From a virus: a stretch of 64,000 nt of DNA. The stretch covers positions 1 to 64,000 of the IMG/VR virus record IMGVR_UViG_3300046694_000196; one strand, given 5' to 3'. The position numbers were made by a program, and so were the translations under genes. The notes under the pieces are model-generated. The model was not told where the DNA came from, ran no database searches, and saw only the letters and a list, made by a program, of their open reading frames with translations. The number at the start of each line of letters is the position of its first letter. The stretch's first letter is position 1. Shown here piece after piece: positions 1 through 64,000 of this stretch.

Positions 1-440
1 AGAACCTGTTCTGGACCGAGAACGCGGGCCGTTCTGGTAAGAAGGTCTGCTTCGGGGGCAGGAGCGCCGAGAAGGGGATCAACACATCGCACTCAGTGAA
101 GTCGATGGGCTGCAGCATGCTCAAGATGCTCATCGAGCAGGACCAGTTGCTGATACAGGACTTCGACACGATCGAAGAGCTTAGCGTGTTCAGCAAGTCA
201 AAGAACAGCTACGCCGCAGAGCCAGGAAAGCACGACGACCTCGTGATGCCCCTGGTGCTGTTCGGCTGGCTCACGTCCCAGGCCAGCTTCAAGGAGCTGA
301 CTAACCAGGACGTGATGAAGGCCCTACGCGAGAGGACCGCCGAGCAGCACGACAGGGACATGATGCCGTTCGGTTTCATCGTGAACGGCACCGAGAGAGA
401 CCCTTTCGACCCCTACGACGAGCTAGACCGACTGTTCTAG
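1..440 (+). CDS. 17: Terminase large subunit gp17, C-terminal part (5' truncated)
   Basis: The reading frame is open from base 3, so the gene begins upstream of the window. About 145 residues remain, corresponding to the end of the nuclease domain and the C-terminal tail of the T4 gp17 packaging motor. Visible features are the aspartate-rich stretch KHDDLVMPLVLFGW, typical of terminase nuclease domains, and an acidic tail. gp17 is the ATP-driven motor and nuclease that cuts concatemers and pumps DNA into the prohead. The position directly before the tail sheath gene matches the T4 order 17-18-19-20. The stop codon overlaps the stop of the convergent gene at 437-718. The family call rests on position and C-terminal features, because the ATPase domain lies outside the window. 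Confidence 0.85.
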   Translation, partial: NLFWTENAGRSGKKVCFGGRSAEKGINTSHSVKSMGCSMLKMLIEQDQLLIQDFDTIEELSVFSKSKNSYAAEPGKHDDLVMPLVLFGWLTSQASFKELTNQDVMKALRERTAEQHDRDMMPFGFIVNGTERDPFDPYDELDRLF

Positions 441-718
441 AACTCGCCGGTGTCCCGGATAGACACGAGCGCGGCGACTGCGACTGCTCGGTCTCTGTAC
501 TCGAAGCGGGTCATGACGAGGGCAGTCTCAGCATCTTCAGTTGCTTTTCCATTGAAAGCGAGGATTTCTTTGATACCTCCGATGGAGTTGCCAGTCAGGG
601 CGTTCGCGTGCCCACAGAAGCAATGGTCGTAGTCTTCGTAGTCCCATGCCTTTGACTCGTCTCGGACGCTCTCTATGAGCCTGTCCAAGAGTTCTCGGTT
701 TCTCACTGCGATCTTCAT
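437..718 (-). CDS. Hypothetical protein, 93 aa
   Basis: A complete small leftward gene that I do not recognise. It begins MKIAVRNRELLDRL, with AGGAG upstream of the ATG and a sigma-70-like promoter at 748-776 on the same strand. The middle carries a CFCGH motif and the C-terminal part is alanine- and valine-rich. Its stop overlaps the stop of the terminase gene, so the two genes converge. The dedicated early-type promoter inside a late gene block suggests a host-takeover protein, which is inference only. Confidence 0.7.
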   Translation of the reverse strand: MKIAVRNRELLDRLIESVRDESKAWDYEDYDHCFCGHANALTGNSIGGIKEILAFNGKATEDAETALVMTRFEYRDRAVAVAALVSIRDTGEF

Positions 719-747
719 GTAGGTTCTCCTTTCGTTTTCCTGTTGTG

Positions 748-776
748 ATTATAACTCCTTTCTCGATGTATGTAAA
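748..776 (-). promoter_or_regulatory. Early-type promoter, leftward
   Basis: On the minus strand TTTACA (771-776) is followed after 17 bases by TATAAT (748-753). It faces the gene at 437-718. The GTTTACA -35 box recurs at many other promoters in this window. Confidence 0.7.
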
Positions 777-794
777 CCCATAAGGAGGCGGTTT

Positions 795-802
795 TATAAA
801 TA
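795..802 (+). promoter_or_regulatory. T4-type late promoter for gene 18
   Basis: TATAAATA lies about 40 bases upstream of the tail sheath start. The following bases, TCCTAAAG, are shared with the late promoter before gene 19 at 4418. This is the T4 late-promoter consensus read by RNA polymerase carrying gp55. Confidence 0.85.
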
Positions 803-841
803 TCCTAAAGCTAAGTAATTCACTATACGAGGAGAACACGC

Positions 842-2833
842 ATGTCGTTCACTGTGAGCCCGGGAGTCAGCGTCAGCGAAATCGACCTGACCACCATCGT
901 CCCGGCAGTCTCTACTACCGAGGGAGCCATCGGCGGCGTCTTCACTTGGGGCCCGGTCGAAGACCGTGACCTGATCAGCTCGCAGGACGAGCTCGCTTCT
1001 CGCTTCGGGAAGCCGACCGCTTCTAACTTCGAGACCTGGTTCTCCGCGTCCAACTTCCTGGACTACGGTAACAAGCTCTGGGTGTCGCGAGCAGCCACCG
1101 TCAACACGTTCAACGCCGTCGCTATCTCTAACACTGCAGCGATCCCGTCGTCCAACACCCAGATCAAGAACGCCACCCACTACGGCACACTCTCGTTCGC
1201 CAACACCTCGCAGATGTACTTCGCGAAGTGGCCTGGCAACCCCGGCAACAGCCTCCTGATCAGCGTCTGCGACTCCGCTAACGCCTACTCGAAGACCATC
1301 TCGATCTCCAACACGACCGTCGCGTTCGCAGTCGGGTCTAACACCGCCGTGGCCACCGCTACGGGCAACACGGTGCCCCTGCTCACAGACCTCGCAGTCA
1401 ACGACTGGGTCAACGTCGGCAACACCACCATCGGCACGCAGTTCATGCAGATCTCCGCGATCGGCTCTTCCGTGACCGCGAACGGCGCGACGAGCGCGAA
1501 CGTCTCGTTCTACGACCGCTATTACCTGACTTCTGACTACACTGAGTCCGCACAGCTCACTCGCTACTGGCAGTTCTTCAACGCAGTCTCGGGCGCGCCT
1601 AACACCACCTCCTACGCGGCTAACCGCGGCGGCGTCGGTGACGAGATCCACGCCGTCATCGTCGACAACGGCGGCGCGATCACCGGTACTCCGGGTCAGG
1701 TCCTCGAGGTCTGGCAGGGCATGTCCCGAGCAGTCGACGCCAAGGGAGAACAGGGCGGCTCTATCTACTACAAGGACGTCCTCAACCAGTCCTCTAACTG
1801 GGTGTGGTACGCCAATGACCGGTCAGGTGCCGGCTCGGTACAGACCGCAGCGTCTTCCGCAGCGGCGACCACTGACCGCGCGTACACCGCGTCCTTCGGC
1901 GGCGGCACCTTCGGGGCTACCGAGAACAGCGTCGGCCTGGGCGACATGATCCGCGCCTACAACCAGTTCCGTGACGCGACTCAAGTGGACGTCAGCCTTG
2001 TCCTCACCGGCAAGGCCGTACCGTCCCACGGCGTCCGCGGCATGGGACTCGCACAGTACCTGATCGAGTCGATCGCGGAGTACCGCAAGGACTGCATCGT
2101 GCTCGTGTCTCCGCAGCTGTCTGACGTGGTCAACAACCCGTTCCAGGAGATGGAGTCGGTCATCCTCACGAGGAACCAGCTCGGCTCGTCTTCCTACGGC
2201 GTGATGGACTCCGGCTACAAGTACCAGTACGACAAGTACAACGACACGTACCGGTGGGTGCCGCTCAACGGCGACGTCGCCGGCCTCATGGTCCGCACCG
2301 ACCTGCTCCGTGACCCGTGGTGGTCGCCTGCCGGCTTCAACCGCGGATCGATCAAGAACGTGACTCGCCTGGCGTACAACCCCGACCAGGGCGACCGAGA
2401 CCTGCTCTACAGCAGCAACGTCAACCCCGTGGTCAACTTCACGGGCGAGGGAACCATCCTCTACGGAGACAAGACCCTCCAGACGAAGGCCTCCGCGTTC
2501 GACCGCATCAACGTCCGCCGGCTCTTCATCGTCCTCGAAAAGGCCATCGCGAGCGCTGCCAAGTACACGCTGTTCGAGTTCAACGACTCGTTCACCCGCG
2601 CGCAGTTCCGCAACATGGTCGAGCCGTACCTGCGAGACATCCAGGGCCGCCGCGGCATCTCGAGCTTCAAGGTAGTGTGCGACGAGACCAACAACACGCC
2701 TGACGTGATCGACAACAACCGCTTCGTGGGCGACCTGTACATCGCTCCCGCGAGGTCGATCAACTTCATACAGCTGAACTTCGTGGCAGTACGGACCGGA
2801 GTCAACTTCACTGAAGTAGTCGGTCAGTTCTGA
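842..2833 (+). CDS. 18: Tail sheath protein gp18
   Basis: This 663-residue protein forms the contractile sheath around the tail tube and matches T4 gp18 (659 aa) in length. The N-terminus MSFTVSPGVSVSEIDLTT is the conserved myoviral sheath start, and the C-terminal part (about 500-660) contains the conserved sheath region with DINRR-like and FTRAQFRNMVEPYL segments. The middle, about 100-330, is Thr/Asn/Ala-rich and variable, as expected of the exposed protrusion domains. The start is set by GGAG about 8 bases upstream of the ATG. A late promoter precedes it and an intrinsic terminator follows at 2856, so it can be expressed as a single-gene late transcript. Confidence 0.97.
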   Translation: MSFTVSPGVSVSEIDLTTIVPAVSTTEGAIGGVFTWGPVEDRDLISSQDELASRFGKPTASNFETWFSASNFLDYGNKLWVSRAATVNTFNAVAISNTAAIPSSNTQIKNATHYGTLSFANTSQMYFAKWPGNPGNSLLISVCDSANAYSKTISISNTTVAFAVGSNTAVATATGNTVPLLTDLAVNDWVNVGNTTIGTQFMQISAIGSSVTANGATSANVSFYDRYYLTSDYTESAQLTRYWQFFNAVSGAPNTTSYAANRGGVGDEIHAVIVDNGGAITGTPGQVLEVWQGMSRAVDAKGEQGGSIYYKDVLNQSSNWVWYANDRSGAGSVQTAASSAAATTDRAYTASFGGGTFGATENSVGLGDMIRAYNQFRDATQVDVSLVLTGKAVPSHGVRGMGLAQYLIESIAEYRKDCIVLVSPQLSDVVNNPFQEMESVILTRNQLGSSSYGVMDSGYKYQYDKYNDTYRWVPLNGDVAGLMVRTDLLRDPWWSPAGFNRGSIKNVTRLAYNPDQGDRDLLYSSNVNPVVNFTGEGTILYGDKTLQTKASAFDRINVRRLFIVLEKAIASAAKYTLFEFNDSFTRAQFRNMVEPYLRDIQGRRGISSFKVVCDETNNTPDVIDNNRFVGDLYIAPARSINFIQLNFVAVRTGVNFTEVVGQF

Positions 2834-2855
2834 TCCGCCAGGTGACGAAACAGAC

Positions 2856-2881
2856 AAAGGGCCCTCACGGGCCCTTTCTTT
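2856..2881 (+). terminator. Intrinsic terminator after gene 18
   Basis: AAAGGGCCC and GGGCCCTTT form a 9-bp stem around a TCAC loop, followed by a T-rich run. It lies 22 bases after the gene 18 stop. Confidence 0.9.
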
Positions 2882-2885
2882 ATTT

Positions 2886-2947
2886 AAAATAGTAGTTTAC
2901 ATCCTCTCCGCGATGGTATACATTGAACTATCAAATCGGAAAGGAAC
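2886..2947 (+). repeat. Promoter-leader cassette, copy 1 (copy 2 at 58241-58303)
   Basis: The first 25 bases and the last 19 bases (ending in the ribosome-binding site GGAAAGGAAC) are identical to 58241-58303. Only the -10 region and initial transcribed bases between them differ. Each copy precedes a different small gene. Confidence 0.85.
2896..2923 (+). promoter_or_regulatory. Early-type promoter
   Basis: TTTACA at 2896 and a TGG-preceded TATACAT near 2917-2923 form a sigma-70-like promoter. It lies directly after the gene 18 terminator and drives the gene at 2954. Confidence 0.75.
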
Positions 2948-2953
2948 GCCGTC

Positions 2954-3178
2954 ATGACCAAGAATTCAAAGTTCGTAACTGCTTTCTCCACCACACGGAA
3001 CGAGCTGCACGTCGGCATCATCGCTGAAGACGGCGGAGTCAGGGTCGACTATCACGGCGACCTAGGTGACTTGACGTTCTGGGAGACCGACTGGAACGAC
3101 GCTTCCAACCCGTGGAAGGGCGGCATGATCGAGGGAGACCACTCTCAGATCTTCGGCCTCGTCCCGCGCTACACATGA
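2954..3178 (+). CDS. Hypothetical protein, 74 aa
   Basis: A small protein I do not recognise. It is acidic, with no membrane segment, and contains DYHGDLGDLTFWETDW in the middle. It has its own early-type promoter and a strong AAAGGA ribosome-binding site 9-10 bases before the ATG. It is probably co-transcribed with the Cys-rich gene that follows 10 bases later. Expression from a promoter immediately after a terminator makes it independent of the late tail genes. Confidence 0.75.
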   Translation: MTKNSKFVTAFSTTRNELHVGIIAEDGGVRVDYHGDLGDLTFWETDWNDASNPWKGGMIEGDHSQIFGLVPRYT

Positions 3179-3188
3179 GGAGTTTGAC

Positions 3189-3359
3189 ATGAACAACCGT
3201 TTCTGCGACTGCAAGCGCTGCGTAAAGCTCCGCAAGAAAGGTCTTGTCCTCGGCACCCGTCGTGAAGGATACTTCATGAACGGAGTGTTCGGATGGAACG
3301 TAGTCAGCGACTATGTCCGCCACGTAAAGTTCAGCAAAGGCAAGAAGCCTTCTCAGTAA
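3189..3359 (+). CDS. Small Cys-containing basic protein, 56 aa
   Basis: The ATG at 3189 follows GGAG in the end of the preceding gene. The product begins MNNRFCDCKRCVKLRKKG, so it has a CxCxxC cluster at residues 6-11 that could bind a metal, and it is rich in Lys and Arg (predicted high pI). I do not recognise a family. Its last 7 bases overlap the end of the convergent gene at 3353-3658. Confidence 0.65.
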   Translation: MNNRFCDCKRCVKLRKKGLVLGTRREGYFMNGVFGWNVVSDYVRHVKFSKGKKPSQ

Positions 3360-3658
3360 TCCACGTAGACGGCCCGAGAGTCTTCTTCGCGACGACGTCT
3401 CCTGGCCTCGGCGTGTCGCGTCTCTTCTTGCGCCACGTATTCCCTGAGCCTGTCTATGACAGCCAGGGCTTCTTCCACAGACCCGTACTCGTGGACGGTC
3501 GTTATCTCATCGATGAATTCTTCCCGGTCCCACCTGTACTTCGCCGGCAAGAACGGGCCATTGTATTCCAAGACGTAGCGCTCTATGACGAACTTGTCGC
3601 CTCGGGGAACGATACACAGGTCTCCCATGGAGTGCTTCTTCTGTCTCTTCCAGAACAT
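3353..3658 (-). CDS. Hypothetical protein, 101 aa
   Basis: The last gene of a four-gene leftward operon. The ATG at 3658 overlaps the upstream stop by one base (TGATG), so it is chosen over an in-frame GTG one codon earlier. The product is highly charged with an Arg/Glu-rich C-terminal third (about residues 75-95). I do not recognise it. Confidence 0.7.
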   Translation of the reverse strand: MFWKRQKKHSMGDLCIVPRGDKFVIERYVLEYNGPFLPAKYRWDREEFIDEITTVHEYGSVEEALAVIDRLREYVAQEETRHAEARRRRREEDSRAVYVDY

Positions 3659-3894
3659 CACTTCATCTCTTTCACTATCTTGAGTGCGGTGTCACGGTCA
3701 GTGCACTTTAACTCAAACGTGTCGATGTGCCCGTCCACCTTGATGTTCGCGCGCTCCAGGATAGTCGCGCCGTCGAACGTCAGGATGATGGTGTTCCGCG
3801 CGTCCTGGCACGAGGCTGCTATGTAGTCTGACTGCAAGAAGCCGACGTGACCCCCGCCGCCGACCAGGTGTACTAGCACCACGATGACCTGCAT
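3658..3894 (-). CDS. Hypothetical protein with hydrophobic N-terminus, 78 aa
   Basis: The start at 3894 (MQVIVVLVHLV) overlaps the upstream stop as TGATG. A longer in-frame extension was rejected because it would overlap the upstream gene. The first about 12 residues are hydrophobic and could be a short signal or membrane anchor. Two cysteines (SCQDAR and LKCTD) suggest a periplasmic disulfide. The family is unknown. Confidence 0.65.
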   Translation of the reverse strand: MQVIVVLVHLVGGGGHVGFLQSDYIAASCQDARNTIILTFDGATILERANIKVDGHIDTFELKCTDRDTALKIVKEMK

Positions 3895-4166
3895 CACTGC
3901 TCTCCCGGTTCTGACTCGCGGGGCTGCTGTCCCGTCAGCCGGAACACGGCCTCGTCGAGTGTCACGCACGAGAAGTCGATCTTCGTGAGCGGTTCAGGAG
4001 GTATCTGTGCCTCCATCATGACCTGCGCGGGCGTCTTGTTGTGGCTGAGGTCGTAGACGTCTTGCCGGCACTCGGCCTCCGTCTGGTGGATGAAGAAGTG
4101 CTGCACCGTCTGGTCTGAGCCGTACAGGTGGAACACCATCATTACTACTGAGTTAAGCGCGGTCAT
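3894..4166 (-). CDS. Hypothetical small protein, possibly exported, 90 aa
   Basis: The product begins MTALNSVVMMVFHLYGSDQ, a weakly hydrophobic N-terminus, and contains a Cys at ECRQD and another at FSCVTL. The two-cysteine layout repeats that of the next gene downstream, suggesting related small exported proteins, but this is inference. It lies in the leftward operon transcribed from about 4370. Confidence 0.65.
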   Translation of the reverse strand: MTALNSVVMMVFHLYGSDQTVQHFFIHQTEAECRQDVYDLSHNKTPAQVMMEAQIPPEPLTKIDFSCVTLDEAVFRLTGQQPRESEPGEQ

Positions 4167-4176
4167 TCCTGGCCCC

Positions 4177-4344
4177 TCACTTGAGTGCGTCGCCCGCGTA
4201 CTCCAGCGTCCCGAAGAACGAGCAGAACGTCGGGGAACCCGTCTTTTCCAGGCAGGTCGGGTTCGACGTGACCGTCATCACCACTACTGCCAGTATGTAA
4301 GCCACGGCGAGGGCGACCGCGGTCTTGGCTACGATTTCTGCCAT
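4177..4344 (-). CDS. Small single-pass membrane protein, 55 aa
   Basis: The first gene of the leftward operon. AAGGAG lies 8 bases before the ATG at 4344. Residues 4-25 (AVALAVAYILAVVVMTV) form one clear transmembrane segment, followed by a short tail with two cysteines (NPTCLEK and PTFCSFF). It is probably an inner-membrane protein with a periplasmic tail. No family is recognised. Confidence 0.7.
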   Translation of the reverse strand: MAEIVAKTAVALAVAYILAVVVMTVTSNPTCLEKTGSPTFCSFFGTLEYAGDALK

Positions 4345-4373
4345 GCCTTACACTCCTTTTCTGATGTGACTAC

Positions 4374-4400
4374 CATATACCAGTTCTCCCGGGATGTAAA
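4374..4400 (-). promoter_or_regulatory. Early-type promoter, leftward
   Basis: On the minus strand the -35 box TTTACA (4395-4400) is followed by a TGG-preceded TATATG (4374-4379). It drives the small-gene operon 4344 to 3353. It lies about 20 bases from the oppositely oriented late promoter of gene 19, so the two transcripts diverge. Confidence 0.65.
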
Positions 4401-4417
4401 CCCGAGACTCATACTTT

Positions 4418-4425
4418 TATAAATA
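4418..4425 (+). promoter_or_regulatory. T4-type late promoter for genes 19-20
   Basis: TATAAATA followed by TCCTAAAG, as before gene 18. It precedes the tail tube gene by about 40 bases. Confidence 0.85.
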
Positions 4426-4465
4426 TCCTAAAGCTTTCAATCAACGCATTTGCGAGGTCTATACC

Positions 4466-5014
4466 GTGTCCTTCTCGATCAATGACATAAGATCACAGCT
4501 CCAGTACGGTGGGGCACGCCCGAGCCAGTTTAACGTGCTCGTGACCAACCCGATCAACCCCGTCGCCGACATCAAGATGCCGTTCCTCTGCCGCGCGGCT
4601 TCGATCCCGGGCAGCACGCTCGGCATCATCAACGTCTCGTACTTCGGACGCACGATCAAGATCCCCGGCGACCGTGAGTTCTCTGCCTGGACCACTGCTG
4701 TCTACAACGACGAGGACTTCGCGGTGCGCGACGCCATCGAGACCTGGTCCAACGCGATCAACGGACTCGAGACCAACATTGCATCGGCCGGCTCCGCTCC
4801 CGGCAACTACAAGTCCCAGGCCACCATCACCCAGTACGGCAAGGACGGCTCTGAGCTGCGCATCTACCAGCTGAACGGCATCTGGCCGTCGGAAGTCGGA
4901 CAAATCGACCTCGACTGGGACACGCGTGACCAGATCGAGACCTTCCAGGTCGTCTGGCAGTACGACTCCTGGAGCATCGTCGGCGGCAACACCGGAGACG
5001 GCGGGGGATCGTGA
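4466..5014 (+). CDS. 19: Tail tube protein gp19
   Basis: The 182-residue product is a gp19-type tail tube monomer, which forms the rigid inner channel for DNA. It begins MSFSINDIRSQLQYGGARPS and contains the family-typical CRAASIPGSTLGIINVSYFGR segment and a C-terminal QVVWQYDSWSI strand. The length is close to cyanophage gp19 proteins and slightly above T4 (163 aa). The start codon is GTG, preceded by GAGG. It sits between gp18 and gp20 as in T4 and is transcribed from its own late promoter. A second gp19-like gene is at 16456. Confidence 0.95.
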   Translation: MSFSINDIRSQLQYGGARPSQFNVLVTNPINPVADIKMPFLCRAASIPGSTLGIINVSYFGRTIKIPGDREFSAWTTAVYNDEDFAVRDAIETWSNAINGLETNIASAGSAPGNYKSQATITQYGKDGSELRIYQLNGIWPSEVGQIDLDWDTRDQIETFQVVWQYDSWSIVGGNTGDGGGS

Positions 5015-5051
5015 TCTAGTCGCTCCGGACCTTTCAGCATGAGGATCACAC

Positions 5052-6611
5052 ATGGCTAGACCAAACCTGTCGCTCTTCGGCTTCTCGATCAAGCGGAACG
5101 AAGAGAAAGAACTCCCGTCATTCGTAGAGAAGCAGGACGACGAGGGCTCAGTGCTCCTCTCGACCGGGGGAGCCTACGGCCAGTACGTCGACATAGAGGG
5201 CTCTGCCAAGACCGAGGCCGAGCTCGTCACGAAGTACCGCGAGCTCGCCAAGGAGGCAGAGGTCGAGTACGCCATCGACGAGATCGTCAACGAGGCCATA
5301 GCCTCTGACGAGAACGACGTGGTGACTATCAACCTCGACAACCTCGAGGGATACTCCGAGAACGTCAAGAAGGTCATCCGCGAGGAGGTCGACAACGTCA
5401 AGGAGCTCCTCGACATCAACAACATCTCGTACGAGCTGTTCCGCCGGTGGTACATCGACGGGCAGATCTACTACCACGTCGTGATAGACGAGAAGGACAC
5501 CTCCAAGGGTATCCAGGAGCTGCGGTACATCGACCCGCGCAAGATCACCAAAGTGCGCGAGATCAGGAAAGACAAGACGTCTGCCAACCTCGACGTCCCG
5601 ATGAAGTTCACCAAGAACGAGTACTACCTCTTCGCTGAGAAGGGCTTCGGCGGCAAGGGCGACGGGTCTCGGGCGTCTGAGCCCTCCACGTCTTACGACC
5701 AGAAGGGACTTAAGATCGCGAAGGACAGCATCATCTTCGCGAACAGCGGGCTGATGGACGAGAACAACAAGCTCGTGCTGTCGTACCTCCACAAGGCCCT
5801 GCGTCCGTTCAACCAGCTACGGTCACTCGAGAACTCCCTCATCATCTACCGGCTCGTGAGGGCCCCCGAGCGCCGCATCTTCTACATCGACGTGGGCAAC
5901 ATGCCGGGCGCGAAGGCCGAGCAGTACCTGCGCGACATGATGGTGAAGCACAAGAACCGCCTGGTATACGACGCCGGCTCGGGTGAGGTGCGTGACGACC
6001 GCAAGCACATGACCATGCTCGAGGACTACTGGTTCCCGCGCCGCAACGGCGAGAGCACCAAGATCGAGACCCTCCCGGGCGGCCAGAACCTGGGCGACCT
6101 CGCGGACCTCGACTACTTCCTCCAGAAGATGTACAAGTCCCTCAACATACCGGTGTCCCGCCTCAACCCCTCCGAGGGCTTCAGCATCGGTCGCCCCTCT
6201 GAGATCACTCGCGACGAGATCAAGTTCCAGAAGTTCATCACGCGGCTGCGCAAGCGCTTCTCCATGCTGCTGTACTCGGCCCTCGAGAAGCAGCTGGTGC
6301 TCAAGAACGTGATCTCCGAGGAAGAGTGGCCCAACATCAAGAACAACGTGTTCTTCGAGTTCGCGGTCGACAACCACTTCAGCGAGATGAAGAACCAGGA
6401 CATACTCCAGAGTCGCTTCGCGCTCGCCGCAGAGGCGGCACAGTGGAACGGCATCTTCGTGTCGTCTGAGTGGATCAAGAAGGAGATCTTCCGACAGACC
6501 GACGAGGACATCGAGGAGATGGAGAAACAGATCGCGAAGGGCAAGGACGAGCCTATCTTCCCGGAACTCATCGCGCAGCCGGACGAGCCGGTTCCTCCCA
6601 AGAATAAATAA
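5052..6611 (+). CDS. 20: Portal protein gp20
   Basis: This 519-residue protein forms the dodecameric portal at the head vertex through which DNA is packaged and released (T4 gp20 is 524 aa). Recognisable family segments include YRELAKEAEVEYAIDEIVNE near residue 65, VDNVKELLDI and RRWYIDGQIYYH near 135, and the region RLVRAPERRIFYIDVGNMPG near 270. It follows gp19 by 37 bases with GAGG before the ATG and is co-transcribed with it. The C-terminus is acidic and proline-rich. Confidence 0.96.
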   Translation: MARPNLSLFGFSIKRNEEKELPSFVEKQDDEGSVLLSTGGAYGQYVDIEGSAKTEAELVTKYRELAKEAEVEYAIDEIVNEAIASDENDVVTINLDNLEGYSENVKKVIREEVDNVKELLDINNISYELFRRWYIDGQIYYHVVIDEKDTSKGIQELRYIDPRKITKVREIRKDKTSANLDVPMKFTKNEYYLFAEKGFGGKGDGSRASEPSTSYDQKGLKIAKDSIIFANSGLMDENNKLVLSYLHKALRPFNQLRSLENSLIIYRLVRAPERRIFYIDVGNMPGAKAEQYLRDMMVKHKNRLVYDAGSGEVRDDRKHMTMLEDYWFPRRNGESTKIETLPGGQNLGDLADLDYFLQKMYKSLNIPVSRLNPSEGFSIGRPSEITRDEIKFQKFITRLRKRFSMLLYSALEKQLVLKNVISEEEWPNIKNNVFFEFAVDNHFSEMKNQDILQSRFALAAEAAQWNGIFVSSEWIKKEIFRQTDEDIEEMEKQIAKGKDEPIFPELIAQPDEPVPPKNK

Positions 6612-6622
6612 AGAGAGAACAA

Positions 6623-7759
6623 ATGACGTCGAGCACATACGCGAAGTTCCTCCGTCGCCTGAACAAGAAGACGAAGTACAACCAGCACGAGCGCTCGATC
6701 GAGCTAAAGAACGAGGAAGAGATGACCGAAGAAGAGTTCCACGAAGAGATCGCCGGCATGGACGAGGAAGCCCTAGAGGCCCTCCTGGAAGCGATCGAGG
6801 GAGACGAGACGCTCGACGAAGTGTCCAAGGAGCGTCTGGCTTCTTACGTAGTCAAGTCTGTCACTTCCCACGCGAAGAACCGCAAGGCCTACAATGACGC
6901 ATCAGAAAAGCGCTACAATCGCGGTAATTCTATGCGTCGCGTCGCAAAGCAGGGACCTGAAGAGGGAGAAAGCAAAGAGAGACACGCGGAACGCGTAGCC
7001 ACCCTCAAGAGAGGCCGCGAGAAGGCTGACTCTGCAATGAAGCATGCTTCTAACAAGCTCGCTAACCGTACTTTGGGACTTAGCCGGGCAGGTGACAGAC
7101 TTGCCAAGGAAGAGTTCTCTCTCGAGGACGTCGTGGCCGCGGCAGTTTCCAAGAAGCCGGTCGACTTCCGTGAGATGGTCGAGGCCCTCATCGAGTCCAA
7201 GGTAGCAGCGGCTATCGACGGATACGTAGAGACTGCCTTCGAGGCGTTCATCGTCCCGGAAGAACAGATCGACGAGGCTAAGTTCAAGCTCAAGAACCGT
7301 CCCGGCCACAACCCTAACGCAACTCCTACCGAGTACAGCGCTGGTGGAGACAAGCTAAAGAAGAGCGGTGACAAGGCCTGGAACGCGGCTCACCGCAAGA
7401 AGACCGTGAACTCGCTCGTCAACAAGAATTCCAAGACCGTCAAGGAAGACGAAGACCTCGACATCGACGAAGTCATCGAGTCCCTGACCGATGACCAGGT
7501 AGAAGAAGTGCTGGCCGAGCTTGAAGCACTGGACCTCGACGGGCTCTCTGAAGAAGAGATCGCGGAAGTGTCCAAGGAGCGTCTCGGTGCTTACATCAAG
7601 AAAGCTAAGACGGATAACGCATTGATCTTTACCGGCAAGAAGAAAGATGGGAAGGTCCGTCACATCGATAATGCCATCGATAAGCTAGCTGCTAAGAATG
7701 AGAAATCAAAGAACCACCGTGCCTTTGAGTTTGGCATCGCTAAACTGATCAAGAAGTAA
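6623..7759 (+). CDS. Prohead core / scaffold-associated protein with repeat motif
   Basis: A highly charged, largely helical 378-residue protein between portal and prohead protease, where T4 encodes the core proteins gp67 and gp68. It contains two copies of a short motif, DEVSKERLASYVVKS (about 65-79) and EVSKERLGAYIKKAK (about 315-329). The second copy is followed by a Lys/Gly/His module ending in DNAIDKLAA that recurs in the next protein. Acidic clusters lie around residues 30-65 and 285-312. It is probably an internal core protein processed by gp21. It is much longer than T4 gp67 (80 aa) or gp68 (141 aa), so the assignment rests on position and composition. Confidence 0.7.
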   Translation: MTSSTYAKFLRRLNKKTKYNQHERSIELKNEEEMTEEEFHEEIAGMDEEALEALLEAIEGDETLDEVSKERLASYVVKSVTSHAKNRKAYNDASEKRYNRGNSMRRVAKQGPEEGESKERHAERVATLKRGREKADSAMKHASNKLANRTLGLSRAGDRLAKEEFSLEDVVAAAVSKKPVDFREMVEALIESKVAAAIDGYVETAFEAFIVPEEQIDEAKFKLKNRPGHNPNATPTEYSAGGDKLKKSGDKAWNAAHRKKTVNSLVNKNSKTVKEDEDLDIDEVIESLTDDQVEEVLAELEALDLDGLSEEEIAEVSKERLGAYIKKAKTDNALIFTGKKKDGKVRHIDNAIDKLAAKNEKSKNHRAFEFGIAKLIKK

Positions 7760-7768
7760 GGGACCGAG

Positions 7769-9178
7769 ATGAAGAGCTTTCGAGACTACATACAGGAAGT
7801 CGAGGGTCCTCGCTCTGAGCTCGACAAGCTCGTCGTGAAGGAGCACCCGGTCAAGGTCACCGACTACCCCGTGAAAGACGACGGCCAGGCAGTCAAGACC
7901 AAGAAGGACAAGACCCGCGCAGCCGACCAGCAGGGCGGCAAGGGCGTGAAGGCCTACGCGGCAGACAACGGCGTCAAGACCGACCCGATGTCTGAGGTGC
8001 CGGTCTTCCAGTCGGGCCGCGCCTACTCCAAGCAACAGATCATGCAGTACTTCAAGCCCGAGGCCCGCTCTTACGACGAGGTGAAGGCCGGGTACATCGA
8101 CGACCTGAACACTATCGCGGCCGAGATCGACTCCCTCGCGGCCGAGCTCACGAAGTACTCCAAGGAGAAGAACTCCTGGGTGGACCAGTACAGCGTCAAG
8201 GCCCTGGTGCGTCAGCTCCAGGACTTCCGTGACGAGCTCAACTGCCAGGTCAACAACGCAAAGCCGCCCGAGGCCCTCAAGCTCAAGGAGGGGCTGGAGC
8301 TCCTGGAACTCTCCCAGGAGAGACTGAAGGACTACCAGGGCAAGGCCAAGGACAGCCACAGGAAGAACCTGAAGTGGACCTCCTTCAGCGCGGCGGCTCG
8401 CAAGAAAAACGACAAGCGCGTCCTGGGGCTCGTTAACGCCTGGAAGCGCATCAAGGAAGAAGTCGAAGAGATCGACGAGGTCTCTCGCGAGCGTCTCAAG
8501 GCGTACGTGGCCGCGTCCAACAAGGACGCGAACAAGCACGACGCCAAAGCCGGCGAAGAGCTCGCGAACAGCGACTCCCTCCGAGCTCTCAAGCACCTGG
8601 CGAAGGTCGCTAAGCGAGTGAACGGCATCGCCCGCGCGCAGGGGAAGCTGAAGGAGTCCTTCGCTTCCGTGCAGAAGAAGATCTCGTCCTCAGAGCACCT
8701 GCCCATGAAGAACGCGGGGGCCATCCTCGCGAGTGCTTCGCGCAACGCTTCTGCCGAGGCAAAGCGCAAGAACCCGAAGCTCAAGCGAGTCAAGGAAGAA
8801 TTCGAAGAGGCCGTGACGCTGACACTCGACGAGGTCTCCAAGCAGAGACTCGGCGCCTATATCAAGAAAGCTAAGGACGATCATGCCCAGCGTTGGATCG
8901 ACATCAAAGGCTTCAAGGGCGGCAAAGTTCACAAGATTGCCAATCGTAGCAAGGGCATCGACAAGGCTGTCGACAAGCTGACCAAAGAAGACGTCAACGG
9001 TACGGCACCGGCTCCAGCAGACGGCGGCTCTCCCGAGGGACGCAAGCGCATCAAGAAGAACAAGGAGAAGCTCTCGGGCGTCTCGTTCCGCGAGTTCGCA
9101 GAGTCCTTCAAGGAACGCGTGCCGAAGCAGCTGCCCCGCAGGCCGAAGGGCACCAAAGAAGAGGAAGCGCGCAAGTGA
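7769..9178 (+). CDS. Prohead core protein with repeat motif, 469 aa
   Basis: The product begins MKSFRDYIQE, a start often seen in core proteins of T4-like phages. It is Lys/Glu-rich and helical. Three degenerate copies of the motif shared with the preceding gene occur: LELSQERLKDYQGKAK (about 179-194), DEVSRERLKAYVAAS (236-250) and LDEVSKQRLGAYIKKAK (353-369). After the last copy, a GGKVHKIANRSKGIDKAVDK segment matches the corresponding C-terminal module of the preceding protein. The stop overlaps the protease start. Likely an internal scaffold component cleaved during head maturation. Confidence 0.65.
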   Translation: MKSFRDYIQEVEGPRSELDKLVVKEHPVKVTDYPVKDDGQAVKTKKDKTRAADQQGGKGVKAYAADNGVKTDPMSEVPVFQSGRAYSKQQIMQYFKPEARSYDEVKAGYIDDLNTIAAEIDSLAAELTKYSKEKNSWVDQYSVKALVRQLQDFRDELNCQVNNAKPPEALKLKEGLELLELSQERLKDYQGKAKDSHRKNLKWTSFSAAARKKNDKRVLGLVNAWKRIKEEVEEIDEVSRERLKAYVAASNKDANKHDAKAGEELANSDSLRALKHLAKVAKRVNGIARAQGKLKESFASVQKKISSSEHLPMKNAGAILASASRNASAEAKRKNPKLKRVKEEFEEAVTLTLDEVSKQRLGAYIKKAKDDHAQRWIDIKGFKGGKVHKIANRSKGIDKAVDKLTKEDVNGTAPAPADGGSPEGRKRIKKNKEKLSGVSFREFAESFKERVPKQLPRRPKGTKEEEARK

Positions 9179-9843
9179 AGCTGATCACAGAACTCACCGA
9201 AGAGATCGGCTACGCTGAGCAGATCGACGAGGCCACTGGCAAGAAGCACCTCTACCTCGAGGGCATCTTCCTGCAGGCCGACATCAAGAACCGCAACGGC
9301 CGCATCTACCCGCTCGGCATCATGGAGAACGAGGTCAACCGCTACCTCAAGGAGAAGGTCGACAACGACACGGCCTACGGTGAACTTGGCCACCCGTCCG
9401 GACCGACGATCAACCCCGACCGCATCAGCCACCGCATAGTGTCCCTGAAGCGTGAGGGGACCAACTTCGTCGGCAAGGCCCGGGTGTCTTCTACGCCGAT
9501 GGGCAACATCGTGCGCGGGCTCATCGAGGACGGCGGCAAGCTGGGCATCTCGTCCCGCGGTATGGGCTCCCTCCGCGAGTCAGACGGCGCAGCGGGCAAG
9601 GGCATGTACGTACAGAGCGACTTCCACCTGGCCACTGCCGGGGACGTCGTCATCGACCCGTCAGCGCCTGACGCGTACCTGAACGGCGTCATGGAGAACG
9701 TGGACTGGGTGTACGACGAGCGGAACGGCTGGCGCGCCCTCGCGGTCGCAGAAGAGCTCAAGCGCGCGGTCCACTCAGACTACAAGCGGATCGACGAGGG
9801 CGCACTGCTCAAGTCTTTCTCGAAGTTCATGAAATCGCTCTAA
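9175..9843 (+). CDS. 21: Prohead core protease gp21
   Basis: The 222-residue serine protease processes scaffold and capsid proteins during prohead maturation. The herpesvirus-protease-like fold is signalled by GELGHP (catalytic His73) and GISSRGMG (catalytic Ser near 126), with the N-terminal LEGIFLQADIKNRNGRIYP block typical of gp21. The length matches T4 gp21 (212 aa). The GTG start overlaps the upstream stop (GTGA), so its translation is coupled to that of the core protein. It should cleave at (L/I)xE sites, and one candidate is visible in gp23. Confidence 0.96.
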   Translation: MKLITELTEEIGYAEQIDEATGKKHLYLEGIFLQADIKNRNGRIYPLGIMENEVNRYLKEKVDNDTAYGELGHPSGPTINPDRISHRIVSLKREGTNFVGKARVSSTPMGNIVRGLIEDGGKLGISSRGMGSLRESDGAAGKGMYVQSDFHLATAGDVVIDPSAPDAYLNGVMENVDWVYDERNGWRALAVAEELKRAVHSDYKRIDEGALLKSFSKFMKSL

Positions 9844-9855
9844 AGTTCAACCGGT

Positions 9856-9863
9856 TATAAATA
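9856..9863 (+). promoter_or_regulatory. T4-type late promoter for gene 22
   Basis: TATAAATA 14 bases after the gene 21 stop. Its position rules out the longer in-frame TTG start at 9871 for gene 22, because transcription would begin at about that point. Confidence 0.85.
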
Positions 9864-9891
9864 TTCAAAATTGAAGAAAAGGAGACCCTCG

Positions 9892-10830
9892 ATGGTCGAC
9901 AAGAACACACTCAATGAGTTCCAGGCTGACGGCGAGGCATCTTCGATTGCAGACCCGATCGAGACCGGCGCTAACGACCGCAAGGCCGACCTCAAGAAGA
10001 AGGCCGACCCGGTCGCCGACAAGGTAGCAGACCTGCTCGGCATCAACAAGGGTGAGAAGCTCCTTGACTCTGGCAAGACCCAGAAGCAGGCGCCGGCACG
10101 ACTCGCAGACAACCGCTCCGTGAAGGAGCACACCGACGAGCTGTTCGACGGTGAAGACTTCAGTGAAGAGTTCAAGGCCAAGGTGGCCGCAGTCTTCGAG
10201 GCAGCGCTCATCGAGCGAGTCAACGAGCTCAAGGAAGCGATCGAGGCCGAGAGCGCCGAGAAGCTCAAGGAAGAGATCACGGCGGTCGTCGAGCAGGTAG
10301 ACGCCTACCTCGACTACGCCGTCGAGGAGTGGCTCAACGAGAACGAAGTGGCCATCGAGACCAACACCAAGGTCGCCGTAGCCGAGTCGTTCATGGAAGG
10401 CCTCAAGGGCCTCTTCGAAGAGCACAACGTGGTCCTGCCTGAGGGCGGCATCGACGTACTCGAAGGCCTCGAGGCCCGCATCGCAGAACTCGAGCAGTCC
10501 CTGAACGAGTCCGAGGCTAAGAACATCGAGCTCGCTGACGCCATCAACGAGGCCAAGGCGACCGACGTCGTGGCCGAAGTATCCGAGGGCCTGACGGTCA
10601 CGCAGAAGGACCGCCTCGCGACCCTCGCAGAGTCCATCGAGTACTCCTCGGACGAAGAGTACCGCACCAAGCTCGTGGCCATCAAGGAAGGCCTCGTAGC
10701 GAAGAAGAAGGTCGACGGCGAACAGGCCCTCAACGAAGAGTTCACCGGCGAGGCCGTCAAGGAAGAGCCTAAGCTCGACCCGAACATGGCCAGCTACCTG
10801 GCGGCCGTGACTCGGTCGTTGAAGAAGTAA
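9892..10830 (+). CDS. 22: Prohead scaffold protein gp22
   Basis: A 312-residue, Glu/Lys/Ala-rich, mostly helical protein between protease and capsid, as for T4 gp22 (269 aa), the main component of the internal head scaffold. Long coiled-coil stretches are visible, for instance around residues 90-150 and 190-240. The ATG at 9892 is chosen because AAGGAG lies 7 bases before it and a late promoter lies just upstream. The scaffold is expected to be degraded by gp21. Confidence 0.92.
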   Translation: MVDKNTLNEFQADGEASSIADPIETGANDRKADLKKKADPVADKVADLLGINKGEKLLDSGKTQKQAPARLADNRSVKEHTDELFDGEDFSEEFKAKVAAVFEAALIERVNELKEAIEAESAEKLKEEITAVVEQVDAYLDYAVEEWLNENEVAIETNTKVAVAESFMEGLKGLFEEHNVVLPEGGIDVLEGLEARIAELEQSLNESEAKNIELADAINEAKATDVVAEVSEGLTVTQKDRLATLAESIEYSSDEEYRTKLVAIKEGLVAKKKVDGEQALNEEFTGEAVKEEPKLDPNMASYLAAVTRSLKK

Positions 10831-10834
10831 GAAT

Positions 10835-10842
10835 TATAAATA
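10835..10842 (+). promoter_or_regulatory. T4-type late promoter for gene 23
   Basis: TATAAATA 5 bases after the gene 22 stop and 27 bases before the major capsid start, giving the capsid gene its own strong late transcription. Confidence 0.87.
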
Positions 10843-10868
10843 TTGCAAAGGATCAAAGGGGAAACCAC

Positions 10869-12137
10869 ATGACCGAAGTCTCAAACCTACAGCGCCTGAA
10901 CGAGAAGTGGAAGCCCCTCCTCGAGCACGCTGAACTGCCAAAGATCGGCGACCTTCACCGCCGCAACACCGTAGCAGCACTGCTCGAGAACACCGAGATC
11001 GCCCTCCGCGAGGGTACCTCCTGGTCTCCGCAGTCCCTGATGGAAGCGACCCCGGTCAACGTCACCGGCAACGTCTCCAACTACGACCCGGTCCTCATCT
11101 CGCTGGTCCGCCGCGCTATGCCGAACCTGATCGCGTACGACATCATGGGCGTGCAGCCTATGACCGGTCCTACCGGCCTCGTCTTCGCGATGCGCTCGAA
11201 CTACGCGAACACGACCAACGCGGCGATCGCTGAGGCGTTCTACACCGAGTCGAACACCGCGTACTCCGGCACCGGCACCCACGCGGGCACGACCGGCACC
11301 GCGAACACCGCGAACTCCGGCGGCGGCGTGACTACCGCTAACATGGAAGTGAACACCGCTTTCGCGGAAATGAGCTTCACCATCGAACAGGTCTCGGTCA
11401 CGGCAAAGAGCCGCGCGCTGAAGGCCGAGTACTCGATGGAACTCGCTCAGGACCTGAAGGCGATCCACGGACTGGACGCTGAGTCTGAACTCTCGAACAT
11501 CCTGAGCTCGGAAATCCTCTCGGAAATCAACCGCGAGATGATCCGCACCCTCTACACCACCGCTGTTACCGGTTCTCAGACCGACACCGCAGTGGCCGGC
11601 ACCTACAACCTCGACACCGACGCCAACGGCCGCTGGTCTGTCGAAAAGTTCAAGGGCCTGATGTTCCAGATCGAACGCGAAGCCAACCAGATCGCGAAAG
11701 ACACCCGTCGCGGCAAGGGCAACATCGTCCTCTGCTCCTCGGACGTCGCCTCCGCTCTCCAGATGGCCGGCGTGCTCGACTACACCCCTGCCCTGAACAG
11801 CAACAACCTCCAGGTCGACGACACGGGTAACACCTTCGCGGGCGTCCTGAACGGTCGCTTCAAGGTCTACATCGACCCGTACGCCGGCGGAAACTACATG
11901 GTCGTGGGATACAAGGGCTCGAACACCTTCGACGCCGGACTGTTCTACTGCCCGTACGTTCCCCTCCAGATGGTCCGCGCTGTCGGCGAGAACTCCTTCC
12001 AGCCGAAGATCGGTTTCAAGACCCGCTACGGCGTGGTTGCGAACCCATACGCCCAGGGCGCGACCAAGGGCAACGGCGCAGTGACCGCGAACACGAATGT
12101 TTATTACCGGAGAACATTCATCAGCAATCTCATGTGA
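10869..12137 (+). CDS. 23: Major capsid protein gp23
   Basis: The 422-residue product is a T4-type major capsid protein with the HK97 fold. Typical segments are DPVLISLVRRAMPNLIAYDI (about 74-93), MTGPTGLVFAMR and, near the C-terminus, QPKIGFKTRYGVV. A candidate gp21 cleavage site, SLME followed by ATPVNV, lies after Glu59 and would remove a 59-residue helical delta domain, as T4 gp23 loses 65 residues. The Ala/Thr/Gly-rich segment at 125-165 is probably an exposed insertion. It has its own late promoter and is followed by an intrinsic terminator. Confidence 0.98.
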   Translation: MTEVSNLQRLNEKWKPLLEHAELPKIGDLHRRNTVAALLENTEIALREGTSWSPQSLMEATPVNVTGNVSNYDPVLISLVRRAMPNLIAYDIMGVQPMTGPTGLVFAMRSNYANTTNAAIAEAFYTESNTAYSGTGTHAGTTGTANTANSGGGVTTANMEVNTAFAEMSFTIEQVSVTAKSRALKAEYSMELAQDLKAIHGLDAESELSNILSSEILSEINREMIRTLYTTAVTGSQTDTAVAGTYNLDTDANGRWSVEKFKGLMFQIEREANQIAKDTRRGKGNIVLCSSDVASALQMAGVLDYTPALNSNNLQVDDTGNTFAGVLNGRFKVYIDPYAGGNYMVVGYKGSNTFDAGLFYCPYVPLQMVRAVGENSFQPKIGFKTRYGVVANPYAQGATKGNGAVTANTNVYYRRTFISNLM

Positions 12138-12154
12138 GGTAGCTAATCTAGTGT

Positions 12155-12186
12155 ATAAGGGCAGGTCATCCTGCCCTTATATTTGT
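12155..12186 (+). terminator. Intrinsic terminator after gene 23
   Basis: ATAAGGGCAG (12155-12164) pairs perfectly with CTGCCCTTAT (12171-12180) around a 6-base loop, followed by ATTTGTTT. It separates gene 23 from the homing endonuclease. Confidence 0.88.
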
Positions 12187-12242
12187 TTACTTATACACTA
12201 GGTTTGATATAATTATTCAAATCTCGTGATGATGGAGAAATT

Positions 12243-13079
12243 ATGAAATACACCGTCTATCAACTCACATCGCCGTCTAGCAAATCATACGTAGGATACA
12301 CCAAACTTAGTGCGTCCACACGATTTGACCAACACGTCAGGTCTTGGAAGAAATGGGTCAAAGAGGGCTCTCACCGGCAATGCGCGTCAAAACTTTTCTG
12401 CGCATTCAACAAGTATCCACCGCATGAATGGACAATAGAAATTCTACATGCAGTCGACAGTGATTCGCTCGTTCAAGAACTCGAGCGTGAAGAGATAGAG
12501 AGAAGGAACACAATCTCCGAGGGATACAACATGATTCCCGGCGGGCGTGGGGGCCTCGGAAAAGTCATGACCACGGAACAAAAGCAGAAAATTTCAAACA
12601 GCAGAAAGCAGTATTTCTCATCTGACGACGGTGACAAGTGGAAGAAAGAACTCTCTCAAAAATTCACAGAAGACAATCCTTGTAAGAAAGGAAACGTCCC
12701 GTGGAACAAGGGAAAGGCTGCGCCTAAGATTAGTGAGAGTCTAAAGAAATACCATGATGAAAAAATCTGGAGCGAAGAGGAGAGAGAACGCTCTCGTAAG
12801 AATGCGCATTCTCTATGGGAACGAGGAGTCTTTGATAACCGTCCTCTACCGACCGAAGAGACTAAACGAAAGATATCTGAAGCCGGAAAGGGTCGTAAGC
12901 AGACAGATTATCAGAAGCAAAGAGCGCGTGAGGCTAACAGTGGGAAAGTCTTATCAGACGAGACACGAAAAAAACTCTCAGAAAGAACTCTACAGATTTA
13001 TGTATGCCCGAAATGTGGTGTTACCGGAAAGAGCGGAGTTATGAAACGTTGGCACTTTGATAACTGTCGCTCAGTATAA
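12243..13079 (+). CDS. GIY-YIG homing endonuclease with NUMOD3 repeats and zinc finger
   Basis: A 278-residue free-standing homing endonuclease. The N-terminus has the GIY-YIG elements YTVYQLTSPSSKSYVGYTK (residues 3-21) and a conserved ..YNMIPGG.GG block near residue 96. Several NUMOD3-type DNA-binding repeats follow (for example GNVPWNKGKAAPKISESLKK and EETKRKISEAGKGRK). The C-terminus has CPKCGVTGKSGVMKRWHFDNC, a CxxC...HxxxC zinc finger. The gene is clearly more AT-rich than its neighbours, a sign of recent transfer. It lies between two terminators next to the capsid gene and is not inside a recognisable intron. Confidence 0.92.
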   Translation: MKYTVYQLTSPSSKSYVGYTKLSASTRFDQHVRSWKKWVKEGSHRQCASKLFCAFNKYPPHEWTIEILHAVDSDSLVQELEREEIERRNTISEGYNMIPGGRGGLGKVMTTEQKQKISNSRKQYFSSDDGDKWKKELSQKFTEDNPCKKGNVPWNKGKAAPKISESLKKYHDEKIWSEEERERSRKNAHSLWERGVFDNRPLPTEETKRKISEAGKGRKQTDYQKQRAREANSGKVLSDETRKKLSERTLQIYVCPKCGVTGKSGVMKRWHFDNCRSV

Positions 13080-13082
13080 ATA
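13075..13082 (+). promoter_or_regulatory. T4-type late promoter motif overlapping the endonuclease stop
   Basis: TATAAATA overlaps the stop codon of the endonuclease gene. No + strand gene follows; a terminator begins 35 bases later. It could produce a very short RNA or be a relic of a lost late gene. Confidence 0.5.
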
Positions 13083-13116
13083 CGTCAAAGAGTCCTTAAG
13101 GACCGAGAAAGAACTA

Positions 13117-13138
13117 GGGAGCCAAACGGCTCCCTTTT
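13117..13138 (+). terminator. Intrinsic terminator
   Basis: GGGAGCC (13117-13123) and GGCTCCC (13128-13134) pair around AAAC and are followed by TTTT. It ends rightward transcription before the convergent leftward operon. Confidence 0.88.
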
Positions 13139-13194
13139 CTGTACGTCCAAACTGGTGATCTGACGTCACTCTAGCAGTAAGCATGAGGAATCCA

Positions 13195-13326
13195 TCAGCT
13201 CTTTGAGTTTCCCAATTCTTGCCTCTCTATGCCATTATTATCATTGTGATATTCGTGGCAAAAGTAGAAGAACTCCCCAGTTTCACAGACTGTCGGCCGT
13301 TTACGCTCGGTGAACCAGCAGGAACT
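13195..13326 (-). other. Start-less conserved-looking reading frame, possible gene remnant
   Basis: In the -1 frame relative to the end of the gene at 13301-13462, 43 codons read SSCWFTERKRPTVCETGEFF and then YFCHEYH before a stop at 13195. Three Cys and two His residues and the aromatic-rich segment look like real protein (a small zinc-binding type). However, no ATG, GTG or TTG is available after the last upstream stop. It could be a decayed gene or be reached by frameshifting from the overlapping gene. This is weak evidence. Confidence 0.25.
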
Positions 13327-13462
13327 CTATCAGGTCTGCTGCACATTGCATGGCCGAGGTCGTCAGCTCGAACTGGTCCGACATGCTCGGGTCTTCGAGG
13401 TAGTCGAGCAGCTCTCGTAGAGTCCAGCCGTAGGACTCTGTCAATTCTTCAATCTCTTTCAT
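13301..13462 (-). CDS. Hypothetical acidic protein, 53 aa
   Basis: The last gene of the leftward operon. Its ATG directly follows the TGA of the gene at 13463-13927, so translation is probably coupled. The product (MKEIEELTESYGWTLREL...) is acidic and predicted helical, with no membrane segment. I do not recognise it. The short length keeps confidence moderate. Confidence 0.55.
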   Translation of the reverse strand: MKEIEELTESYGWTLRELLDYLEDPSMSDQFELTTSAMQCAADLIEFLLVHRA

Positions 13463-13927
13463 TCAACCCTGCTCTTTCTGCATCATCTTAGACTCACCGG
13501 GAGTGATGAACGTGAACGGCGGGGCTTCACCTGAGTCCATGCCCTCAGAACCGCCGGCTCCCTGCGACGTTTTTTTCTTGCCGAAGCGGATAATCTTCAA
13601 CCCGTCTGAAGCCTTCTTGGACTCCTCCTTGGTGGCTTCAGTGGCGGGGAACCTCACGAGTCGCGGCCGGTCCTCGCCCGAGAACAACAGAACGTAGTAG
13701 ACGTAGTCCTGGCCCTCGTTGCTGTAGAGGACCAGCGCCTCCTTGTCGTCAGGGACCAGGAACGAGTCCAGGGCATAGCCGACGTAGTTTACCGACATCG
13801 CCGTGACGTAGAAGCCCGCCGCGAAGACTACCAGCACGACCGGTATCAACAGTCGCCGGAACCAGGAGACTGCCAGCACCAGTGCGACAGCCGAGAGCAG
13901 TGTGTACGCGCCGAAGATTACCGTCAC
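13463..13927 (-). CDS. Membrane protein with two N-terminal TM segments and charged tail, 154 aa
   Basis: Residues about 3-22 and 27-45 are two hydrophobic segments separated by a short SWFRR turn. A soluble part follows with EALVLYSNEGQDYVYYVLLF and RLVRFPATEATKEESKKASD, then a basic linker (IIRFGKKKTSQG) and a flexible Gly/Pro-rich tail. The soluble segment resembles small membrane proteins I associate with other phages, but I cannot name a family. It is coupled by ATGA to the MotB/ExbD-like gene upstream and probably works with the channel pair. Confidence 0.7.
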   Translation of the reverse strand: MTVIFGAYTLLSAVALVLAVSWFRRLLIPVVLVVFAAGFYVTAMSVNYVGYALDSFLVPDDKEALVLYSNEGQDYVYYVLLFSGEDRPRLVRFPATEATKEESKKASDGLKIIRFGKKKTSQGAGGSEGMDSGEAPPFTFITPGESKMMQKEQG

Positions 13928-14475
13928 TTGATCATTCCCTTTGCTAGACTTACCTGAGTCGAGGTGTCGACGCTCGAGACCTTGCCCGTCGAGTCGACGT
14001 CGAACGACACGAGAGTGAACTCGTCGCCCGACCTAGACAGCTCCACTTCTTGTTCGGCCACTACCCTGTAGGGCATCAGTGAAGTGAGACTCAGCCTCAC
14101 TCTCGGGGGAGCGGTGTCGTGCCGGCCGTAGAGCATCACGTTAGCGACGTAGTGCCCCGGAGTGAGCGACCTCACGCTGATGACTTCGCGGCGGAGGACG
14201 TCTACTTTCATGGTGCCCATGTCGTCTACGTCGAGGGTTACGGACCCCTGGACCTTCTTCTGGTAGTTAGTCACCGACCCGTCGGGCTGCTGCAGCCAGA
14301 TATCCACGTCAGACGCGGAGTCTTTAGACCAGGTGCCCTCGAAGATGAACCTCGCGGCGTCTTGCACGTTCCCCTTGGCCTGGGGACTGTCGTCCATCAT
14401 GATGAAGAAGCAGAAGAACACCGCCAGGAGACACGTCAGCAGGTCGATGTACGCTATCGCGATGTGTCTAGGCAT
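13924..14475 (-). CDS. MotB/ExbD/TolR-like protein of a membrane proton-channel pair
   Basis: The 183-residue product has one N-terminal transmembrane segment in which YIDLLTCLLAVFFCFF (residues 9-24) follows the MotB/ZorB pattern of an Asp near the cytoplasmic end (Asp11) followed by a Thr/Leu/Phe-rich helix. In MotB, ExbD and ZorB this Asp carries the proton. The remaining about 155 residues are beta-rich with no OmpA-type peptidoglycan-binding motif that I can see, so its outer target is unknown. It overlaps the MotA/ExbB-like gene by 8 bases, as expected for subunits of one complex. The assignment rests on the single helix plus the neighbour. Confidence 0.6.
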   Translation of the reverse strand: MPRHIAIAYIDLLTCLLAVFFCFFIMMDDSPQAKGNVQDAARFIFEGTWSKDSASDVDIWLQQPDGSVTNYQKKVQGSVTLDVDDMGTMKVDVLRREVISVRSLTPGHYVANVMLYGRHDTAPPRVRLSLTSLMPYRVVAEQEVELSRSGDEFTLVSFDVDSTGKVSSVDTSTQVSLAKGMIK

Positions 14476-14875
14476 GCTCGTACACCCCGTAGCAGAGGTA
14501 CGCCTGCTGGCCCAGGAGCCAGGACAGGCCGACGCCGGCGGCGCCCGTGAGGAACACCGGGGCCAGCTCGACGAGCACGTTGGCCTTGAAGGTCGCGAGG
14601 TCTCCGGCGTGGGAGAACATCAGGATGAACCCGATGATCGTGCCGAGCAGCCCCAGGGCAGTGAGCTCGAGGCGCTGGAAGTTGACCGCCGCGAAGTTGG
14701 CAGCGCTGCCCTTGACGCCGAGGTAGACCGTACACGCCAGGTAGATCGCGATGATGAACAGAGAGACGTGGGTCTTCTCGTACTTCATGAGCAGGTTGAA
14801 CGCGTCATGGAAGTAGACCGCGTATGCCACGACGAAGGCCGTGACGGAGTTGAAAGTTACGTACCGCAGGTTCAT
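14468..14875 (-). CDS. MotA/TolQ/ExbB-like proton-channel protein, 135 aa
   Basis: A small membrane protein with three to four hydrophobic segments. The second half carries the family signature: LGLLGTIIGFILMF (about 74-87), a spacer, then APVFLTGAAGVGLSWLLGQQAYL (about 105-127). This corresponds to TM3/TM4 of MotA/TolQ/ExbB, whose helices surround the MotB/ExbD anchor and use the proton gradient. It is shorter than TolQ or ExbB (about 230 aa) and lacks a large cytoplasmic domain. Its ATG overlaps the upstream stop (ATGA), and it overlaps the ExbD-like gene downstream. Possible roles are listed in the findings. Confidence 0.68.
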   Translation of the reverse strand: MNLRYVTFNSVTAFVVAYAVYFHDAFNLLMKYEKTHVSLFIIAIYLACTVYLGVKGSAANFAAVNFQRLELTALGLLGTIIGFILMFSHAGDLATFKANVLVELAPVFLTGAAGVGLSWLLGQQAYLCYGVYEHA

Positions 14876-15225
14876 TCCGAGTTCCTCTCTTTGGAAAGCC
14901 TCAACTGGTCTTCTAGGACCGTGACTCTCTCGTCATAGATCCGGGCGTAAGTCTCGAGCTGCGAAGACCTGTGCTGCAGCCTCTTGACCTCATCGATGCT
15001 CTCCTTGTCTCCGACGACGTTGAAGCCGTTCCAGGACATACCGCACACCTCGTGCGAGTCGGCGAGTCCCATGAGCTTCGCGCGGAGCTCTGCCACTTCT
15101 TGCGACAGAGAAGTGATCTCGTCTGCCGCGGCGATCGCGGTGTCGACGTTCACCTCTATTGTAGAGTGACCCCTGGACGCGGCCTTAGAGGCCCAGCTGA
15201 ACAGGTCGTTGTGTACGCTCCCCAC
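14872..15225 (-). CDS. Coiled-coil protein, 117 aa
   Basis: GTG start at 15225 with AAGGA 6 bases before it. Residues about 35-55 (AADEITSLSQEVAELRAKL) and 80-115 form heptad-like coiled coils around a central segment with one Cys (HEVCGMSWNG). There is no membrane segment. It is coupled to the MotA/ExbB-like gene by an ATGA overlap and may be a cytoplasmic partner of the channel; this is inference from position. Confidence 0.7.
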   Translation of the reverse strand: MGSVHNDLFSWASKAASRGHSTIEVNVDTAIAAADEITSLSQEVAELRAKLMGLADSHEVCGMSWNGFNVVGDKESIDEVKRLQHRSSQLETYARIYDERVTVLEDQLRLSKERNSE

Positions 15226-15238
15226 TTAGTATCCTTTC

Positions 15239-15412
15239 TCAGTCGTCTCCGATGACGAACGCGAGGGCCGTCATCCACACAGTAAAGAACAGCAGGAACA
15301 TCCTGGCGTCGGGCGAAGAAAACGCGTCGAGCGGGTCCGCCGTGATGAACGTCCACGCGAGGTACGGTGAGACGAAACCGATCGCGGCGCGCACTGATCT
15401 GTGTACCTTCAT
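15239..15412 (-). CDS. Small membrane protein, 57 aa
   Basis: The start at 15412 has GGAGG 7 bases upstream. The sequence MKVHRSVRAAIGFVSPYLAW has a basic amphipathic start, and residues 37-54 (RMFLLFFTVWMTALAFVI) form a transmembrane helix. It lies two bases after the upstream gene in the stator-like operon. No family is recognised. Confidence 0.65.
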   Translation of the reverse strand: MKVHRSVRAAIGFVSPYLAWTFITADPLDAFSSPDARMFLLFFTVWMTALAFVIGDD

Positions 15413-15414
15413 AG

Positions 15415-15666
15415 TCAACCTCCGGACTTGCGAGAGCGAAACTGATGTGCGATGGCCTGTCCGAGCGCCCCTAGGGTCAGTTCGACGTACTCAGCGCACT
15501 CCTCGTATGCGTAGTCCCTGCCCGCGTCACGTCCATCCTCGTAGAGCAGCTTCGCCGGCCAGTCGGGGTGCGGCTTCTGCCACTGCAGCAGTGGATAGCG
15601 TTCGATGACAACGGAATAAGTGCCGTCACCGTTGTCTCGTCCGTACTCGACGGCGTAGGGCCTCAT
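15415..15666 (-). CDS. Hypothetical protein, 83 aa
   Basis: The start at 15666 (MRPYAVEYGRDNGDG) overlaps the upstream stop as ATGA, which decides it over a longer frame. The product is soluble and mixed charge with Trp- and Tyr-rich parts (YPLLQWQKPHPDWP). Unknown. Confidence 0.65.
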   Translation of the reverse strand: MRPYAVEYGRDNGDGTYSVVIERYPLLQWQKPHPDWPAKLLYEDGRDAGRDYAYEECAEYVELTLGALGQAIAHQFRSRKSGG

Positions 15667-15869
15667 CTCTTCATCCTGACTCTGATGCGGTAGAGGACCC
15701 TGCACTTTGGGTACCTGCGATCGGTCGCGCGCTTCTCTGCCGCCTCTCGCGAGGGGTGCAAGATAGAAGTCAGGTAGTCGTACCGGTCGAGCATCCGCTT
15801 AGACTCGGTGACGTTCACCCAGCCGTCGTCGTATTCGTCACTGCTGTAGAATATCGGTTCGATGATCAT
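15663..15869 (-). CDS. Hypothetical protein, 68 aa
   Basis: The start at 15869 (MIIEPIFYSSDEYDDG) overlaps the upstream stop (ATGA). The longer upstream frame is out-of-frame noise over the neighbouring gene. The C-terminal half is very basic (RRYPKCRVLYRIRVRMKR). Unknown function. Confidence 0.65.
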   Translation of the reverse strand: MIIEPIFYSSDEYDDGWVNVTESKRMLDRYDYLTSILHPSREAAEKRATDRRYPKCRVLYRIRVRMKR

Positions 15870-16051
15870 CCGAACATCACCAGATCGTATTGCTGGTACC
15901 GGTACTTGACCAGGTCCAGCGTCGGAGCGGTGCCGTCGAGCCTGCCGTCTTCTCGGCGCACGACCCAGTTGCCGGCGAGCTGGACGACGTCCCCGAACCG
16001 GTCGGTGTCGATGCCCCACTCCCGCCGGACGTAGAACTTGATCTTTTCCAT
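15866..16051 (-). CDS. Hypothetical protein, 61 aa
   Basis: The ATG at 16051 (MEKIKFYVRREWGIDTD) follows AAAGGG and is preferred to an upstream in-frame codon lacking such a site. It is a small soluble protein with a WVVRREDGRLDG segment. Unknown. Confidence 0.6.
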   Translation of the reverse strand: MEKIKFYVRREWGIDTDRFGDVVQLAGNWVVRREDGRLDGTAPTLDLVKYRYQQYDLVMFG

Positions 16052-16108
16052 GAAGTGACCCTTTCCGTTGATCGAGGCCAGCCTATACCGTTTCTCGACT
16101 CTTGTCAA

Positions 16109-16393
16109 CTAGCGGACCTTGACCCACACCCGTGAGTCCGGCTCGAACTGTTCGACTCCGCGGGCGACCTGGTACCAGTCAGGGGCCGTGGGTGAGACGT
16201 TCTCCGCGTTGATGCCCCTCATCTTCTCGAGCGCTTCCTCGAGCGTAGAGGCGTACCAGTACTCCGTGGAGCTTCCCCAGCCCCTCTCGCTCTCGTAGAC
16301 TTCTACTCGGAAGTCCCTCTTCGTCTCGGTCTCGATGACCGACACCGGAGTGACCTCTTCGATCGGCGCGGTGAACTTGAAGCCGGTACCCAT
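16109..16393 (-). CDS. Hypothetical protein, 94 aa
   Basis: The first gene of the leftward operon. The ATG at 16393 has GGAG 8 bases before it, better than the in-frame ATG at 16417, which lies at or upstream of the likely transcription start. The product (MGTGFKFTAPIEEVTPVSV...) is a mixed alpha/beta small protein with EYWYASTLEEALEKMRG. Unknown. Confidence 0.65.
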   Translation of the reverse strand: MGTGFKFTAPIEEVTPVSVIETETKRDFRVEVYESERGWGSSTEYWYASTLEEALEKMRGINAENVSPTAPDWYQVARGVEQFEPDSRVWVKVR

Positions 16394-16405
16394 TTCTCGT
16401 GCTCC

Positions 16406-16413
16406 TATAAATA
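16406..16413 (+). promoter_or_regulatory. T4-type late promoter for the tail-tube-like gene
   Basis: TATAAATA about 43 bases before the GTG start at 16456. It lies between the start of the leftward operon and that operon's own early-type promoter. Confidence 0.8.
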
Positions 16414-16425
16414 CCATGAGACCAC

Positions 16426-16452
16426 TCTATACCATTTCTCGATGAAGGTAAA
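16426..16452 (-). promoter_or_regulatory. Early-type promoter, leftward, for the stator-like operon
   Basis: The minus strand reads TTTACC (16447-16452) and, 15 bases on, a TGG-preceded TATAGA (16426-16431). It overlaps the region of the rightward late promoter, so the two are mutually exclusive or switch in time. Confidence 0.6.
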
Positions 16453-16455
16453 CCC

Positions 16456-16956
16456 GTGCCGGTGATCCAAGACACAAATTATCTGAGCATCAACAACTTC
16501 AGGTTCGACGTGCTCAGGCTCCCCGAGACCAGCTTTTTCGTCCAGAGCGTCTCGATACCGGGTTTCTCCTTCAACAGCGCGGGGGTCAATACCCCGTTCA
16601 CCACGATCAAGTTCTCGGGAGACCACCCCCAGTTCGACCCCCTCCGCGTGACGTTCTTCGTTGACGCGAAGATGGAGTCGTACAAGACTCTCTTCAAGTG
16701 GTGGCAGGGACTGGCGTTCCCCAACGACCACACGCAGTACGCCGCGCTGGTCAAGAGACCGGGTGACCGGAACGGGACGTACTCCGACCTCACCATAGGG
16801 CTGCTCGACAAGGGAGACGGCCTGGTCGCGAACATCCAGTTCGTCAAGGCGATGCCAGTCTCAGTGGGGAGCATCGACTTCACCTACCAGAACGAAGACA
16901 CCAACTACGCCACGGTGACGGCCCTCTTCGAGTACGACTCCTTCGACTTCGTCTGA
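16456..16956 (+). CDS. Tail-tube-like protein (gp19 superfamily)
   Basis: The 166-residue product has the size of T4 gp19 and shares its layout: an N-terminal NNFRFDVLRLPETSFFVQSV strand region, SIPGFSFNSAG similar to the SIPGSTLG of gp19, and a C-terminal beta strand ATVTALFEYDSFDF. Related second tube-like proteins in T4-like phages form the baseplate tail-tube junction, but which one this is cannot be told here. It starts with GTG preceded by AAGG, is late-promoted and lies 16 bases before uvsY. Confidence 0.72.
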   Translation: MPVIQDTNYLSINNFRFDVLRLPETSFFVQSVSIPGFSFNSAGVNTPFTTIKFSGDHPQFDPLRVTFFVDAKMESYKTLFKWWQGLAFPNDHTQYAALVKRPGDRNGTYSDLTIGLLDKGDGLVANIQFVKAMPVSVGSIDFTYQNEDTNYATVTALFEYDSFDFV

Positions 16957-16972
16957 CACACAGGACTTCGAC

Positions 16973-17416
16973 ATGACAATTGATGAGATATTCGCAGAGT
17001 GGGAAGTCGACTCCACGATCTCCCCGGTAGACCTCGACCGCGCCTCGCTAGAGATACCGAAGCTCCACAACAAGTACTACAGGATGCTCAGCGCCGAGAG
17101 GATGAGGCTCCGCAAGGCCGAGGCCGACTTCGCCGTGCTGAAGAAGGTCAAGTCCGACTACTACGCCGGCACCCTCGACGTAGAGACCATGCGTGAGCGG
17201 GGGTACGCACCGTTCCGGCTCAAGGTGCTGCGGGCAGACATCTCGAACTACCTGGACGCCGACGAGGAGCTCATCCAGCACGGGCTGAAGATGTCCGTCA
17301 TGAAAGAGAAGGTAGAGATACTGGACTCCATCATCAGGACGGTCGGTAACAGGAGCTTCCACGTGTCGAACGCCATCGCGTTCATACGCTTCAAGGCAGG
17401 CGATACAGGCAGATGA
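16973..17416 (+). CDS. uvsY: Recombination mediator UvsY
   Basis: The 147-residue product matches UvsY (T4: 137 aa), which helps load UvsX recombinase onto gp32-covered single-stranded DNA. Matching features are the basic, helical middle (RMRLRKAEADFAVLKKVKSD) with the K.DYY.G pattern near residue 60, the VLRADISNYLDADEEL segment, and the C-terminal IAFIRFKAG, which parallels the T4 end. It directly precedes uvsW, as in T4, and overlaps it by 4 bases. Confidence 0.88.
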   Translation: MTIDEIFAEWEVDSTISPVDLDRASLEIPKLHNKYYRMLSAERMRLRKAEADFAVLKKVKSDYYAGTLDVETMRERGYAPFRLKVLRADISNYLDADEELIQHGLKMSVMKEKVEILDSIIRTVGNRSFHVSNAIAFIRFKAGDTGR

Positions 17417-18882
17417 CAGACATACGAGTGACGAAAGCCGACGAGGCTTTCCTGAAGATAGAAGCAGACCGCGGGATACTGCAGGAGATATCTGACCGGT
17501 TCACGTTCTTCGTGCCGGGCTACAAGTTCATGCCCAAGTTCAGGGCCGGGGTGTGGGACGGAAAAGTACGACAGTTCGACGTCCGCAAGCAGCTGCTGCC
17601 GGCAGGACTCATCGACGACCTCCGAGACTTCGCGAAGGACGAGGACTACGCCGTTACCATGTCCCCGGGAGTCGAGAACAAGAGGCAGGTCACCCGCGAA
17701 GAGTTCGACCGGTTCGTGGCCAGACTGAAGCTCCCGATGGAGCCGCGCGAGTACCAGCTCGAAGCAGCTCTCGACGCGATCAACTCCCGCCGGGCGGGGT
17801 TCCTGTCTCCCACGTCTTCCGGCAAGTCACTCATCATCTACATCGTGACCAGGTTCATGCTGGCGATAGAGAAAGACGTGATGGTCATCGTCCCCACGCT
17901 CCAGCTCGTGCACCAGATGGACTCTGACTTCACGGACTACAACAACGGGCGACCGCTCGACGTCCACAAGATCATGGGGGGCGTAGACAAGAGCGTCTCC
18001 AAGAGAGTCACGGTCACCACCTGGCAGAGCGTTGTCAAGCAGCCGAGGTCCTGGTTCGACCGCTTCGGGTGCGTGATCGGCGACGAGGCCCACCTGTTCA
18101 AGGCTCAGTCCCTCGTCACGATCCTGTCGAACTGCGCCGCGGCGGGAGACCGGTTCGCTTTCACGGGCACGCTCGACGGGAGCCTCACGAGTAAGGTACA
18201 GATCGAGGGACTGTTCGGCCGCTTCAGGAAGGTCACCACCACCGAGAAGCTCATGAGGGACGGCCACGTGGCAGAGCTGACCATCAAGGCAGTCGTGCTC
18301 AAGTACCCCAAGGAAGACGCCAAGCTGCTGCGGGACAGCAGGAAGTACAACGACGAAGTCAACTTCCTCAACTCCCACGCGAAGCGCAACGAGTTCATCG
18401 TCAACCTCGTGAAGAACATCAAGGGCAACACCCTGGTGCTGTTCAAGAGGGTGGAGACACACGGCGAGCCCCTCTTCAGGGCCGTACGGGACGCGGTGGG
18501 CGACGAGGCCGAGGTGTACTTCATCGCGGGCAAAACCGACGCGGAGGACCGGGAACGGGTACGGAGGCTCATCGACGAGTCGAAGTCCGGCAAGCGGATC
18601 ATCATCGTCGGCTCTTCCGGCACGGTGTCTACCGGTACGAACATGAAGAAACTGTACAACCTGGTGTTCGTGTCGGCGTCGAAGTCACGGGTGAACACCC
18701 TGCAGTCACTGGGGAGGGGGCTGCGCCTGGACGGCGTGACGAACAAGATAACCCTGTACGACATCGTCGACGACCTGAGAGTGGGGACCTACGTCAACTT
18801 CGCCCTGAAGCACTTCATGGAACGAGTGAAGATGTATGACGCAGAGAAGTTCAACTACAAGACTGTGTCCTACGAGCTGTAG
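17413..18882 (+). CDS. uvsW: RNA-DNA and DNA helicase UvsW
   Basis: The 489-residue superfamily-2 helicase (T4: 503 aa) unwinds R-loops and branched DNA and turns off origin-dependent replication late in infection. The Walker A motif PTSSGKS is at about 133-139, a DEAH box (GDEAHLF) follows near residue 220, the SAT-like FTGTLDG near 245, and motif VI QSLGRGLR near 430. The start overlaps uvsY (ATGA). In T4 uvsW is a late gene that acts through gp55-dependent transcription; here it is co-transcribed with a late-promoted gene, consistent with that. Confidence 0.95.
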   Translation: MTDIRVTKADEAFLKIEADRGILQEISDRFTFFVPGYKFMPKFRAGVWDGKVRQFDVRKQLLPAGLIDDLRDFAKDEDYAVTMSPGVENKRQVTREEFDRFVARLKLPMEPREYQLEAALDAINSRRAGFLSPTSSGKSLIIYIVTRFMLAIEKDVMVIVPTLQLVHQMDSDFTDYNNGRPLDVHKIMGGVDKSVSKRVTVTTWQSVVKQPRSWFDRFGCVIGDEAHLFKAQSLVTILSNCAAAGDRFAFTGTLDGSLTSKVQIEGLFGRFRKVTTTEKLMRDGHVAELTIKAVVLKYPKEDAKLLRDSRKYNDEVNFLNSHAKRNEFIVNLVKNIKGNTLVLFKRVETHGEPLFRAVRDAVGDEAEVYFIAGKTDAEDRERVRRLIDESKSGKRIIIVGSSGTVSTGTNMKKLYNLVFVSASKSRVNTLQSLGRGLRLDGVTNKITLYDIVDDLRVGTYVNFALKHFMERVKMYDAEKFNYKTVSYEL

Positions 18883-18923
18883 CGTGAGCGTAGCGAACCG
18901 GTGCGCAGCACCGAAAGTAATCG

Positions 18924-18952
18924 TTTACATCTGTTGAGAAACAGTATATGAT
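18924..18952 (+). promoter_or_regulatory. Early-type promoter upstream of gene 55
   Basis: TTTACA (18924-18929), a 17-base spacer and TATGAT (18947-18952). A transcript would have a leader of about 350 bases containing the hairpins before gene 55. Confidence 0.7.
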
Positions 18953-19153
18953 CGTAATTATTTGTGGTCCTGGTTCACCTTCGGATGAACACATCTAGTC
19001 ATTGAAACCACAGTCAATCAGACCGCTTCAGCTATTCGACTGCTGATCGCTCGCTTCGAGTGACCGGTTTTGATTATCAGTTTCCATGAGCAAGCTCATG
19101 TCGAAGCAAGCTTCGAATTTCTGTCGGAGTCTATCAGTTTAGACATTAAGTCT

Positions 19154-19181
19154 ATTATACCACGCCCAGAAAAGTTGTCAA
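19154..19181 (-). promoter_or_regulatory. Consensus sigma-70 promoter, leftward
   Basis: On the minus strand TTGACA (19176-19181), a 16-base spacer and a TGG-preceded TATAAT (19154-19159), a perfect match in both boxes. No leftward gene follows; the RNA would run through the hairpins and antisense to uvsW. Confidence 0.72.
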
Positions 19182-19314
19182 CCCGTAAAGTACGCGTCGC
19201 GAGAAATTTAGTATCTGGTTTCTCTCACGGCCTAAAGATAAAACATCGTAATAAATATTGATGCTATTCTAGAAAATTGTTGCTATTATTCTAATATATT
19301 AGTGAGGGACGGAT

Positions 19315-19824
19315 TTGAAGAAGCGCGCATACGTCAACAACCGAGATTTCTACGACGCCATCGTCGCCCACCGCGAGAAGGTAGAGGCACACAGGGCGTC
19401 GGGCAAGGACACCCCCGTGCCCCAGATACCCGACTACATCGGCATGTGCTTCATGCAGATCGCGCGCAAGCTGGCGTCTCGCCCGAACTTCGCGAACTAC
19501 ACCTACCGCGACGAGATGATCGACGACGGCATCGAGAACTGCATCATCGGTTACTGGACGTTCGACCCCGCGAGGTCTAAGAGCCCGTTCTCTTACTTCA
19601 CCCAGACTATCTGGTTCGCGTTCCTGCGAAGGATCGACAAGGAGAAGAAGCAGTCCTACATCAAGCACATGTCGCTAGTGAACATGTCTATCGAGATGAA
19701 CCTCGCGGGCTCCGCCGAGAGCGTCACGATCGACGACGAGAAGGCCGCCTCTATAGTGGCCAAGTTCGAGAAGAAAGCGAAGCCTGCGAAGGCCGCCAAG
19801 GGAGTGGAGAAGTTCGTTGACTAG
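19315..19824 (+). CDS. 55: Late-transcription sigma factor gp55
   Basis: The 169-residue product is a T4 gp55 homologue (T4: 185 aa), a minimal sigma factor that directs host RNA polymerase to TATAAATA promoters together with the sliding clamp gp45. The region-2-like segment RSKSPFSYFTQTIWFAFLRR (about residues 83-102) is the conserved part; the C-terminal Lys/Ala-rich tail is where gp55 contacts the clamp in T4. The start is TTG, preceded by GAGGGA. Its presence explains the many TATAAATA motifs in this window. Confidence 0.93.
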   Translation: MKKRAYVNNRDFYDAIVAHREKVEAHRASGKDTPVPQIPDYIGMCFMQIARKLASRPNFANYTYRDEMIDDGIENCIIGYWTFDPARSKSPFSYFTQTIWFAFLRRIDKEKKQSYIKHMSLVNMSIEMNLAGSAESVTIDDEKAASIVAKFEKKAKPAKAAKGVEKFVD

Positions 19825-19999
19825 GAAAGACCTGCTGCTGTCGTGCGCCTGGACGGTGGTCCAGACTATAGACTGGGACCTCTACAAGGAGCTCCGATGG
19901 GAGCAGGAGGACGAGGGGCAGACCCCCGACCTCATAGACGCGTTGGTCTACGACCTGGCGGCCCTGCTGGAGAGCGTCGATGAACTCCCGAAAGAATGA
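19817..19999 (+). CDS. Hypothetical acidic protein, 60 aa
   Basis: A TTG start overlaps the end of gene 55 by 8 bases. The product (MTRKDLLLSCAWTVVQTIDW...) is acidic and predicted helical. It overlaps the next small gene by 20 bases. No family is recognised; its position in the gene 55-47-46 operon suggests a small replication or transcription accessory protein, which is inference. Confidence 0.55.
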   Translation: MTRKDLLLSCAWTVVQTIDWDLYKELRWEQEDEGQTPDLIDALVYDLAALLESVDELPKE

Positions 20000-20180
20000 G
20001 CTCCCGTCGTTCGACGAGCTAGGGGGAGAGTACCGCCGCAAGTTCTACTCGAGGGCCGACTACCTGATCGAGAGGGGCTACGTGTCGGACGTCGACCGCG
20101 AGGACCTCGCCAAGAAGGTCTACGCCGCGTTCGTGGCAGAGAAGACGCCCGAGACAGTTGACAAGTCCGTCGATTCTTGA
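19980..20180 (+). CDS. Hypothetical protein, 66 aa
   Basis: An ATG start (MNSRKNELPSFDELGGEYRR) within the end of the preceding gene. It has a helical middle (YRRKFYSRADYLIERGY) and an acidic C-terminus. It does not look like T4 gp33. The promoter for genes 47 and 46 lies inside its 3' end. Confidence 0.55.
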   Translation: MNSRKNELPSFDELGGEYRRKFYSRADYLIERGYVSDVDREDLAKKVYAAFVAEKTPETVDKSVDS

Positions 20181-20186
20181 TATAAC
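20158..20186 (+). promoter_or_regulatory. Early-type promoter for genes 47-46
   Basis: TTGACA (20158-20163), 17-base spacer and TATAAC (20181-20186), about 45 bases before the gene 47 start. Confidence 0.72.
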
Positions 20187-20230
20187 TGTACATATTTCCT
20201 GACATTTCAAGACACGAGAGGCCATCATTA

Positions 20231-21304
20231 GTGGCTAAGGTAGCTCTTATCTCCGACTTGCACTGGGGTGTCCGCAACGACGTCAAGTCTCTGCTGAACA
20301 ACCAGGAGAAGTTCTTCAACGAAGTGTTCTTCCCGTACGTTGACCACCACGAGATCAGGCACGTCATCAACCTCGGTGACACAGTGGACCGGCGCAAGTA
20401 CATCAACTTCAACACCGCCCGGTCTCTCACGCAGACTCTCATGGAGCCCCTGTACGCGCGCGAGATAGAGTCGCACTTCATCCTGGGAAACCACGACGTG
20501 TCGTTCAAGGACTCGAACGAGCTCAACGCCCTCGAGGAGCTCTACGGCGGTTCCAAGTACCTGGAGCACATGAGGGTCTACCAGGACCCCGCTGAGATCA
20601 ACATCGACGGGCTCGACATACTGCTGCTGCCGTGGATCACCACTTCTAACCGGGACGTCTCGTTCAGGTCTCTCCAGGAGTCGAAGGCCACCGTGCTCAT
20701 GGGACACCTCGAGCTAGCCGGCTTCGAGATGTACCGCGGGGCGATCAACGAGCACGGCATGGACAGGGACCTGTTCAAGAACTTCGACGTGGTGTGCTCG
20801 GGACACTTCCACCACAAGTCCACAGTCGGCTCCATCAACTACCTCGGGTCTACGGGCCAGTACACCTGGTCTGACTACGGTGACGCCCGCGGCTTCCACG
20901 TCCTCGACACATCGACTCGAGAGCTGGAGTTCGTGGCGAACCCGTTCTACATGTTCAACAAGTTCTACTACGACGACTCGAAGAAGACCGCCGAGCAGAT
21001 GATGTCGTTCGACGCCGAGAAGTACAGGGGCACCTACGTCAAGGTAATCGTCAAGTGCAAGAACGACCCGTACCTGCTCGAGAGAGTAGTTGACAAGTTC
21101 GAGAAACATGATATAGTCAACCTTCAAGTCATAGAAGACCGCGGTCAGCTGCTGATCGAAGAGGGCGAGGAAGACCTCCCCGACGAGGCAGAAGACACCC
21201 TCACCATCATCAAGAAGTACGTCTCTTCGATGAACGTCGAAGACCCCAAGAGGCTCGAGAAGTTCATGGCCGAGCTCTACGAAGAGGCCAGTTCCGTCCA
21301 GTGA
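20231..21304 (+). CDS. 47: Recombination nuclease subunit gp47 (Mre11/SbcD-like)
   Basis: The 357-residue calcineurin-type phosphoesterase is the nuclease subunit of the gp46/gp47 complex that resects DNA ends for recombination-dependent replication. Metal-binding motifs are visible: SDLHWG (residues 8-13), NLGDTVDRR near 57, ILGNHD near 90, and CSGHFHHK near 195. T4 gp47 is 339 aa. The start is GTG. Its stop overlaps the gene 46 start (GTGA), as expected for a fixed-ratio complex. Confidence 0.96.
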   Translation: MAKVALISDLHWGVRNDVKSLLNNQEKFFNEVFFPYVDHHEIRHVINLGDTVDRRKYINFNTARSLTQTLMEPLYAREIESHFILGNHDVSFKDSNELNALEELYGGSKYLEHMRVYQDPAEINIDGLDILLLPWITTSNRDVSFRSLQESKATVLMGHLELAGFEMYRGAINEHGMDRDLFKNFDVVCSGHFHHKSTVGSINYLGSTGQYTWSDYGDARGFHVLDTSTRELEFVANPFYMFNKFYYDDSKKTAEQMMSFDAEKYRGTYVKVIVKCKNDPYLLERVVDKFEKHDIVNLQVIEDRGQLLIEEGEEDLPDEAEDTLTIIKKYVSSMNVEDPKRLEKFMAELYEEASSVQ

Positions 21305-23022
21305 TACGCTTCACCGTCATCCGCTACAAGAACCTGCTGTCGTCAGGTAACGCCTTCACGGAGGTCTCCCTCGACAGCCACGCCAGCACCCTGGTGATAG
21401 GCAAGAACGGCTCGGGCAAGAGCACGCTGGCCGACGCCATCTGCTACGCGCTGTTCGCGCGGCCGTTCAGGAACATACGCAAGCCCCAGCTGAAGAACAG
21501 CATCAACAAGAGGGACCTGCTGGTCGAGATCGAGTTCTACGTCGGCTCTACCCCCTACATGGTGCGCCGAGGCCAGGTCCCGAACGTCTTCGAGGTGTGG
21601 CAGAACGGCGTTATGCTCAACCAGGACGCCGCGAACCGTGACTACCAGGAGATGCTCGAGAAGCAGGTCCTGAAGCTGAACTACAAGACGTTCTGTCAGG
21701 TCGCCATCCTTGGCTCGGCGTCGTTCGTGCCTTTCATGCAGCTGGCTACCGGCCAGCGCCGCGAGATCATCGAGGACATCCTGGACCTCCAGGTGTTCAC
21801 CGCGATGAACGGCATACTCAAGGAGAGGGCGTCTAACAACGTCACTTCTGTCAAGGAGCTCTCGTACGAGATGCGACTGATCGAGCAGAGGATCGAGCTG
21901 CAGGAGAAGCACCTCGCAGACATGACCCGCGACGCGGAGTCCACGATAGCAGCGCTGGGGGACAAGGTGGCGTCGGCCCTCGAGGCCATGCGGGACGCCA
22001 ACGCCAAGATAGAAAACAACGCGGCGAAGCGCGCCGCGCTCCTCGCGTCGGTCTCAGACGACCCCAACAAGATACGCGACAGGCTCTACAAACTGACTTC
22101 ACTGTCGACCCAGTTGTCGTCAAAGGTGTCGTCGATCCGCGACGAGATAAGCTTCTACAACGACAACGACGTCTGCCCTACCTGTCGTCAAGACATCTCG
22201 GCCGACTTCAAGACGTCACACGTCTCGTGCAAGGAGGTTAACCTCAACGAGACCATAGACGGCCTCGACCGACTGCACCTGGAAGTAGAGGCCACGAGGG
22301 ACCGGCTGAACGCCATCTCCAGGGTCCACGAGGAGTGCAGTGAGCTTAACGTCGAGAACACCGTCGCGATGTCGACTATCCAGGGGCTCGAGACGCAGAT
22401 CGCGCAGCACCGCCGCGAGATAGAGGAGCTCAACGAGAAGAAGAGCACCCTCCACGGCGATGAGAGCGGCATCAAGAAGCTAGAGCGCGAAAAACGCTCG
22501 CTCGAGAAGAAGAAGTCCAAGCTCCTCTCGGAGAAAGACCTCTACGGCTCGGCCGCGATCATGCTCAAGGACTCCGGCATCAAGTCGAAGATCATCAAGA
22601 AGTACGTGCCCATCATCAACAAGTACATCAACAAGTACCTGACCGCGATGGACTTCTTCGTCTCGTTCGAGCTGGACGAGAACTTCAACGAGACTATCCA
22701 GTCCAGGCACCGTGACGACTTCTCTTACTCCTCGTTCAGCGAGGGCGAGAAGGCCCGCATCAACCTCTGCACGATGTTCGCGTGGAGAGCGGTCGGGAAG
22801 CTCAGGAACAGCGCCTCGACCAACCTGCTCATCTTCGACGAGATCTTCGACGGCTCCCTCGACGGAGACGGCACGGAAGAGTTCATGAAGATACTGTCGG
22901 TGGCAGCCCCCGAGGCCAACGTCATCGTGATAAGCCACAAGACCGACGCGATGATCGACAGGTTCGAGAGAGTCATCCGCTTCGAGAAAGTAAAGAACTT
23001 CAGCGTATGCACACAGGAGTGA
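21301..23022 (+). CDS. 46: Recombination ATPase subunit gp46 (Rad50/SbcC-like)
   Basis: The 573-residue SMC-like ATPase pairs with gp47 to process DNA ends. Walker A GKNGSGKS is at 34-41, long coiled coils flank a zinc-hook CPTC (about 290), and the C-terminal part has the signature YSSFSEGEKARINL and the Walker B region LLIFDEIFDGSLD. The length matches T4 gp46 (560 aa). It is translationally coupled to gene 47. Confidence 0.97.
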   Translation: MIRFTVIRYKNLLSSGNAFTEVSLDSHASTLVIGKNGSGKSTLADAICYALFARPFRNIRKPQLKNSINKRDLLVEIEFYVGSTPYMVRRGQVPNVFEVWQNGVMLNQDAANRDYQEMLEKQVLKLNYKTFCQVAILGSASFVPFMQLATGQRREIIEDILDLQVFTAMNGILKERASNNVTSVKELSYEMRLIEQRIELQEKHLADMTRDAESTIAALGDKVASALEAMRDANAKIENNAAKRAALLASVSDDPNKIRDRLYKLTSLSTQLSSKVSSIRDEISFYNDNDVCPTCRQDISADFKTSHVSCKEVNLNETIDGLDRLHLEVEATRDRLNAISRVHEECSELNVENTVAMSTIQGLETQIAQHRREIEELNEKKSTLHGDESGIKKLEREKRSLEKKKSKLLSEKDLYGSAAIMLKDSGIKSKIIKKYVPIINKYINKYLTAMDFFVSFELDENFNETIQSRHRDDFSYSSFSEGEKARINLCTMFAWRAVGKLRNSASTNLLIFDEIFDGSLDGDGTEEFMKILSVAAPEANVIVISHKTDAMIDRFERVIRFEKVKNFSVCTQE

Positions 23023-23026
23023 ACGC

Positions 23027-23212
23027 ATGGCACAGAAATACGGAATACTCGTAGAGTGGGAAGACGGCGTCAAGACCTGGGTCATGGCCATGTCAGAGTA
23101 CACCGCGTCTGAGAACAGCAAGCCGGCATCGTACAGCTCGAAGTTCGAGGCCGAGGAGGCCGCGCGCAACATGGGCATGAAGAAATTCAGCGTGGAGGCC
23201 GTCAATGACTGA
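23027..23212 (+). CDS. Hypothetical protein, 61 aa
   Basis: A small protein (MAQKYGILVEWEDGVKTWVM...) that starts just after gene 46 and overlaps the next gene by 8 bases. The fold looks like a short beta-beta-alpha: strands, then the helix KFEAEEAARNMGMKK, then a final strand. Similar short proteins are common in phage early operons, but I cannot name a function. Confidence 0.65.
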   Translation: MAQKYGILVEWEDGVKTWVMAMSEYTASENSKPASYSSKFEAEEAARNMGMKKFSVEAVND

Positions 23213-23618
23213 CACGGCGCAGTACTGGCAAGACCGCCTGATGAGTGAAGTCGTCTCCTCGCGGGGAGACTTCGACAAGACCTTCATCCTCCCGAGGGGC
23301 TCGGGCGTGACGTACTTCGTCAGGAAACTCGCGTCTGAGCTTAGCGTGCTCACGGCGGGCACCGACACCACCGTGGTCGTACTGGTGAGGACCAGGTTCG
23401 AGCGAGCCCAGATCACTTCCTACTTGTCAGGAGGCCTCTTCCTGCGGCCGTCGGTCAACGTAATCGTCTTCGCGAAGGAAGACCCAAACGACGCGCGCGG
23501 CAAGATACCGACCGCTCACATTGACTGGCTCATCTCAGACAACGTCCATGACGGCGAAGTCTACGACGAGGTCAACCTGCGCCACATCAACAATTCCCTG
23601 TTCTTCTACAGCGAGTAG
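23205..23618 (+). CDS. Hypothetical protein, 137 aa
   Basis: An alpha/beta protein with FDKTFILPRGSGVTYFVRKL, then TTVVVLVRTRFERAQI and VNVIVFAKEDPNDARG and a final HINNSLFFYSE. The alternating strands look nucleotide-binding-like, but there is no clear Walker motif. It lies between the recombination nuclease and the deformylase-like gene. Unknown. Confidence 0.65.
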   Translation: MTDTAQYWQDRLMSEVVSSRGDFDKTFILPRGSGVTYFVRKLASELSVLTAGTDTTVVVLVRTRFERAQITSYLSGGLFLRPSVNVIVFAKEDPNDARGKIPTAHIDWLISDNVHDGEVYDEVNLRHINNSLFFYSE

Positions 23619-23625
23619 GAGATAC

Positions 23626-24072
23626 ATGAAACCCGCACGTAACTTTGACTTCTCCCGAGAAGACGGCGTCTCCCTGGCACAAGAGCTCACTCGAGTCATG
23701 CTGTCGTGTAACGCGGCCTCGCTCGGGGCCAACTCACCCGACGAGGAAGACCCCGTCAAGGCCTTTGTCATCAAGGCCAGTCCCGTGATCGCGGCGTTCA
23801 ACCCCCGAGTAGTCGACTACCTCGGAGAAGAGCTGTACCTCGAAGAGTCCTCGGCGTTCTATCCCGGACTCATAGTCAAGGTAAAGCGTCCCGAGGGGGT
23901 CAGGCTGAGGTTCACCCAGCCGAACGGCGAGACCGTCACCAAGGAGTACCACGGCCTCACGGCCCGACTGGTACTCCATGAGATGCACCACCTCCAGGGA
24001 GAACCGTTCTACTCCCACGCGACAAAGTACCACCGAGACCAGGCGCTTCGTCGCCAGAAGAGGAAGAAATGA
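23626..24072 (+). CDS. Peptide-deformylase-like protein with altered active-site motifs
   Basis: A 148-residue protein with the deformylase layout: an N-terminal helix, motif 1 region CNAASLGANS (28-37), motif 2 region EESSAFYPGLIVKVKRP (73-89), and motif 3 HEMHHLQG (118-125). Active deformylases have GxGLAAxQ, EGCLS and HExxH. Here HExxH is kept, but the metal-binding Cys of EGCLS aligns with Ser76 and the Gln of motif 1 aligns with Ser37. The typical phage continuation (YPGLxVKVKRP) and the C-terminal end support homology. Activity is therefore doubtful or altered. The ATG at 23626 follows AGGAG; a longer upstream frame overlapping the previous gene was rejected. Confidence 0.75.
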   Translation: MKPARNFDFSREDGVSLAQELTRVMLSCNAASLGANSPDEEDPVKAFVIKASPVIAAFNPRVVDYLGEELYLEESSAFYPGLIVKVKRPEGVRLRFTQPNGETVTKEYHGLTARLVLHEMHHLQGEPFYSHATKYHRDQALRRQKRKK

Positions 24073-24632
24073 GCAAGGACATATTTCGAGACATCCGTGA
24101 GATGCACGACCACTTCGGCGTCCGCAAGGCAGTACTGAAACTCGACGTAGCCAGGCTGCGTGAGTTCCTGCGGTTCCGCGCAGACTGCGTCGCTGAAGAA
24201 GTGAGCGAGCTCGAGGCCGGCCTGAGACGTCCGGAAGAAGTCGTAGACGCGCTGATCGACATCATGGTCTTCGCGGCCGGCACCCTAGACCTCTTCGGAG
24301 TCGACGGACAGAAGGCCTGGGACGAGGTGCTCAAGGCCAACACTTCTAAAGAAGTCGGCGTCAAGGAAGGCCGACCGAACCCCTACGGTCTCCCAGACCT
24401 GGTAAAGCCCGCGGGCTGGGAAGCCCCGTCGCACGCCGACAACCACGGGTACCTGGACCGGTTCACATGTTCCAGCACCCGGGGCGCCTTCGAGAGGTGC
24501 CCGTACGGAGACGCCGGTCCACACATAGTGACGCACACCGAAGACGAGTGCAGTTACACCCGCAAGTATTCCGTCAACTGCAACAAGTGTGGACGCTCTC
24601 AGAACGGCGGCGACTGCCTTTCTCGAACTTAA
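24069..24632 (+). CDS. MazG-like nucleotide pyrophosphohydrolase with Cys-rich tail
   Basis: The first about 100 residues follow the all-alpha NTP pyrophosphohydrolase pattern: REFLRFRADCVAEEVSELEAG (metal-binding EExxE) and EEVVDALIDIMVFAAG (ExxD). The segment NPYGLPDLVKPAGW with SHADNHG is the usual end in T4-like marine phage homologues. A further about 55 residues carry Cys and His (CSSTRGAFERCPYG, CNKCGRSQNGGDC) and could bind zinc. It may adjust dNTP pools, for instance removing dCTP if cytosine is replaced; that is inference. The start overlaps the deformylase-like gene (ATGA). Confidence 0.78.
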   Translation: MSKDIFRDIREMHDHFGVRKAVLKLDVARLREFLRFRADCVAEEVSELEAGLRRPEEVVDALIDIMVFAAGTLDLFGVDGQKAWDEVLKANTSKEVGVKEGRPNPYGLPDLVKPAGWEAPSHADNHGYLDRFTCSSTRGAFERCPYGDAGPHIVTHTEDECSYTRKYSVNCNKCGRSQNGGDCLSRT

Positions 24633-24635
24633 TCG

Positions 24636-24664
24636 TTTACATTCTCCCCCTCTCGTGATACTAT
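24636..24664 (+). promoter_or_regulatory. Early-type promoter
   Basis: TTTACA (24636-24641) with TACTAT (24659-24664) after 17 bases, upstream of the gene at 24692. Confidence 0.65.
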
Positions 24665-24691
24665 GAGAATAGGTCACGAGAGGAAAGACTC

Positions 24692-24916
24692 ATGGAAGAC
24701 CGTCACTCATTCGTAATACGCATCGAGACAGACATAGTCCCAGTGGCCCGCTCCGTCAGGGAGTCGGGTCTCTCCTTCGACGACGTCCGGCAGGACCGCC
24801 TCGACCCCGAGGAGTTCACTGTCTTCGTGTCAGGCCCCGCCATCAATTTTCAAAAATTCATTGCACATGACTCAAAAATTCAAGACCGGAGTCCAAGTCT
24901 CTATAGCCCTGTTTGA
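24692..24916 (+). CDS. Hypothetical protein, 74 aa
   Basis: It starts 28 bases after its promoter with AGGAAAG before the ATG. The N-terminal 50 residues (MEDRHSFVIRIETDIVPVA...) are well formed; the end overlaps the next gene by 50 bases and may be less constrained. Unknown. Confidence 0.6.
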   Translation: MEDRHSFVIRIETDIVPVARSVRESGLSFDDVRQDRLDPEEFTVFVSGPAINFQKFIAHDSKIQDRSPSLYSPV

Positions 24917-25451
24917 GGGCTGGGAGAAGTTCGGATACGACGAGAACTACTACGACCGGATGATCAGGACGATGTCTGACGTCATCTACCAGTCTCCAAA
25001 GCTTCATTCGGGGTACGCCTCTAAGAAGGCCTCGAACATGCTGTCGAAAGACGTCTGCCGCGAGCACTACTACTCGCGCACGGCCTCTGCCAAGAAGATG
25101 GTCGAGCTGATGAAGAAGGGGATACTGGGGCCGCACAAGATCGACCGCTTCGAGAAGTTCATGAGGTCCCGCGCGCGGGTGCACTTCGTGACTTCAGAAG
25201 AGAACACGCACCTCATCAAGTTCCAGTCCGACCCGTCCCTGCGGCACTGGAAGAAACAGTACGAGGCCGCCGGCATAGAACTGGAGCGGTGGGACACCAA
25301 TAAATATCTCTACAGGGTAGACGGGCGAGAGTTCTCCTCCGCTCCCGAGGTCGCCGCCGCGATGAACTGTCACGCGTCGACCGTAACGAAGAGGTGCACC
25401 AGCGACAAGTGGCCTACCTGGGAACGATCCTCGCGAAGTGGCGGGGCCTAG
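24867..25451 (+). CDS. Hypothetical protein with C-terminal helix-turn-helix-like motif, 194 aa
   Basis: The ATG at 24867 (MTQKFKTGVQVSIALFEGW) is chosen over a TTG two codons upstream. The N-terminal 120 residues are helical and basic and not recognised. The last 50 residues, FSSAPEVAAAMNCHASTVTK plus a final W, resemble the short DNA-binding helix-turn-helix found at the end of phage NUMOD-type proteins. A DNA-binding role is inferred. Confidence 0.6.
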   Translation: MTQKFKTGVQVSIALFEGWEKFGYDENYYDRMIRTMSDVIYQSPKLHSGYASKKASNMLSKDVCREHYYSRTASAKKMVELMKKGILGPHKIDRFEKFMRSRARVHFVTSEENTHLIKFQSDPSLRHWKKQYEAAGIELERWDTNKYLYRVDGREFSSAPEVAAAMNCHASTVTKRCTSDKWPTWERSSRSGGA

Positions 25452-25639
25452 ACACGCTGTCTAAGGCCTCGTCTCTCTTCGCTATGCTGTTCATAGCGCT
25501 CTGTGCCCTCATAGGAGCAGGCGCAGTCGTGGTGCTGGCCTACCTCAACTACTTCATCATCCTCATAGTCGTGGCCGCGGTCGGCAGCGTAGTACTGCTG
25601 CTCCACGGCCTCGACGTCCTCATGCAAAAGATACTCTAA
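25394..25639 (+). CDS. Two-pass membrane protein, 81 aa or shorter
   Basis: Residues about 28-50 and 52-72 are two transmembrane helices (LFIALCALIGAGAVVVL and YFIILIVVAAVGSVVLLL). The start is uncertain: GTG at 25394 overlaps the preceding gene by 58 bases, and ATG at 25487 would leave only the helices. Unknown role. Confidence 0.5.
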   Translation: MHQRQVAYLGTILAKWRGLDTLSKASSLFAMLFIALCALIGAGAVVVLAYLNYFIILIVVAAVGSVVLLLHGLDVLMQKIL

Positions 25640-25767
25640 TGGCTGGTTTTTCACTCAACTTCGGCTTCGGCCTCAACGTCCCACAGAACAGGCCTACTGT
25701 TTCTCTACCACCATCAACCGCAGGTCAGCCCATAGGATTGCTGTTGGCCCTAACGAAGGCTTCGTAA
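25639..25767 (+). CDS. Small Gly/Pro/Leu protein, 42 aa
   Basis: The ATG overlaps the preceding stop (TAATG). The product begins MAGFSLNFGFGLNVPQNRP and is followed two bases later by the virion-type gene. Its aromatic/Gly-rich start resembles short structural peptides, but this is a weak call. Confidence 0.45.
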   Translation: MAGFSLNFGFGLNVPQNRPTVSLPPSTAGQPIGLLLALTKAS

Positions 25768-25768
25768 C

Positions 25769-26434
25769 ATGGCAAGTAACATCTCAGTAACACCCGGCGC
25801 AGGCGCGACAGTAGCGGCTGACGACATCGGAGGAGGACTCCTCGCGCAGCGCGTTAAGCTGGCAGTGGGGGCCACGGGCTCAGGCACTGACCTGGCTTTC
25901 GGCCAGACGACGAAGTCCGCTTCTCTTCCGGTCACTCTAGCGAGCGACACCGGTACCCTCGCGATCAACCAGGTGTCTTCTGCCTACGACGTCGCACTGT
26001 CCTTCAGTCGTCCCGCAGACACTACCGCGTACACCGGCAACGACGTAGTAGGAGGCGCCCTGACTTTCGCGTCCGTGGGCCCTTCCGCGGCCAGCGTGAT
26101 GGTGACGGGCGTTCAGCTGGAAGTAGACGTGGCGGCCGTCCCGTCGGGCATGACCACGTTTCGCCTGTACCTCTACGGCGTCACCCCGCCGAGCGCGCTG
26201 GCAGACAACGCAGTCTGGGACCTGCCTTCGGGCGACAGGGCCTCGTTCCTCGGCTTCATCGACGTCGGCACGCCCGTAGACTTGGGGTCCACCCTCTACG
26301 TAGAGGTCAACGGCGTCAACAAGCAGCTGAAGCTGGCTTCCGCTAACCTGTACGCGTACCTCGTCACGGCCGGCGCCTACACTCCCGGCTCCGCTGACGC
26401 CTTCAAGGTCACCGTACACACCACTGCGGTGTAA
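25769..26434 (+). CDS. Virion-type structural protein, 221 aa
   Basis: A beta-rich, Ala/Thr/Val/Gly-rich, Cys-free protein, as typical of phage surface or fibre-associated proteins. It begins MASNISVTPGAGATVAADDI, and the ADDIGG..QRVKLAVG segment resembles a motif common in head-surface or tail-fibre proteins of many phages. The C-terminal about 120 residues look like a jelly-roll (FRLYLYGVTPP, LYVEVNGVNKQLKL). It lies 3 bases before the SGNH hydrolase gene and probably shares a transcript with it. Confidence 0.6.
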   Translation: MASNISVTPGAGATVAADDIGGGLLAQRVKLAVGATGSGTDLAFGQTTKSASLPVTLASDTGTLAINQVSSAYDVALSFSRPADTTAYTGNDVVGGALTFASVGPSAASVMVTGVQLEVDVAAVPSGMTTFRLYLYGVTPPSALADNAVWDLPSGDRASFLGFIDVGTPVDLGSTLYVEVNGVNKQLKLASANLYAYLVTAGAYTPGSADAFKVTVHTTAV

Positions 26435-26437
26435 AGA

Positions 26438-28024
26438 ATGGCTCTCAGCAAGAACAAGAGACTGTCCACGGTACAACAGAAGAAGACCTACGCCATGCTG
26501 GCCCACCGCGTCTACGGTGCCGGCTACAATTCTGGCGCCGCGCCCCTCACGGGAGACGGCACCGCTAAGACGTACAGCAACACCTTCGTCAATGACTCCG
26601 GCGCGCCCATAACGGTCTTCTCGCTGGTTTTCCAGGGCTGGACATTGACTTCAGCGGGCACGACTGACACCGGTAACGACTACGTAGTGACCGGGAACGT
26701 GGAGTACCCCGTCGGCGGCACCACTACAGACGTGGGCTCGATTGTAGTCACTTCGGGCGCCGCGGTGGCGGGTCCGCCTACCAGGCCGGCCGTCACTATC
26801 CCAGCAGGCGCCTCGTTCAAAGTGAACCTGTCCAGCACAGTCGGCAACGGCCTCAAGTACATCGTCAACCTCGGCTTCGCGGGCCTGCGTAACCACGCCC
26901 CGGCCGGGACCATGAAGCGTCTGTGCGTCGCGGGCTTCGGTGACAGCATCATGACTAACAACGGAGGCGCCCTGTACAACGCGGCGCTCTCTAGGTGCCC
27001 CGCATACCTCTCTTCCATCATCGGCACGACCGCCGCCGCGTACGGCGCTTCCGGCGCAGCCAACTTCGTCAAGCAGGTCGCGATCTCTCAGCTGCTGGGC
27101 GCCACGCACGTCATGTCGAACTTCGGCACCAATGACTTCGGCGCAAGCACTCCTCTCTCGACCCTGCAGGGATACCTGGCCAGCATGCGAGACGTAGCCA
27201 GGTCTCGCGGCATGAAGTTCGTGCAGACGACCATGACTCCGCGTACCGCCACTACCGGCACCCTGACTGCCACCACGGTGACGTCTTCGGGGACTTCTAT
27301 GACCGTCGCGCTGTCAGACGTGTCAAAGTTCACGGTCAATCAGATGTACACGACTGCCGGCGCGACGCAGACAGAATACAACGGGAACTTCGTGTGCACC
27401 GCGGTCGACTCCGGCGCGGGGACCGTCACCCTGCTCTTTCCTGGCTCGGCTACCACGCCCGCTACTGGCACGATCACCGTGACTGCGTGGAAGTCACACG
27501 CTGCCCAGGTACTCTGGATGCAGCCCACCAATTCTTTCTACGCCTCGGGAGGCGCGAGCCCGCGCGGGCTGTTCAACGCCTGGGTGCGCGGCGGGGCCTT
27601 CGACTCCTACATAGACTGGGCCGACGCGGTCGAGCCGTCTAGAGACAGCGGGCGGTGGCTGGTCGCGGGTGAGTCTTCCCTGCTCAACGTCGCCCAGCTC
27701 ATAACCGTCGCCAGCGTGGTCAACACGTCCCGGTTCACATCAAACTACACTGCCGGGACTTCTACCATACCGAACGGCGCAGTACAGCCGGTCACCGGCG
27801 CCAACGCCGGCGTCTTCAAGGGTGGTAACGGTAACACCAACGGCGACATCACCGTCACCAGTGCCTGGACCAACGCCCAGGTCATAGGCGACCAGTACTG
27901 GGCGTTCCCCGGCACCTCTTACATGTCTGACGACGGGCTCCACCCGCGCGTCGCCGGCGGCGGCAAGGGCGGTCAGCCACACCTCGATAACGCCACGTCC
28001 GCGTGGATAACGGCTAACCTATAG
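26438..28024 (+). CDS. SGNH/GDSL-type hydrolase, likely virion-associated
   Basis: A 528-residue protein. An N-terminal beta-rich part (1-160) precedes an SGNH hydrolase domain: block I VAGFGDSIM (Ser170), block III NFGTNDFG (Gly230-Asn232), and block V SDDGLHP (Asp499, His502). Together these supply the Ser-Asp-His triad and oxyanion residues. An insertion of about 80 residues (roughly 268-355), Thr/Val-rich and beta-like, separates blocks III and V. Such esterases in tail spikes remove O-acetyl groups from surface polysaccharide. Location next to a structural gene supports a tail role; no late promoter is seen directly upstream. Confidence 0.82.
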   Translation: MALSKNKRLSTVQQKKTYAMLAHRVYGAGYNSGAAPLTGDGTAKTYSNTFVNDSGAPITVFSLVFQGWTLTSAGTTDTGNDYVVTGNVEYPVGGTTTDVGSIVVTSGAAVAGPPTRPAVTIPAGASFKVNLSSTVGNGLKYIVNLGFAGLRNHAPAGTMKRLCVAGFGDSIMTNNGGALYNAALSRCPAYLSSIIGTTAAAYGASGAANFVKQVAISQLLGATHVMSNFGTNDFGASTPLSTLQGYLASMRDVARSRGMKFVQTTMTPRTATTGTLTATTVTSSGTSMTVALSDVSKFTVNQMYTTAGATQTEYNGNFVCTAVDSGAGTVTLLFPGSATTPATGTITVTAWKSHAAQVLWMQPTNSFYASGGASPRGLFNAWVRGGAFDSYIDWADAVEPSRDSGRWLVAGESSLLNVAQLITVASVVNTSRFTSNYTAGTSTIPNGAVQPVTGANAGVFKGGNGNTNGDITVTSAWTNAQVIGDQYWAFPGTSYMSDDGLHPRVAGGGKGGQPHLDNATSAWITANL

Positions 28025-28033
28025 GATTAGAAC

Positions 28034-28678
28034 ATGGCGAAACACTTACTCTTTGACTTTGAGACCCTCGGACAGGACGTGTACACGTGCCCGGTGCTCA
28101 ACGTCGCCCACTTCATAGTCGACTGGGACCGGTTCACGTCAGTGATGGAGCCCTACCACTTCCGGGACCTCGTCAAGGAAGTCTGCACGATCAAGTTCGA
28201 GGTCGAGGACCAGGTCAAGACCTACGGGTACAAGATCGAGCCCTCGACGATCGAGTGGTGGAGCCAGCAGTCACCCGCGGCCCGTTCTATCTTGAAGCCG
28301 ACTACCGCCGACCAGAAACTCACACAGGGCGTCTCTCAGTTCCTCGACTACGTCAGTTCAGTCCGGAAAGTAGACTACTGGTGGAGCAGGTCCAACACCT
28401 TCGACCCGATCATACTCTGGCGCATAGCGCGAGACACGGGGAACCTGGCGCGCTGCCAGGAACTGCTCAAGTACTGGGCAGTCCGAGACACCAGGACGTT
28501 CATCGACGCGAAGTTCAACTTCTCGCTGAGGAACAACGGGTTCTGCCCGTTCACTGACGAGGCTAAGTGGAAAGAAGCGTTCATCCCGCACAACTCAATA
28601 CACGACGTGGCCGCTGAGGTCATGCGCCTGCAGAGCATCGTCCGCGCAGAAGCGGAACTCGACCACATCAACGAGTAG
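28034..28678 (+). CDS. dexA: Exonuclease A (DexA)
   Basis: The 214-residue DnaQ-fold 3'-5' exonuclease matches T4 DexA (227 aa). Motifs: LLFDFETLG (Exo I, Asp8 and Glu10), the diagnostic STIEWWSQQSPAAR near residue 72, SNTFDPIILWRI (Exo II) and HNSIHDVAAEV (Exo III). In T4 it is a dispensable host-DNA-degrading enzyme. It follows the SGNH gene by 9 bases and faces the convergent leftward gene at 28688. Confidence 0.93.
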   Translation: MAKHLLFDFETLGQDVYTCPVLNVAHFIVDWDRFTSVMEPYHFRDLVKEVCTIKFEVEDQVKTYGYKIEPSTIEWWSQQSPAARSILKPTTADQKLTQGVSQFLDYVSSVRKVDYWWSRSNTFDPIILWRIARDTGNLARCQELLKYWAVRDTRTFIDAKFNFSLRNNGFCPFTDEAKWKEAFIPHNSIHDVAAEVMRLQSIVRAEAELDHINE

Positions 28679-28687
28679 GAGGCACGG

Positions 28688-28966
28688 CTAGCCCGTGATG
28701 ACTGCGACCTTGGTATTGGCCACGCAGCTGAACGACGCCGTAGACCCCGCCGGTATCCATACGCGGGGGTCCTGCGAGGCGTTGGCGGTGTTCGCCCCGA
28801 CCGCGAAGGCCACGAACACGTTGGCCGTCATGGGAGTGATGCTCACGTAGTTAGCAGTCGCCGGGCACGGCGTAGAAGTGTTGCCCTCTGCCACGGTCTG
28901 CGAGACGAACGTGGTGTCTAGCACCGGTCCGCGCTTGTTGAGTCCGAATATTACCTGTGTGGCCAC
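28688..28966 (-). CDS. Late-expressed small protein, probably virion-associated, 92 aa
   Basis: Two starts are possible; the GTG at 28966 is chosen because GGAG lies 6 bases upstream. The product (MATQVIFGLNKRGPVLDTTF) is Ala/Val/Thr-rich and beta-like, like decoration or fibre-associated proteins. A TATAAATA late promoter on the same strand (29015-29022) lies about 50 bases upstream, which supports a virion or late role. It is antisense to the dexA-to-29034 interval. Confidence 0.65.
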   Translation of the reverse strand: MATQVIFGLNKRGPVLDTTFVSQTVAEGNTSTPCPATANYVSITPMTANVFVAFAVGANTANASQDPRVWIPAGSTASFSCVANTKVAVITG

Positions 28967-28977
28967 GACGTTCTCCG

Positions 28978-29006
28978 TTGACAAATCCACGATTTCTTGA
29001 TAGAAT
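28978..29006 (+). promoter_or_regulatory. Early-type promoter for the nucleotide-modification genes
   Basis: TTGACA (28978-28983), 17-base spacer, TAGAAT (29001-29006). It overlaps the leftward late promoter at 29015. Confidence 0.72.
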
Positions 29007-29014
29007 ACCCTCAA

Positions 29015-29022
29015 TATTTATA
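29015..29022 (-). promoter_or_regulatory. T4-type late promoter, leftward
   Basis: TATAAATA on the minus strand, upstream of the gene at 28688-28966. Its transcription start falls inside the rightward early promoter. Confidence 0.75.
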
Positions 29023-29033
29023 GAAAGGTCGAC

Positions 29034-29576
29034 ATGAAACACCAGTCACCCGCCGAGCGTGAGTCTGTGAAAGTACTGCGCGAGTGCATAGAACTCCAGA
29101 CCAAGAAGTCGAGGGACTACCAGTCTGACCGTTCTACTGTACGCCAGGCAGACTACTACCCCCGCGGCGTAGAGTCAATCTACGACATGATGAACACCAA
29201 GATGCTGCGACTCCGCAGCCTCATGGACGCGGGGGGAGACCCCAACTTCGAGTCGCTCGAGGACACCGCTCGCGACCTAGTGAACTACACCAGCTTCTTC
29301 GCGGCCTACATACGCGGCGGCGTAGACGGACAGAGCGTAGACCGGGACATGTACAACCGGCCACTTCCCGTCGACGATACTCCCAAGATGTCATTCGAAG
29401 AATTCGCGTCGTACGGGTCTTCCAATCCCGGCGGTAGTGATCCCGTTCCCACCTGTACTGACGAGCCCTCACTTGGGTTTCGCCGCGTGTCCTACGAAGG
29501 TACGACCTCTATCTGGACCGACCCGAACGGGCTCCCGTTCTCTTTCCGTGACGGCAAGGTGACTTACCTTGACTGA
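29034..29576 (+). CDS. DUF1599-like (nucleotide-modification-associated) protein, 180 aa
   Basis: Residues about 20-90 (KKSRDYQSD, YYPRGVESIYDMMNTKMLRL and DTARDLVNYTSFFAAYI) match the pattern of the short DUF1599 / Nmad1 domain found in phage proteins near DNA- or nucleotide-modification genes. The C-terminal half is Pro/Ser-rich with a small beta domain (FRRVSYEGTTSIW). It is immediately upstream of the dCMP hydroxymethylase gene and shares its promoter, so a role in modified-nucleotide metabolism is likely but unproven. Confidence 0.62.
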   Translation: MKHQSPAERESVKVLRECIELQTKKSRDYQSDRSTVRQADYYPRGVESIYDMMNTKMLRLRSLMDAGGDPNFESLEDTARDLVNYTSFFAAYIRGGVDGQSVDRDMYNRPLPVDDTPKMSFEEFASYGSSNPGGSDPVPTCTDEPSLGFRRVSYEGTTSIWTDPNGLPFSFRDGKVTYLD

Positions 29577-29583
29577 GGTGAAC

Positions 29584-30273
29584 ATGAAAGTGCGTGACAT
29601 CCGACTCCTGTTCGCCGGCATGCTGGCCCGCGGCGAGTTCGTGACCGGCCGGGGAGACCAGCAGATGCTGGAAGTGCTCGGTGTCAGTTTCATCGCCGAC
29701 GAGGCTTCTGTCTTCGGCAAGGTCAACGAAGAGTACGTCGACCGAGAGATCGCGTGGTACGAGAGCGAGTCGACCAACGTGAACGACATCGGCCCCGACG
29801 TGCCGGCTGCGTGGAAAGCGACCGCGAACGAGCACGGCGAGGTCAACTCCAACTACGGGCACTTGATATTCTCAGAAAAGTATCACTCCCAGTTCCGCCG
29901 CGTGATAGAAGAGCTGGGTGAGAACCCCGAGAGCCGCCGCGCTATCATGGTCTACACTCGCCCTTCGATCTGGGTGGAGTACGACGAGAACGGCAAGAAC
30001 GACTTCATCTGCACCAACGCGGTCCAGTACCTAGTCAGAAACGACAGGGTGCACGCGGTCGTGCAGATGCGTTCTAACGACCTCGTGTACGGCTACAAGA
30101 ACGACCGTTACTGGCAGAGGTACGTGCTCGAGACAGTGGCGTTCAAGCTGGGTCTGCACGTCGGCGAGATACACTGGCAGGTCGGCAGCCTCCACGTCTA
30201 CCCTCGGCACTTCCGCCTCGTGCAGCAGTACAGGGAGTCTGACCAGTACGCACAGGACTTGACTCTTGCCTGA
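29584..30273 (+). CDS. 42: dCMP hydroxymethylase (T4 gp42-type, thymidylate synthase family)
   Basis: A 229-residue protein very similar to T4 gp42, which converts dCMP to 5-hydroxymethyl-dCMP with methylene-tetrahydrofolate. Shared blocks are SFIADEASVFGKVNEEYVDR, GEVNSNYG, ESRRAIMVYTRPS, NDFICTNAVQYLV and QMRSNDLVYGYKND. Catalytic Cys143 corresponds to T4 Cys148. Asp174 in YKND corresponds to T4 Asp179, the residue that selects dCMP; thymidylate synthases have Asn there. The ATG at 29584 follows GAGG and aligns with the conserved start; a TTG at 29569 is possible. Its presence predicts hydroxymethylcytosine in phage DNA. Confidence 0.9.
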   Translation: MKVRDIRLLFAGMLARGEFVTGRGDQQMLEVLGVSFIADEASVFGKVNEEYVDREIAWYESESTNVNDIGPDVPAAWKATANEHGEVNSNYGHLIFSEKYHSQFRRVIEELGENPESRRAIMVYTRPSIWVEYDENGKNDFICTNAVQYLVRNDRVHAVVQMRSNDLVYGYKNDRYWQRYVLETVAFKLGLHVGEIHWQVGSLHVYPRHFRLVQQYRESDQYAQDLTLA

Positions 30274-30523
30274 AGTGTACAAGATGGGATCGGCCCCTCC
30301 AGGCGCAGTGTACGTCGGCCGAGGGTCTCCCTACGGGAACCCCTTCGTGCTAGGACGTGACGGCGACCGAGACGCAGTCTGTGACCGCTTCGAAGCAGAA
30401 GTGCTGCCGGCCCTAGACGTGTCTCCCCTGAGAGGAAAGGACCTGGTGTGTCACTGTGTTCCTAAGCGGTGCCACGCCAGTTCTATCTTGAGAAAAGCTA
30501 ACTACGAGGAATTTTGGTCATGA
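30266..30523 (+). CDS. DUF4326 family protein, 85 aa
   Basis: The sequence follows the DUF4326 pattern: YVGRGSPYGNPFVLG (residues 16-30) and LVCHCVPKRCHASSILR near the C-terminus, with three conserved Cys and two His. The function of the family is unknown; it is common in phages. The TTG start overlaps the hydroxymethylase stop by 8 bases, placing it in the nucleotide-modification operon. Confidence 0.85.
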   Translation: MPEVYKMGSAPPGAVYVGRGSPYGNPFVLGRDGDRDAVCDRFEAEVLPALDVSPLRGKDLVCHCVPKRCHASSILRKANYEEFWS

Positions 30524-30732
30524 GTCACTACGACGTCAATACCGGTTACTACCTGTTCAAGCTCATCGAGGCCCTGAAGGCCGATCCGCTCTCGGCGTTC
30601 CACATCGATGAGCTGTTTCAAGGGTCGAACGCCTCACTCGAGGGCTGGTACGAAGAGTACAAGAAATCCGACGAGATGACGCGGATGTGGAGCGAGGCCG
30701 TGGTAACGTCATCAACGGATTGGTACGGCTGA
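30520..30732 (+). CDS. Hypothetical protein, 70 aa
   Basis: The ATG at 30520 overlaps the upstream stop (ATGA) and follows AGGA. The product (MSHYDVNTGYYLFKLIEALK) is acidic and helical with a Trp-rich C-terminus. Unknown. Confidence 0.65.
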   Translation: MSHYDVNTGYYLFKLIEALKADPLSAFHIDELFQGSNASLEGWYEEYKKSDEMTRMWSEAVVTSSTDWYG

Positions 30733-30890
30733 TGTCTTGGGTCTTACTCACAGTCAATCCCCTTGAACTGGTCGCTATCGTCTTCCTCGCCCTCTTGCTG
30801 GCAGCGTACGTGCTCTTGGTGACCATCCGAGTGATCACCGCCAAGGTGTCCGCGCTGGTCACTCGAGTCAAGGGCTACTTCCGTGACTGA
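30732..30890 (+). CDS. Single-pass membrane protein, 52 aa
   Basis: The ATG overlaps the previous stop (TGATG). Residues about 2-30 are hydrophobic (MSWVLLTVNPLELVAIVFLA and on), followed by a basic cytoplasmic tail (VTRVKGYFRD). Unknown function. Confidence 0.65.
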   Translation: MSWVLLTVNPLELVAIVFLALLLAAYVLLVTIRVITAKVSALVTRVKGYFRD

Positions 30891-31155
30891 GCGCGTCACT
30901 GCCGCAGCGTGCCGCCACCCCGACGGGGGAGTGTATTCCCTGGCACCCCCAGCCCGTCACGGACAGGTCCTCCGCCTAGTCGAGTCGTGTTACCCCGAAG
31001 ACAGGGAAGCAGTCTTCAAGGTAGAACAGGGCTTCGTCACTAGCGGTAACAGGTTCGTGACCCGCACAGAAGCACGGAAGATCGCAGACCACGCGGGTCA
31101 GTCTTCTGATCGCGACATGCACCTCCCAGAACTCTTCAGCGAGGACCTCTGGTGA
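30883..31155 (+). CDS. Conserved phage-type hypothetical protein, 90 aa
   Basis: A GTG start overlapping the preceding gene by 8 bases. It contains VEQGFVTSGNRFVTRTEARK and IADHAGQ, a pattern I recognise from many short phage proteins of unknown function. One His/Cys-containing N-terminal segment (AAACRHPDGGVYSL) may bind a metal. Confidence 0.7.
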   Translation: MTERVTAAACRHPDGGVYSLAPPARHGQVLRLVESCYPEDREAVFKVEQGFVTSGNRFVTRTEARKIADHAGQSSDRDMHLPELFSEDLW

Positions 31156-31601
31156 ACATAGGGTCCAAGTCAGGCTACCCGTCTTCGTCACTGTCTAACT
31201 TCGCGCCTCACAGGTTCGTCATCGACGGCGTAGAGTGCGCGTCACTCGAGGGCTGGCTGCAGTCCCTCAAGTTCGACAAGGAACACGTGCAGGTAGAAGT
31301 CTGCAAGCTGGTCGGTCTCGAGGCCAAGTACCGCGGCAAGAAGCGAAACGGCTCCTGGCAGCGCGTCCAGACGCTGTGGTGGAAGGGCGTCGCCTACGAC
31401 CGTCACTCGACCGCCTACCAGAAGCTCCTAGACCGAGCCTACTATGCCGCGTTCGAGCAGTGTGACTCTTTCCGTCGCGCGCTCGCTGCTACGGGTGACA
31501 GCGTGCTGACCCACTCCATAGGACACAACGACTCTTCGAAGACGGTGCTCACCGAGCGTGAGTTCTGTCGCCGCCTGACGAAACTGCGGGAGCTGACGTG
31601 A
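31152..31601 (+). CDS. NADAR/YbiA-like protein, 149 aa
   Basis: The N-terminus SSLSNFAPHRFVIDGVECAS followed by LEGWLQSLKF matches the LSNF...(V/L)E...Q..KF pattern of NADAR-domain proteins. These include the YbiA N-glycosidase and enzymes that remove ADP-ribose from guanine in DarT-type systems. The C-terminal part (HSIGHNDSSKTVLTEREF) is compatible. The second half diverges from typical family members, so the function is tentative. A phage copy could reverse host ADP-ribosylation of DNA, or act on nucleotides. Confidence 0.55.
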   Translation: MNIGSKSGYPSSSLSNFAPHRFVIDGVECASLEGWLQSLKFDKEHVQVEVCKLVGLEAKYRGKKRNGSWQRVQTLWWKGVAYDRHSTAYQKLLDRAYYAAFEQCDSFRRALAATGDSVLTHSIGHNDSSKTVLTEREFCRRLTKLRELT

Positions 31602-31729
31602 ACAAGAAACCCACCGTACCAGGGAAACTCAATCGCTGCCCGGCGTGCAAGTCTACGGGGAGCCTGTCTAAGCAGACGTGCCCCTCCTCCTCTTGCATAC
31701 TCAGACTCAAGGACAAGCTACGTGTGTAA
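31598..31729 (+). CDS. Small zinc-ribbon protein, 43 aa
   Basis: A GTG start overlapping the previous stop (GTGA). CPAC (residues 14-17) and CPSSSC (28-33) form a four-cysteine zinc-ribbon-like motif; the ends are basic. It overlaps the dCMP deaminase start by 8 bases. Probably nucleic-acid- or protein-binding. Confidence 0.6.
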   Translation: MNKKPTVPGKLNRCPACKSTGSLSKQTCPSSSCILRLKDKLRV

Positions 31730-32273
31730 GTACTGTGAAGACGAAGAACACTTCAAGTTCGACATCGCCCGAGTGTCTTCGAATTACGACTCGTTCGTGA
31801 TCCGGGACCCCGCCGCGGATCACGCAGAGCGAGACAAGAAATGGCACGCCCGCTACCTGGACCTGGCCGAGCACGTCTCTTCGTGGTCACTCGACCCGTC
31901 TACGAAAGTCGGCGCGGTAGCGTTCCGTGACGGCCAGGTGCTGTCGCTGTCATACAACGGCTTCCCCCGCGGCATCCGAGACAGCGAAGAGCGCCTGAAC
32001 GACCGCGAGACGAAGTACGGAATGATCGTGCACGCCGAGATGAACGTCATCTACAACGCGTCACTGACCGGAGTATCACTCAAGGGGGCGACGCTGTACG
32101 TGTCGGGGCTCCCTGTGTGCTCGACTTGTACGCTCGGAGTCATCCAGGCCGGCATCTCTCGCGTGGTCATCCGTTCGCGAGACATAAATAGGTCCGAGAA
32201 ATGGAGAGCGTCCTGGGACAAGAGCAGCGAGCTGCTCAGAGAAGCGGGCGTAGCGGTAGTCGTAGTTGACTAG
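31722..32273 (+). CDS. cd: Deoxycytidylate (dCMP) deaminase
   Basis: The 183-residue zinc enzyme deaminates dCMP to dUMP for thymidylate supply. The HAE motif (IVHAEMNVIYNAS) and PVCSTC are the zinc-binding and catalytic elements; STKVGAVAFRDGQVLSLSYN is the family N-terminal block. A short Cys-containing N-terminal extension is present. Together with the dCMP hydroxymethylase it divides the dCMP pool between dUMP and hydroxymethyl-dCMP. The start is GTG. Confidence 0.93.
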   Translation: MCKYCEDEEHFKFDIARVSSNYDSFVIRDPAADHAERDKKWHARYLDLAEHVSSWSLDPSTKVGAVAFRDGQVLSLSYNGFPRGIRDSEERLNDRETKYGMIVHAEMNVIYNASLTGVSLKGATLYVSGLPVCSTCTLGVIQAGISRVVIRSRDINRSEKWRASWDKSSELLREAGVAVVVVD

Positions 32274-32293
32274 TCTCGGTTTCATGATAGTAT
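32266..32293 (+). promoter_or_regulatory. Early-type promoter for the sugar-transfer genes
   Basis: TTGACT (32266-32271), 16-base spacer and TAGTAT (32288-32293), overlapping the end of the deaminase gene and 25 bases before the glycosyltransferase-like start. Confidence 0.6.
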
Positions 32294-32317
32294 GCAACAT
32301 CATCGAGGACACTTGAA

Positions 32318-33430
32318 GTGACTACAAAGAAACTTTTGTTGACTGGTATGAACAAAAACCAGTGCGTGCGGAATTTCTTCCTGAAGCAGGAACTGAACGT
32401 CGTCCCGTCTTCCTACGCCCTCATAAGGGCCTTCGAGGACATGGGCTACGAGGTAGACCAGAGGCCGGTGACCCTCGGGGAAGACCTGTCCCACTACGAC
32501 GAGGTCGTAATCTACATCCACAGCCCGAAGGCCTTCTGTCAGTTCCTCTGGTCAGGTCTCTACGCCGTGCACGCCCGCCCGGACGCGATCTTCGCGTTCG
32601 ATGACTGGCAGGTCAAGCAGATCATGTACTCGATCAAGTCGTACAACGACTACCTGATCGAAGAGGACTACGTCAAGGCCTACAAGGACTACTACTTCGA
32701 CCTGTGGCAGGGCAGGGAGTCTCGAGAAGAGGTCGCCCTCTACTCGGCCCAGTACCGCGAGGCCTGCGAGCGCATCCTCCGCAAGGAGAACAGGCTGCTG
32801 ATCTCGGCCTTCGCGGGCGGAAACGTCGACGCACTCAACCTGGACTGGAAGGGGAACGTGTTCACGTTCAACCCGAACCCGTACCACCTGAACCGCACCC
32901 CCGAGAACAACTTCGGCGTCGAGAAAGTCAAGACGTTCGACGACTTCTTCGGCGGAGACGAAGAGGCGGTCAAGAAGCATGAGTGGAACTTCGCGTCGCT
33001 TGTCCAGAAGAAGACCCGCGCGTGGGTAGACAAGCAGGGAGTGAAGTCCTGGCCCATCAACTACTACGGCTCCAAGAGGAACGAGGAGAAGTGCGAGCGC
33101 CTGACAGAAGACCAGATGTGCCGCAAGTTCTCCACCCAGTGGGGCATCCTCTATCCGGGATACGGCAAGATGTGTGAGTCGGGCTGGTGGCGGGCGCGCC
33201 CTCTCCAGGTCGCGGACGCCGGCTCTATCCTGGTCGGTGAGAAACCCGAGCTTATGATCTACTACAGGGACGCGTCCCTCATCCAGAGCGCCTCCACCGT
33301 AGAGGGACTCACCGACGCGCAGCTAGAGAAGCTCGCGAGGTGGCAGCGCGAGGCCCTGTATGCGAACCACCCCCTCGACAAGTCGGTCACTCGGCGAGAA
33401 CTGGAGGCAGTCCTCGATGCACCCAGATAA
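32318..33430 (+). CDS. Glycosyltransferase-like protein, candidate DNA hmC transferase
   Basis: A 370-residue protein with GT-B-like layout. The N-terminal NVVPSSYALIRAFEDMGYEV and the following HYDEVVIYIHSPKAF resemble the start of T4 beta-glucosyltransferase (a VPSS segment, then Y-D-x-L-I-V-V). The C-terminal half (GILYPGYGKMCESGWWRARP then a DAGSILVG turn) resembles the sugar-nucleotide half of GT-B enzymes. It is directly followed by the UDP-galactopyranose mutase, whose start it overlaps by 14 bases. I infer transfer of a UDP-sugar to hydroxymethylcytosine, but the fold call is from pattern only. Confidence 0.6.
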   Translation: MTTKKLLLTGMNKNQCVRNFFLKQELNVVPSSYALIRAFEDMGYEVDQRPVTLGEDLSHYDEVVIYIHSPKAFCQFLWSGLYAVHARPDAIFAFDDWQVKQIMYSIKSYNDYLIEEDYVKAYKDYYFDLWQGRESREEVALYSAQYREACERILRKENRLLISAFAGGNVDALNLDWKGNVFTFNPNPYHLNRTPENNFGVEKVKTFDDFFGGDEEAVKKHEWNFASLVQKKTRAWVDKQGVKSWPINYYGSKRNEEKCERLTEDQMCRKFSTQWGILYPGYGKMCESGWWRARPLQVADAGSILVGEKPELMIYYRDASLIQSASTVEGLTDAQLEKLARWQREALYANHPLDKSVTRRELEAVLDAPR

Positions 33431-34481
33431 GAACAGACGCATACTCGTGATCGGCGCTGGCTTCTCAGGAGCAGTCATCGCCCGTGAGCTAGCAGAGTTC
33501 GGGTGGGACGTGTACGTCATGGACAAGCGAGACCACGTTGCGGGCAACGCCTATGACTACGAGCACAACCTTGGGCCACGCGTACACAAGTACGGCCCGC
33601 ACCTTTTCCACACCAACAACGAGCGAGTCTGGGACTACCTCCAGCGCTTCGGCGACTGGGTCCCGTACAGGCACAGAGTGAAGGCCATGCTCAAGGACGG
33701 GCGCTTCGTGACGCTACCCGTCAACCGAGAGACCAAGGAGGTCGTGGGTGAAGAGAACGTGCTCGACGTGTTCTACAGGCCATACACACGAAAGATGTGG
33801 GGCGTGGAGCTTGACGAACTTGATCCTTCCGTTGCGAAGCGAGTGCCAGTCCGCGACGACGACAACGAGTTCTACTTCCCTGACGACGCATTCCAGGCGC
33901 TGCCGCGAGAAGGGTACACTCAACTGGTCAGGAATATCCTGGACCACGAGAACATCACTGTGGGACTAGGACGGAAATTCTTCAAAGGGTTGGAACAGTA
34001 CTACTTTCACGTCTTCAATTCTATGCCGATCGACGAGTACTATGACTTCTGTTTCGGCGAGCTCCCGTACAGGTCCATCAAGTTCAGTACCCGCTTCGTC
34101 TCTCACCCGAACTTCTTTGACGACCTCCCCGCCGCCACCGTGAACTTCACTGGAGACGGCCCGTTCACGCGAGTCACGTGCTGGAACAAGCTCCCGAACT
34201 CACCGCCGGCAGAGCACGACGTCTGGACGTACGAGCAGCCATGTGACTACCGCGACAACGACATGGAGCGGTACTACCCGGTGAAGGACCGAGACGGCAA
34301 GAACCGCGCCACGTACGAGCAGTACAAGGCGATCCCGAACGAGAAGACTACTTTCATCGGCAGGACCGGGCTCTACGCCTACCTCGACATGCACCAGGCA
34401 GTCAACATAGCACTACAGACCGCGAAGAAGTTCAATGACGCGCACAGCAGCGATATTCACGACCAGGGCGTTCAGCTCTGA
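33417..34481 (+). CDS. glf: UDP-galactopyranose mutase
   Basis: A 354-residue flavoprotein that interconverts UDP-galactopyranose and UDP-galactofuranose. The FAD-binding GAGFSGAVIARELAEFGWDV (13-32) and KRDHVAGNAYDY are typical, followed by the family signature VHKYGPHLFHTNNERVWDYL (56-75) and YTRKMWGVELDEL. The C-terminal GRTGLYAYLDMHQAVNIAL is the conserved flavin-contact region. Bacterial homologues are about 370-390 aa, so this is complete. GGAGG precedes the ATG. Lying between two glycosyltransferases in a phage early operon, it probably supplies a furanose sugar donor. Confidence 0.95.
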   Translation: MHPDKNRRILVIGAGFSGAVIARELAEFGWDVYVMDKRDHVAGNAYDYEHNLGPRVHKYGPHLFHTNNERVWDYLQRFGDWVPYRHRVKAMLKDGRFVTLPVNRETKEVVGEENVLDVFYRPYTRKMWGVELDELDPSVAKRVPVRDDDNEFYFPDDAFQALPREGYTQLVRNILDHENITVGLGRKFFKGLEQYYFHVFNSMPIDEYYDFCFGELPYRSIKFSTRFVSHPNFFDDLPAATVNFTGDGPFTRVTCWNKLPNSPPAEHDVWTYEQPCDYRDNDMERYYPVKDRDGKNRATYEQYKAIPNEKTTFIGRTGLYAYLDMHQAVNIALQTAKKFNDAHSSDIHDQGVQL

Positions 34482-35523
34482 CTTCACTTCCCTCTACGAG
34501 TCCATGCACTTCCTGAGGGAGTACGACAGGATAGTGTTCTACCACGCCTACGGCACCGACAAGGTGGTCGAGGCAGTCGAGAGACTCGGCCGCGTCGTCG
34601 TCTCTGAGGTAGTGCACACCAAGTCCTGGTTCGACCGGTGCGTATCCGGCGACTTTCCTACCTGGAGGCATTTCTATGAAGCTTTCGACCCTCACGTCCC
34701 GGAACGCGGGATTGATGACGTCTACCTCTTTGGCGCGCCTCTCTCAGACGGCGGAAAGCTCAAGAGGAAGCACAACGGTCTACAGAAGAACCTTGACAAC
34801 AACAAGTTCATCACCTTCGTCAGCGTCGCTAAGCATTACTTCACCGCTTACGCGGCTGTCAAGCTCGCTAACGTCACCGGAGCCGCTTTCCACGAGGTGT
34901 GCTATGACCCTGGAGAGAACTCTGTGGGGCAGCTCGTTGACGTCATACGACCGGTCTCTGTTCGCGTTTACCACGGCTACGACATAGCGCGCTTCGGCAT
35001 AGAGAAGCACCGTTTCTTCCAGGACGGCATGGCCCAGTCGCGGTCTTCTCCCTTCGATGACGACGATGAAGTCGACCACGACGTGGTCTTCGGCTACAGC
35101 TACATGACCAGGGACCGCCGAGCCTCCCACGAGTACGCTCAAGACGTCATCTCGGTCGTGCGGTCACTCCCGGGAGTCAGGTCTCGCTTCCTGGTGAAGA
35201 ACAAGGTCGAGGGCTACGACACGTCTGTGAGTCGTGAGGAGTACATGCGACTCATCCGCAAGTCACGGTTCACGTTCGTGGCGCCGGCGTACGAGCCAGG
35301 CGTCTTCTCGCCGTTCAGGTACATCGAGGCCGTCTTGTCGGGCTGCCTCCCCCTCGTCTTCGAGACCTGCGCATACAGAGAGTTCTTTGACTCGTGGGGC
35401 GTCCCCGTGGACTCCGTGCACGCGACGATAGTCAACCGTGGCAGCGTAGCGGCTGCACTAGAGATGGACGAGATGGACCGGCGGGCGCTGGTGGAGTACC
35501 TCCGCGCCAAGTTTCTCGCGTAG
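34435..35523 (+). CDS. GT-B-like glycosyltransferase, 362 aa
   Basis: The C-terminal half has the donor-binding layout of GT-B enzymes: RKSRFTFVAPAYEPGVFSPF followed by RYIEAVLSGCLPLVF, the E..P.R..EA...G..P pattern. The N-terminal half is alpha/beta with RIVFYHAYGTDKVVEAV. It overlaps the mutase gene by 47 bases. The acceptor could be hydroxymethylcytosine, a sugar already on it, or a virion or host glycan. No close family is recognised. Confidence 0.68.
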   Translation: MTRTAAIFTTRAFSSDFTSLYESMHFLREYDRIVFYHAYGTDKVVEAVERLGRVVVSEVVHTKSWFDRCVSGDFPTWRHFYEAFDPHVPERGIDDVYLFGAPLSDGGKLKRKHNGLQKNLDNNKFITFVSVAKHYFTAYAAVKLANVTGAAFHEVCYDPGENSVGQLVDVIRPVSVRVYHGYDIARFGIEKHRFFQDGMAQSRSSPFDDDDEVDHDVVFGYSYMTRDRRASHEYAQDVISVVRSLPGVRSRFLVKNKVEGYDTSVSREEYMRLIRKSRFTFVAPAYEPGVFSPFRYIEAVLSGCLPLVFETCAYREFFDSWGVPVDSVHATIVNRGSVAAALEMDEMDRRALVEYLRAKFLA

Positions 35524-35535
35524 CCCCTCCCGGCC

Positions 35536-35543
35536 TATAAATA
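35536..35543 (+). promoter_or_regulatory. T4-type late promoter for the C5-methyltransferase-like gene
   Basis: TATAAATA 31 bases before the ATG at 35574, inside an otherwise early-type operon. Confidence 0.78.
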
Positions 35544-35565
35544 TCCTAGAATGCAACTCTAGGAT
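35543..35565 (+). promoter_or_regulatory. Hairpin enclosing the ribosome-binding site
   Basis: ATCCTAGA (35543-35550) pairs perfectly with TCTAGGAT (35558-35565) around a 7-base loop. The 3' arm contains the likely Shine-Dalgarno AGGAT, 8 bases before the ATG. In longer transcripts from upstream the stem can form; the late transcript starts inside the 5' arm and may not form it. Confidence 0.6.
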
Positions 35566-35573
35566 GACTCAAC

Positions 35574-36758
35574 ATGAACGCAATGACTTGGTCCTCTATC
35601 GTCCCCCTCATCGGCGGCGAGACCATAGCCATGGAGAGGGTCTTCGGCAACCGCCCAGAAGAACTGCTCTCCTACTCCCCATTCGCTTCTAACGACGCGC
35701 ACATCGTGAACCACTACGACGGCGAGGTCCCCTACCGCCTGATCGACAAGGAAGAGTTCACCCCCCGCCGCGTAGACGTAGTCAACTCGGTCTGCCCCTG
35801 CGCAGGGCTCTCGTCTCTGTCTCCCACTTCCGCTGCGGACTCTAAGGTCAACGAGTGGATGTTCGAGTCGTCGAAATACGTCTTCGAGAACGTCAAGCCG
35901 ACCGTGCTCTGGGGAGAGAACGCCCCCCACTTCGCTACGAACAAGGGCACGCTGATCCGAGAACGGCTGCGAGACATGGCACTCGACCACGGGTACTCCA
36001 TGAGCGTCATGAAGACGAAGTCACTCGTGCACGGCCTGCCCCAGATCAGGACCAGGAGCTTCTACTTCTTCTGGCGAGGCATGGACGCGCCGCTCTTTGA
36101 CTACTACCACCGGCCGCACGTCAAGATAGAAGACCTCATCCGGGGAGTCAAGTCAAACTCCCAGAGAGAAGTCATCGGCCGGGGAAAACCGTCTGACAAC
36201 AAGTACCTCGAGTTCATCCTCGAGCACGTCCGCAGGCAGACTTTCCAGGAGTTCTATGACTCCCTGCAGAAGTCTGAGAGCGTCATCACGATCATCGAGC
36301 AAGAGTCCGACTGGGTCTCGTGCGCTGAGTGGATGGAGTCCAAGGGGTACGACCGCGAGGCCAAGTCGTCACGACGCCGCCAGGCCAAGCTCGACGACAA
36401 CAAGGGCTACATGAAGAAAGACCTGCTGTTCGCGAAGGACTACATCGGCGCGTTCGTCGGGCACCTCCCTCACTCCATCAGGCACCCCGACGAAGACCGC
36501 TTCATCGACTACCGCGAGGCCATGACCATCATGGGGCTCCCCGACGACTTCGAGCTGCTCGACCCGAAGCACAGCTCCAACCACATATGCCAGAACGTCC
36601 CGGTGCAGACCGCGACCGACATGGCCACGGAGGTCCGAGAAGTACTCCTCGGCAACAGGAGGTCCTCGGGGCACAGGTACGTGCTGCAGGACAACGTTCA
36701 CCAGAAAGTAGAAGAGACCCTCTTCCCCTCGAAGACACTCGTAGACTTCGCTGTCTGA
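35574..36758 (+). CDS. C5-cytosine DNA methyltransferase family protein
   Basis: A 394-residue protein with the motif order of C5 methyltransferases: a motif I-like VPLIGGETIAMERVFG (10-25), motif IV SVCPCAGLSSLSP (Pro75-Cys76), motif VI WGENAPHFATNKG (Glu115-Asn116), motif VIII QIRTRSF (Gln157, Arg159, Arg161) and motif X NVPVQTATDMATEV near 345. Motif I lacks the usual FxGxGG, and PCQ is PCA, so activity is not certain. It has its own late promoter. If the phage already replaces cytosine with a modified base, its target is puzzling. Confidence 0.78.
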   Translation: MNAMTWSSIVPLIGGETIAMERVFGNRPEELLSYSPFASNDAHIVNHYDGEVPYRLIDKEEFTPRRVDVVNSVCPCAGLSSLSPTSAADSKVNEWMFESSKYVFENVKPTVLWGENAPHFATNKGTLIRERLRDMALDHGYSMSVMKTKSLVHGLPQIRTRSFYFFWRGMDAPLFDYYHRPHVKIEDLIRGVKSNSQREVIGRGKPSDNKYLEFILEHVRRQTFQEFYDSLQKSESVITIIEQESDWVSCAEWMESKGYDREAKSSRRRQAKLDDNKGYMKKDLLFAKDYIGAFVGHLPHSIRHPDEDRFIDYREAMTIMGLPDDFELLDPKHSSNHICQNVPVQTATDMATEVREVLLGNRRSSGHRYVLQDNVHQKVEETLFPSKTLVDFAV

Positions 36759-36769
36759 CGAGAAACCAG

Positions 36770-36798
36770 TTGACAAACTGGCCCACCCGTGATATACT
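36770..36798 (+). promoter_or_regulatory. Early-type promoter
   Basis: TTGACA (36770-36775), 17-base spacer, TATACT (36793-36798), followed by the gene at 36823 with AGGAAAT before its ATG. Confidence 0.78.
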
Positions 36799-36822
36799 GT
36801 ACATTCACCCAGGAAATTTGTC

Positions 36823-37062
36823 ATGGCACTATCCGGTTCAAACGGCGACTACTATCGCCTGCCCGAAGCCGCCCGCGAGCTTCAAGACCTCATCGAACAC
36901 CGCAACATGAACTTCGCCGTCGGGAACATATTCAAGGCCTGCTACAGGCTCGGTTCCAAAGAGGGCACCGACGACGTGTACGACCTCGAGAAGATGATCT
37001 TCTTCGCGTCGAGGGAGCTGGCACGAATCAAGAAGGAGAGACGCGATGTACACTGCGATTAG
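36823..37062 (+). CDS. DUF3310 family protein, 79 aa
   Basis: MNFAVGNIFKACYRLGSKEG and VYDLEKMIFFASREL follow the DUF3310 pattern (GN..KY..R...K....DL.KA..Y). These small phage proteins are often encoded near nucleotide-metabolism genes. Their function is unknown. Confidence 0.75.
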   Translation: MALSGSNGDYYRLPEAARELQDLIEHRNMNFAVGNIFKACYRLGSKEGTDDVYDLEKMIFFASRELARIKKERRDVHCD

Positions 37063-37294
37063 GCTCATCAACAGCGACTACTTCAACGGCCCGTGGGCCT
37101 TCGGACAGATATCAGACGTCATGGCCGACCTCGGCTACGACCTGACGGGGACGTGCGAGTCCCCGGTACAGTACGAGTTCCTGTACTCGCTGGACCTCCC
37201 AGAGGAACTGACACAGGACGAAATACGACGGGAGTTCGAAGAGCTCCTGCCAGAGTTCACCGTCGAAGTGCTCCGCTACGACATCGAAGAGTAA
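37046..37294 (+). CDS. Hypothetical acidic protein, 82 aa
   Basis: It overlaps the DUF3310 gene by 17 bases. The product (MYTAIRLINSDYFNGPWAFG) is acidic with a Glu-rich C-terminal half (ELTQDEIRREFEELLPEF). Unknown. Confidence 0.62.
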   Translation: MYTAIRLINSDYFNGPWAFGQISDVMADLGYDLTGTCESPVQYEFLYSLDLPEELTQDEIRREFEELLPEFTVEVLRYDIEE

Positions 37295-37304
37295 GGACGA
37301 TACT

Positions 37305-38288
37305 TTGCAATTCAACATTGAAATCGAGAAACTGAGAGAGTGCAAGCTCTTCGTGGCAGTGCCGATGTACGGCGGGATGTGCCACGGTAACTTCACTCGC
37401 TCCATCATGGACCTCACCGCGCTCTGTGCCCGCTACAGTGTCCACATGCGCACGTACTTCCTCTTCAACGAGTCCCTGATCAGCCGCGCGCGCGCGTACT
37501 GTGCCGACGAGTTCCTCCGCTCTGACTGCACCCACATGCTCTTCATCGACGCCGACATCACGTTCAACGCGAACGACGTCATCGCGATGATAGCGGTCCA
37601 GCTCATGGACCCCGAGAACAAGGACATCGTCGCGGCGGCTTACCCCAAGAAGTGCATCACCTGGGAGAAGATCAAGCTGGCAGTCGACAAGGGCTTCGCT
37701 GACGAGGACCCCAACAGGCTCGAGGACTTCGTGGGTGACTTCGTGTTCAACCCGGTGTCCGGCACTTCCATCCTGCTAAGTGAGCCCGCCGAGGTCGCCG
37801 AGGCCGGCACCGGCTTCATGCTCATCCCGCGCAACACGTTCGACCGCTTTAACGTGGCGTACCCCGAGTTCCGGTACCTGCCAGACCACGCGCGCAGCGA
37901 CAACTTCGACGGCACCCGCGAGATCACCATGTTCTTCGACTGCGTCATCGACAAGGACCGCAAGGAGTCTGAGTTCGAGGCGATGATGGACGACATCCTG
38001 GCACTAGAAGTAGGTTCTCCTGACGACGAGCTCGACGTCGAGAAACTGCAGGCCAAGGTCAAGGACATCCGTCTCCGTGAGAAGAACAGCTCGAAGAGGT
38101 ACCTGTCGGAGGACTACTACTTCTGCCAGAACGTCCGCAGGGCCGGCATGAAGGTGTGGATCTGTCCGTGGATCGAGCTGCAGCACAGCGGTTTCTACAC
38201 GTTCGGGGGCAAGCTCGCCGCGCTCGCCGCGATCGGCGCCTCCGCCACAGTCGACAAAGACGCACTAAAGAAGAGAGCCAAGGCATGA
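37305..38288 (+). CDS. GT-A-type glycosyltransferase, 327 aa
   Basis: The N-terminal KLFVAVPMYGGMCHGNFTRS and HMLFIDADITFNANDVIAM, with a DxD motif at Asp82-Asp84, mark a GT-A nucleotide-sugar transferase. Homologous proteins with this start are frequent in T4-like cyanophages. A charged region (about 215-265) interrupts the domain before YLSEDYYFCQNVRRAGMKVW, the typical acceptor-side motif. The TTG start follows AAGGA. Its place before the clamp gene and near the hydroxymethylation genes suggests sugar transfer to DNA or to a virion protein. Confidence 0.82.
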   Translation: MQFNIEIEKLRECKLFVAVPMYGGMCHGNFTRSIMDLTALCARYSVHMRTYFLFNESLISRARAYCADEFLRSDCTHMLFIDADITFNANDVIAMIAVQLMDPENKDIVAAAYPKKCITWEKIKLAVDKGFADEDPNRLEDFVGDFVFNPVSGTSILLSEPAEVAEAGTGFMLIPRNTFDRFNVAYPEFRYLPDHARSDNFDGTREITMFFDCVIDKDRKESEFEAMMDDILALEVGSPDDELDVEKLQAKVKDIRLREKNSSKRYLSEDYYFCQNVRRAGMKVWICPWIELQHSGFYTFGGKLAALAAIGASATVDKDALKKRAKA

Positions 38289-38482
38289 TACTGAAAGTGA
38301 TATCCGAAGAAGACGAGAACGACTTCGTCGAGTTTCGCGTAGAAGACGGGCTGGTCGAAGAGATCAGGGCCGAGCTCGGAGAAGACGCCAGCGAAGAAGA
38401 CATCGCGCGGCGAGTAGTAGAACTATTACTGGCCGAGGCCACCGAAGGAGAAGAAGATGAAGTTGACACAGTCGACGATTGA
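38285..38482 (+). CDS. Hypothetical acidic protein, 65 aa
   Basis: The start overlaps the glycosyltransferase stop (ATGA). More than a third of residues are Glu or Asp (EEDENDFVEF, EEIRAELGEDASEEDI). Such acidic small proteins may mimic DNA or act as chaperones, but no family is recognised. Confidence 0.6.
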   Translation: MILKVISEEDENDFVEFRVEDGLVEEIRAELGEDASEEDIARRVVELLLAEATEGEEDEVDTVDD

Positions 38483-38636
38483 GTATAGATTCGCCCTGAT
38501 CAACCACGCCCGAGACATACTCCGGGACGCCGGCGCGATCGATGGCTACCGATTTCACCCCGAACAGTACGAAGCCCACGTCTTGGCCCTCGCCGAGAAG
38601 ATCCACGCGTGGGTCGAGAAGGACCTGTCTGCATGA
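38457..38636 (+). CDS. Hypothetical protein, 59 aa
   Basis: An ATG preceded by AAGGAG within the end of the previous gene; its stop overlaps the clamp start (ATGA). The product (MKLTQSTIEYRFALINHARD) is helical and soluble. Its position invites comparison with the T4 RpbA region, but no similarity can be claimed. Confidence 0.58.
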   Translation: MKLTQSTIEYRFALINHARDILRDAGAIDGYRFHPEQYEAHVLALAEKIHAWVEKDLSA

Positions 38637-39280
38637 AGCTATCCGACGAGACTCTCAACATCCTGAAGAACTTCGCGACGATCAACAAGGCGATCGAAGT
38701 GAAGGCCGGCAACGTGCTGGCAACTATCTCTCCCGCGAAGACCATCTTCGCCAAGACGACCGTCCCCGAGAACTTCGAAGTCGGCTTCGCTATCTACGAG
38801 CTACCGAAGTTCCTGGGCGCACTCAGCCTGTTCGGCGAGCCCACGCTGGACTTCAAGGACAAGTACGTCACCATCTCGGAGGGGTCGACGAAGATCCGAT
38901 ACACATACTGTGACCCTTCTACGATCGTCACCGCGCCGTCGAAGGAGATCAAGCTCCCCGACGTCGTCGCTTCCTTCGACGTCAAGTCGTCGAGCATCGC
39001 GGCGCTGATGAAGTCCCTGGGCGTCCTCGGCCTGCCTGAGATCATGGTGCACGGGGACGGCACTGCTATCTACCTGTCGGCGGCCAACTCGAAGAACCAG
39101 TCAGCCGACGAGTTCTCAGTGAAGGTCGCGGACTCCGAGGCGGAGTTCAAGGTCTACTTCAACAAGGAGAACTTCAAGCTCCTCGACCGTGACTACGAGG
39201 TCTCTGTGTCCAAGTCAGGCCTCGCGGAGTTCAAGTCGGGCGACCTGAAGTACTTCGTCATCGGGGCCGCTAACACGTGA
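38633..39280 (+). CDS. 45: Sliding clamp gp45
   Basis: The 215-residue clamp (T4: 228 aa) keeps the polymerase on DNA and, with gp55, activates late promoters. It begins MKLSDETLNILKNFATINKA, very close to T4 gp45, and ends with a beta-rich DLKYFVIGAA strand. The start at 38633 overlaps the upstream stop (ATGA); a longer frame was rejected. Operon order 45-44-62-regA-43 follows T4 with insertions. Confidence 0.96.
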   Translation: MKLSDETLNILKNFATINKAIEVKAGNVLATISPAKTIFAKTTVPENFEVGFAIYELPKFLGALSLFGEPTLDFKDKYVTISEGSTKIRYTYCDPSTIVTAPSKEIKLPDVVASFDVKSSSIAALMKSLGVLGLPEIMVHGDGTAIYLSAANSKNQSADEFSVKVADSEAEFKVYFNKENFKLLDRDYEVSVSKSGLAEFKSGDLKYFVIGAANT

Positions 39281-39609
39281 ACCGAGACGAGCTGAACTTC
39301 GTCGTAGAGTTCATTGACGCCATGGCCTCCCGCGGCGCGATCCGCGGGAGCGAACTGCTGAACGTGGGCTCCCTGCGTGCGCGGGCGCTCGAAGACATCA
39401 TGGAGATGAACGATGGAACTGAGCCAGGACCTGCGGGACATAGTCTGGGTCGAGAAGTACAGGCCGCAGACGATCGAGGACTGCATCCTGCCGGAAGCCC
39501 TGAAGGAGACGTTCCGGGGCTTCGTGAAGAAAGGGAACCTGCCGAACTTGCTCCTGCACGGCGGCCCCGGCATAGGAAAGACTACGGTAGCGAGGGCGAT
39601 GCTCCGTGA
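39277..39609 (+). CDS. Hypothetical small protein overlapping gene 44
   Basis: A GTG start overlaps the clamp stop (GTGA). The first about 46 residues (MNRDELNFVVEFIDAMASRG...) look like a real helical protein. The rest lies inside gene 44 in another frame and has the Arg/Gly/Pro-rich look of an unselected frame. Either the gene has acquired a long read-through end or the functional unit is only the first part. Confidence 0.4.
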   Translation: MNRDELNFVVEFIDAMASRGAIRGSELLNVGSLRARALEDIMEMNDGTEPGPAGHSLGREVQAADDRGLHPAGSPEGDVPGLREEREPAELAPARRPRHRKDYGSEGDAP

Positions 39610-40372
39610 GCTGGACTCCGACTACATAGTAGTCAACGGGTCCCTCAACGGCAACATCGATACCCTCAGGAACGAGATCAAGGACTTCGCGTCGAGCGTG
39701 TCCCTGTTCAAGGCCGGCCGCAAGTACGTCATCCTGGACGAGGCCGACTACCTGAACGCCAACAGCGTACAGCCCGCCCTGCGCAACTTCATGGAGGAGT
39801 ACTCCAAGAACTGCGGCTTCATCCTGACGTGTAACTACAAGAACCGCATCATCGAGCCCCTGCACTCCAGGCTGGTCGGAGTAGACTTCTCTTCTTCCCC
39901 GAAGGAAGTGGACCAGCTCAAGTTCCAGTTCTTCAAGAGACTCAAGTTCATCCTGGAGAACGAGCGTGTCGCCTACGACAAGGCGGTGCTGGTCGAACTC
40001 ATCAAGAAGCACTTCCCCGACATGCGACGGGTCATCAACGAGGTCGAGCGGTACTCGGCCAACGGCGCGGTCGACTCCGGCATACTTGTCAGCCTGCTGG
40101 ACGACAACTTCGCGCGCCTGGTATCTGCACTCAAGGACAAGAAGTTCAACGAGATGAGGAAGTGGGTCGCAGAGAACTCACACCTGGACACCGCCGACGT
40201 CATCAGGAAGGTCTACGAGGCCGCTGACGGGCTTATGACTCCCCAGAGCATAGCGGCTTTCATCATCCTGGCACAGAAGTACCTCTACCAGTCGGCGTTC
40301 AGCTCTGACTCTGAGATCACGACCAGCGCCTTCCTCACAGAGACGATGATCGAGACGGAGTGGCTCGCGTGA
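39413..40372 (+). CDS. 44: Clamp loader large subunit gp44
   Basis: The 319-residue AAA+ ATPase (T4: 319 aa) loads gp45 onto DNA together with gp62. Walker A GGPGIGKTT is at 50-58, Walker B VILDEADYLN near 110, and the N-terminal VWVEKYRPQTIEDCILP is the clamp-loader box. The arginine-finger SRC motif of most loaders is replaced by LHSRLVG, as in other T4-like phages. The ATG follows a weak AGATGAACG context inside the preceding frame. Confidence 0.96.
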   Translation: MELSQDLRDIVWVEKYRPQTIEDCILPEALKETFRGFVKKGNLPNLLLHGGPGIGKTTVARAMLRELDSDYIVVNGSLNGNIDTLRNEIKDFASSVSLFKAGRKYVILDEADYLNANSVQPALRNFMEEYSKNCGFILTCNYKNRIIEPLHSRLVGVDFSSSPKEVDQLKFQFFKRLKFILENERVAYDKAVLVELIKKHFPDMRRVINEVERYSANGAVDSGILVSLLDDNFARLVSALKDKKFNEMRKWVAENSHLDTADVIRKVYEAADGLMTPQSIAAFIILAQKYLYQSAFSSDSEITTSAFLTETMIETEWLA

Positions 40373-40578
40373 TCAAGCGGTGCCTGTACTGCAGGAAGAT
40401 GCTGTGGAAGAAGTACGACGAGCTGCGGCTCGCGACTGCCGACGGCGAACGGGTATCGTACCTGTGCCTGCCACACGCAGACGAGATGATGAGGGAAGGA
40501 GACACCGTTGAGCAATCCGTTCGAGTGGGCCGCGGCGATGGGGACGACGAAGAAAGACCTGATCCGTTCGGCGACTGA
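40369..40578 (+). CDS. Small zinc-finger-like protein, 69 aa
   Basis: A GTG start overlaps the gene 44 stop (GTGA). CLYCRK (residues 5-10) and YLCLPH (about 34-39) give a CxxC...CxxH pattern that could bind zinc. The last 24 residues overlap gene 62 in another frame and are Asp/Gly-rich. It is unusual to find a gene between 44 and 62. Confidence 0.5.
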   Translation: MIKRCLYCRKMLWKKYDELRLATADGERVSYLCLPHADEMMREGDTVEQSVRVGRGDGDDEERPDPFGD

Positions 40579-40897
40579 CCCAGAGGCTGCCGAGAAGTCC
40601 TACCCGGCCTTCATGGTCAACAGGGCTTTCTCCTACTACGCCGACACAGTGCTCCACGCCCAGGAGATGAACCGCGCCGGCGAGCTGCCCAACCTGATGC
40701 AGCACGACTACTACCTCCATTCACTCCGTGCCAAGAAGCGTTTCGCGAAGTGGCACAAGGCCGAGAAGGACGAGACCGTCGACCTGATCGCGCGGGCGTA
40801 CAGTATAAATATCCACGACGCGAGGGTCTACCTCTCGTTGATGTCGCCCGAAGACATCGAAGCCGTAAGAACAAGAATGGACACAGGCGGTCGATAA
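40508..40897 (+). CDS. 62: Clamp loader small subunit gp62
   Basis: A 129-residue protein starting at TTG. MSNPFEWAAAMGTTKKDLIR followed by YPAFMVNRAFSYYADTV and then RAKKRFAKWHK is the pattern of gp62 in cyanophages, shorter than T4 gp62 (187 aa). It is the accessory clamp-loader subunit that acts with gp44. It lies between gene 44 and regA as in T4. Confidence 0.88.
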   Translation: MSNPFEWAAAMGTTKKDLIRSATDPEAAEKSYPAFMVNRAFSYYADTVLHAQEMNRAGELPNLMQHDYYLHSLRAKKRFAKWHKAEKDETVDLIARAYSINIHDARVYLSLMSPEDIEAVRTRMDTGGR

Positions 40898-40898
40898 C

Positions 40899-41297
40899 AT
40901 GCACAACGACGTCTTTCGCGGGCTCGGAGTAAAGGTCACTCTGAAGGACCCCCAAGACTTCCTCAAGGTGATGGAGACACTGACCCGCATCGGGTTCGCT
41001 TCCAAGAAAGACAACACCCTCTACCAGTCCTGCCACATACTGCACAAACAGGGGCAGTACGCCATCATCCACTTCAAGGAGCTCTTCGAGCTGGACGGGA
41101 GGCCCTCTGAGGTCACCGAGTCCGACCGCGAGCGGCGGAACGCGATAGCGCACCTGCTCCACGAGTGGGGCCTGGTGGAAGTGGCTGCCGGCCAGGACGT
41201 CTCGGCCCTCGCCCCGATGTCACAGATCAAGGTCGTGGCGTTCAGGGACAAGAAGGACTGGAACCTCGTGGCGAAGTACTCCGTCGGGAGGAAGTGA
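40899..41297 (+). CDS. regA: Translational repressor RegA
   Basis: A 132-residue homologue of T4 RegA (122 aa), which binds the start regions of early mRNAs and blocks translation. VTLKDPQDFLKVMETLTRIG, LYQSCHILHKQGQYAIIHFK and the end WNLVAKYSVGRK match T4 closely. It lies between gene 62 and the polymerase genes, though gene 43 is some 7 kb further on here. Confidence 0.95.
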   Translation: MHNDVFRGLGVKVTLKDPQDFLKVMETLTRIGFASKKDNTLYQSCHILHKQGQYAIIHFKELFELDGRPSEVTESDRERRNAIAHLLHEWGLVEVAAGQDVSALAPMSQIKVVAFRDKKDWNLVAKYSVGRK

Positions 41298-41298
41298 C

Positions 41299-41367
41299 TT
41301 GCTCATCGGGATACCAGTCTTGATACTGTTCGTCGCGCTCGTGGTCACCAGGTCAAGAAACAGTTGA
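41299..41367 (+). CDS. Possible membrane micropeptide, 22 aa
   Basis: A TTG start with GGAGG 9 bases upstream (within the end of regA) encodes MLIGIPVLILFVALVVTRSR and two more residues, a single hydrophobic helix with a basic end. It ends inside the next promoter. The good ribosome-binding site favours translation, but the size makes this uncertain. Confidence 0.35.
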   Translation: MLIGIPVLILFVALVVTRSRNS

Positions 41368-41391
41368 CATTTCTCGACATCCGTGTAGAAT
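41364..41391 (+). promoter_or_regulatory. Early-type promoter
   Basis: TTGACA (41364-41369), 16-base spacer, TAGAAT (41386-41391), 25 bases before the next gene. Confidence 0.7.
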
Positions 41392-41415
41392 GGGACCATC
41401 ATAGGAGACCGTGAC

Positions 41416-41922
41416 TTGAAAGTTAACATCGGGAAATACCCAGGTCCGAAGTCAAAGAAAGACCGCAAGGTCTCGGTCCGTATCGACTACTACGACGTAT
41501 GGTCCCTCGACCACACCCTGGCTATCATCATCCACCCCGCGCTGCTGAAGCTAGCCGAGCACAAGCACGGCTCTCCCTACGTCCCCGACGAGGAAGTCCC
41601 GGAGCACCTCCGACGATCCTCCGCCCCTCCCGTCAAGAACGACTGGGAGACCGACGAGAACTTCCACAAGCGGTGGGACTGGGTCCTCCAGGAGATGATC
41701 TGGGCGTTCGGGCAGGAGATCGCTGAGCCCCACTGGGAAGAACAGTTCCACAGCGGCACGCACGACATCCAGTTCAAGGACAACGGCGACGGCACCTCCA
41801 CCATGGTGAGAGGCCCGCGGGACACGCACGGCTTCGACAAGGAGGGCTGGAAAGCCCACTCCGCTCGCATGGAGAACGGCTTCAGGCTGTTCGGCCTGTT
41901 CTACAGAAACCTATGGGACTGA
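41416..41922 (+). CDS. Conserved T4-like hypothetical protein, 168 aa
   Basis: The segments SLDHTLAIIIHPALLKLAEH, KHGSPYVPDEEVPEHLR, and RWDWVLQEMIWAFGQE form a pattern I recognise from conserved proteins of unknown function in many T4-superfamily phages. It is rich in His and Trp and soluble. A TTG start follows a promoter. Confidence 0.72.
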   Translation: MKVNIGKYPGPKSKKDRKVSVRIDYYDVWSLDHTLAIIIHPALLKLAEHKHGSPYVPDEEVPEHLRRSSAPPVKNDWETDENFHKRWDWVLQEMIWAFGQEIAEPHWEEQFHSGTHDIQFKDNGDGTSTMVRGPRDTHGFDKEGWKAHSARMENGFRLFGLFYRNLWD

Positions 41923-41923
41923 C

Positions 41924-42382
41924 ATGAGAAAAGTTGAACCGTACCAGATATTCACGCTGTCGTCGAGCTATGCAGGAGACAAGGGAGTGTCCTTCTCTGT
42001 CTCGAGACTCAACGTTTCTGAAGTCTTCGACAGCGCAGCCGACGCATTGAACGCTATTGACTTGGAAATCGACGAAGTTTCTAACTTGTTCGAGCTGCTC
42101 AGGTTGAGCACCAAAGTCGCGGCTTCTTCACATCGTGGAACGGCCAACACAATAGCCACGAACAGTTCCATGATAGCAGACCTGCTGAAGATGCTGGTAG
42201 AGAAGACCAAAGGACTCCCTTTCTCTGCCTGGAAAGTGTGGTACGATGAAGAACTCGAGGGTACCTACCTCTACTACACCGGCTCTCATGCATATGACGC
42301 CGCGGTTCTGGAACAGAATGCCGGGCAGTTCGTCTTACACCCTGACTGCGAGAAGTACGTCAGGAAGATAGTTTTCAAGTGA
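41924..42382 (+). CDS. Hypothetical protein, 152 aa
   Basis: It starts one base after the previous stop. It is Ser/Ala/Leu-rich with helical middle (SSMIADLLKMLVEKTKG) and a final VWYDEELEGTYLYYTG beta region. Base composition is slightly more AT-rich than the neighbours. Unknown. Confidence 0.62.
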   Translation: MRKVEPYQIFTLSSSYAGDKGVSFSVSRLNVSEVFDSAADALNAIDLEIDEVSNLFELLRLSTKVAASSHRGTANTIATNSSMIADLLKMLVEKTKGLPFSAWKVWYDEELEGTYLYYTGSHAYDAAVLEQNAGQFVLHPDCEKYVRKIVFK

Positions 42383-42397
42383 TGGAGAACGTTTGAT

Positions 42398-42712
42398 ATG
42401 TGCACAGTTAGCAACATCGGAGACTACGGCCGCCGTGAGTGGGACGAGTGGATCAAGTACCCTGGTAAGCTCAACCCGGTACCAGGCTACTACCCTCAGC
42501 CGGTAGTCACTCCCCCGAAGGACATCACCCGCGAGGAGTTCGAAGCACTCAAGAAGCGAGTCGAGGCCCTCCACGAGCTCCTCCTCGCAGCCAAGAAATA
42601 CGACGAGCAGACAGATCAGCCACACTGCGAGGCGGACGACAAAGTCGCGGTAATCAAGAAGATAGCCGAGTACTTCGGCGTCGACATGAAGGACGTCTTT
42701 GATCATGATTGA
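42398..42712 (+). CDS. Conserved phage-type hypothetical protein, 104 aa
   Basis: It begins MCTVSNIGDYGRREWDEW, a start seen in short phage proteins of unknown function. A Pro-rich linker (about 25-42) is followed by a coiled-coil helix (REEFEALKKRVEALHELLLA) and a second helix. It may form a dimer. Unknown. Confidence 0.65.
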   Translation: MCTVSNIGDYGRREWDEWIKYPGKLNPVPGYYPQPVVTPPKDITREEFEALKKRVEALHELLLAAKKYDEQTDQPHCEADDKVAVIKKIAEYFGVDMKDVFDHD

Positions 42713-43094
42713 CCCTTTCAACAGCATCGCCCTGTCTCTATTGCTGTCTCTGACAGCCCCGTCAGCGCCGGCTGTCCCTGCACAGTACGCGTCCGTCGCG
42801 GAGTGTCACGCGGCCGGGCTGATGACTGAGGTCGAGTTCGTGCGCGCCAACCCGCGGGCGATCGTCATCACGAAGGTCGACATCAAGGACCCCACCTTCA
42901 AGACGGTCGTCGAGAACATGCTGGAAGTCATGAAGACCCCGCCGGCCTTCGCGTTCGACGCGATCATGGTGCTCGGACCGAGAGACGGCAGCGACGCGAA
43001 GAAGGCCTTCATCTTTTCCAGGAACGACTGCGTCCTCGACATGGTGCCCTTCGACGCACAAGAAGTCAGGGCCATCCTCGGCGAAGGCGTATAA
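42705..43094 (+). CDS. Exported hypothetical protein, 129 aa
   Basis: The ATG at 42705 overlaps the preceding gene by 8 bases. The N-terminus IALSLLLSLTAPSAPAVPAQ looks like a cleavable signal peptide. The mature part has two Cys (AECHAAG and NDCVLDM) that could form a disulfide in the periplasm. Unknown role. Confidence 0.65.
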   Translation: MIDPFNSIALSLLLSLTAPSAPAVPAQYASVAECHAAGLMTEVEFVRANPRAIVITKVDIKDPTFKTVVENMLEVMKTPPAFAFDAIMVLGPRDGSDAKKAFIFSRNDCVLDMVPFDAQEVRAILGEGV

Positions 43095-43113
43095 ACTTTC
43101 TTGAAAATAGTCG

Positions 43114-43141
43114 TTTACATTCCCGCAGAACCGTTTATATT
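43114..43141 (+). promoter_or_regulatory. Early-type promoter
   Basis: TTTACA (43114-43119), 16-base spacer, TATATT (43136-43141). The downstream leader ends in CGGAAAGGAAC, the same ribosome-binding segment as in the repeated cassettes at 2886 and 58241. Confidence 0.75.
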
Positions 43142-43176
43142 CTAACCATAGACGGCAACACGGAAAGGAACCGATT

Positions 43177-43593
43177 ATGGAAAAGATCACAGCTTTCGAC
43201 AAGAAGAACCTCACCTCTCTCCGCAAGGAGATGGACGAGCTCCTGTCCAAGTACGGGCAGACCCTGAACCTCAACTTCCAGATCGGGTCGATGAGGTTCG
43301 GCCCCGGAGAAGTAGAGATGAAGGTGACCGCGAAGGTCGTCGGCGGCAAGGACAAGTACGCCGAGGCACTCGACTTCCACATCCAGATGCCCTGCTGGGG
43401 TAAAGACGGCAAGATAGTGGCCGCGAAACTCGCGGACGTCATCACCCTCAAGAACGACAAGGGCGACGAGCTCGTCGGCTACAACGGCAAGAAATACTCC
43501 AAGCCGTACATCTTCAAGTCGGGCCTCGACGGTAAGTCCTACGTCTGTGACGAGCGTTACGTCCTCCACTACTTCGGGAAGAAGCAGGCTTAA
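43177..43593 (+). CDS. Hypothetical protein, 138 aa
   Basis: A helix (KKNLTSLRKEMDELLSKYGQ) followed by a beta-rich domain (LNLNFQIGSMRFGPGEVEMK, KKYSKPYIFKSG). Similar helix-plus-barrel proteins occur in many phages, but I cannot name a function. It has its own promoter and a strong AAAGGA ribosome-binding site. Confidence 0.68.
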   Translation: MEKITAFDKKNLTSLRKEMDELLSKYGQTLNLNFQIGSMRFGPGEVEMKVTAKVVGGKDKYAEALDFHIQMPCWGKDGKIVAAKLADVITLKNDKGDELVGYNGKKYSKPYIFKSGLDGKSYVCDERYVLHYFGKKQA

Positions 43594-43594
43594 G

Positions 43595-43602
43595 GATAAA
43601 TA
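43595..43602 (+). promoter_or_regulatory. GATAAATA late-promoter variant
   Basis: GATAAATA immediately follows the previous stop and lies 24 bases before the gene at 43626. The same variant precedes the holin (48455, leftward) and the endolysin (55994). Confidence 0.5.
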
Positions 43603-43625
43603 CTTCGAGAACAACGGAGTCGCAC

Positions 43626-43859
43626 ATGGCCTGGAAGCCGAGAGAAAAGACGCCTGAAGAGAAGGCGAAGGAAGACCGTGAACACAAGGCCCGGACGGCC
43701 TTCTGGGACACGATCAAGAAGCACGGCATAGACCACTTCAAGAAGCAGGGCCTCAGCCACCGAGACATACAGGCCAAGGTCACTGCCGACGAGATGGCGA
43801 AGCGGCGGGTGTCAAACGCCGCGCACAACATAAGAGTCGCCAAGGGCGAGAAGAAGTAA
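43626..43859 (+). CDS. Hypothetical basic protein, 77 aa
   Basis: A Lys/Glu/Arg-rich helical protein (MAWKPREKTPEEKAKEDREH) with a short hydrophobic middle. It could bind nucleic acid. A GATAAATA motif lies upstream and an intrinsic terminator follows directly. Confidence 0.62.
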   Translation: MAWKPREKTPEEKAKEDREHKARTAFWDTIKKHGIDHFKKQGLSHRDIQAKVTADEMAKRRVSNAAHNIRVAKGEKK

Positions 43860-43864
43860 TCGAG

Positions 43865-43884
43865 GCCCCGGAAACGGGGCTTTT
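43865..43884 (+). terminator. Intrinsic terminator
   Basis: GCCCCG (43865-43870) and CGGGGC (43875-43880) around a GAAA tetraloop, then TTTT. A GNRA loop with a GC stem makes it strong. Confidence 0.9.
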
Positions 43885-43888
43885 CTAG

Positions 43889-43915
43889 TTGACATCCGAG
43901 TCGTGAAGATATACC
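43889..43915 (+). promoter_or_regulatory. Early-type promoter
   Basis: TTGACA (43889-43894) with TATACC (43910-43915), directly after the terminator and 27 bases before the next gene. Confidence 0.65.
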
Positions 43916-43941
43916 ATGCATTCTCAATGGAGTGAAAGATC

Positions 43942-44109
43942 ATGAAAACCTGGGAAGAAGGCGCCCGAGCCGCCTACGAGGGCAAGGGAGACTGGGAGTG
44001 CCCGTACCCCGTCGTTGCTGACGTGGCGCGCTCCTCGTGGATACTTGGCTGGCGCGCCGCCCGTGAACGCGTCATCCTGGACAGGCTCTCGCAGGAGTTC
44101 AAGAAGTGA
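43942..44109 (+). CDS. Ribosome-modulation-factor-like protein, 55 aa
   Basis: The sequence MKTWEEGARAAYEGKGDWEC PYPVVADVARSSWILGWRAA follows the pattern of ribosome modulation factor (A...G......CPY.......W..GWR.A). RMF converts bacterial ribosomes into inactive dimers. The match covers nearly the whole protein but is short. A phage copy could slow host translation or simply share the small fold. It has its own promoter. Confidence 0.62.
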   Translation: MKTWEEGARAAYEGKGDWECPYPVVADVARSSWILGWRAARERVILDRLSQEFKK

Positions 44110-45098
44110 GGGTGCTCTTCGAGACCGTCTTCGGCTCCCGTCTCTACGGCACCGAGACGCCTGAGTCTGACTACGACTACAAGGGCGTCTACGTGCCCTC
44201 TCCCGCGGAGATACTCCTGCCCAGGACGCCCGACGTCAAGACATTCAACACCGGCTCGAAGACCGAGAAGAACACCTCGGAGGACACGGACCGAGAGCTC
44301 TACTCCCTGCACAAGTTCTTCGACATGCTCGCCAAGGGCGACATGAACGCGACGGAGCTCCTGTTCGCTCCCCACGACGGCTCGTGCCTGGACTGGGAAG
44401 TCATCGTCGACAACCGGAACCGCCTCCTCTCGCGAGAGTGCAAGGGCATGGTCGGCTACGTGAAGCGACAGGCTAACGTCTACAGCGTGCGCGGCGACCG
44501 ACTCAACGAGGTCAGGCAGACCTACGATTTTCTCTCCTACCTGGGTGACGCCTACCTCTACACCGACAAGCTCGAGAGCGTCCCGGGCATCGTAGAGAGG
44601 ATCGTCGACTTCTGTGAGGGCAAGTCACACACCTCGTGGGAGTTCATCGACAACCAGGGCAAGTCTGTCTTCCACCTGGTCTGCTGTGACCGGAAGGTCC
44701 CCCTGACCGTCACGCTGGGCAACGCCATGAAGGTCTACATGACGGTGTGGGAAGAGTACGGCGCCAGGGCCAGGAAAGCGGCCGAGAACGACGGCGTAGA
44801 CTGGAAAGCAGTGTCCCACGCAGTGCGGATCGGCGAGCAGGCCGTCGAGCTCCTCATGACCGGCGAGATCACCTTCCCGAGACCCAACGCCGAGAGACTG
44901 AAGTCGATCAAGCGGGGCGACGCCGACTACGCCGAGGTCACTGCCGAGCTAGACTTCCTGCTGTCCTCGATAGAGCAGCTGGCGACCAGTTCTACCCTGC
45001 CCGAGAAACCAGATCGAGAATACATGGCACAGCTGGTGCACAACTGCTACAGCCGAGAAGTCACTCGTGAAACTGTGAAGAGAGGAGTCCTGCTATGA
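44106..45098 (+). CDS. RlaP-type nucleotidyltransferase (DNA polymerase beta superfamily)
   Basis: The N-terminal FETVFGSRLYGTETPESDYDYKG contains the GS...(S/T)D.D motif of pol-beta-type nucleotidyltransferases, with the extended GSRLYGT..SDYDYKGVY form typical of the RlaP RNA-repair family (330 aa here). The rest is helical. RlaP-family proteins are linked with RNA repair, although their substrate is not established. The GTG start overlaps the RMF-like gene (GTGA). Confidence 0.8.
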   Translation: MRVLFETVFGSRLYGTETPESDYDYKGVYVPSPAEILLPRTPDVKTFNTGSKTEKNTSEDTDRELYSLHKFFDMLAKGDMNATELLFAPHDGSCLDWEVIVDNRNRLLSRECKGMVGYVKRQANVYSVRGDRLNEVRQTYDFLSYLGDAYLYTDKLESVPGIVERIVDFCEGKSHTSWEFIDNQGKSVFHLVCCDRKVPLTVTLGNAMKVYMTVWEEYGARARKAAENDGVDWKAVSHAVRIGEQAVELLMTGEITFPRPNAERLKSIKRGDADYAEVTAELDFLLSSIEQLATSSTLPEKPDREYMAQLVHNCYSREVTRETVKRGVLL

Positions 45099-45475
45099 GC
45101 AGCGCGAGGTTTTCTAAAGAGCAGTTGAAGGAGGCCGCGCTGAAGATGAACGCACGTCACACAGAAGTTACGGGAAAGCTCACACGGGCAGTCACCGATC
45201 GCGAATACTGCGTGAGGAAATTCCCGTGGGTCTTGAAGGCGAAGCGGAAAGTAGCCGACCTAGACGAATGGCTGCGTAACTGGAGCCGTGACGGCCTACG
45301 TCCCGCCCAACTCGTTGCAGAGGGCCTCATCACCGAAGAAGAGAGACAAGATTTCTGGCGAATGCCGCGTCGCATCCAGCGCATGCTCGAGTACCTAGAC
45401 ATGGCCGAGAAATCGATGGACGGCGTAGTCGTCCTAGACGACTACGAATTCCACCCGTTCAAGGACTACCTATGA
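45095..45475 (+). CDS. Hypothetical protein, 126 aa
   Basis: A basic helical protein (MSSARFSKEQLKEAALKMNA) coupled to the nucleotidyltransferase by an ATGA overlap. The C-terminal 30 residues are acidic (VVVLDDYEFHPFKDYL). It may be a partner of the nucleotidyltransferase, but this is only positional. Confidence 0.6.
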   Translation: MSSARFSKEQLKEAALKMNARHTEVTGKLTRAVTDREYCVRKFPWVLKAKRKVADLDEWLRNWSRDGLRPAQLVAEGLITEEERQDFWRMPRRIQRMLEYLDMAEKSMDGVVVLDDYEFHPFKDYL

Positions 45476-45969
45476 GCAAGAAACTCAACCTAGACTGGCA
45501 GCCGATCACCGAGGACATGCTCCCTCAGAACGCGACCTACGTGCACCCGTTCGTGCCGAACATGACGAGCGAGTTCAAGTTCCGGGACGTCGTCTACAAG
45601 CACGTCTACGTCCGGCGGCTCCACCGCGTTGACGGCAAGCTCACCGACCTCGTGGCCCCTCACGTAGAGATGTACCGTCTCGGGGCTGGCTGGCTACAAG
45701 TGTCCGTCAAGGAATTCCTCGCGGAGTGCCTGATAAGGCCCGACCCGTTCGACGGCGCCCGTTACAACGCGTGGATCGACGACCTGAAGCCGGGTGACTT
45801 CGTCCGCTGCAAGGGACAAAGGAACCCCAAGCTGTGGAAGAAAGTCATCATGATCAAGGAGCACTCTATCGTGTCGATACAGTACACGCAGCCCGTGGAC
45901 GACGACAAGTATTGTCAGGGCTCCGCGTCAGAAAACTACATCTGGTTCGTCCGGGAGAAACACTCGTGA
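45472..45969 (+). CDS. Hypothetical protein, 165 aa
   Basis: A soluble protein (MSKKLNLDWQPITEDMLPQN) with a beta-rich C-terminal half; DLKPGDFVRCKGQRNPKLWK looks like a small barrel. Its start overlaps the preceding gene (ATGA). Unknown. Confidence 0.6.
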   Translation: MSKKLNLDWQPITEDMLPQNATYVHPFVPNMTSEFKFRDVVYKHVYVRRLHRVDGKLTDLVAPHVEMYRLGAGWLQVSVKEFLAECLIRPDPFDGARYNAWIDDLKPGDFVRCKGQRNPKLWKKVIMIKEHSIVSIQYTQPVDDDKYCQGSASENYIWFVREKHS

Positions 45970-46124
45970 AGTCACTTATCTTCTCTGCCATCGCAGTCCT
46001 GGCCTTCTGGGTCTTCATCACGGCCGGGCTCGGCATCACCGTCTCCAGCTGGCCCATCGCCATAGGAGCGTACGTCGTCATGCTGGTCGCGAACGTCCTC
46101 GCCACGGCTACGGTCAATCGCTAA
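45966..46124 (+). CDS. Two-pass membrane protein, 52 aa
   Basis: The GTG start overlaps the previous stop (GTGA). Residues 4-24 and 28-48 are hydrophobic (IFSAIAVLAFWVFITAGLGI and WPIAIGAYVVMLVANVLATA). Its size and two helices are holin-like, but the position in an early block argues against that. Confidence 0.6.
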   Translation: MKSLIFSAIAVLAFWVFITAGLGITVSSWPIAIGAYVVMLVANVLATATVNR

Positions 46125-46140
46125 CTTCAGGAAAGAAGGG

Positions 46141-46168
46141 TTTACATTCCTGAGGAAAGTGATATAAT
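46141..46168 (+). promoter_or_regulatory. Early-type promoter
   Basis: TTTACA (46141-46146), 16-base spacer, consensus TATAAT (46163-46168). Confidence 0.82.
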
Positions 46169-46198
46169 GTCTCCATCAGCAACGAAAGGAGACTGCAC

Positions 46199-47158
46199 AT
46201 GGCACACCAGCTTGAACTCATCGACGGACAGGCCTCCATGGCCTACGTCAACACGGAAACCCCGTGGCACGGCCTCGGCTTCTCTGTCTCGGGAGACCTC
46301 TCCCCGGACGAGATCATGAAGGCCGCCCGGCTCGACTGGAACGTCGAGAAGGTGCCGCTCTTCGCGGAACACAACGGCAAGCGACTCCCGACGGGTCGAT
46401 CGGCACTCATCCGTGACCGGGACGACAAGGTCCTCGACGTCATCTCGGCCGGGTGGGAGCCCTGCCAGAACTCCGAGGCCTTCGAGTTCTTCTCGGACTG
46501 GGTCCGCGAGGGCGACATGACCATGGAGACGGCCGGCTCCCTCTACGGCGGGAAGACGGTCTGGGCGCTCGCCAAGATCAAGGACGGCGCCTTCGACGTG
46601 GTCAAGGGCGACACGACCGAGAGCTTCCTGCTCTTCTCGAACCCCCACCAGTACGGCCGGTCCATCGAGGTCCGCGCGACCAACATCCGGGTGGTCTGCA
46701 ACAACACGCTGACCTTCGCCCTCTCCAAGAAGGCGAACAGCATGATCCGCCTGAACCACTCGAAGAAGTTCGACGCCGAGATGGTCAAGGAGACCCTGGG
46801 ATACACCAGGGCCAAGACGGAGCTCCTGCGAGACCAGGCCCGCTTCCTCGCCACGGCCAAGTGCACCCCCGAGCAGGTCCACGAGTACATCTCGCGGCTC
46901 TTCCCGATCGGTGAGGGCGCCAAGCGGCCCGACCGGACGTTCTCTAAGCCCGGCCAGGTCGTCTTCGACGTGGTCGACACGCAGCCCGGAGCGGACCTCG
47001 CTCCCGGGACGTTCTGGAACCTGGCCAACGCGGTCAGCTACAGCACGGACCACATCCTCGGCAACGGCGTGGACAGCAGGCTCTCGTCTGCGTGGTTCGG
47101 CCGCTACCAGGCCAAGAAGATCGAAGCCCTGCAACTCGCCCTCGAGATGGCGGCGTAA
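46199..47158 (+). CDS. DUF932 family protein, 319 aa
   Basis: The sequence has the DUF932 layout: TPWHGLGFSV near the N-terminus, SAGWEPCQNSEAFEFFSDWV, RVVCNNTLTFAL and a C-terminal FWNLANAVSYSTDH. DUF932 proteins are common in phages and plasmids and their function is not established. It has a strong promoter of its own and AAAGGAG before the ATG. Confidence 0.9.
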   Translation: MAHQLELIDGQASMAYVNTETPWHGLGFSVSGDLSPDEIMKAARLDWNVEKVPLFAEHNGKRLPTGRSALIRDRDDKVLDVISAGWEPCQNSEAFEFFSDWVREGDMTMETAGSLYGGKTVWALAKIKDGAFDVVKGDTTESFLLFSNPHQYGRSIEVRATNIRVVCNNTLTFALSKKANSMIRLNHSKKFDAEMVKETLGYTRAKTELLRDQARFLATAKCTPEQVHEYISRLFPIGEGAKRPDRTFSKPGQVVFDVVDTQPGADLAPGTFWNLANAVSYSTDHILGNGVDSRLSSAWFGRYQAKKIEALQLALEMAA

Positions 47159-47169
47159 GGAGACGACAA

Positions 47170-47475
47170 GTGTTCAAGTGGAGAGAATTCGCGGACTGGG
47201 TAGCTACCCAGTCCGGACCGTACGACTACGTCAGCAACGACAGGTGCGCGCTCGGGCAGTTCTTGATCGCCCGCGGGTATACACAAGACGGCGACCACGC
47301 CGTGGGCGGCTGGACGTTCGACGTCCATGATGTCGTCTATGCGATACCTGAAGACATCATCGACGCCCTGGGAAAGAGTCGCGCCCAAAACTTCGAGAGT
47401 CTCTATGCGCGGCTGATTGGACCGTGCGCACGCCTGCTCGACGAGACCGTCGAGGTACTGACGTACGGCCGATGA
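47170..47475 (+). CDS. Hypothetical protein, 101 aa
   Basis: The GTG at 47170 follows AAGGAG by 7 bases; a longer frame overlapping the DUF932 gene was rejected. The product (MFKWREFADWVATQSGPYDY) is a mixed alpha/beta soluble protein. Unknown. Confidence 0.65.
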   Translation: MFKWREFADWVATQSGPYDYVSNDRCALGQFLIARGYTQDGDHAVGGWTFDVHDVVYAIPEDIIDALGKSRAQNFESLYARLIGPCARLLDETVEVLTYGR

Positions 47476-47636
47476 TGGAGGCAGGACAGACCGAGCTGAT
47501 GTCCCAGCTCACTGACTCTATGCGGTTCCTGGGCCACCTCCGGGACAGACACCCGGAGGTGGCCCAGTACTACTTGGAACTGAGCGAAGTGATACTCATG
47601 CTCACTTCGCTGGCCCGCTCGATTTCTCAATCTTAG
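47472..47636 (+). CDS. Hypothetical helical protein, 54 aa
   Basis: The start overlaps the preceding stop (ATGA). MMEAGQTELMSQLTDSMRFL continues as two amphipathic helices. Unknown. Confidence 0.58.
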   Translation: MMEAGQTELMSQLTDSMRFLGHLRDRHPEVAQYYLELSEVILMLTSLARSISQS

Positions 47637-47637
47637 G

Positions 47638-47664
47638 TTGACAAATCAGCTCGACTGGTATAAT
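47638..47664 (+). promoter_or_regulatory. Early-type promoter upstream of the gene 43A transcript
   Basis: TTGACA (47638-47643) and a TGG-preceded TATAAT (47659-47664) with a short 15-base spacer. Its transcript would pass two small genes and the antisense strand of the holin before reaching gene 43A. Confidence 0.72.
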
Positions 47665-47701
47665 ATGCATAAATACTGACACAACAGGGAGGACGACGCC
47701 G

Positions 47702-47872
47702 ATGTCTTGCATCGCGACTGTAGACCGTTTCATTTCTGACAGGGTCAAGAAGGGCTCCCTCACCGTCACAGACAAGTACCGCTTCGAGGACTACGACAGC
47801 GCGATAGAGTTCGCGCGGGCCCTCAAGAGAGTGGACAGACGCGTCATCAACTACAGGATAAGAGAACTATGA
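47702..47872 (+). CDS. Hypothetical basic protein, 56 aa
   Basis: GGAGG lies upstream of the ATG at 47702. The product (MSCIATVDRFISDRVKKGSL) is basic towards the C-terminus (RALKRVDRRVINYRIREL). Its stop overlaps the next start (ATGA). Unknown. Confidence 0.6.
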   Translation: MSCIATVDRFISDRVKKGSLTVTDKYRFEDYDSAIEFARALKRVDRRVINYRIREL

Positions 47873-48135
47873 AGGTCGGCTTGAAGAAGACCGTGGACGT
47901 AGACGTGACCACGATCGACATGTACCTGAAGCTCCGAGACGAGATGGCCTTCCTGCTGAAGGACTCCGACGGAGAGACAGTGCTGGACTACGAGGGCTAC
48001 GTGCCGAACAGCATCATCCCGGGTGAGTTCGGTGACTACATGCACCTGGTCATCGACATCGAGACCGGTCAGATCACCAACTGGAAGAAGCCAACAGCGA
48101 AGGACGTCCAGGACCTGATCGAGGAGAACTCCTGA
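47869..48135 (+). CDS. Hypothetical protein, 88 aa
   Basis: A soluble, acidic beta-rich protein (MKVGLKKTVDVDVTTIDMYL); the FGDYMHLVIDIETGQITNW part looks like a short beta sheet. It abuts the convergent holin gene with no gap. Unknown. Confidence 0.62.
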   Translation: MKVGLKKTVDVDVTTIDMYLKLRDEMAFLLKDSDGETVLDYEGYVPNSIIPGEFGDYMHLVIDIETGQITNWKKPTAKDVQDLIEENS

Positions 48136-48450
48136 TCACTGCGGCGGGCCCGGGTCTTCACTCGGGCCGTCGTCTTTCCCGAAGTCGTACGACCTCTTGA
48201 CGTTCTCGATCTCTTCGCGACCCTTCTGCCAAGACACCGCGCCCAAGATGGCGCCGATCGCCAGGTAGAACGTGCCTGAGCCGTCCATCGTGAGCGGCAC
48301 CCACGGCGCTATAGCTATCCCCGCCTTGATCATCCCCAGTACTATGCTGGGAGCGACCACGAAGTCGAACAGGATGATCACCACGAACGCCCAGGCTATC
48401 GCCGCGCGCCAGTGCTTCACGAATGCGTTCTCTATGTCTCTCTTCTTCAT
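48136..48450 (-). CDS. Holin, 3-TM gene-transfer-agent type
   Basis: A 104-residue protein matching the three-transmembrane holin family (GTA holin): FVKHWRAAIAWAFVVIILFD, PSIVLGMIKAGIAIAPWVPL, then GSGTFYLAIGAILGAVSWQK. Holins make holes in the inner membrane to release endolysin at lysis time. It is the only leftward gene in this replication block, 8 kb from the endolysin. A GATAAATA motif lies four bases before its ATG and no ribosome-binding site is visible, so the late message may be leaderless. Confidence 0.78.
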   Translation of the reverse strand: MKKRDIENAFVKHWRAAIAWAFVVIILFDFVVAPSIVLGMIKAGIAIAPWVPLTMDGSGTFYLAIGAILGAVSWQKGREEIENVKRSYDFGKDDGPSEDPGPPQ

Positions 48451-48454
48451 AGGA

Positions 48455-48462
48455 TATTTATC
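48455..48462 (-). promoter_or_regulatory. GATAAATA late-promoter variant, leftward, at the holin start
   Basis: The last base of the motif is only 4 bases from the holin ATG. By T4 geometry transcription would start at or within the ATG. Confidence 0.5.
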
Positions 48463-48468
48463 GACTTG

Positions 48469-49956
48469 ATGGAATTTTACACTCACGCTGCCCAGTGGGG
48501 CGGCAAGGTGCGGGTCCGCGGCTGGAAGAACGGCCGCAGGTTCCAGGACTCGATCCCGTACAGGCCCTACCTCTTCACTCGCTCGAAGACGAACGAGCCG
48601 ACGGGTTACGTGACTCTCCGGGACCAGCCAGTCGACCGAGTCCAGTTCGACTCGATCTATGACGCCAAGGAGTTCGTGGAGCGGTACAGAGACGTTCACA
48701 ACTTCGAGGTGTACGGCTCAACTAACTGGCCGTACGCCTACCTCTACGACGTCTACGGCCGCGGCATGGAGTACGATGCCAAGCAGGTCTCGGTCGTCAA
48801 CGTCGACATCGAGGTCGGCGCCGACGAGTTCCCCGACCCGTGGAAGGCCGACTGGCCGATCACGGCAATCACCCTCGAGAAGAACAAGAAGTACGTCTCT
48901 TTCGGCCTGATGCCCTACGTCCCCGCGGACCCCGAAGACGTCTACGTCATGTGCGAGTCCGAGGAGGACATGCTCGAGCGGTTCATCACGGCGTGGCTCA
49001 ACTTCGACCCCGACGTGGTCACGGGATGGAACATCGACTACTTCGACGTGCCCTACCTCGTCAACCGCATCAGGAAGCTCCTGGGTGACGACTACGCTTG
49101 CATGCTGTCTCCCTGGAAGAAGATCAAGGAGAGCACCGTCTTCTACCACGGCTCCAACAAGACGCTTTACGACCTGGTGGGGGTCACCTCCCTGGACTAC
49201 CTCCCCCTCTACAAGAAGTTCTCGTTCTCTAACGAGGAGTCCTACCGCCTCGACAACATCGCGTTCGTGACAATCGGCGAGAAGAAGCTGGACTACTCAG
49301 AGTACGAGTCGCTCAACGACCTCTACAAGAACAACTTCCAGCTGTTCATGGAGTACAACCGTCGCGACGTCGCGCTGGTGTCTAGAATGAACGACAAGCT
49401 CGGGTTCATCGAGCAGGTCTTCGCGATGGCCTACGACACGCTGGTCAACTTCTCAGACACGTTCACGACCGTGAAGTTCTGGGAGATCATCTGCCACAAC
49501 TACCTGCTCGACCAGGGAGTAGTCTCGCCCCAGAAGAAGCACTCCATCAAGGAGAAGCAGATCGCGGGCGGGCACGTCAAGGAGCCTATCACGGGTCGGC
49601 ACGAGTGGGTGGCCTCTTTCGACCTCGACAGCCTCTACCCCCACCTCATCATGCAGTACAACATCAGCCCCGAGACGCTGGTGGACCGCCTGGACGAGCT
49701 CCCGTCTGAAGAAAGCTCAGTGGACCGGATACTCAACGGGTTCATGAACGAGGAGCGACTCGCGCAGCTGCGGGAGGCAGACCTCTCCTTGACGGCCGGA
49801 GGCGCCCTGTACTCGCGAGCGAAGCGGGGCTTCGCGGCGGCCCTCATGGACAAGTTCTACGAGGACCGAAAGAAGTTCAAGGGGATGATGAACGAAGAGA
49901 AGAAGAACCTCGAGGCCATAGAGGCCGAGATGAAGAGACGAGGACTGGCGCTGTGA
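48469..49956 (+). CDS. 43A: DNA polymerase gp43, N-terminal half (43A)
   Basis: The 495-residue product carries the exonuclease domain and the first polymerase motif of a family B enzyme. Exo I VNVDIEVG (Asp113, Glu115; T4 Asp112, Glu114), Exo II VVTGWNIDYFD near 190, Exo III EYNRRDVALV near 300, and polymerase motif A SFDLDSLYPHLI (Asp385) are present. It stops in the fingers region after a helix rich in Lys and Glu, before motif B. The missing part is encoded at 50979-52079. The ATG at 48469 (MEFYTHAAQW) matches the T4-like start; the ribosome-binding site is weak. Confidence 0.93.
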   Translation: MEFYTHAAQWGGKVRVRGWKNGRRFQDSIPYRPYLFTRSKTNEPTGYVTLRDQPVDRVQFDSIYDAKEFVERYRDVHNFEVYGSTNWPYAYLYDVYGRGMEYDAKQVSVVNVDIEVGADEFPDPWKADWPITAITLEKNKKYVSFGLMPYVPADPEDVYVMCESEEDMLERFITAWLNFDPDVVTGWNIDYFDVPYLVNRIRKLLGDDYACMLSPWKKIKESTVFYHGSNKTLYDLVGVTSLDYLPLYKKFSFSNEESYRLDNIAFVTIGEKKLDYSEYESLNDLYKNNFQLFMEYNRRDVALVSRMNDKLGFIEQVFAMAYDTLVNFSDTFTTVKFWEIICHNYLLDQGVVSPQKKHSIKEKQIAGGHVKEPITGRHEWVASFDLDSLYPHLIMQYNISPETLVDRLDELPSEESSVDRILNGFMNEERLAQLREADLSLTAGGALYSRAKRGFAAALMDKFYEDRKKFKGMMNEEKKNLEAIEAEMKRRGLAL

Positions 49957-50195
49957 TAGACGAGAGAATCCTGACGAGGTACGAGGAGATGCTGGGACAC
50001 GGCGAAGTCGCCTGCGAGCCAGAACCCGGAATTTCTCTCGCGCACCTCAGGTGGATGCTCAGAGAGATACGAGACCAGGAAGACGAACTGAAGTCTTCTC
50101 GTTGGCTCGGGTTCGTACAGGGCGTCCTCGTCATGATGGGAGTGACTACCGTCACAGAAGAGAGAAATTTCACACGGTCCTACTTCAGGAGTTAG
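49953..50195 (+). CDS. Hypothetical protein inserted between the polymerase halves, 80 aa
   Basis: A GTG start overlaps the stop of 43A (GTGA). The product (MIDERILTRYEEMLGHGEVA) is helical with a hydrophobic stretch WLGFVQGVLVMMGVTTV near residue 50. It is not a recognisable homing endonuclease. Unknown. Confidence 0.55.
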   Translation: MIDERILTRYEEMLGHGEVACEPEPGISLAHLRWMLREIRDQEDELKSSRWLGFVQGVLVMMGVTTVTEERNFTRSYFRS

Positions 50196-50197
50196 AC

Positions 50198-50758
50198 ATG
50201 AACGTACTGACAGGCAAGCAGAGAGACATATTCGTCAGCTCAGACCACCACTTCAACCACGCGAACATACTGGGCTTCACGACAGTCGGCGGCAGCAAGT
50301 TCCGGGGCGACCTCTTCGACAGCGTCGAAGAGATGAACGAGGTCATGGTAGAGCGACACAACGCGGTGGTGGGCAGCAATGATATCTGGTACTGTCTTGG
50401 CGACGTTTACTTTGGTCACCGCGATGATGCTGCTAAAATTCTACCTCGACTGAACGGGAAGAAGCGGCTCATCCTGGGTAACCACGACGACGGCAAGTGT
50501 CCCGTCTTGCAACACCACTTCGAGAAGGTCATGCTCTGGCGGTTCTTCAAGGAGTTCGACTGCCTGCTGTCGCACACTCCCCAGCACGAGTCGAACCTCT
50601 ACAAGGTGACGTTCAACGTGCACGGGCACATCCACCAGAACGAGTCACCCTCTCTGAGGCACGTGAACGCCTGCGTCGAGAAGACCGGGTACGCTCCCGT
50701 GAACCTCGAGCAGCTGATGACCGACCACAAGCTGCTCACGCAGGAGACCTTCGGTTGA
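50198..50758 (+). CDS. Metallophosphoesterase inserted between the polymerase halves
   Basis: A 186-residue calcineurin-type phosphoesterase. Motifs are SSDHHFNHANIL, YCLGDVYFG, LILGNHDD and NVHGHIHQN, giving the full set of metal ligands. This type is common in phages and its substrate is unknown. The ATG at 50198 follows AGGAG by 7 bases. It is one of three genes that separate gp43A from gp43B. A second phosphoesterase is at 57580. Confidence 0.9.
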   Translation: MNVLTGKQRDIFVSSDHHFNHANILGFTTVGGSKFRGDLFDSVEEMNEVMVERHNAVVGSNDIWYCLGDVYFGHRDDAAKILPRLNGKKRLILGNHDDGKCPVLQHHFEKVMLWRFFKEFDCLLSHTPQHESNLYKVTFNVHGHIHQNESPSLRHVNACVEKTGYAPVNLEQLMTDHKLLTQETFG

Positions 50759-50922
50759 CGCCGCTGACCTACACGCTCATACTCATCCTGTCGTCGAACA
50801 GCACGGTCGGCGGGTACGACACCGTCTCGGCCCCGTTCCGGTCTATGGAACAGTGCACTCTGGCGCAGGCAGACCTCGCAGTTAAGTTCAAGGCGAGGGT
50901 AGTGTTCGCGAAGTGCTATTGA
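50755..50922 (+). CDS. Small exported protein, 55 aa
   Basis: A TTG start overlaps the phosphoesterase stop. MTPLTYTLILILSSNSTVGG has a hydrophobic N-terminus; two Cys (MEQCTLAQ and FAKCY) may form a disulfide, as in other small exported proteins of this window (3658, 42705). Unknown. Confidence 0.5.
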   Translation: MTPLTYTLILILSSNSTVGGYDTVSAPFRSMEQCTLAQADLAVKFKARVVFAKCY

Positions 50923-50925
50923 CAG

Positions 50926-50953
50926 TTTACATTTCTCGATTTCCTGATATACT
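50926..50953 (+). promoter_or_regulatory. Early-type promoter for gene 43B
   Basis: TTTACA (50926-50931), 16-base spacer, TATACT (50948-50953). Transcription would start near 50960, only about 20 bases before the predicted 43B start, so 43B is expressed independently of 43A. Confidence 0.75.
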
Positions 50954-50978
50954 GTAACTTCAGCTAGGACATACTCCC

Positions 50979-52079
50979 ATCGATTACTCAACTCTCAGCG
51001 ATGCAGAGCTCAGGGCCCTGCGTCAAGAGACCGAAGTAAAGGTCTCCAAGTACCACAACACCCAGCAGGGCAAGAAGATCGCGCTCAACGCATTCTACGG
51101 AGCACAGAGCAACCAGTTCTTCCTGTACTACTCAGACGTCCTCGCAGAGAGCATCACTCTCTCAGGGCAGCTGTCGGTCAAGTGGATCGCCAAGAAGTTC
51201 AACGCGAAGCTCAACGGGGTCCTCAAGACCTCGGGCGTCGACTACGTGCTCATGGTCGATACAGACTCCAACTACCTGTGCCTGGACGCCCTCGTCAAGA
51301 AGGTGTTCCCCGACGGGGCCCCCAAGGAGAAGGTAGTCAACTTCATCGACAAGTTCTGCCGAGAAGTGCTGGCGCCGTTCATTCGAGAGTCCTTCGAGGA
51401 GCTCGCGACGATGATGAACGCGTTCGAGCAGCGGATGTCGATGAAGCGCGAGAACATCGCGGACGTGACGATCATCACGGGCAAGAAGAAGTACATCATG
51501 AACGTGTGGGACTCCGAGGGGGTCAGGTACGAGACGCCCAAGGTCAAGATGACCGGCATAGAGGCAGTGCGCTCCAACACCCCGTTCGTCTGCCGCGAGT
51601 ACATCAAGAAATCGATCGAGATCATCGTGAACGGCACCGAGGAACAGCTCCACGAGTACGTCGCGAAGTGCCGCGAGGCGTTCAACGGCCTCAGGTTCGA
51701 AGAGGTCGGGAAGCCGACGGGCGTCAACGGCATGAAGGACTACGCCGACAAGTACACCGTCTACCGTAAGGGCACCCCGATGCACGTGCGCGCGGCGCTG
51801 CTCTACAACAAGGTCATCAAGGAACAGAAGCTCGACAAGAAGTTCCCGCTGATCAACGACGGCGACAAGATCAAGTACACATACATGAAGGTGCCCAATC
51901 CCCTGCGCGAGAACGTCTTCGCGTGCACCACTTCTCTGCCTTCTGTCCTGAAACTAGAACAGTACATCGATTTCGATACGCAGTTCGCAAAGACCTTCCT
52001 CAGCCCGCTAGAGATCATCCTGAAGGAGATCGGGTGGCACCACGAGAAGCGTCTCTCACTAGAGGAGTTCTTCACATGA
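50979..52079 (+). CDS. 43B: DNA polymerase gp43, C-terminal half (43B), non-canonical start
   Basis: The frame from 50958 to 52079 encodes the rest of a family B polymerase: motif B GKKIALNAFYGAQSN (about 31-45), motif C MVDTDSNYL (DTDS near 94-97), the KKKYIMNVWDSEG region and a T4-like C-terminus ending KRLSLEEFFT. No ATG, GTG or TTG occurs in frame before 51246, which is inside motif C, so translation must begin at another codon. ATC at 50979 is proposed: AGGA lies 9 bases upstream and the promoter just before. A sequencing error that removed an ATG is the alternative. 43A plus 43B (about 860 aa) equals a full gp43. Confidence 0.85.
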   Translation: MDYSTLSDAELRALRQETEVKVSKYHNTQQGKKIALNAFYGAQSNQFFLYYSDVLAESITLSGQLSVKWIAKKFNAKLNGVLKTSGVDYVLMVDTDSNYLCLDALVKKVFPDGAPKEKVVNFIDKFCREVLAPFIRESFEELATMMNAFEQRMSMKRENIADVTIITGKKKYIMNVWDSEGVRYETPKVKMTGIEAVRSNTPFVCREYIKKSIEIIVNGTEEQLHEYVAKCREAFNGLRFEEVGKPTGVNGMKDYADKYTVYRKGTPMHVRAALLYNKVIKEQKLDKKFPLINDGDKIKYTYMKVPNPLRENVFACTTSLPSVLKLEQYIDFDTQFAKTFLSPLEIILKEIGWHHEKRLSLEEFFT

Positions 52080-52651
52080 CACATACAGACAAGAACGAAG
52101 ACCGACCGAAGAAGGACTACGGCGACCGCAAGGGCGACTGGCTCCAGACGTACAGCGGCGGCTGTTTCTTCCCGATAGACCCCCGCCCCGAAGACGTCCA
52201 CATCGAGGACATCGCCCACTCGCTGTCCCACCAGTGCAGGTACGCTGGTCACTGCCGTGACTTCTACTCCATCGCAGAGCACTGCTGCCACATCTACGAC
52301 GCCATCGAAGACGAGCACAAGTTCGCGGCCCTGATGCACGACGCATCGGAGGCCTACCTGGTAGACGTCCCGCGACCGGTCAAGCCGTACCTGACGAACT
52401 ACAAGGAGATAGAGGCCCGCATCGAGGAAGTCATCTTCACGAAGTACGGCCTGCCTTTCCCGTTCCACCCGCGCGTCAAAGAGTTCGACAACAACATCAT
52501 AGTGGACGAGAAAGAGGCGCTCATGGCGCCCTGCGACCAGGAGTGGTACCTCATCGGCCTGGCAAAGGTCGGCGCCGTCATAGAGTGCTGGTCACCCGGC
52601 CGGGCCGAGGCAGAGTTCCTGGACCGGTTCCGGAGGCACTGGAGTGAGTGA
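52076..52651 (+). CDS. HD-domain phosphohydrolase, 191 aa
   Basis: The sequence follows phage HD hydrolases: WLQTYSGGCFFPIDPRPEDV, IEDIAHSLSHQCRYAGHC, FYSIAEHCCH and ALMHDASEAYLVD (the HD pair). Related enzymes dephosphorylate deoxynucleotides. The start at 52076 overlaps the 43B stop (ATGA). It may support nucleotide pools during replication. Confidence 0.85.
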   Translation: MTHTDKNEDRPKKDYGDRKGDWLQTYSGGCFFPIDPRPEDVHIEDIAHSLSHQCRYAGHCRDFYSIAEHCCHIYDAIEDEHKFAALMHDASEAYLVDVPRPVKPYLTNYKEIEARIEEVIFTKYGLPFPFHPRVKEFDNNIIVDEKEALMAPCDQEWYLIGLAKVGAVIECWSPGRAEAEFLDRFRRHWSE

Positions 52652-52847
52652 CTACGTGTACGTCCCAGAAGTCGAAGAGCGCGCTCGCCTACGCATAGCG
52701 GAGATGGTCGCGGGCGGTCTGCTCAGTGACAAGCTGTGCTTCGTGCACTGTGGAGAACGGTGTGACTGTGCAGGCGGCGCCCACCTATACATATACATGG
52801 AAGAACTAGAACGATACAAGGAAGAACATGAGCACCCTCAAGGATAA
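52644..52847 (+). CDS. Hypothetical Cys/His protein, 67 aa
   Basis: A GTG start overlaps the HD gene. CFVHCGERCDCAGGAH in the middle is a Cys/His cluster that could bind a metal; the C-terminus is Glu-rich. It overlaps uvsX by 20 bases. Unknown. Confidence 0.6.
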   Translation: MSDYVYVPEVEERARLRIAEMVAGGLLSDKLCFVHCGERCDCAGGAHLYIYMEELERYKEEHEHPQG

Positions 52848-53883
52848 GCTACTCAAGAACTCCACCATCAAGGAGACCGCGATACTCTCCGAGTCCAAGA
52901 TCTACGGCCACAAGGACATGATCCCGACCGTGGTCCCTATGATCAATGTCGCCCTCTCCGGGCGCATCGACGGGGGCCTCACGCCCGGCCTCACCACCAT
53001 CGCCGGCCCCTCCAAGCACTTCAAGACGGCGTACACTCTGCTCATGGCCTCGGCCTTCCTGAAGCAGTACCCCGACGGCATAGTGCTGTTCTACGACTCA
53101 GAGTTCGGCACGCCTGACTCCTACATCTCCAGCTTCGGCATAGACCCGTCGAAGGTCGTGCACTCCCCGCTCCTCAACATCGAGCAGTTCAAGTTCGACG
53201 TCATGGCGCAGCTCGAGGGCCTCGACCGCAAGGACAAGGTCCTCATCATGGTGGACTCGATCGGCAACCTCGCTTCCAAGAAAGAAGTCGACGACGCCAT
53301 CGAGGGCAAGTCGGTGGGAGATATGACGCGGGCGCGATCACTCAAGTCAGTTTTCCGCATGGTTACACCGTACTTAACGATCAAGGACATCCCGATGATC
53401 GTCATCAACCACACGTACCAGACCCAGGAGATCTACTCCAAGGCCGTGGTGTCGGGCGGTACGGGCATCTACTACAGCTCGGACAACATCTGGATCGTCG
53501 GCCGGCAACAGGACAAGGACGGCACCGAGATCAAGGGTTGGCACTTCGTCATCAACGTCGAGAAGTCTCGCTTCGTCAAGGAGAAGTCCAAGATACCGAT
53601 CAGCGTGTCCTACGAGAGCGGCATCATGAAGTGGTCGGGCTTCCTCGACATAGCCCTCGACGGCCAGTACGTCGGGAAGCCGTCTAACGGCTGGTACCAG
53701 CGAGTAGACCGGGAGACCGGCGAGCTCGTCGGAGACAAGTTCCGCGAGAAGCAGATCATCAACAACGGCGATTTCTGGAAAGAAGTGTTGACAACCACTG
53801 ACTTCGCCGATTATATTACCAAAAGGTACTCCATCGGTACGGGCAAGATCCTCGATGAAGACAACGTACCAGACGAGGAGTGA
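52828..53883 (+). CDS. uvsX: Strand-exchange recombinase UvsX
   Basis: A 351-residue RecA/Rad51-family protein (T4: 391 aa) that catalyses strand exchange with UvsY and gp32. Walker A AGPSKHFKT is at 59-67 in the T4-like form, Walker B LIMVDSIGNL near 147, and VINHTYQTQEIYSKAVVSGG near 198 is the DNA-binding loop region. It ends with an acidic tail (LDEDNVPDEE), like T4 UvsX. Confidence 0.96.
   Translation: MSTLKDKLLKNSTIKETAILSESKIYGHKDMIPTVVPMINVALSGRIDGGLTPGLTTIAGPSKHFKTAYTLLMASAFLKQYPDGIVLFYDSEFGTPDSYISSFGIDPSKVVHSPLLNIEQFKFDVMAQLEGLDRKDKVLIMVDSIGNLASKKEVDDAIEGKSVGDMTRARSLKSVFRMVTPYLTIKDIPMIVINHTYQTQEIYSKAVVSGGTGIYYSSDNIWIVGRQQDKDGTEIKGWHFVINVEKSRFVKEKSKIPISVSYESGIMKWSGFLDIALDGQYVGKPSNGWYQRVDRETGELVGDKFREKQIINNGDFWKEVLTTTDFADYITKRYSIGTGKILDEDNVPDEE
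53788..53817 (+). promoter_or_regulatory. Possible early-type promoter inside the end of uvsX
   Basis: TTGACA (53788-53793) and TATATT (53812-53817) with an 18-base spacer, about 115 bases before gene 41. Being intragenic it is less certain. Confidence 0.45.
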
Positions 53884-53932
53884 GGGCTCGCGCCCTCCTC
53901 ACCGCTCCCGTCCCTCTCGCTCCCGGTAAAGC

Positions 53933-55288
53933 ATGATAGAACAGACCATACTGTCGAGCCTCGTCCAGCACGAGGCTTACGCGCGGAAGGCCGTGCCGTA
54001 CCTCCGAGAGGAGTACTTCTCAGACTCGTCTGACCGGGCCCTCTACTCCCTCATCGATTCTTTCTTCAAGAAATACAACAGGCTCCCGAACCGTGAGGTC
54101 CTCCGCGTAGAGCTCGACTCGCTGAGCGTCAACCAGACCCTCTACGACGAGGTCTCCGAGAAGATAACTGCTCTCTCGAACGTGGTCACCGACGACCTGG
54201 ACTGGTTGATCGACCAGACCGAGAAGTTCTGTCAGGACAAGGCGATCTACAACTCCATCATGGAGTCTATCCAGATCCTCGACGGCAAGTCGAAGCTGGA
54301 CAAGGGCGCGATACCGGACCTGCTCCAGGAGGCCCTCGCGGTCTCTTTCGACGAGTCAGTGGGACACGACTACCTGGAAGACGCCGAGGCCAGGTTCGAC
54401 GCCTACTCAGACGAGGACTCCCGCATCAAGTTCTCGATCGACCTGATGAACAAGATCACGGGCGGCGGTCTCTCCAGGAAGACCCTGAACGTCTGGATGG
54501 CAGGCACCGGCGGCGGCAAGTCCATGTGGATGTGTCACGAGGCCGCGAACAACCTGCTCGACGGCAAGAACGTCCTGTACGTGACGCTCGAGATGAGCCA
54601 GGCCAAGATCGCCGAGCGCATCGACGCCAACCTCCTGGACGTCAACGTCAACCTCGTCAAGGACATGCCCAAGGAGGTCTACCTCAAGAAGATCAGGAAG
54701 CTGAAGGAGAAGACCCTCGGAAAGCTGATCGTCAAGGAGTACCCCAGCACCGGAGCCCACGCGGGACACCTGAGGTTCCTCCTCAACGAGCTGAAGACCA
54801 AGAAGAACTTCGTCCCCGACATCATCTACGTCGACTACATCAACCTGTGCGCGTCGTCTCGACTGAAGCCGGGCAACGTCAACTCCTACACCTACATCAA
54901 GGCCATCGCGGAAGAGCTCCGCGGCCTAGCAGTGGAGCAGGACCTGGTGCTGGTCACGGCGACCCAGGTCACCCGTACGGGCTACGGCGCGTCTGACATC
55001 GACCTCACCGACACCTCAGAGTCCTTCGGCCTGCCCGCGACGGCAGACCTGATGATCGCGATCATCGTGACGGAAGAACTGGACGAGCTCGGGCAGGTCA
55101 TGTTCAAGCAGCTCAAGAACAGGTACGGCGACCCCAACTACTACAAGAAGTTCCTGGTCGGTCGCGACGGCGGGAAGATGAGGTTCTACGACATAGCGAA
55201 CGACAACGAAGAGCCGGTGTTCGACAAGACCAAGGCAGGAGAAAAGACAAGTGGCAGCAACGGAAAGTTCGAATCTCTACGCTTCTGA
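53933..55288 (+). CDS. 41: Replicative DNA helicase gp41
   Basis: A 451-residue DnaB-family hexameric helicase (T4: 475 aa). Walker A GTGGGKSM is near 190, VLYVTLEMSQAKIAERID follows, Walker B is IIYVDYINL near 302, and the C-terminal RDGGKMRFYDI is typical. It unwinds DNA at the fork together with the primase gp61, which is not in this window. The start is ATG, 49 bases after uvsX. Confidence 0.96.
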   Translation: MIEQTILSSLVQHEAYARKAVPYLREEYFSDSSDRALYSLIDSFFKKYNRLPNREVLRVELDSLSVNQTLYDEVSEKITALSNVVTDDLDWLIDQTEKFCQDKAIYNSIMESIQILDGKSKLDKGAIPDLLQEALAVSFDESVGHDYLEDAEARFDAYSDEDSRIKFSIDLMNKITGGGLSRKTLNVWMAGTGGGKSMWMCHEAANNLLDGKNVLYVTLEMSQAKIAERIDANLLDVNVNLVKDMPKEVYLKKIRKLKEKTLGKLIVKEYPSTGAHAGHLRFLLNELKTKKNFVPDIIYVDYINLCASSRLKPGNVNSYTYIKAIAEELRGLAVEQDLVLVTATQVTRTGYGASDIDLTDTSESFGLPATADLMIAIIVTEELDELGQVMFKQLKNRYGDPNYYKKFLVGRDGGKMRFYDIANDNEEPVFDKTKAGEKTSGSNGKFESLRF

Positions 55289-55547
55289 CGACGACGTCGA
55301 GATGTTCAAGGACGTCAGGTACCTCTTCAACGTCGAGGACTACCCACAGCTGAGCGAGATAGACGAGGAGGTCATACTCAAGTCGTGGCTCTACTACCGG
55401 CACAACCCCGAGAACAGCTACGCCAGGGTGCTAGACAGGGCTTCTTTCTACATCAAGCACGGCCTGACTCCCGCCTACTACAGCGACGAGGCCGGCTCTA
55501 TGCTAGTCGTCACCTCGAAAGAATTTATCCAGCGAAAGATGAACTAG
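55251..55547 (+). CDS. Hypothetical protein, 98 aa
   Basis: A GTG start overlaps the end of gene 41 by 38 bases, with AGGAG upstream. The product (MAATESSNLYASDDDVEMFK) is acidic and helical, with YPQLSEIDEEVILKSWLYYR and YIKHGLTPAYYS. Unknown. Confidence 0.62.
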   Translation: MAATESSNLYASDDDVEMFKDVRYLFNVEDYPQLSEIDEEVILKSWLYYRHNPENSYARVLDRASFYIKHGLTPAYYSDEAGSMLVVTSKEFIQRKMN

Positions 55548-55548
55548 A

Positions 55549-55755
55549 ATGACAGAAATGGAAATCGGAGTAGTCGAGGACGCCATCGCGTGGTTCGTCA
55601 CTACCGCGGACTACAAGATCATGTTCTCAGACGTGCAGGAGAAGGAGTTCCGGGAATCTATGAATAAATACCCCGAGTCCCTGAAGAGGCTCGTCGCGAA
55701 CTACTGGGACCAGTACCTCAACTATGCCCCTGATACACAGGAACAACGACTCTAG
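55549..55755 (+). CDS. Hypothetical protein, 68 aa
   Basis: It starts one base after the preceding stop. The product (MTEMEIGVVEDAIAWFVTTA) is helical and acidic. It overlaps the PAAR gene by 32 bases. Unknown. Confidence 0.58.
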   Translation: MTEMEIGVVEDAIAWFVTTADYKIMFSDVQEKEFRESMNKYPESLKRLVANYWDQYLNYAPDTQEQRL

Positions 55756-55990
55756 GTCCTGCGGGGCCCTCACGATAGCCTCCCAGACAAAGGTGTCGGT
55801 CGCCGGCCAGGCAGTCGCACTCGTAGGAGACGTCGAGTCTCACGGCGGGGGAGCGTTCAACGAGAACGGCCGGAAGGTCTCCATAGACGGCATACACGTC
55901 GTCTGCGTGGGAGACTCCGCAGCCACTGACTCCCTCCTGCACCCGAACCCCTCTGCCGCTACCGGTTTCTCCAAGTTCTCGGTCTCCTGA
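55724..55990 (+). CDS. PAAR-motif baseplate spike tip protein
   Basis: An 88-residue protein with the PAAR-like arrangement: HRNNDSRSCGALTI, VAGQAVALVGDVESHGGG, VSIDGIHVVCVGDSAATD and SLLHPNPSAATG. It corresponds to T4 gp5.4, the sharp metal-stabilised tip on the central spike. Regularly spaced His and Cys residues could hold the metal. Only a weak upstream signal is seen; it overlaps an early-type small gene. Confidence 0.82.
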   Translation: MPLIHRNNDSRSCGALTIASQTKVSVAGQAVALVGDVESHGGGAFNENGRKVSIDGIHVVCVGDSAATDSLLHPNPSAATGFSKFSVS

Positions 55991-55993
55991 GCC

Positions 55994-56001
55994 GATAAAT
56001 A
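55994..56001 (+). promoter_or_regulatory. GATAAATA late-promoter variant for the lysis genes
   Basis: GATAAATA 4 bases after the PAAR gene and 18 bases before the endolysin ATG. The variant is shared with the holin. Confidence 0.55.
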
Positions 56002-56019
56002 CGTCAAGGAGACCCACAC

Positions 56020-56844
56020 ATGCTCAGCAGAGACCAGTTCGTAAAGGTAGTGGCAGGCGCGACCACGGCAAAGATCAACGCGTACATAGACCCGATATTC
56101 AACGCGATGCAGGAGTTCGGGATCGACACTTCTGAGAGACAGGTGATGTTCCTGGCGCAGGTGCTCACCGAGTCGGGCGCGCTGTCAGTAGTGGTCGAGA
56201 ACCTCAACTACTCTGCGGCGGGGCTGCTCAAGACGTTCCCGAAGTACTACCGCAACCAGGTCGAGGCCAACGCGCACGCGAAGCAGCCCGTGAAGATAGC
56301 TTCTCGAGTCTACGCCAGCCGCATGGGCAACGGGAACGAGGCGTCCCAGGACGGCTGGAAGTACAGGGGCCGCGGCCTCATCCAGATAACCGGCAAGAAC
56401 AACTACGTCTCGTTCGGTGAGGCCATCGGCCGCGACCTGACTGACGACCCGTCCTACCTGGAGACCCCCGAGGGTGCCTCTCGCTCGGCTGCCTGGTTCT
56501 GGAACGTCAACAACCTCAACAGGTTCGCGGACAGGAAAGACATCACCGGCTGCTCCAGGGCAGTGAACGGCGGCACCAACGGACTCGAGGAGCGCAAGCG
56601 CTACTACGCACACGGGCTAGACGTGATATCTGGCGACGCACCGTCTCCGGGCGTCGCCTTCACTACCCTCAAGGTAGGCTCGTCAGGTCCGGCAGTGGTG
56701 GAGATACAGACGCTGCTGGGCATCACCGCAGACGGACAGTTCGGCCCCGGCACCGCCGCGGCGGTCAAGACATTTCAGACCAGGAACGGCCTCGCGGCCG
56801 ACGGAATCGTGGGCCCGGCGACCTACGAAGAGTTGAAGAAGTAG
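56020..56844 (+). CDS. Endolysin: GH19-type catalytic domain plus peptidoglycan-binding domain
   Basis: A 274-residue endolysin. The first about 200 residues are a chitinase-class-I-like lysozyme: FLAQVLTESGALSVVVENLN has the catalytic Glu in the TESG context, followed by WKYRGRGLIQITGKNNY and AVNGGTNGLEER. Residues about 215-274 form a PG_binding_1 domain (VGSSGPAVVEIQTLLGI, DGQFGPGTAAAVKTFQ, DGIVGPATY). There is no signal peptide, so release needs the holin. It heads a lysis cassette with two spanins. Confidence 0.93.
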   Translation: MLSRDQFVKVVAGATTAKINAYIDPIFNAMQEFGIDTSERQVMFLAQVLTESGALSVVVENLNYSAAGLLKTFPKYYRNQVEANAHAKQPVKIASRVYASRMGNGNEASQDGWKYRGRGLIQITGKNNYVSFGEAIGRDLTDDPSYLETPEGASRSAAWFWNVNNLNRFADRKDITGCSRAVNGGTNGLEERKRYYAHGLDVISGDAPSPGVAFTTLKVGSSGPAVVEIQTLLGITADGQFGPGTAAAVKTFQTRNGLAADGIVGPATYEELKK

Positions 56845-56845
56845 A

Positions 56846-57268
56846 ATGTTCTCTTCCCTTAAACTTTACCTAGCGGCTGGCGTGGCCGTGGCCCTCGTGG
56901 TCGCTGTCGGGTCGTTCGTGGTGTACAAGAAGACCATGGAGGCCGAGGTCGCCACCCTGAAGACCGAGAAGGCCCAGCTCCAGTCGAACGTCGACAAGAT
57001 GAAGATTGCAGTGCAGCTCAGCGAGCAGACCGTGAAGCTCCAGCAGGAAGCTGCCAAGAAACAGGCCGAGACCAACGGGGCGCTCGCGAAGTCACTGGCC
57101 GAGGCCGAGGCCGAGAACCTCGACAGGATATCGAAGCTCAAGGACGAGGACCTGGCGGCCCGCAGCGTGTCTGAGCCTGACAACGTAGAGAAAGAGATAA
57201 ACGATGCCTTCAAAGAAGTCAACGCTGCTGTGCGCAGCGCTACTGTTCCCGCCCCTGCTGGCAAGTAG
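56846..57268 (+). CDS. Inner-membrane spanin (i-spanin, Rz-like)
   Basis: A 140-residue protein with one N-terminal transmembrane helix (LAAGVAVALVVAVGSFVVY, about 9-27) followed by a long periplasmic coiled coil (about 30-110) and a Pro-ending tail. This is the Rz-type layout. It follows the endolysin by one base and contains the start of the lipoprotein gene in another frame. Together the pair fuses inner and outer membranes at lysis. Confidence 0.8.
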   Translation: MFSSLKLYLAAGVAVALVVAVGSFVVYKKTMEAEVATLKTEKAQLQSNVDKMKIAVQLSEQTVKLQQEAAKKQAETNGALAKSLAEAEAENLDRISKLKDEDLAARSVSEPDNVEKEINDAFKEVNAAVRSATVPAPAGK

Positions 57269-57563
57269 CTGCACCTCCGACCGGGTCGATCGCGTCCAGG
57301 TGACCACCGCTACCGCTACGATCCACGTGCAGAAGCAGGGCGCTCCTCGACCGCCAGCGCTCAAGGACGTGAAGTGGTTCGTGGTCACCGAGAACAACTT
57401 CGAGGCCCTCAAGGCCAAGTTCGCGAAGGACGGCAAGGCCCTCGCGGCGTACGGCCTGACCCCCGCAGACTTCAAGGCCCTGCTCGCGAACCAGTCCGAG
57501 CTCCTGAGGTACATCAAGCAGCAGCAGGCTATTATCGTCTACTACGAGAAGAACACGGACTGA
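57204..57563 (+). CDS. Outer-membrane lipoprotein spanin (o-spanin, Rz1-like)
   Basis: A 119-residue protein whose N-terminus STLLCAALLFPPLLASSC ends in a lipobox-like ASSC, so it should be a lipoprotein. It overlaps the i-spanin gene by 65 bases out of frame, as Rz1 overlaps Rz. It is longer than typical Rz1 and has a C-terminal globular part (WFVVTENNFEALKAKF), so an added function is possible. Confidence 0.75.
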   Translation: MPSKKSTLLCAALLFPPLLASSCTSDRVDRVQVTTATATIHVQKQGAPRPPALKDVKWFVVTENNFEALKAKFAKDGKALAAYGLTPADFKALLANQSELLRYIKQQQAIIVYYEKNTD

Positions 57564-57579
57564 AGCAAGGACCTACATC

Positions 57580-58242
57580 ATGACGAAGACGAGACTCATC
57601 GGCGACGTGCACGGCGCCATGGACAGGTACCTCAGGATCATCGAGGGCGCAGAGCAGTCGGTGCAGGTCGGTGACTTCGGCATCGGCTTCCGTGCCAACC
57701 CGACCCACCTGTACGACTACAAGAAGCACCTCTTCATCCGCGGTAACCACGACTGGCCTCAGGGCTGCGCCGCCGAGGTGAACTGGATACCCGACGGGTC
57801 GATCACGGTCATCCCGGACACTTCAGACTCGGTCATGTACGCCGGCGGCGCCTGGTCCATCGACTGGGCCTACCGCACCGAGCACGTGTCCTGGTGGAGA
57901 GACGAGGAGCTGTCGCAGCACGCCCTGGACAAGATCGTCGAGGATTACGACCGGGCCAGGCCCAAGGTCATGGTCACCCACGAGATGCCCCAGTCGGTCG
58001 TGACAGAGTTCGGGATCAAGATCTTCGACGTGCCGTCGCGGACGAGAGACGCGTTCGACCGGATGCTTGCGATACACAGGCCGTCGCTCTGGGTCGGCGG
58101 ACACTGGCACCTGCCCTTCGACCGAGTCATCTACGGCACCAGGTTCATGGTGCTCGACTGCGACAGCTGGATCGACCTTGACCTTGCAGGCGACTGCCTC
58201 GAAGGTGAGCAGCAGAGACTGGCAAAACTTCACTATCTCTAA
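57580..58242 (+). CDS. Metallophosphoesterase, 220 aa
   Basis: A calcineurin-type phosphoesterase with LIGDVHGAMDRY (Asp9, His11), VQVGDFGIGF, LFIRGNHDWPQ, VMVTHEMPQ and VGGHWHLPFD. All five metal-ligand motifs are intact. Phage enzymes of this type include PP2A-like phosphatases and nucleases; the substrate is unknown. It is followed by a repeated promoter-leader cassette. Confidence 0.9.
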   Translation: MTKTRLIGDVHGAMDRYLRIIEGAEQSVQVGDFGIGFRANPTHLYDYKKHLFIRGNHDWPQGCAAEVNWIPDGSITVIPDTSDSVMYAGGAWSIDWAYRTEHVSWWRDEELSQHALDKIVEDYDRARPKVMVTHEMPQSVVTEFGIKIFDVPSRTRDAFDRMLAIHRPSLWVGGHWHLPFDRVIYGTRFMVLDCDSWIDLDLAGDCLEGEQQRLAKLHYL

Positions 58243-58303
58243 AATAGTAGTTTACATCCTCTCCGGAATGGTATATCTTAGAATTATCAAATCGGAAAGG
58301 AAC
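58241..58303 (+). repeat. Promoter-leader cassette, copy 2 (copy 1 at 2886-2947)
   Basis: Identical to copy 1 over the first 25 and last 19 bases, with divergence confined to the -10 and early transcribed region. It overlaps the stop of the phosphoesterase gene. Confidence 0.85.
58251..58277 (+). promoter_or_regulatory. Early-type promoter within cassette copy 2
   Basis: TTTACA (58251-58256) and a TGG-preceded TATATC (58272-58277). Confidence 0.72.
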
Positions 58304-58309
58304 TCTGCA

Positions 58310-58486
58310 ATGTTTATCAAAGCCGCAAACGGAATGAAGTACCGTTTGGTACGCAACTCAGACCACTCTGATGAGTGGGTTGTTGTCGAACTTCATGCCG
58401 GCTCAAGGGATAAGACGGTGTTTCACGGTACGAAGTCTGAGTGTTCTGAGTGGATAGAACACAACGGGCACGACGAATGGAATTGA
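58310..58486 (+). CDS. Hypothetical protein, 58 aa
   Basis: The ATG follows the cassette's GGAAAGGAAC. The product (MFIKAANGMKYRLVRNSDHS) is a small beta-rich protein with WVVVELHAG. It is slightly AT-rich. Its only relation to the gene after cassette copy 1 is the shared leader; the proteins do not look alike. Confidence 0.65.
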   Translation: MFIKAANGMKYRLVRNSDHSDEWVVVELHAGSRDKTVFHGTKSECSEWIEHNGHDEWN

Positions 58487-58501
58487 AATTTACTGCAATC
58501 T

Positions 58502-58522
58502 AGAGGCCTCCGGGCCTCTTTT
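58502..58522 (+). terminator. Intrinsic terminator
   Basis: AGAGGCC (58502-58508) and GGCCTCT (58513-58519) around TCCG, followed by TTT. Confidence 0.85.
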
Positions 58523-58526
58523 GTCG

Positions 58527-58555
58527 TTTACGTACCTGCTAGATTAGTTTATACT
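58527..58555 (+). promoter_or_regulatory. Early-type promoter
   Basis: TTTACG (58527-58532), 17-base spacer, TATACT (58550-58555), directly after the terminator. Confidence 0.75.
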
Positions 58556-58579
58556 GGTCGAGAAACAGAAAGGTGCACC

Positions 58580-58762
58580 ATGTTCGCTTCGATCATCATC
58601 TACTCCATCTCACTCGTCTTCTTCGTCCTGGGACTCCTGTTCCTCGGCGCGACGTTCCAGCCCGGCACGTCGAAGGGCACGGGACAGCTCGTCTGCCTGT
58701 TCTTCTTCTGCTTCTTCCTGCTCATCGCCGCCGGCGTAGCACTGGTGGGGGCTCACGTATGA
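58580..58762 (+). CDS. Two-pass membrane protein, 60 aa
   Basis: Two hydrophobic segments (residues 3-24 and 38-57, the second with QLVCLFFFCFFLLIAAGVAL). AGGTG lies before the ATG. It is coupled to a second membrane protein by an ATGA overlap. Unknown; possibly an exclusion or membrane-stress protein, which is speculation. Confidence 0.65.
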   Translation: MFASIIIYSISLVFFVLGLLFLGATFQPGTSKGTGQLVCLFFFCFFLLIAAGVALVGAHV

Positions 58763-58938
58763 TGGCTGTTCTGTTCTTCACCGCTGCCATGCTGGTCTAC
58801 GTCTTGTCGGTCGCGTTCTCGGGACTGAGTCGCGACGCGTCGGTGACGATGGGCCACCGAGTGGTCGCCGGGTGGATGGGAATTGCCCTGCTGTGCGTAG
58901 CGCTGATCCTAGCGATGTTCGGGAGCACGTACGTCTGA
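58759..58938 (+). CDS. Two-pass membrane protein, 59 aa
   Basis: Two hydrophobic segments (VLFFTAAMLVYVLSVAFSGL and MGIALLCVALILAMFG) joined by a basic loop. Its stop overlaps the CCA enzyme start (TGATG). It probably acts with the preceding protein. Confidence 0.62.
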   Translation: MMAVLFFTAAMLVYVLSVAFSGLSRDASVTMGHRVVAGWMGIALLCVALILAMFGSTYV

Positions 58939-60221
58939 TGCCATCGGAGTCCTACATGATGAGACAAGTGAAGACCTACCGGGTCGGCGGCAGCGTCCGC
59001 GACGAGCTGATGTTCGTAGACCCCAAAGACCGTGACTACGTAGTGGTCGGCTCTAAGGAAGAGTGGATGCTGGGCGGCGGCTTCAAGCGAGTCGGCCACG
59101 ACTTCCCGGTGTTCCTGCACCCCGAGACGGGTGAAGAGTACGCGCTGGCACGCACCGAGCGTAAGACGGGTGCGGGCTACTCAGGCTTCGAGACAGAGAC
59201 CGAGGGCGTGTCCCTGACAGACGACCTGCGCCGCCGCGACTTGACTATCAACGCCATGGCCCTGGACGAAGAGACCGGTGAACTGGTCGACCCGTTCGGG
59301 GGCGAGCGAGACCTGCGAGACCGGGTCCTGCGACACGTGGACCCCGACGGCTTCAAGGAAGACCCTGTCCGGGTCCTGCGGCTGGCTCGCTTCCTGGCCA
59401 GGTGGCCTGGCTTCCTGCCCGCCAAGGACACCGTCAAGCTGTGCAGGGAGATGGTCGAGGCCGGAGAGCTGGCACACCTGACTCCCGAGCGAGTCACCGC
59501 CGAGATGACGAAGGCCCTGACCGAGAAGTCTCCGAGCCGGTTCTTCGTCTTCCTGCGGATGGTCGGCGCCCTGGCCGTAGTGTTCCCTGAGGTCCAGGCC
59601 CTGGCGGGGGTCGAGCAGCCCTACGAGCACCACCCCGAGGGAGACGCCTTCGTGCACACCATGACGGTGATGGACCAGGCCGTTGACTGGGACGGGACTA
59701 CAGACCCGTTGGAAGCTTTCGCCGCGCTGGTGCACGACCTGGGCAAGGCAAAGACTCCCCGCGAGAAATGGCCGCACCACTACGGCCACGAGGAGGCCGG
59801 CTACTGGGTCGTCCAGTCGATGGCAGACCGCCTGAAGTTGTCGAACGAGTACAGGCACGTCGGCGCCATGGTCGCCCGGTACCACATGCACGTCCACAAG
59901 CTGCACGAGCTGCGGGCCAAGACGGTGCTGAAGATGTACCAGGACGTCAACACCAAGAGCTACTCGCGAGTGACACAAGTGCTGGCGAACGTGGCGAGGT
60001 GGGACGCCTCCGGCCGCGGACCGTTCTACTCAGGGCGCCGCTACGACAACGCGGTCGTACTGGGAGACGTATTCGACGCGCTGGACGAAGTCAAGCTGTC
60101 GAACCACTTCGGCGAGGGACAGATATCAGAGATGACGGTACACGAGATCAAGGACTTCCTGTACAGGGAGAAGCTGAGGGTCATCGACGCAACTAGGAGC
60201 AGACACTATGATCGATACTGA
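58938..60221 (+). CDS. cca: CCA-adding tRNA nucleotidyltransferase with HD domain
   Basis: A 427-residue enzyme that restores or adds the 3' CCA of tRNAs. The N-terminal YRVGGSVRDELMFVDPKDRDYVVVG (class II head, GGxVRD and DxD), RRRDLTINAMALDEETGELV, FGGERDLRDRVLRHV and EDPVRVLRLARFLAR blocks are all intact. The C-terminal HD domain has VHTMTVMDQAVDW and ALVHDLGKAKT. The length is that of bacterial multifunctional CCA enzymes. No tRNA genes are seen in this window. The start at 58938 is set by the TGATG overlap. Confidence 0.94.
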   Translation: MPSESYMMRQVKTYRVGGSVRDELMFVDPKDRDYVVVGSKEEWMLGGGFKRVGHDFPVFLHPETGEEYALARTERKTGAGYSGFETETEGVSLTDDLRRRDLTINAMALDEETGELVDPFGGERDLRDRVLRHVDPDGFKEDPVRVLRLARFLARWPGFLPAKDTVKLCREMVEAGELAHLTPERVTAEMTKALTEKSPSRFFVFLRMVGALAVVFPEVQALAGVEQPYEHHPEGDAFVHTMTVMDQAVDWDGTTDPLEAFAALVHDLGKAKTPREKWPHHYGHEEAGYWVVQSMADRLKLSNEYRHVGAMVARYHMHVHKLHELRAKTVLKMYQDVNTKSYSRVTQVLANVARWDASGRGPFYSGRRYDNAVVLGDVFDALDEVKLSNHFGEGQISEMTVHEIKDFLYREKLRVIDATRSRHYDRY

Positions 60222-60447
60222 AGACAAGAGAAACGGTGAATGGAACCCGATCGAAACGGTCCCAAAGGACGGCGGCTGTTTCGAAGTTCTCTATGAGGAC
60301 GGGACTACTGAGCAAGAAGTGTATTGGAGCGATACCCGGTATTGCATGATAGGCCCTCCTCAAGGTTCTTGCGGTCCTGGGCTTCTCTCTACCGAAGCAG
60401 GCCACCTACCGATCGGTGACGGGATAACCCACTGGCGCCTAGCGTAG
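60208..60447 (+). CDS. DUF551-like hypothetical protein, 79 aa
   Basis: The pattern W.PI..VP..GG.FEVLY.DG...........WRL (GEWNPIETVPKDGGCFEVLY ... THWRLA) resembles DUF551-type phage proteins of unknown function. It overlaps the CCA gene by 14 bases. It is slightly AT-rich. Confidence 0.65.
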   Translation: MIDTEDKRNGEWNPIETVPKDGGCFEVLYEDGTTEQEVYWSDTRYCMIGPPQGSCGPGLLSTEAGHLPIGDGITHWRLA

Positions 60448-60474
60448 AATAGAGTCAGACAAGGAGATCATACC

Positions 60475-60768
60475 GTGGAAGACAAGAGAAACTACGTCGT
60501 CTTTCGTGACGACCTGGGAAACCGAATGCTGCTGTCGGGCGTGTACGACCAGGGCGCAGACTTCTGGCGATGCCTAGAAATATCACTGACGCTCGGCATC
60601 ACGAGGGAAGACGACTTCTACGAGGTACCGATCGTGGACGACGAGCTGTGCTTCCCGCACGTGAAAGTCGAAGTGACGCACCCGTCCTTCTTCCACGGGT
60701 ACTGTGACGGGTACCTCATCGGCGGACCGACTTTCGACGAGGTAGCGAGGGAGTCCGGCGATGCCTAA
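60475..60768 (+). CDS. Hypothetical protein, 97 aa
   Basis: A GTG start with AAGGAG upstream. The product (MEDKRNYVVFRDDLGNRMLL) is acidic and beta-rich, with a Cys/His-rich C-terminal part (SFFHGYCDGYLIGGP). It overlaps the ligase-like gene by 8 bases. Unknown. Confidence 0.65.
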   Translation: MEDKRNYVVFRDDLGNRMLLSGVYDQGADFWRCLEISLTLGITREDDFYEVPIVDDELCFPHVKVEVTHPSFFHGYCDGYLIGGPTFDEVARESGDA

Positions 60769-61738
60769 CCACCTCCGACACCTGGAAGACATGATGCTCC
60801 TCGAGGGGAGGGCCGGGTTCGACAAGGCCCTCCGGGTCTTCCGAGACCTCACGTCGGGGGAGCTGCAGCACTTCAGCGTCAAGTACGACGGCGCGCCCGC
60901 GGTCTTCTTCGGCAAGACTCGATACGGAGAGTTCGTCGCGACGAAGTCGATCTTCAACAAGAAGCCGGTCGCGTTCTACTCGTTCCTGGACTCACGACTA
61001 GACGACATGCCGGAAGGACTCGCCCGCAAGGTAAGGGCCCTGCTACTGTCCTGCCTGTCCCTGCCGATGAACAGCGCGGTCCAGTGCGACCTACTCTTTT
61101 CCGAAGAAAGTGACAAAGCACACACTGTGCTGCTAGACGGCTACGGGAAACAGAACGAGAGGAAGTACGTGACTCTCCACCCGAACGTGATACGGTACCA
61201 CTTTCGAGAGGGCACGCCCGATGCATCACGGATAGAGTTCTCTTGCGTAGGCCTCGTACCCCACACCTACTACTCGGTCGACGACGAGCTCAGACTGGCT
61301 CCGTGCGCGGCGTTCGACGTCGAGTGGTCGCGGTACGTCTTCACGATGGACACACACCTGCGGGGCACTGCGCTCAACGTCACTCCCGTCATGTTCCGTC
61401 GTACTCCCCCGTCTTCGTTCGAGACCGCCCACACCCCCCAGACGATGAACGGCTACGTCAGGGCCGGCCGGTCTTTCCCCGCCGACAACCCGGTCGAAGA
61501 CGCGTACAAGTGGCTCTCTGAGATGAAGGACTACCTTCTCTCTCAGGTGATGGAACGCGAAGAATCGTGGGCGACGAGGCGCACCTTCTTGACCGTCGCG
61601 GGGCACGAGATCGACACCAGCCACGAGGGCCTGGTGTACGACAACGGTGAGTTCTCCTGCAAGCTGGTGAACCGGAGGGAGTTCTCGATCGCGAACTTCT
61701 CGCAAGACTACGTCAGAGGGTGGAAGCCGAATAAATAA
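60761..61738 (+). CDS. Divergent nucleotidyltransferase/ligase-like protein (DUF6267-type)
   Basis: The N-terminus LRHLEDMMLLEGRAGFDKAL and VKYDGAPAVFFGKTRYGEFV match a family found in many T4-like marine phages. The KYDG (about residues 42-45) is the KxDG motif I of the covalent nucleotidyltransferase superfamily (DNA/RNA ligases and capping enzymes). EGLVYDNGEFSCKLVNRREF (about 291-310) fits motifs IV-V. Together they suggest an ATP-dependent ligase-like enzyme, possibly acting on RNA. This is pattern-based; the known members are uncharacterised. Confidence 0.72.
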   Translation: MPNHLRHLEDMMLLEGRAGFDKALRVFRDLTSGELQHFSVKYDGAPAVFFGKTRYGEFVATKSIFNKKPVAFYSFLDSRLDDMPEGLARKVRALLLSCLSLPMNSAVQCDLLFSEESDKAHTVLLDGYGKQNERKYVTLHPNVIRYHFREGTPDASRIEFSCVGLVPHTYYSVDDELRLAPCAAFDVEWSRYVFTMDTHLRGTALNVTPVMFRRTPPSSFETAHTPQTMNGYVRAGRSFPADNPVEDAYKWLSEMKDYLLSQVMEREESWATRRTFLTVAGHEIDTSHEGLVYDNGEFSCKLVNRREFSIANFSQDYVRGWKPNK

Positions 61739-61757
61739 AAATAAACGGAGTACAAGG

Positions 61758-62018
61758 ATGCTGAAGCTTCTAGGCGCACTGTGCGGCGTGTCGATACTGA
61801 CAACCGTCTTCCTCCTGACGCAGATGCCCGTCACCACCGACGCAGCCAGCGTAAACCTGATAAAGGTCATCGGAGAACTGAACTCGCAGATCGGGGAACT
61901 TGAGACCACTGTCTCGTCTCTCCAAGACAAGGTGAACAACATTGACCAGAACTACGCCGAAGCGAACAAAGACGGGGCTTCCCCGAAGCAAGGTAGACAC
62001 GACTCCGCGGCTCAATGA
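61758..62018 (+). CDS. Membrane-anchored or exported coiled-coil protein, 86 aa
   Basis: An N-terminal hydrophobic segment (LLGALCGVSILTTVFLL, residues 3-19) is followed by a coiled coil (IGELNSQIGELETTVSSLQD). GGAG precedes the ATG. The end overlaps the next gene by 77 bases. Unknown. Confidence 0.6.
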   Translation: MLKLLGALCGVSILTTVFLLTQMPVTTDAASVNLIKVIGELNSQIGELETTVSSLQDKVNNIDQNYAEANKDGASPKQGRHDSAAQ

Positions 62019-62622
62019 GACAGTAGTCTTCACCTGGGCCAGGATGAACCCCCCGACGGTCGGCCACGAGAAGCTGATCGAGGCTATGCTAGCAGTACCC
62101 GGTGACCACGTGGTCCACCTGTCCCACTCTGCCGGCGGCAAGCGCAACCCCCTCTCATACGAAGACAAGCTGGCCTACGCCCGAGAAGCGTTCGGAGACG
62201 TCGTGCAAGAGTCGTCATCGACTAACATAGCGTCGTCACTAGTGGCGCTCGGAGAACAGTACGCGAACCTCGTACTCGTGGTCGGTGACGACCGGGTCGC
62301 AGAGTTCTCCGAGATGCTAGAGAAGTACAACGAGCGGGACTTCCACTTCGAGTCCTGGCAGGTCCTGTCCGCGGGCGCCCGTCGCCCCAACGGGGTCGCG
62401 GTTGAGGGAGTGTCGGCGTCGATGGTCCGAGAGGCCTGCGTGGCCGAGGACCTGGGCACGGTCCGGTGGTGCCTGCCTGACAGGCTCGCGCCATTCGCAG
62501 AAGAGATCATCGAGAAGGTCAAGGCCGTCCATACCGTAGAGGAGTCCCTCAAGACGGTACAGTCACTCAAGCGGCGCCAGGCCCGAGACGTGGTCCGGAA
62601 GGCAGTGTCCCGCCTGAAGTAA
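61942..62622 (+). CDS. Cytidylyltransferase-like (NadM/HIGH-fold) protein
   Basis: TVVFTWARMNPPTVGHEKLI carries the (T/H)xGH nucleotide-binding motif, and VEGVSASMVREACVAED the SxxxxR motif of cytidylyltransferase-fold enzymes; VLVVGDDRVAEFSEML lies between. Similar proteins, often called cytitidyltransferases, are frequent in T4-like marine phages. The TTG start at 61942 is the only canonical start before the domain and overlaps the preceding gene by 77 bases. The substrate is unknown; NAD or CDP-type activation is possible. Confidence 0.78.
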   Translation: MTRTTPKRTKTGLPRSKVDTTPRLNETVVFTWARMNPPTVGHEKLIEAMLAVPGDHVVHLSHSAGGKRNPLSYEDKLAYAREAFGDVVQESSSTNIASSLVALGEQYANLVLVVGDDRVAEFSEMLEKYNERDFHFESWQVLSAGARRPNGVAVEGVSASMVREACVAEDLGTVRWCLPDRLAPFAEEIIEKVKAVHTVEESLKTVQSLKRRQARDVVRKAVSRLK

Positions 62623-62635
62623 GCGGCTCCCGAAA

Positions 62636-62643
62636 TATAAATA
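62636..62643 (+). promoter_or_regulatory. T4-type late promoter for the terminal virion genes
   Basis: TATAAATA 14 bases after the preceding stop and 34 bases before the next ATG. Confidence 0.83.
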
Positions 62644-62676
62644 GGACGAGAAATTCATCCTATCGGGAGAGCGACC

Positions 62677-63234
62677 ATGCCACTTTGGGGCAATCGAGAC
62701 CAGTATTCAGACGCGCCGAAGTTCACGACGCAGGTCACCAATGGCCAGACGGGCCAGCAGCAGTACGGTAACACCGTATTCCTCGCGGACAACGTCGAAG
62801 TCTCTGTGAACAAGGCCATCGCGGCACCCGGTTGGGTCAGGCGCACGGTAGGCACCGGCGCGGTGGCCTCCATCACCATCACCTCGGGCGGCACACTCTA
62901 CGCGAACGCTGACACCATCACCGTCTCTGGCGGAGCCACGAACGCCGCCGCTAACGTCGTGACCAACGGAAACGGCGTCATCACTGCCGTTAACGTGACC
63001 AACCCCGGCTCCGGCTTCACTTCTGCGCCGACTATCGCGGTCACCACCTCGACCGGCTCCAACGCGACCTTCGCCGCAGTCCTCAACGGCCGCGCAGGAC
63101 GCGTGTCCTGGGAGACCCTGGTGGCTATCTCGGGCCCGATCACTACAGACGCGGTGTCCTTCTCGAACACTTCTACCGCTAACGTGGCAAACTCCACCGG
63201 AACGGCTGACGACTCCGTCCTCCCTGACGCTTAA
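62677..63234 (+). CDS. Virion structural protein, 185 aa
   Basis: It begins MPLWGNRDQYSDAPKFTTQV. A Thr/Gly/Ala-rich repeat-like middle (ITITSGGTLYANADTITVSG, then VTNPGSGFTSAPTIAVTTST) precedes GRAGRVSWETLVAISG. The pattern is familiar from structural proteins of T4-like marine phages. There is no Cys. It is driven by a late promoter. Confidence 0.75.
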   Translation: MPLWGNRDQYSDAPKFTTQVTNGQTGQQQYGNTVFLADNVEVSVNKAIAAPGWVRRTVGTGAVASITITSGGTLYANADTITVSGGATNAAANVVTNGNGVITAVNVTNPGSGFTSAPTIAVTTSTGSNATFAAVLNGRAGRVSWETLVAISGPITTDAVSFSNTSTANVANSTGTADDSVLPDA

Positions 63235-63245
63235 CGGAGGCAGCC

Positions 63246-63518
63246 TTGGCTGACGAACCGAACGAGGGCCTCTTCCTGAGCACGAAGAGGCTCAGCTTCA
63301 TCCTATCGCTCGTCACCATGTCCAGCGTCATCTTCGGGGGCTTCTCGACGGTGACCGGCTACGTCTACCGAGTCCAGAAGATCGAGAGCGACCTCACGGT
63401 GGTCTTCGCGCAGACGTCAAAGATGGTCGACAAGGTCGGGACTCTCAATGACCAGCTCGTGTCACTGACCATCACGGTCAACAGGATAGAAGAGCGACAG
63501 GACATGCGAAACAGATAA
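63246..63518 (+). CDS. Single-TM coiled-coil protein, 90 aa
   Basis: A TTG start with GGAGG 7-8 bases upstream. Residues 17-38 form one transmembrane helix (LSFILSLVTMSSVIFGGFST) followed by a coiled coil (about 45-88). The layout resembles small phage membrane proteins of lysis or injection machinery; the function is unknown. It is in the late transcript from 62636. Confidence 0.65.
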   Translation: MADEPNEGLFLSTKRLSFILSLVTMSSVIFGGFSTVTGYVYRVQKIESDLTVVFAQTSKMVDKVGTLNDQLVSLTITVNRIEERQDMRNR

Positions 63519-63910
63519 TGTATGAACGGCTGGACGACTCAAACTTCATCCTGTACGCGGCGAGGCACTACGACAACCCCCACTGCTTCGACGACGAGGA
63601 GTTCTTTGACGACCTCAAGAGGTTCAAGTACCTCAAGAAGCTGTTCAAGAAGTACCGGGACTCGGGGGTGCTGCGCGAGCGGCTCATCCTGAACCACGTC
63701 ATAGTCATCTACAACTTGTTCGGGCCGGAACCCGCCACCCGGATGCTCTTCAGCAAGATGGACGGCTACTACCCCGAGCTCAAGGCCTGCCTGCTCTTCC
63801 TCAACTACATGCCCCCGAAAGTCTACAACGTCGGCCCCGAGAACTCCACTGTCTCGTCGGCCGACGTCGTCGTAGACGGGCGCATGCTGGAATCGCTGAG
63901 GTCGATATGA
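63518..63910 (+). CDS. Conserved T4-like hypothetical protein, 130 aa
   Basis: The product (MYERLDDSNFILYAARHYDN) has a helical, basic-acidic body with FKYLKKLFKKYRDSG and LILNHVIVIYNLFGPEPATR. I recognise this pattern from T4-like marine phages, where its function is unknown. The ATG overlaps the previous stop (TAATG). Confidence 0.7.
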   Translation: MYERLDDSNFILYAARHYDNPHCFDDEEFFDDLKRFKYLKKLFKKYRDSGVLRERLILNHVIVIYNLFGPEPATRMLFSKMDGYYPELKACLLFLNYMPPKVYNVGPENSTVSSADVVVDGRMLESLRSI

Positions 63911-64000
63911 GCGAGCCAGTCAACGTCACGGGGAACGTATCGGGCATAGGCTCGCGCGGGGTGGACGACAAGCTGAAGGTACCCAAGTCTGCAGCTGAGA
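63907..64000 (+). CDS. Partial late gene, N-terminus only
   Basis: An ATG overlapping the previous stop (ATGA) opens MSEPVNVTGNVSGIGSRGVD and continues in frame to the window end. Too short to identify; probably another virion protein of the late operon. Confidence 0.6.
   Translation, partial: MSEPVNVTGNVSGIGSRGVDDKLKVPKSAAE

What the first reader, a model, noticed from the sequence alone, without database searches (positions are those of the whole stretch)
29034..35523. Probable new cytosine hypermodification route: dCMP hydroxymethylase + UDP-galactopyranose mutase + glycosyltransferases
Seen: a gp42-type dCMP hydroxymethylase with Cys143 and the dCMP-selecting Asp174, a dCMP deaminase, a UDP-galactopyranose mutase with intact FAD and family motifs, and glycosyltransferase-like genes on both sides of it (32318, 34435) with overlapping reading frames. 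Known: T4 glucosylates hydroxymethylcytosine with UDP-glucose, and some relatives use arabinose. Bacterial UDP-galactopyranose mutases make UDP-galactofuranose and can also act on UDP-arabinopyranose. Inference: phage DNA carries a furanose sugar (galactofuranose or arabinofuranose), possibly two sugars, on hydroxymethylcytosine. I know of no described phage system in which a mutase supplies such a DNA modification.
Basis: partly seen in the sequence, partly recalled or inferred. Interest (0 to 1): 0.9.

Follow-up and report, generated by a model that had tools for sequence, protein, structure and literature searches.

The report
Phage cassette for furanose-sugared DNA cytosine
This virus, and dozens of uncultivated and some cultured relatives, carry a linked gene set that should make 5-hydroxymethylcytosine and cap it with a ring-contracted sugar, most likely galactofuranose; no such DNA modification turned up in the literature searched, and it can be tested in cultured Aeromonas and Erwinia phages.

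Summary
On one strand the window encodes a dCMP hydroxymethylase (46% identical to T4 gp42; Glu60, Cys148 and Asp179 present), a dCMP deaminase, a GT-B glycosyltransferase (32318), a UDP-galactopyranose mutase with intact catalytic residues, a second GT-B protein (34435) and a C5-methyltransferase-like protein. It is not unique. The 32318-type transferase and mutase are adjacent in dozens of IMG/VR contigs, Aeromonas and Erwinia T4-like phages and phage C48C1. Of 20 whole records with this transferase, 17 carry a dCMP-type thymidylate-synthase homologue; the other three are exactly those with a TET/JBP dioxygenase. None has T4 alpha- or beta-glucosyltransferase. Many relatives put a GalE-like epimerase between the base-modifying gene and the transferase, giving UDP-Glc -> UDP-Gal -> UDP-Galf -> DNA. 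So galactofuranose is favoured over arabinofuranose. The model of 32318 (pLDDT 94) matches DNA-bound T4 alpha-glucosyltransferase second among 350,542 PDB chains. No chemistry is shown. Open: the sugar, the role of the methyltransferase-like gene, the missing gp1-type kinase, and what TET acts on in records without a C5-methyltransferase.

The parts
24069..24632 (+). MazG/PRA-PH-type nucleotide pyrophosphohydrolase, candidate dCTPase (inferred part of the pathway, outside the cassette)
   Evidence: PF01503 9.4e-8, over cut-off; phrog_671 nucleotide pyrophosphohydrolase 4.9e-20. T4 gp56 itself is not found in the record.
29034..29576 (+). DUF1599 'nucleotide modification associated domain 1' protein, upstream neighbour of the hydroxymethylase
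   Evidence: PF07659 6e-4, below cut-off, in the window; family members L080 and L093 are over cut-off; found next to the TS gene in about 40 loci.
29569..30273 (+). dCMP hydroxymethylase (T4 gp42 type): makes 5-hydroxymethyl-dCMP
   Evidence: 45.6% identity to T4 gp42 over 228 aa, E 1.5e-76; only 22% to the RB69 5-hydroxy-dCMP synthase; Glu60, Cys148, Asp179.
31722..32273 (+). dCMP deaminase
   Evidence: PF00383 1.2e-15, phrog_174 2.4e-40; conserved between TS and GT in relatives.
32318..33430 (+). Putative DNA glycosyltransferase (GT-B fold, phrog_14998 family), proposed 5hmC furanosyltransferase
   Evidence: AF2 pLDDT 94.3, pTM 0.91; Foldseek: T4 alpha-glucosyltransferase-DNA complex 1y6f rank 2, E 2.9e-5; genomic context.
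33417..34481 (+). UDP-galactopyranose mutase (UDP-Galp to UDP-Galf)
   Evidence: PF03275 5.7e-48; PDB 3gf4 1.2e-68, with the Klebsiella Arg174, Arg280, Arg343, Tyr349, Asp351, Trp160 equivalents conserved.
34435..35523 (+). Second, accessory GT-B glycosyltransferase, perhaps adding a second sugar
   Evidence: PF03016 3.2e-5, below cut-off; AF2 pLDDT 80.7, GT-B hits; homologues in 7 other loci, once between GT and UGM (L065).
35574..36758 (+). C5-cytosine DNA methyltransferase homologue, conserved 3' neighbour; role unexplained
   Evidence: PF00145 5.9e-14; catalytic Pro-Cys, Glu and RxR conserved in 64 of 64 homologues.
37305..38288 (+). phrog_1574 protein with weak GT-A similarity; conserved neighbour, membership in the pathway uncertain
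   Evidence: phrog_1574 1.9e-57; Glyco_transf_21 0.0076, below cut-off; in 35 loci.

Best explanation
The cassette glycosylates cytosine in the phage's own DNA with a furanose, most likely galactofuranose. The gp42-type enzyme makes hm-dCMP, which is incorporated at replication (inferred from T4). UDP-galactose (host GalE here, phage GalE in many relatives) is converted to UDP-galactofuranose by the mutase. The 32318 GT-B enzyme transfers that sugar to the hydroxymethyl group of 5hmC in DNA, taking the place of T4 alpha/beta-glucosyltransferase; 34435 may add a second sugar. The likely purpose is protection from restriction enzymes and CRISPR nucleases. Shown by computation: gene identities, catalytic residues, fold, conserved linkage, and the complementary presence of TS or TET. 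Inferred: every reaction, the sugar, and that DNA is the acceptor.
For: 1) TS-like protein: 46% to T4 gp42, Glu60/Cys148/Asp179; all 57 TS in related loci have Cys and Asp, and all 55 gp42-type ones have Glu60, which RB69 lacks. 2) Mutase catalytic residues conserved. 3) GT and UGM within 150 nt in 68 of 69 loci, also in reversed order in Aeromonas/Erwinia phages. 4) Twenty whole records with the GT: 17 have a dCMP-type (Asp) TS, while td controls in the same phages have Asn; the 3 without TS are the 3 with Tet_JBP over cut-off; AGT/BGT absent in all while T4 rings. 5) TET-GalE-GT-UGM and TS-dCMPd-GalE-GT-UGM operons; TIGR01179 galE is the best NCBIfam model for all nine SDRs tested. 6) Model pLDDT 94, GT-B, T4 AGT-DNA rank 2. 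7) A family member lies in the RB69-type arabinose module of Providencia phage PSTRCR_121 near its 5-hydroxy-dCMP-synthase-type TS. 8) Mutases without this GT: 0 with TS or TET, and the one examined lies in an LPS-type cluster. 9) Aeromonas phage 25 has gp42, gp56, gp1, UGM and GT but no AGT/BGT.
Against: No chemistry. The window record and its uncultured relatives lack T4 gp1 kinase, and the window record lacks gp56 by blastp; records may be incomplete. A C5-methyltransferase homologue next to an hmC cassette is hard to explain. TET-bearing records lack any PF00145 methyltransferase, so their acceptor might be 5hmU. The mutase is below the NCBIfam equivalog cut-off (274 vs 304 bits) and the phage SDRs below the galE cut-off. 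The window record itself has no epimerase. No sequence relation between 32318 and AGT or RB69 ORF003c. Loci came from similarity searches and are not independent; the TET clade is a single origin.
Confidence: 0.66

Rival explanations
1. The same route, but the sugar is arabinofuranose: the mutase acts on UDP-arabinopyranose and the transferase places arabinofuranose on hmC.
For: Arabinose is the sugar on cytosine in RB69-type phages (PMC13390438), and a 32318-family GT lies in such a module in PSTRCR_121. Bacterial mutases can act on UDP-arabinopyranose (own knowledge).
Against: Relatives encode GalE-like epimerases rather than pentose-nucleotide enzymes; UDP-xylose synthase models score far below galE. 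The RB69-type module has no mutase.
Confidence: 0.13
2. Mutase and transferases build a virion or host-surface glycan; the base-modification genes are bystanders.
For: Mutases of the same subfamily without this GT can sit in clusters with GT8, GT25 (LPS) and methyltransferases. Some phage mutases lie far from any nucleotide gene (Rhizobium P10VF).
Against: With the 32318 GT, the context is gp42-type TS (38 of 39) or TET (15 of 15), against 0 of 11 mutases without a detected GT. The complementary TS/TET pattern in whole records and absence of AGT/BGT are not expected for a surface glycan.
Confidence: 0.09
3. The acceptor is not 5hmC: 5-hydroxycytosine (RB69-like) or 5-hydroxymethyluracil (base J-like) carries the sugar.
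For: A family member accompanies an RB69-type 5-hydroxy-dCMP synthase. TET-type records lack a C5 methyltransferase, so there JBP-like thymine oxidation is possible.
Against: The window enzyme is 46% identical to T4 gp42 and 22-25% to RB69, and keeps Glu60, which RB69 replaces with Phe. No TET in the window record.
Confidence: 0.07
4. 32318 transfers an ordinary pyranose (Glc or Gal) to hmC and the mutase serves another purpose.
For: Some 32318-family loci (GT with C5MT, L133-L139) have no mutase nearby; the fold resembles T4 AGT.
Against: In the clade that holds the window GT the mutase is adjacent almost always, in either order, across TS and TET contexts.
Confidence: 0.05

Closest known systems
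T4 glucosyl-5hmC system (gp42, gp1, gp56, AGT, BGT)
   Same: Thymidylate-synthase-type dCMP hydroxymethylase with Glu60/Cys148/Asp179; GT-B transferase proposed to act on hmC in DNA; T4-like phage
   Different: No AGT or BGT; the transferase family is unrelated by sequence; a mutase and often GalE supply a furanose donor; gp1 and gp56 not found in this record
RB69-type arabinosyl-5-hydroxycytosine (Mosigvirus, phage NP; PMC6024577, PMC13390438)
   Same: Alternative sugar on cytosine made by a phage module; a 32318-family GT occurs in the Providencia version of the module
   Different: RB69 uses a 5-hydroxy-dCMP synthase (22% to the window enzyme), arabinose-5-P isomerase, NTP transferase and U32 protein; no mutase; ORF003c not detectably related to 32318
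Shewanella phage Thanatos deoxypentosyl-cytosine (PMC12838424)
   Same: Cytosine bearing a pentose-type sugar in a phage with a dCMP-modifying TS homologue
   Different: Proposed sugar-nucleotide enzyme is a UDP-xylose pyrophosphorylase; no mutase described
Phage TET/5hmC pathways and TET-associated glycosyltransferase (PF20691)
   Same: Phage C48C1 and IMG/VR relatives couple a Tet_JBP enzyme to the same GT-UGM pair
   Different: No TET in the window record; TAGT not found in any of 16 records tested; the GT is a GT-B, not a GT-A, protein
Bacterial UDP-galactopyranose mutase (Glf; K. pneumoniae 3gf4)
   Same: FAD motif and active-site residues conserved
   Different: Lacks about 30 residues of the middle domain; sits with DNA-modification genes rather than a cell-surface locus

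Membership tests
dCMP hydroxymethylase (T4 gp42 type) | Nucleophilic Cys148 and dCMP-selecting Asp179 | tested here: met
   Cys148 and Asp179 in T4-equivalent positions; td controls have Asn
dCMP hydroxymethylase (T4 gp42 type) | Glu60 (catalytic in T4; own knowledge), separating it from 5-hydroxy-dCMP synthase | tested here: met
   Glu in the window and 54 other gp42-type loci; Phe in RB69 and PSTRCR_121
dCMP hydroxymethylase (T4 gp42 type) | Forms hm-dCMP | not testable with these tools
   Needs an enzyme assay or virion DNA
UDP-galactopyranose mutase | PF03275 over curated cut-off | tested here: met
   163.7 bits vs 26.3
UDP-galactopyranose mutase | FAD-binding GxGxxG and active-site Arg174/Arg280/Arg343/Tyr349/Asp351/Trp160 (Klebsiella numbering) | tested here: met
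   Arg142, Arg252, Arg316, Tyr322, Asp324, Trp128; the corresponding columns invariant in 33 phage mutases
UDP-galactopyranose mutase | NCBIfam TIGR00031 equivalog cut-off | tested here: inconclusive
   274.4 bits against 303.75: best model by far but under the naming threshold, consistent with the shortened middle domain
T4 DNA alpha-glucosyltransferase (PF11440) | Sequence family membership | tested here: not met
   No match in the window record or 18 other GT-bearing records; T4 rings
T4 DNA beta-glucosyltransferase (PF09198) | Sequence family membership | tested here: not met
   No match; hhalign 59 N-terminal columns only, probability 17%
GT-B glycosyltransferase superfamily | Two Rossmann-like domains as in known GT-B structures | tested here: met
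   AF2 pLDDT 94; best PDB matches are GT-B enzymes including T4 AGT with DNA
RB69-type arabinosyl-hydroxycytosine pathway | 5-hydroxy-dCMP synthase-type TS | tested here: not met
   22-25% identity, lacks the RB69 pattern at Glu60
TET-based hydroxymethylation | Tet_JBP dioxygenase in the phage | tested here: not met
   No PF12851 match in the window record
CmoX cytosine carboxymethyltransferase (for the 35574 protein) | SPPC motif IV and Arg350 | tested here: not met
   Window motif IV reads VCPC, not SPPC (definition from PMC12783734); Arg350 not examined

The most novel reading that the evidence does not exclude
The 32318 (phrog_14998) family is a general class of DNA furanosyltransferases plugged into different base-activating enzymes: gp42 (5hmC), TET/JBP (5hmC or 5hmU) and RB69-type synthase (5-hydroxyC). 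The donor comes from GalE plus mutase (galactofuranose) or from arabinose-5-phosphate (arabinofuranose), giving galactofuranosylated DNA, in some phages with a second sugar.
Probability: 0.45. Interest if true: 0.87.

Novelty: new variant of a known kind. Interest (0 to 1): 0.78.

Why it matters
If true, it adds galactofuranose, a sugar known from bacterial and fungal surfaces, to the chemistry of DNA, and shows that phages swap sugar-donor modules (host UDP-Glc; arabinose; GalE plus mutase) onto the same hydroxylated cytosine. It would also name a large 'unknown function' family (phrog_14998) as DNA glycosyltransferases. Such DNA may resist defences tuned to glucosylated DNA, and the enzymes could be tools for labelling 5hmC. 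Existing isolates (Aeromonas phage 25, phiAS4, Erwinia FBB1), with 44RR2.8t as a natural comparison lacking the pair, make it testable now.

Tried and rejected
32318 as a homologue of RB69 ORF003c or T4 AGT by profile comparison: no signal; BGT only a weak N-terminal match. TET in the window record: none. TAGT (PF20691): none in 16 records. CmoX-like carboxymethyltransferase for 35574: motif IV differs. RB69-type 5-hydroxycytosine route for the window: rejected on identity and Glu60. Literature: no paper with mutase, hydroxymethylcytosine and phage; searches on galactofuranose and galactosyl terms gave nothing on point; Iyer 2013 is not held, and subscription papers (e.g. Mahler 2025, Burke 2021) could not be read, so priority is not certain. 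Family alignment A1 was too diverse for a contig scan. The bacterial genome scan with 32318 found no relatives. Rhizobium/Agrobacterium phage mutases (30-33% identical) lie outside such a cassette in the two checked. Vibrio homologues of 34435 lie near tail-fibre genes among unannotated ORFs, uninformative.
Full report
WHAT IS THERE. The window is bases 1-64000 of a 126,343-base uncultivated virus record of a T4-like myovirus (gp41/43/44/45/46/47-, UvsX- and sheath-like ORFs read; primase and sigma gp55 matches). The finding lies in a + strand run: DUF1599 protein 29034-29576, TS-family protein 29569-30273, dCMP deaminase 31722-32273, 32318-33430, UGM 33417-34481, 34435-35523, C5-methyltransferase homologue 35574-36758, phrog_1574 protein 37305-38288. 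32318 and UGM overlap by 14 bases, UGM and 34435 by 47. The UGM start at 33417 is chosen because homology begins there.

THE HYDROXYMETHYLASE. The TS-like protein is 45.6% identical to T4 gp42 (E 1.5e-76) but 22% to RB69 ORF048, now described as a 5-hydroxy-dCMP synthase (PMC13390438). With the TTG start its Glu60, Cys148 and Asp179 carry the same numbers as in T4. All 57 TS proteins in related loci have Cys and Asp, and all 55 gp42-type ones have Glu60; RB69 and PSTRCR_121 have Phe, DSL-LC01 Val. Ordinary thymidylate synthases of the same phages have Asn at the Asp position, the switch that MetaGPA linked with modified contigs (PMC8670742). So the acceptor predicted for this phage is 5hmC rather than 5-hydroxycytosine.

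THE MUTASE. PF03275 at 5.7e-48; best PDB match K. pneumoniae UGM 3gf4 at 1.2e-68. The equivalents of Arg174, Arg280, Arg343, Tyr349, Asp351 and Trp160 are present and the corresponding columns are invariant among 33 phage mutases. The middle domain is about 30 residues shorter, and the NCBIfam equivalog threshold is missed by 29 bits.

THE TRANSFERASE. 32318 has no Pfam match and belongs to phrog_14998. AlphaFold2 on a 60-sequence alignment gives pLDDT 94.3 and pTM 0.91. Among 350,542 PDB chains the second-best Foldseek match is T4 alpha-glucosyltransferase with DNA (1y6f, E 2.9e-5), with 1y6g at rank 11; other top matches are mostly GT-B enzymes. TM-scores of 0.40-0.49 show a shared fold, not membership. 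Profile comparison with T4 AGT and RB69 ORF003c gave nothing, with BGT a weak N-terminal match. 34435 is also modelled as GT-B (pLDDT 80.7) but has homologues in only a handful of loci, so it is an accessory.

CONSERVED CONTEXT. The pair was found next to each other in Phage C48C1, Erwinia FBB1, Aeromonas phages and DSL-LC01. In C48C1 an overlapping upstream gene is a Tet_JBP dioxygenase (PF12851 3.3e-17). IMG/VR scans and a neighbourhood analysis gave: mutase scan, 69 of 80 loci have the GT (68 within 150 nt); of 39 with at least 4 kb upstream, 38 have the gp42-type TS and none TET. The C48C1-GT scan gave 15 of 15 with TET and none with TS. Eleven mutases without a detected GT (two of them at a contig end) had no TS or TET; the one of that type examined (L053) sits with GT8, GT25, an epimerase and methyltransferases, a surface-glycan control. 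After clustering at 90%, 52 distinct GTs remain: 27 with TS, 8 with TET, none with both. These loci were found by similarity and are not independent; the TET context is one clade in the GT tree.

WHOLE RECORDS. In 20 whole records with the GT, 17 have a TS-family gene, each including one with the dCMP-selecting Asp. The three without (C48C1 and the records of L102 and L110) are the three with Tet_JBP above cut-off. AGT and BGT are absent from all 19 GT-bearing records tested, while T4 itself rings. This complementarity is the strongest evidence that the GT acts on a hydroxylated pyrimidine in DNA.

WHICH SUGAR. Several relatives carry an extended SDR between the hydroxylating gene and the GT, in both contexts: TS-dCMPd-SDR-GT-UGM and TET-SDR-GT-UGM; others have a divergent SDR just after UGM. 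For all nine SDRs tested the best NCBIfam model is galE (5e-69 to 1e-19, below its cut-off), far above UDP-xylose synthase models. Two upstream SDRs match solved UDP-glucose 4-epimerases best (8e-53, 1e-39); the downstream type is less clear. GalE feeding UGM predicts UDP-galactofuranose. The window record has no epimerase, so host UDP-galactose would be used.

LINK TO ARABINOSE PHAGES. In Providencia PSTRCR_121 a 32318-family protein (hhalign E 2e-32) lies between a SIS isomerase and an NTP transferase, near an RB69-type TS (80% to RB69) and a U32 protein. This ties the family to another cytosine-glycosylation module and suggests, as inference, a preference for furanose donors.

WHAT DOES NOT FIT. 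(a) The C5-methyltransferase homologue: its Pro-Cys, Glu and RxR are conserved in 64 homologues, yet fully hm-substituted DNA would leave it no substrate; it lacks the SPPC motif of CmoX (PMC12783734). (b) T4 gp1 kinase is absent from the window record and four uncultured relatives but present in Aeromonas 25 and FBB1; records may be incomplete. (c) TET-bearing records lack PF00145 methyltransferases, so their acceptor may be 5hmU. (d) No chemistry.

VERDICT. New variant of a known kind: DNA cytosine glycosylation with a different transferase family and a furanose donor route. A paper joining a mutase with phage hydroxymethylcytosine was not found, but subscription papers were out of reach.

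Noticed in passing
window 35574-36758; L016, L023, L035, L047 and others: C5 methyltransferase homologues with an unusual CPCAGLS motif IV and GENAP motif VI are conserved next to the hmC cassette, though fully hmC-substituted DNA should leave them no substrate.
   Followed up: partly
L002:7580-8998, L100-L118: Tet_JBP genes sit upstream of the GT-UGM pair; the three whole records examined have neither a C5 methyltransferase nor a TS-family gene, so these enzymes might oxidise thymine (base J-like) rather than 5mC.
   Followed up: partly
L005:8001-11146, L121-L130: DSL-LC01-type phages have two paralogous 32318-family GTs flanking the mutase, which suggests a disaccharide.
   Followed up: partly
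L010:26492-27661, L007:9354-10514: RB69-type modules contain a U32 family protein (PF01136), the family of the rRNA 5-hydroxycytidine enzyme RlhA (own knowledge); it may bear on how 5-hydroxycytosine is made.
   Followed up: no
window 31152-31601 and 30266-30523: gp30.3 family protein (PF08010 1.1e-57) with weak NADAR similarity and a small DUF4326-like ORF (by eye) lie between TS and dCMP deaminase; gp30.3 was found in only two other loci (the same contig twice).
   Followed up: no
window 48412-49956 and 51246-52079: DNA polymerase gp43 appears split into two ORFs with a metallophosphoesterase-like ORF (50051-50758) between them (read).
   Followed up: no
window 12243-13079: GIY-YIG-like (homing endonuclease-like) ORF just after what looks like the major capsid gene (read).
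   Followed up: no
L053, L056-L059, L088, L090, L096: Mutases about 60% identical to the window's lie in a different setting; in L053 it is a phage cluster with LPS-type glycosyltransferases, an epimerase and methyltransferases, so the mutase gene serves two kinds of pathway.
   Followed up: partly
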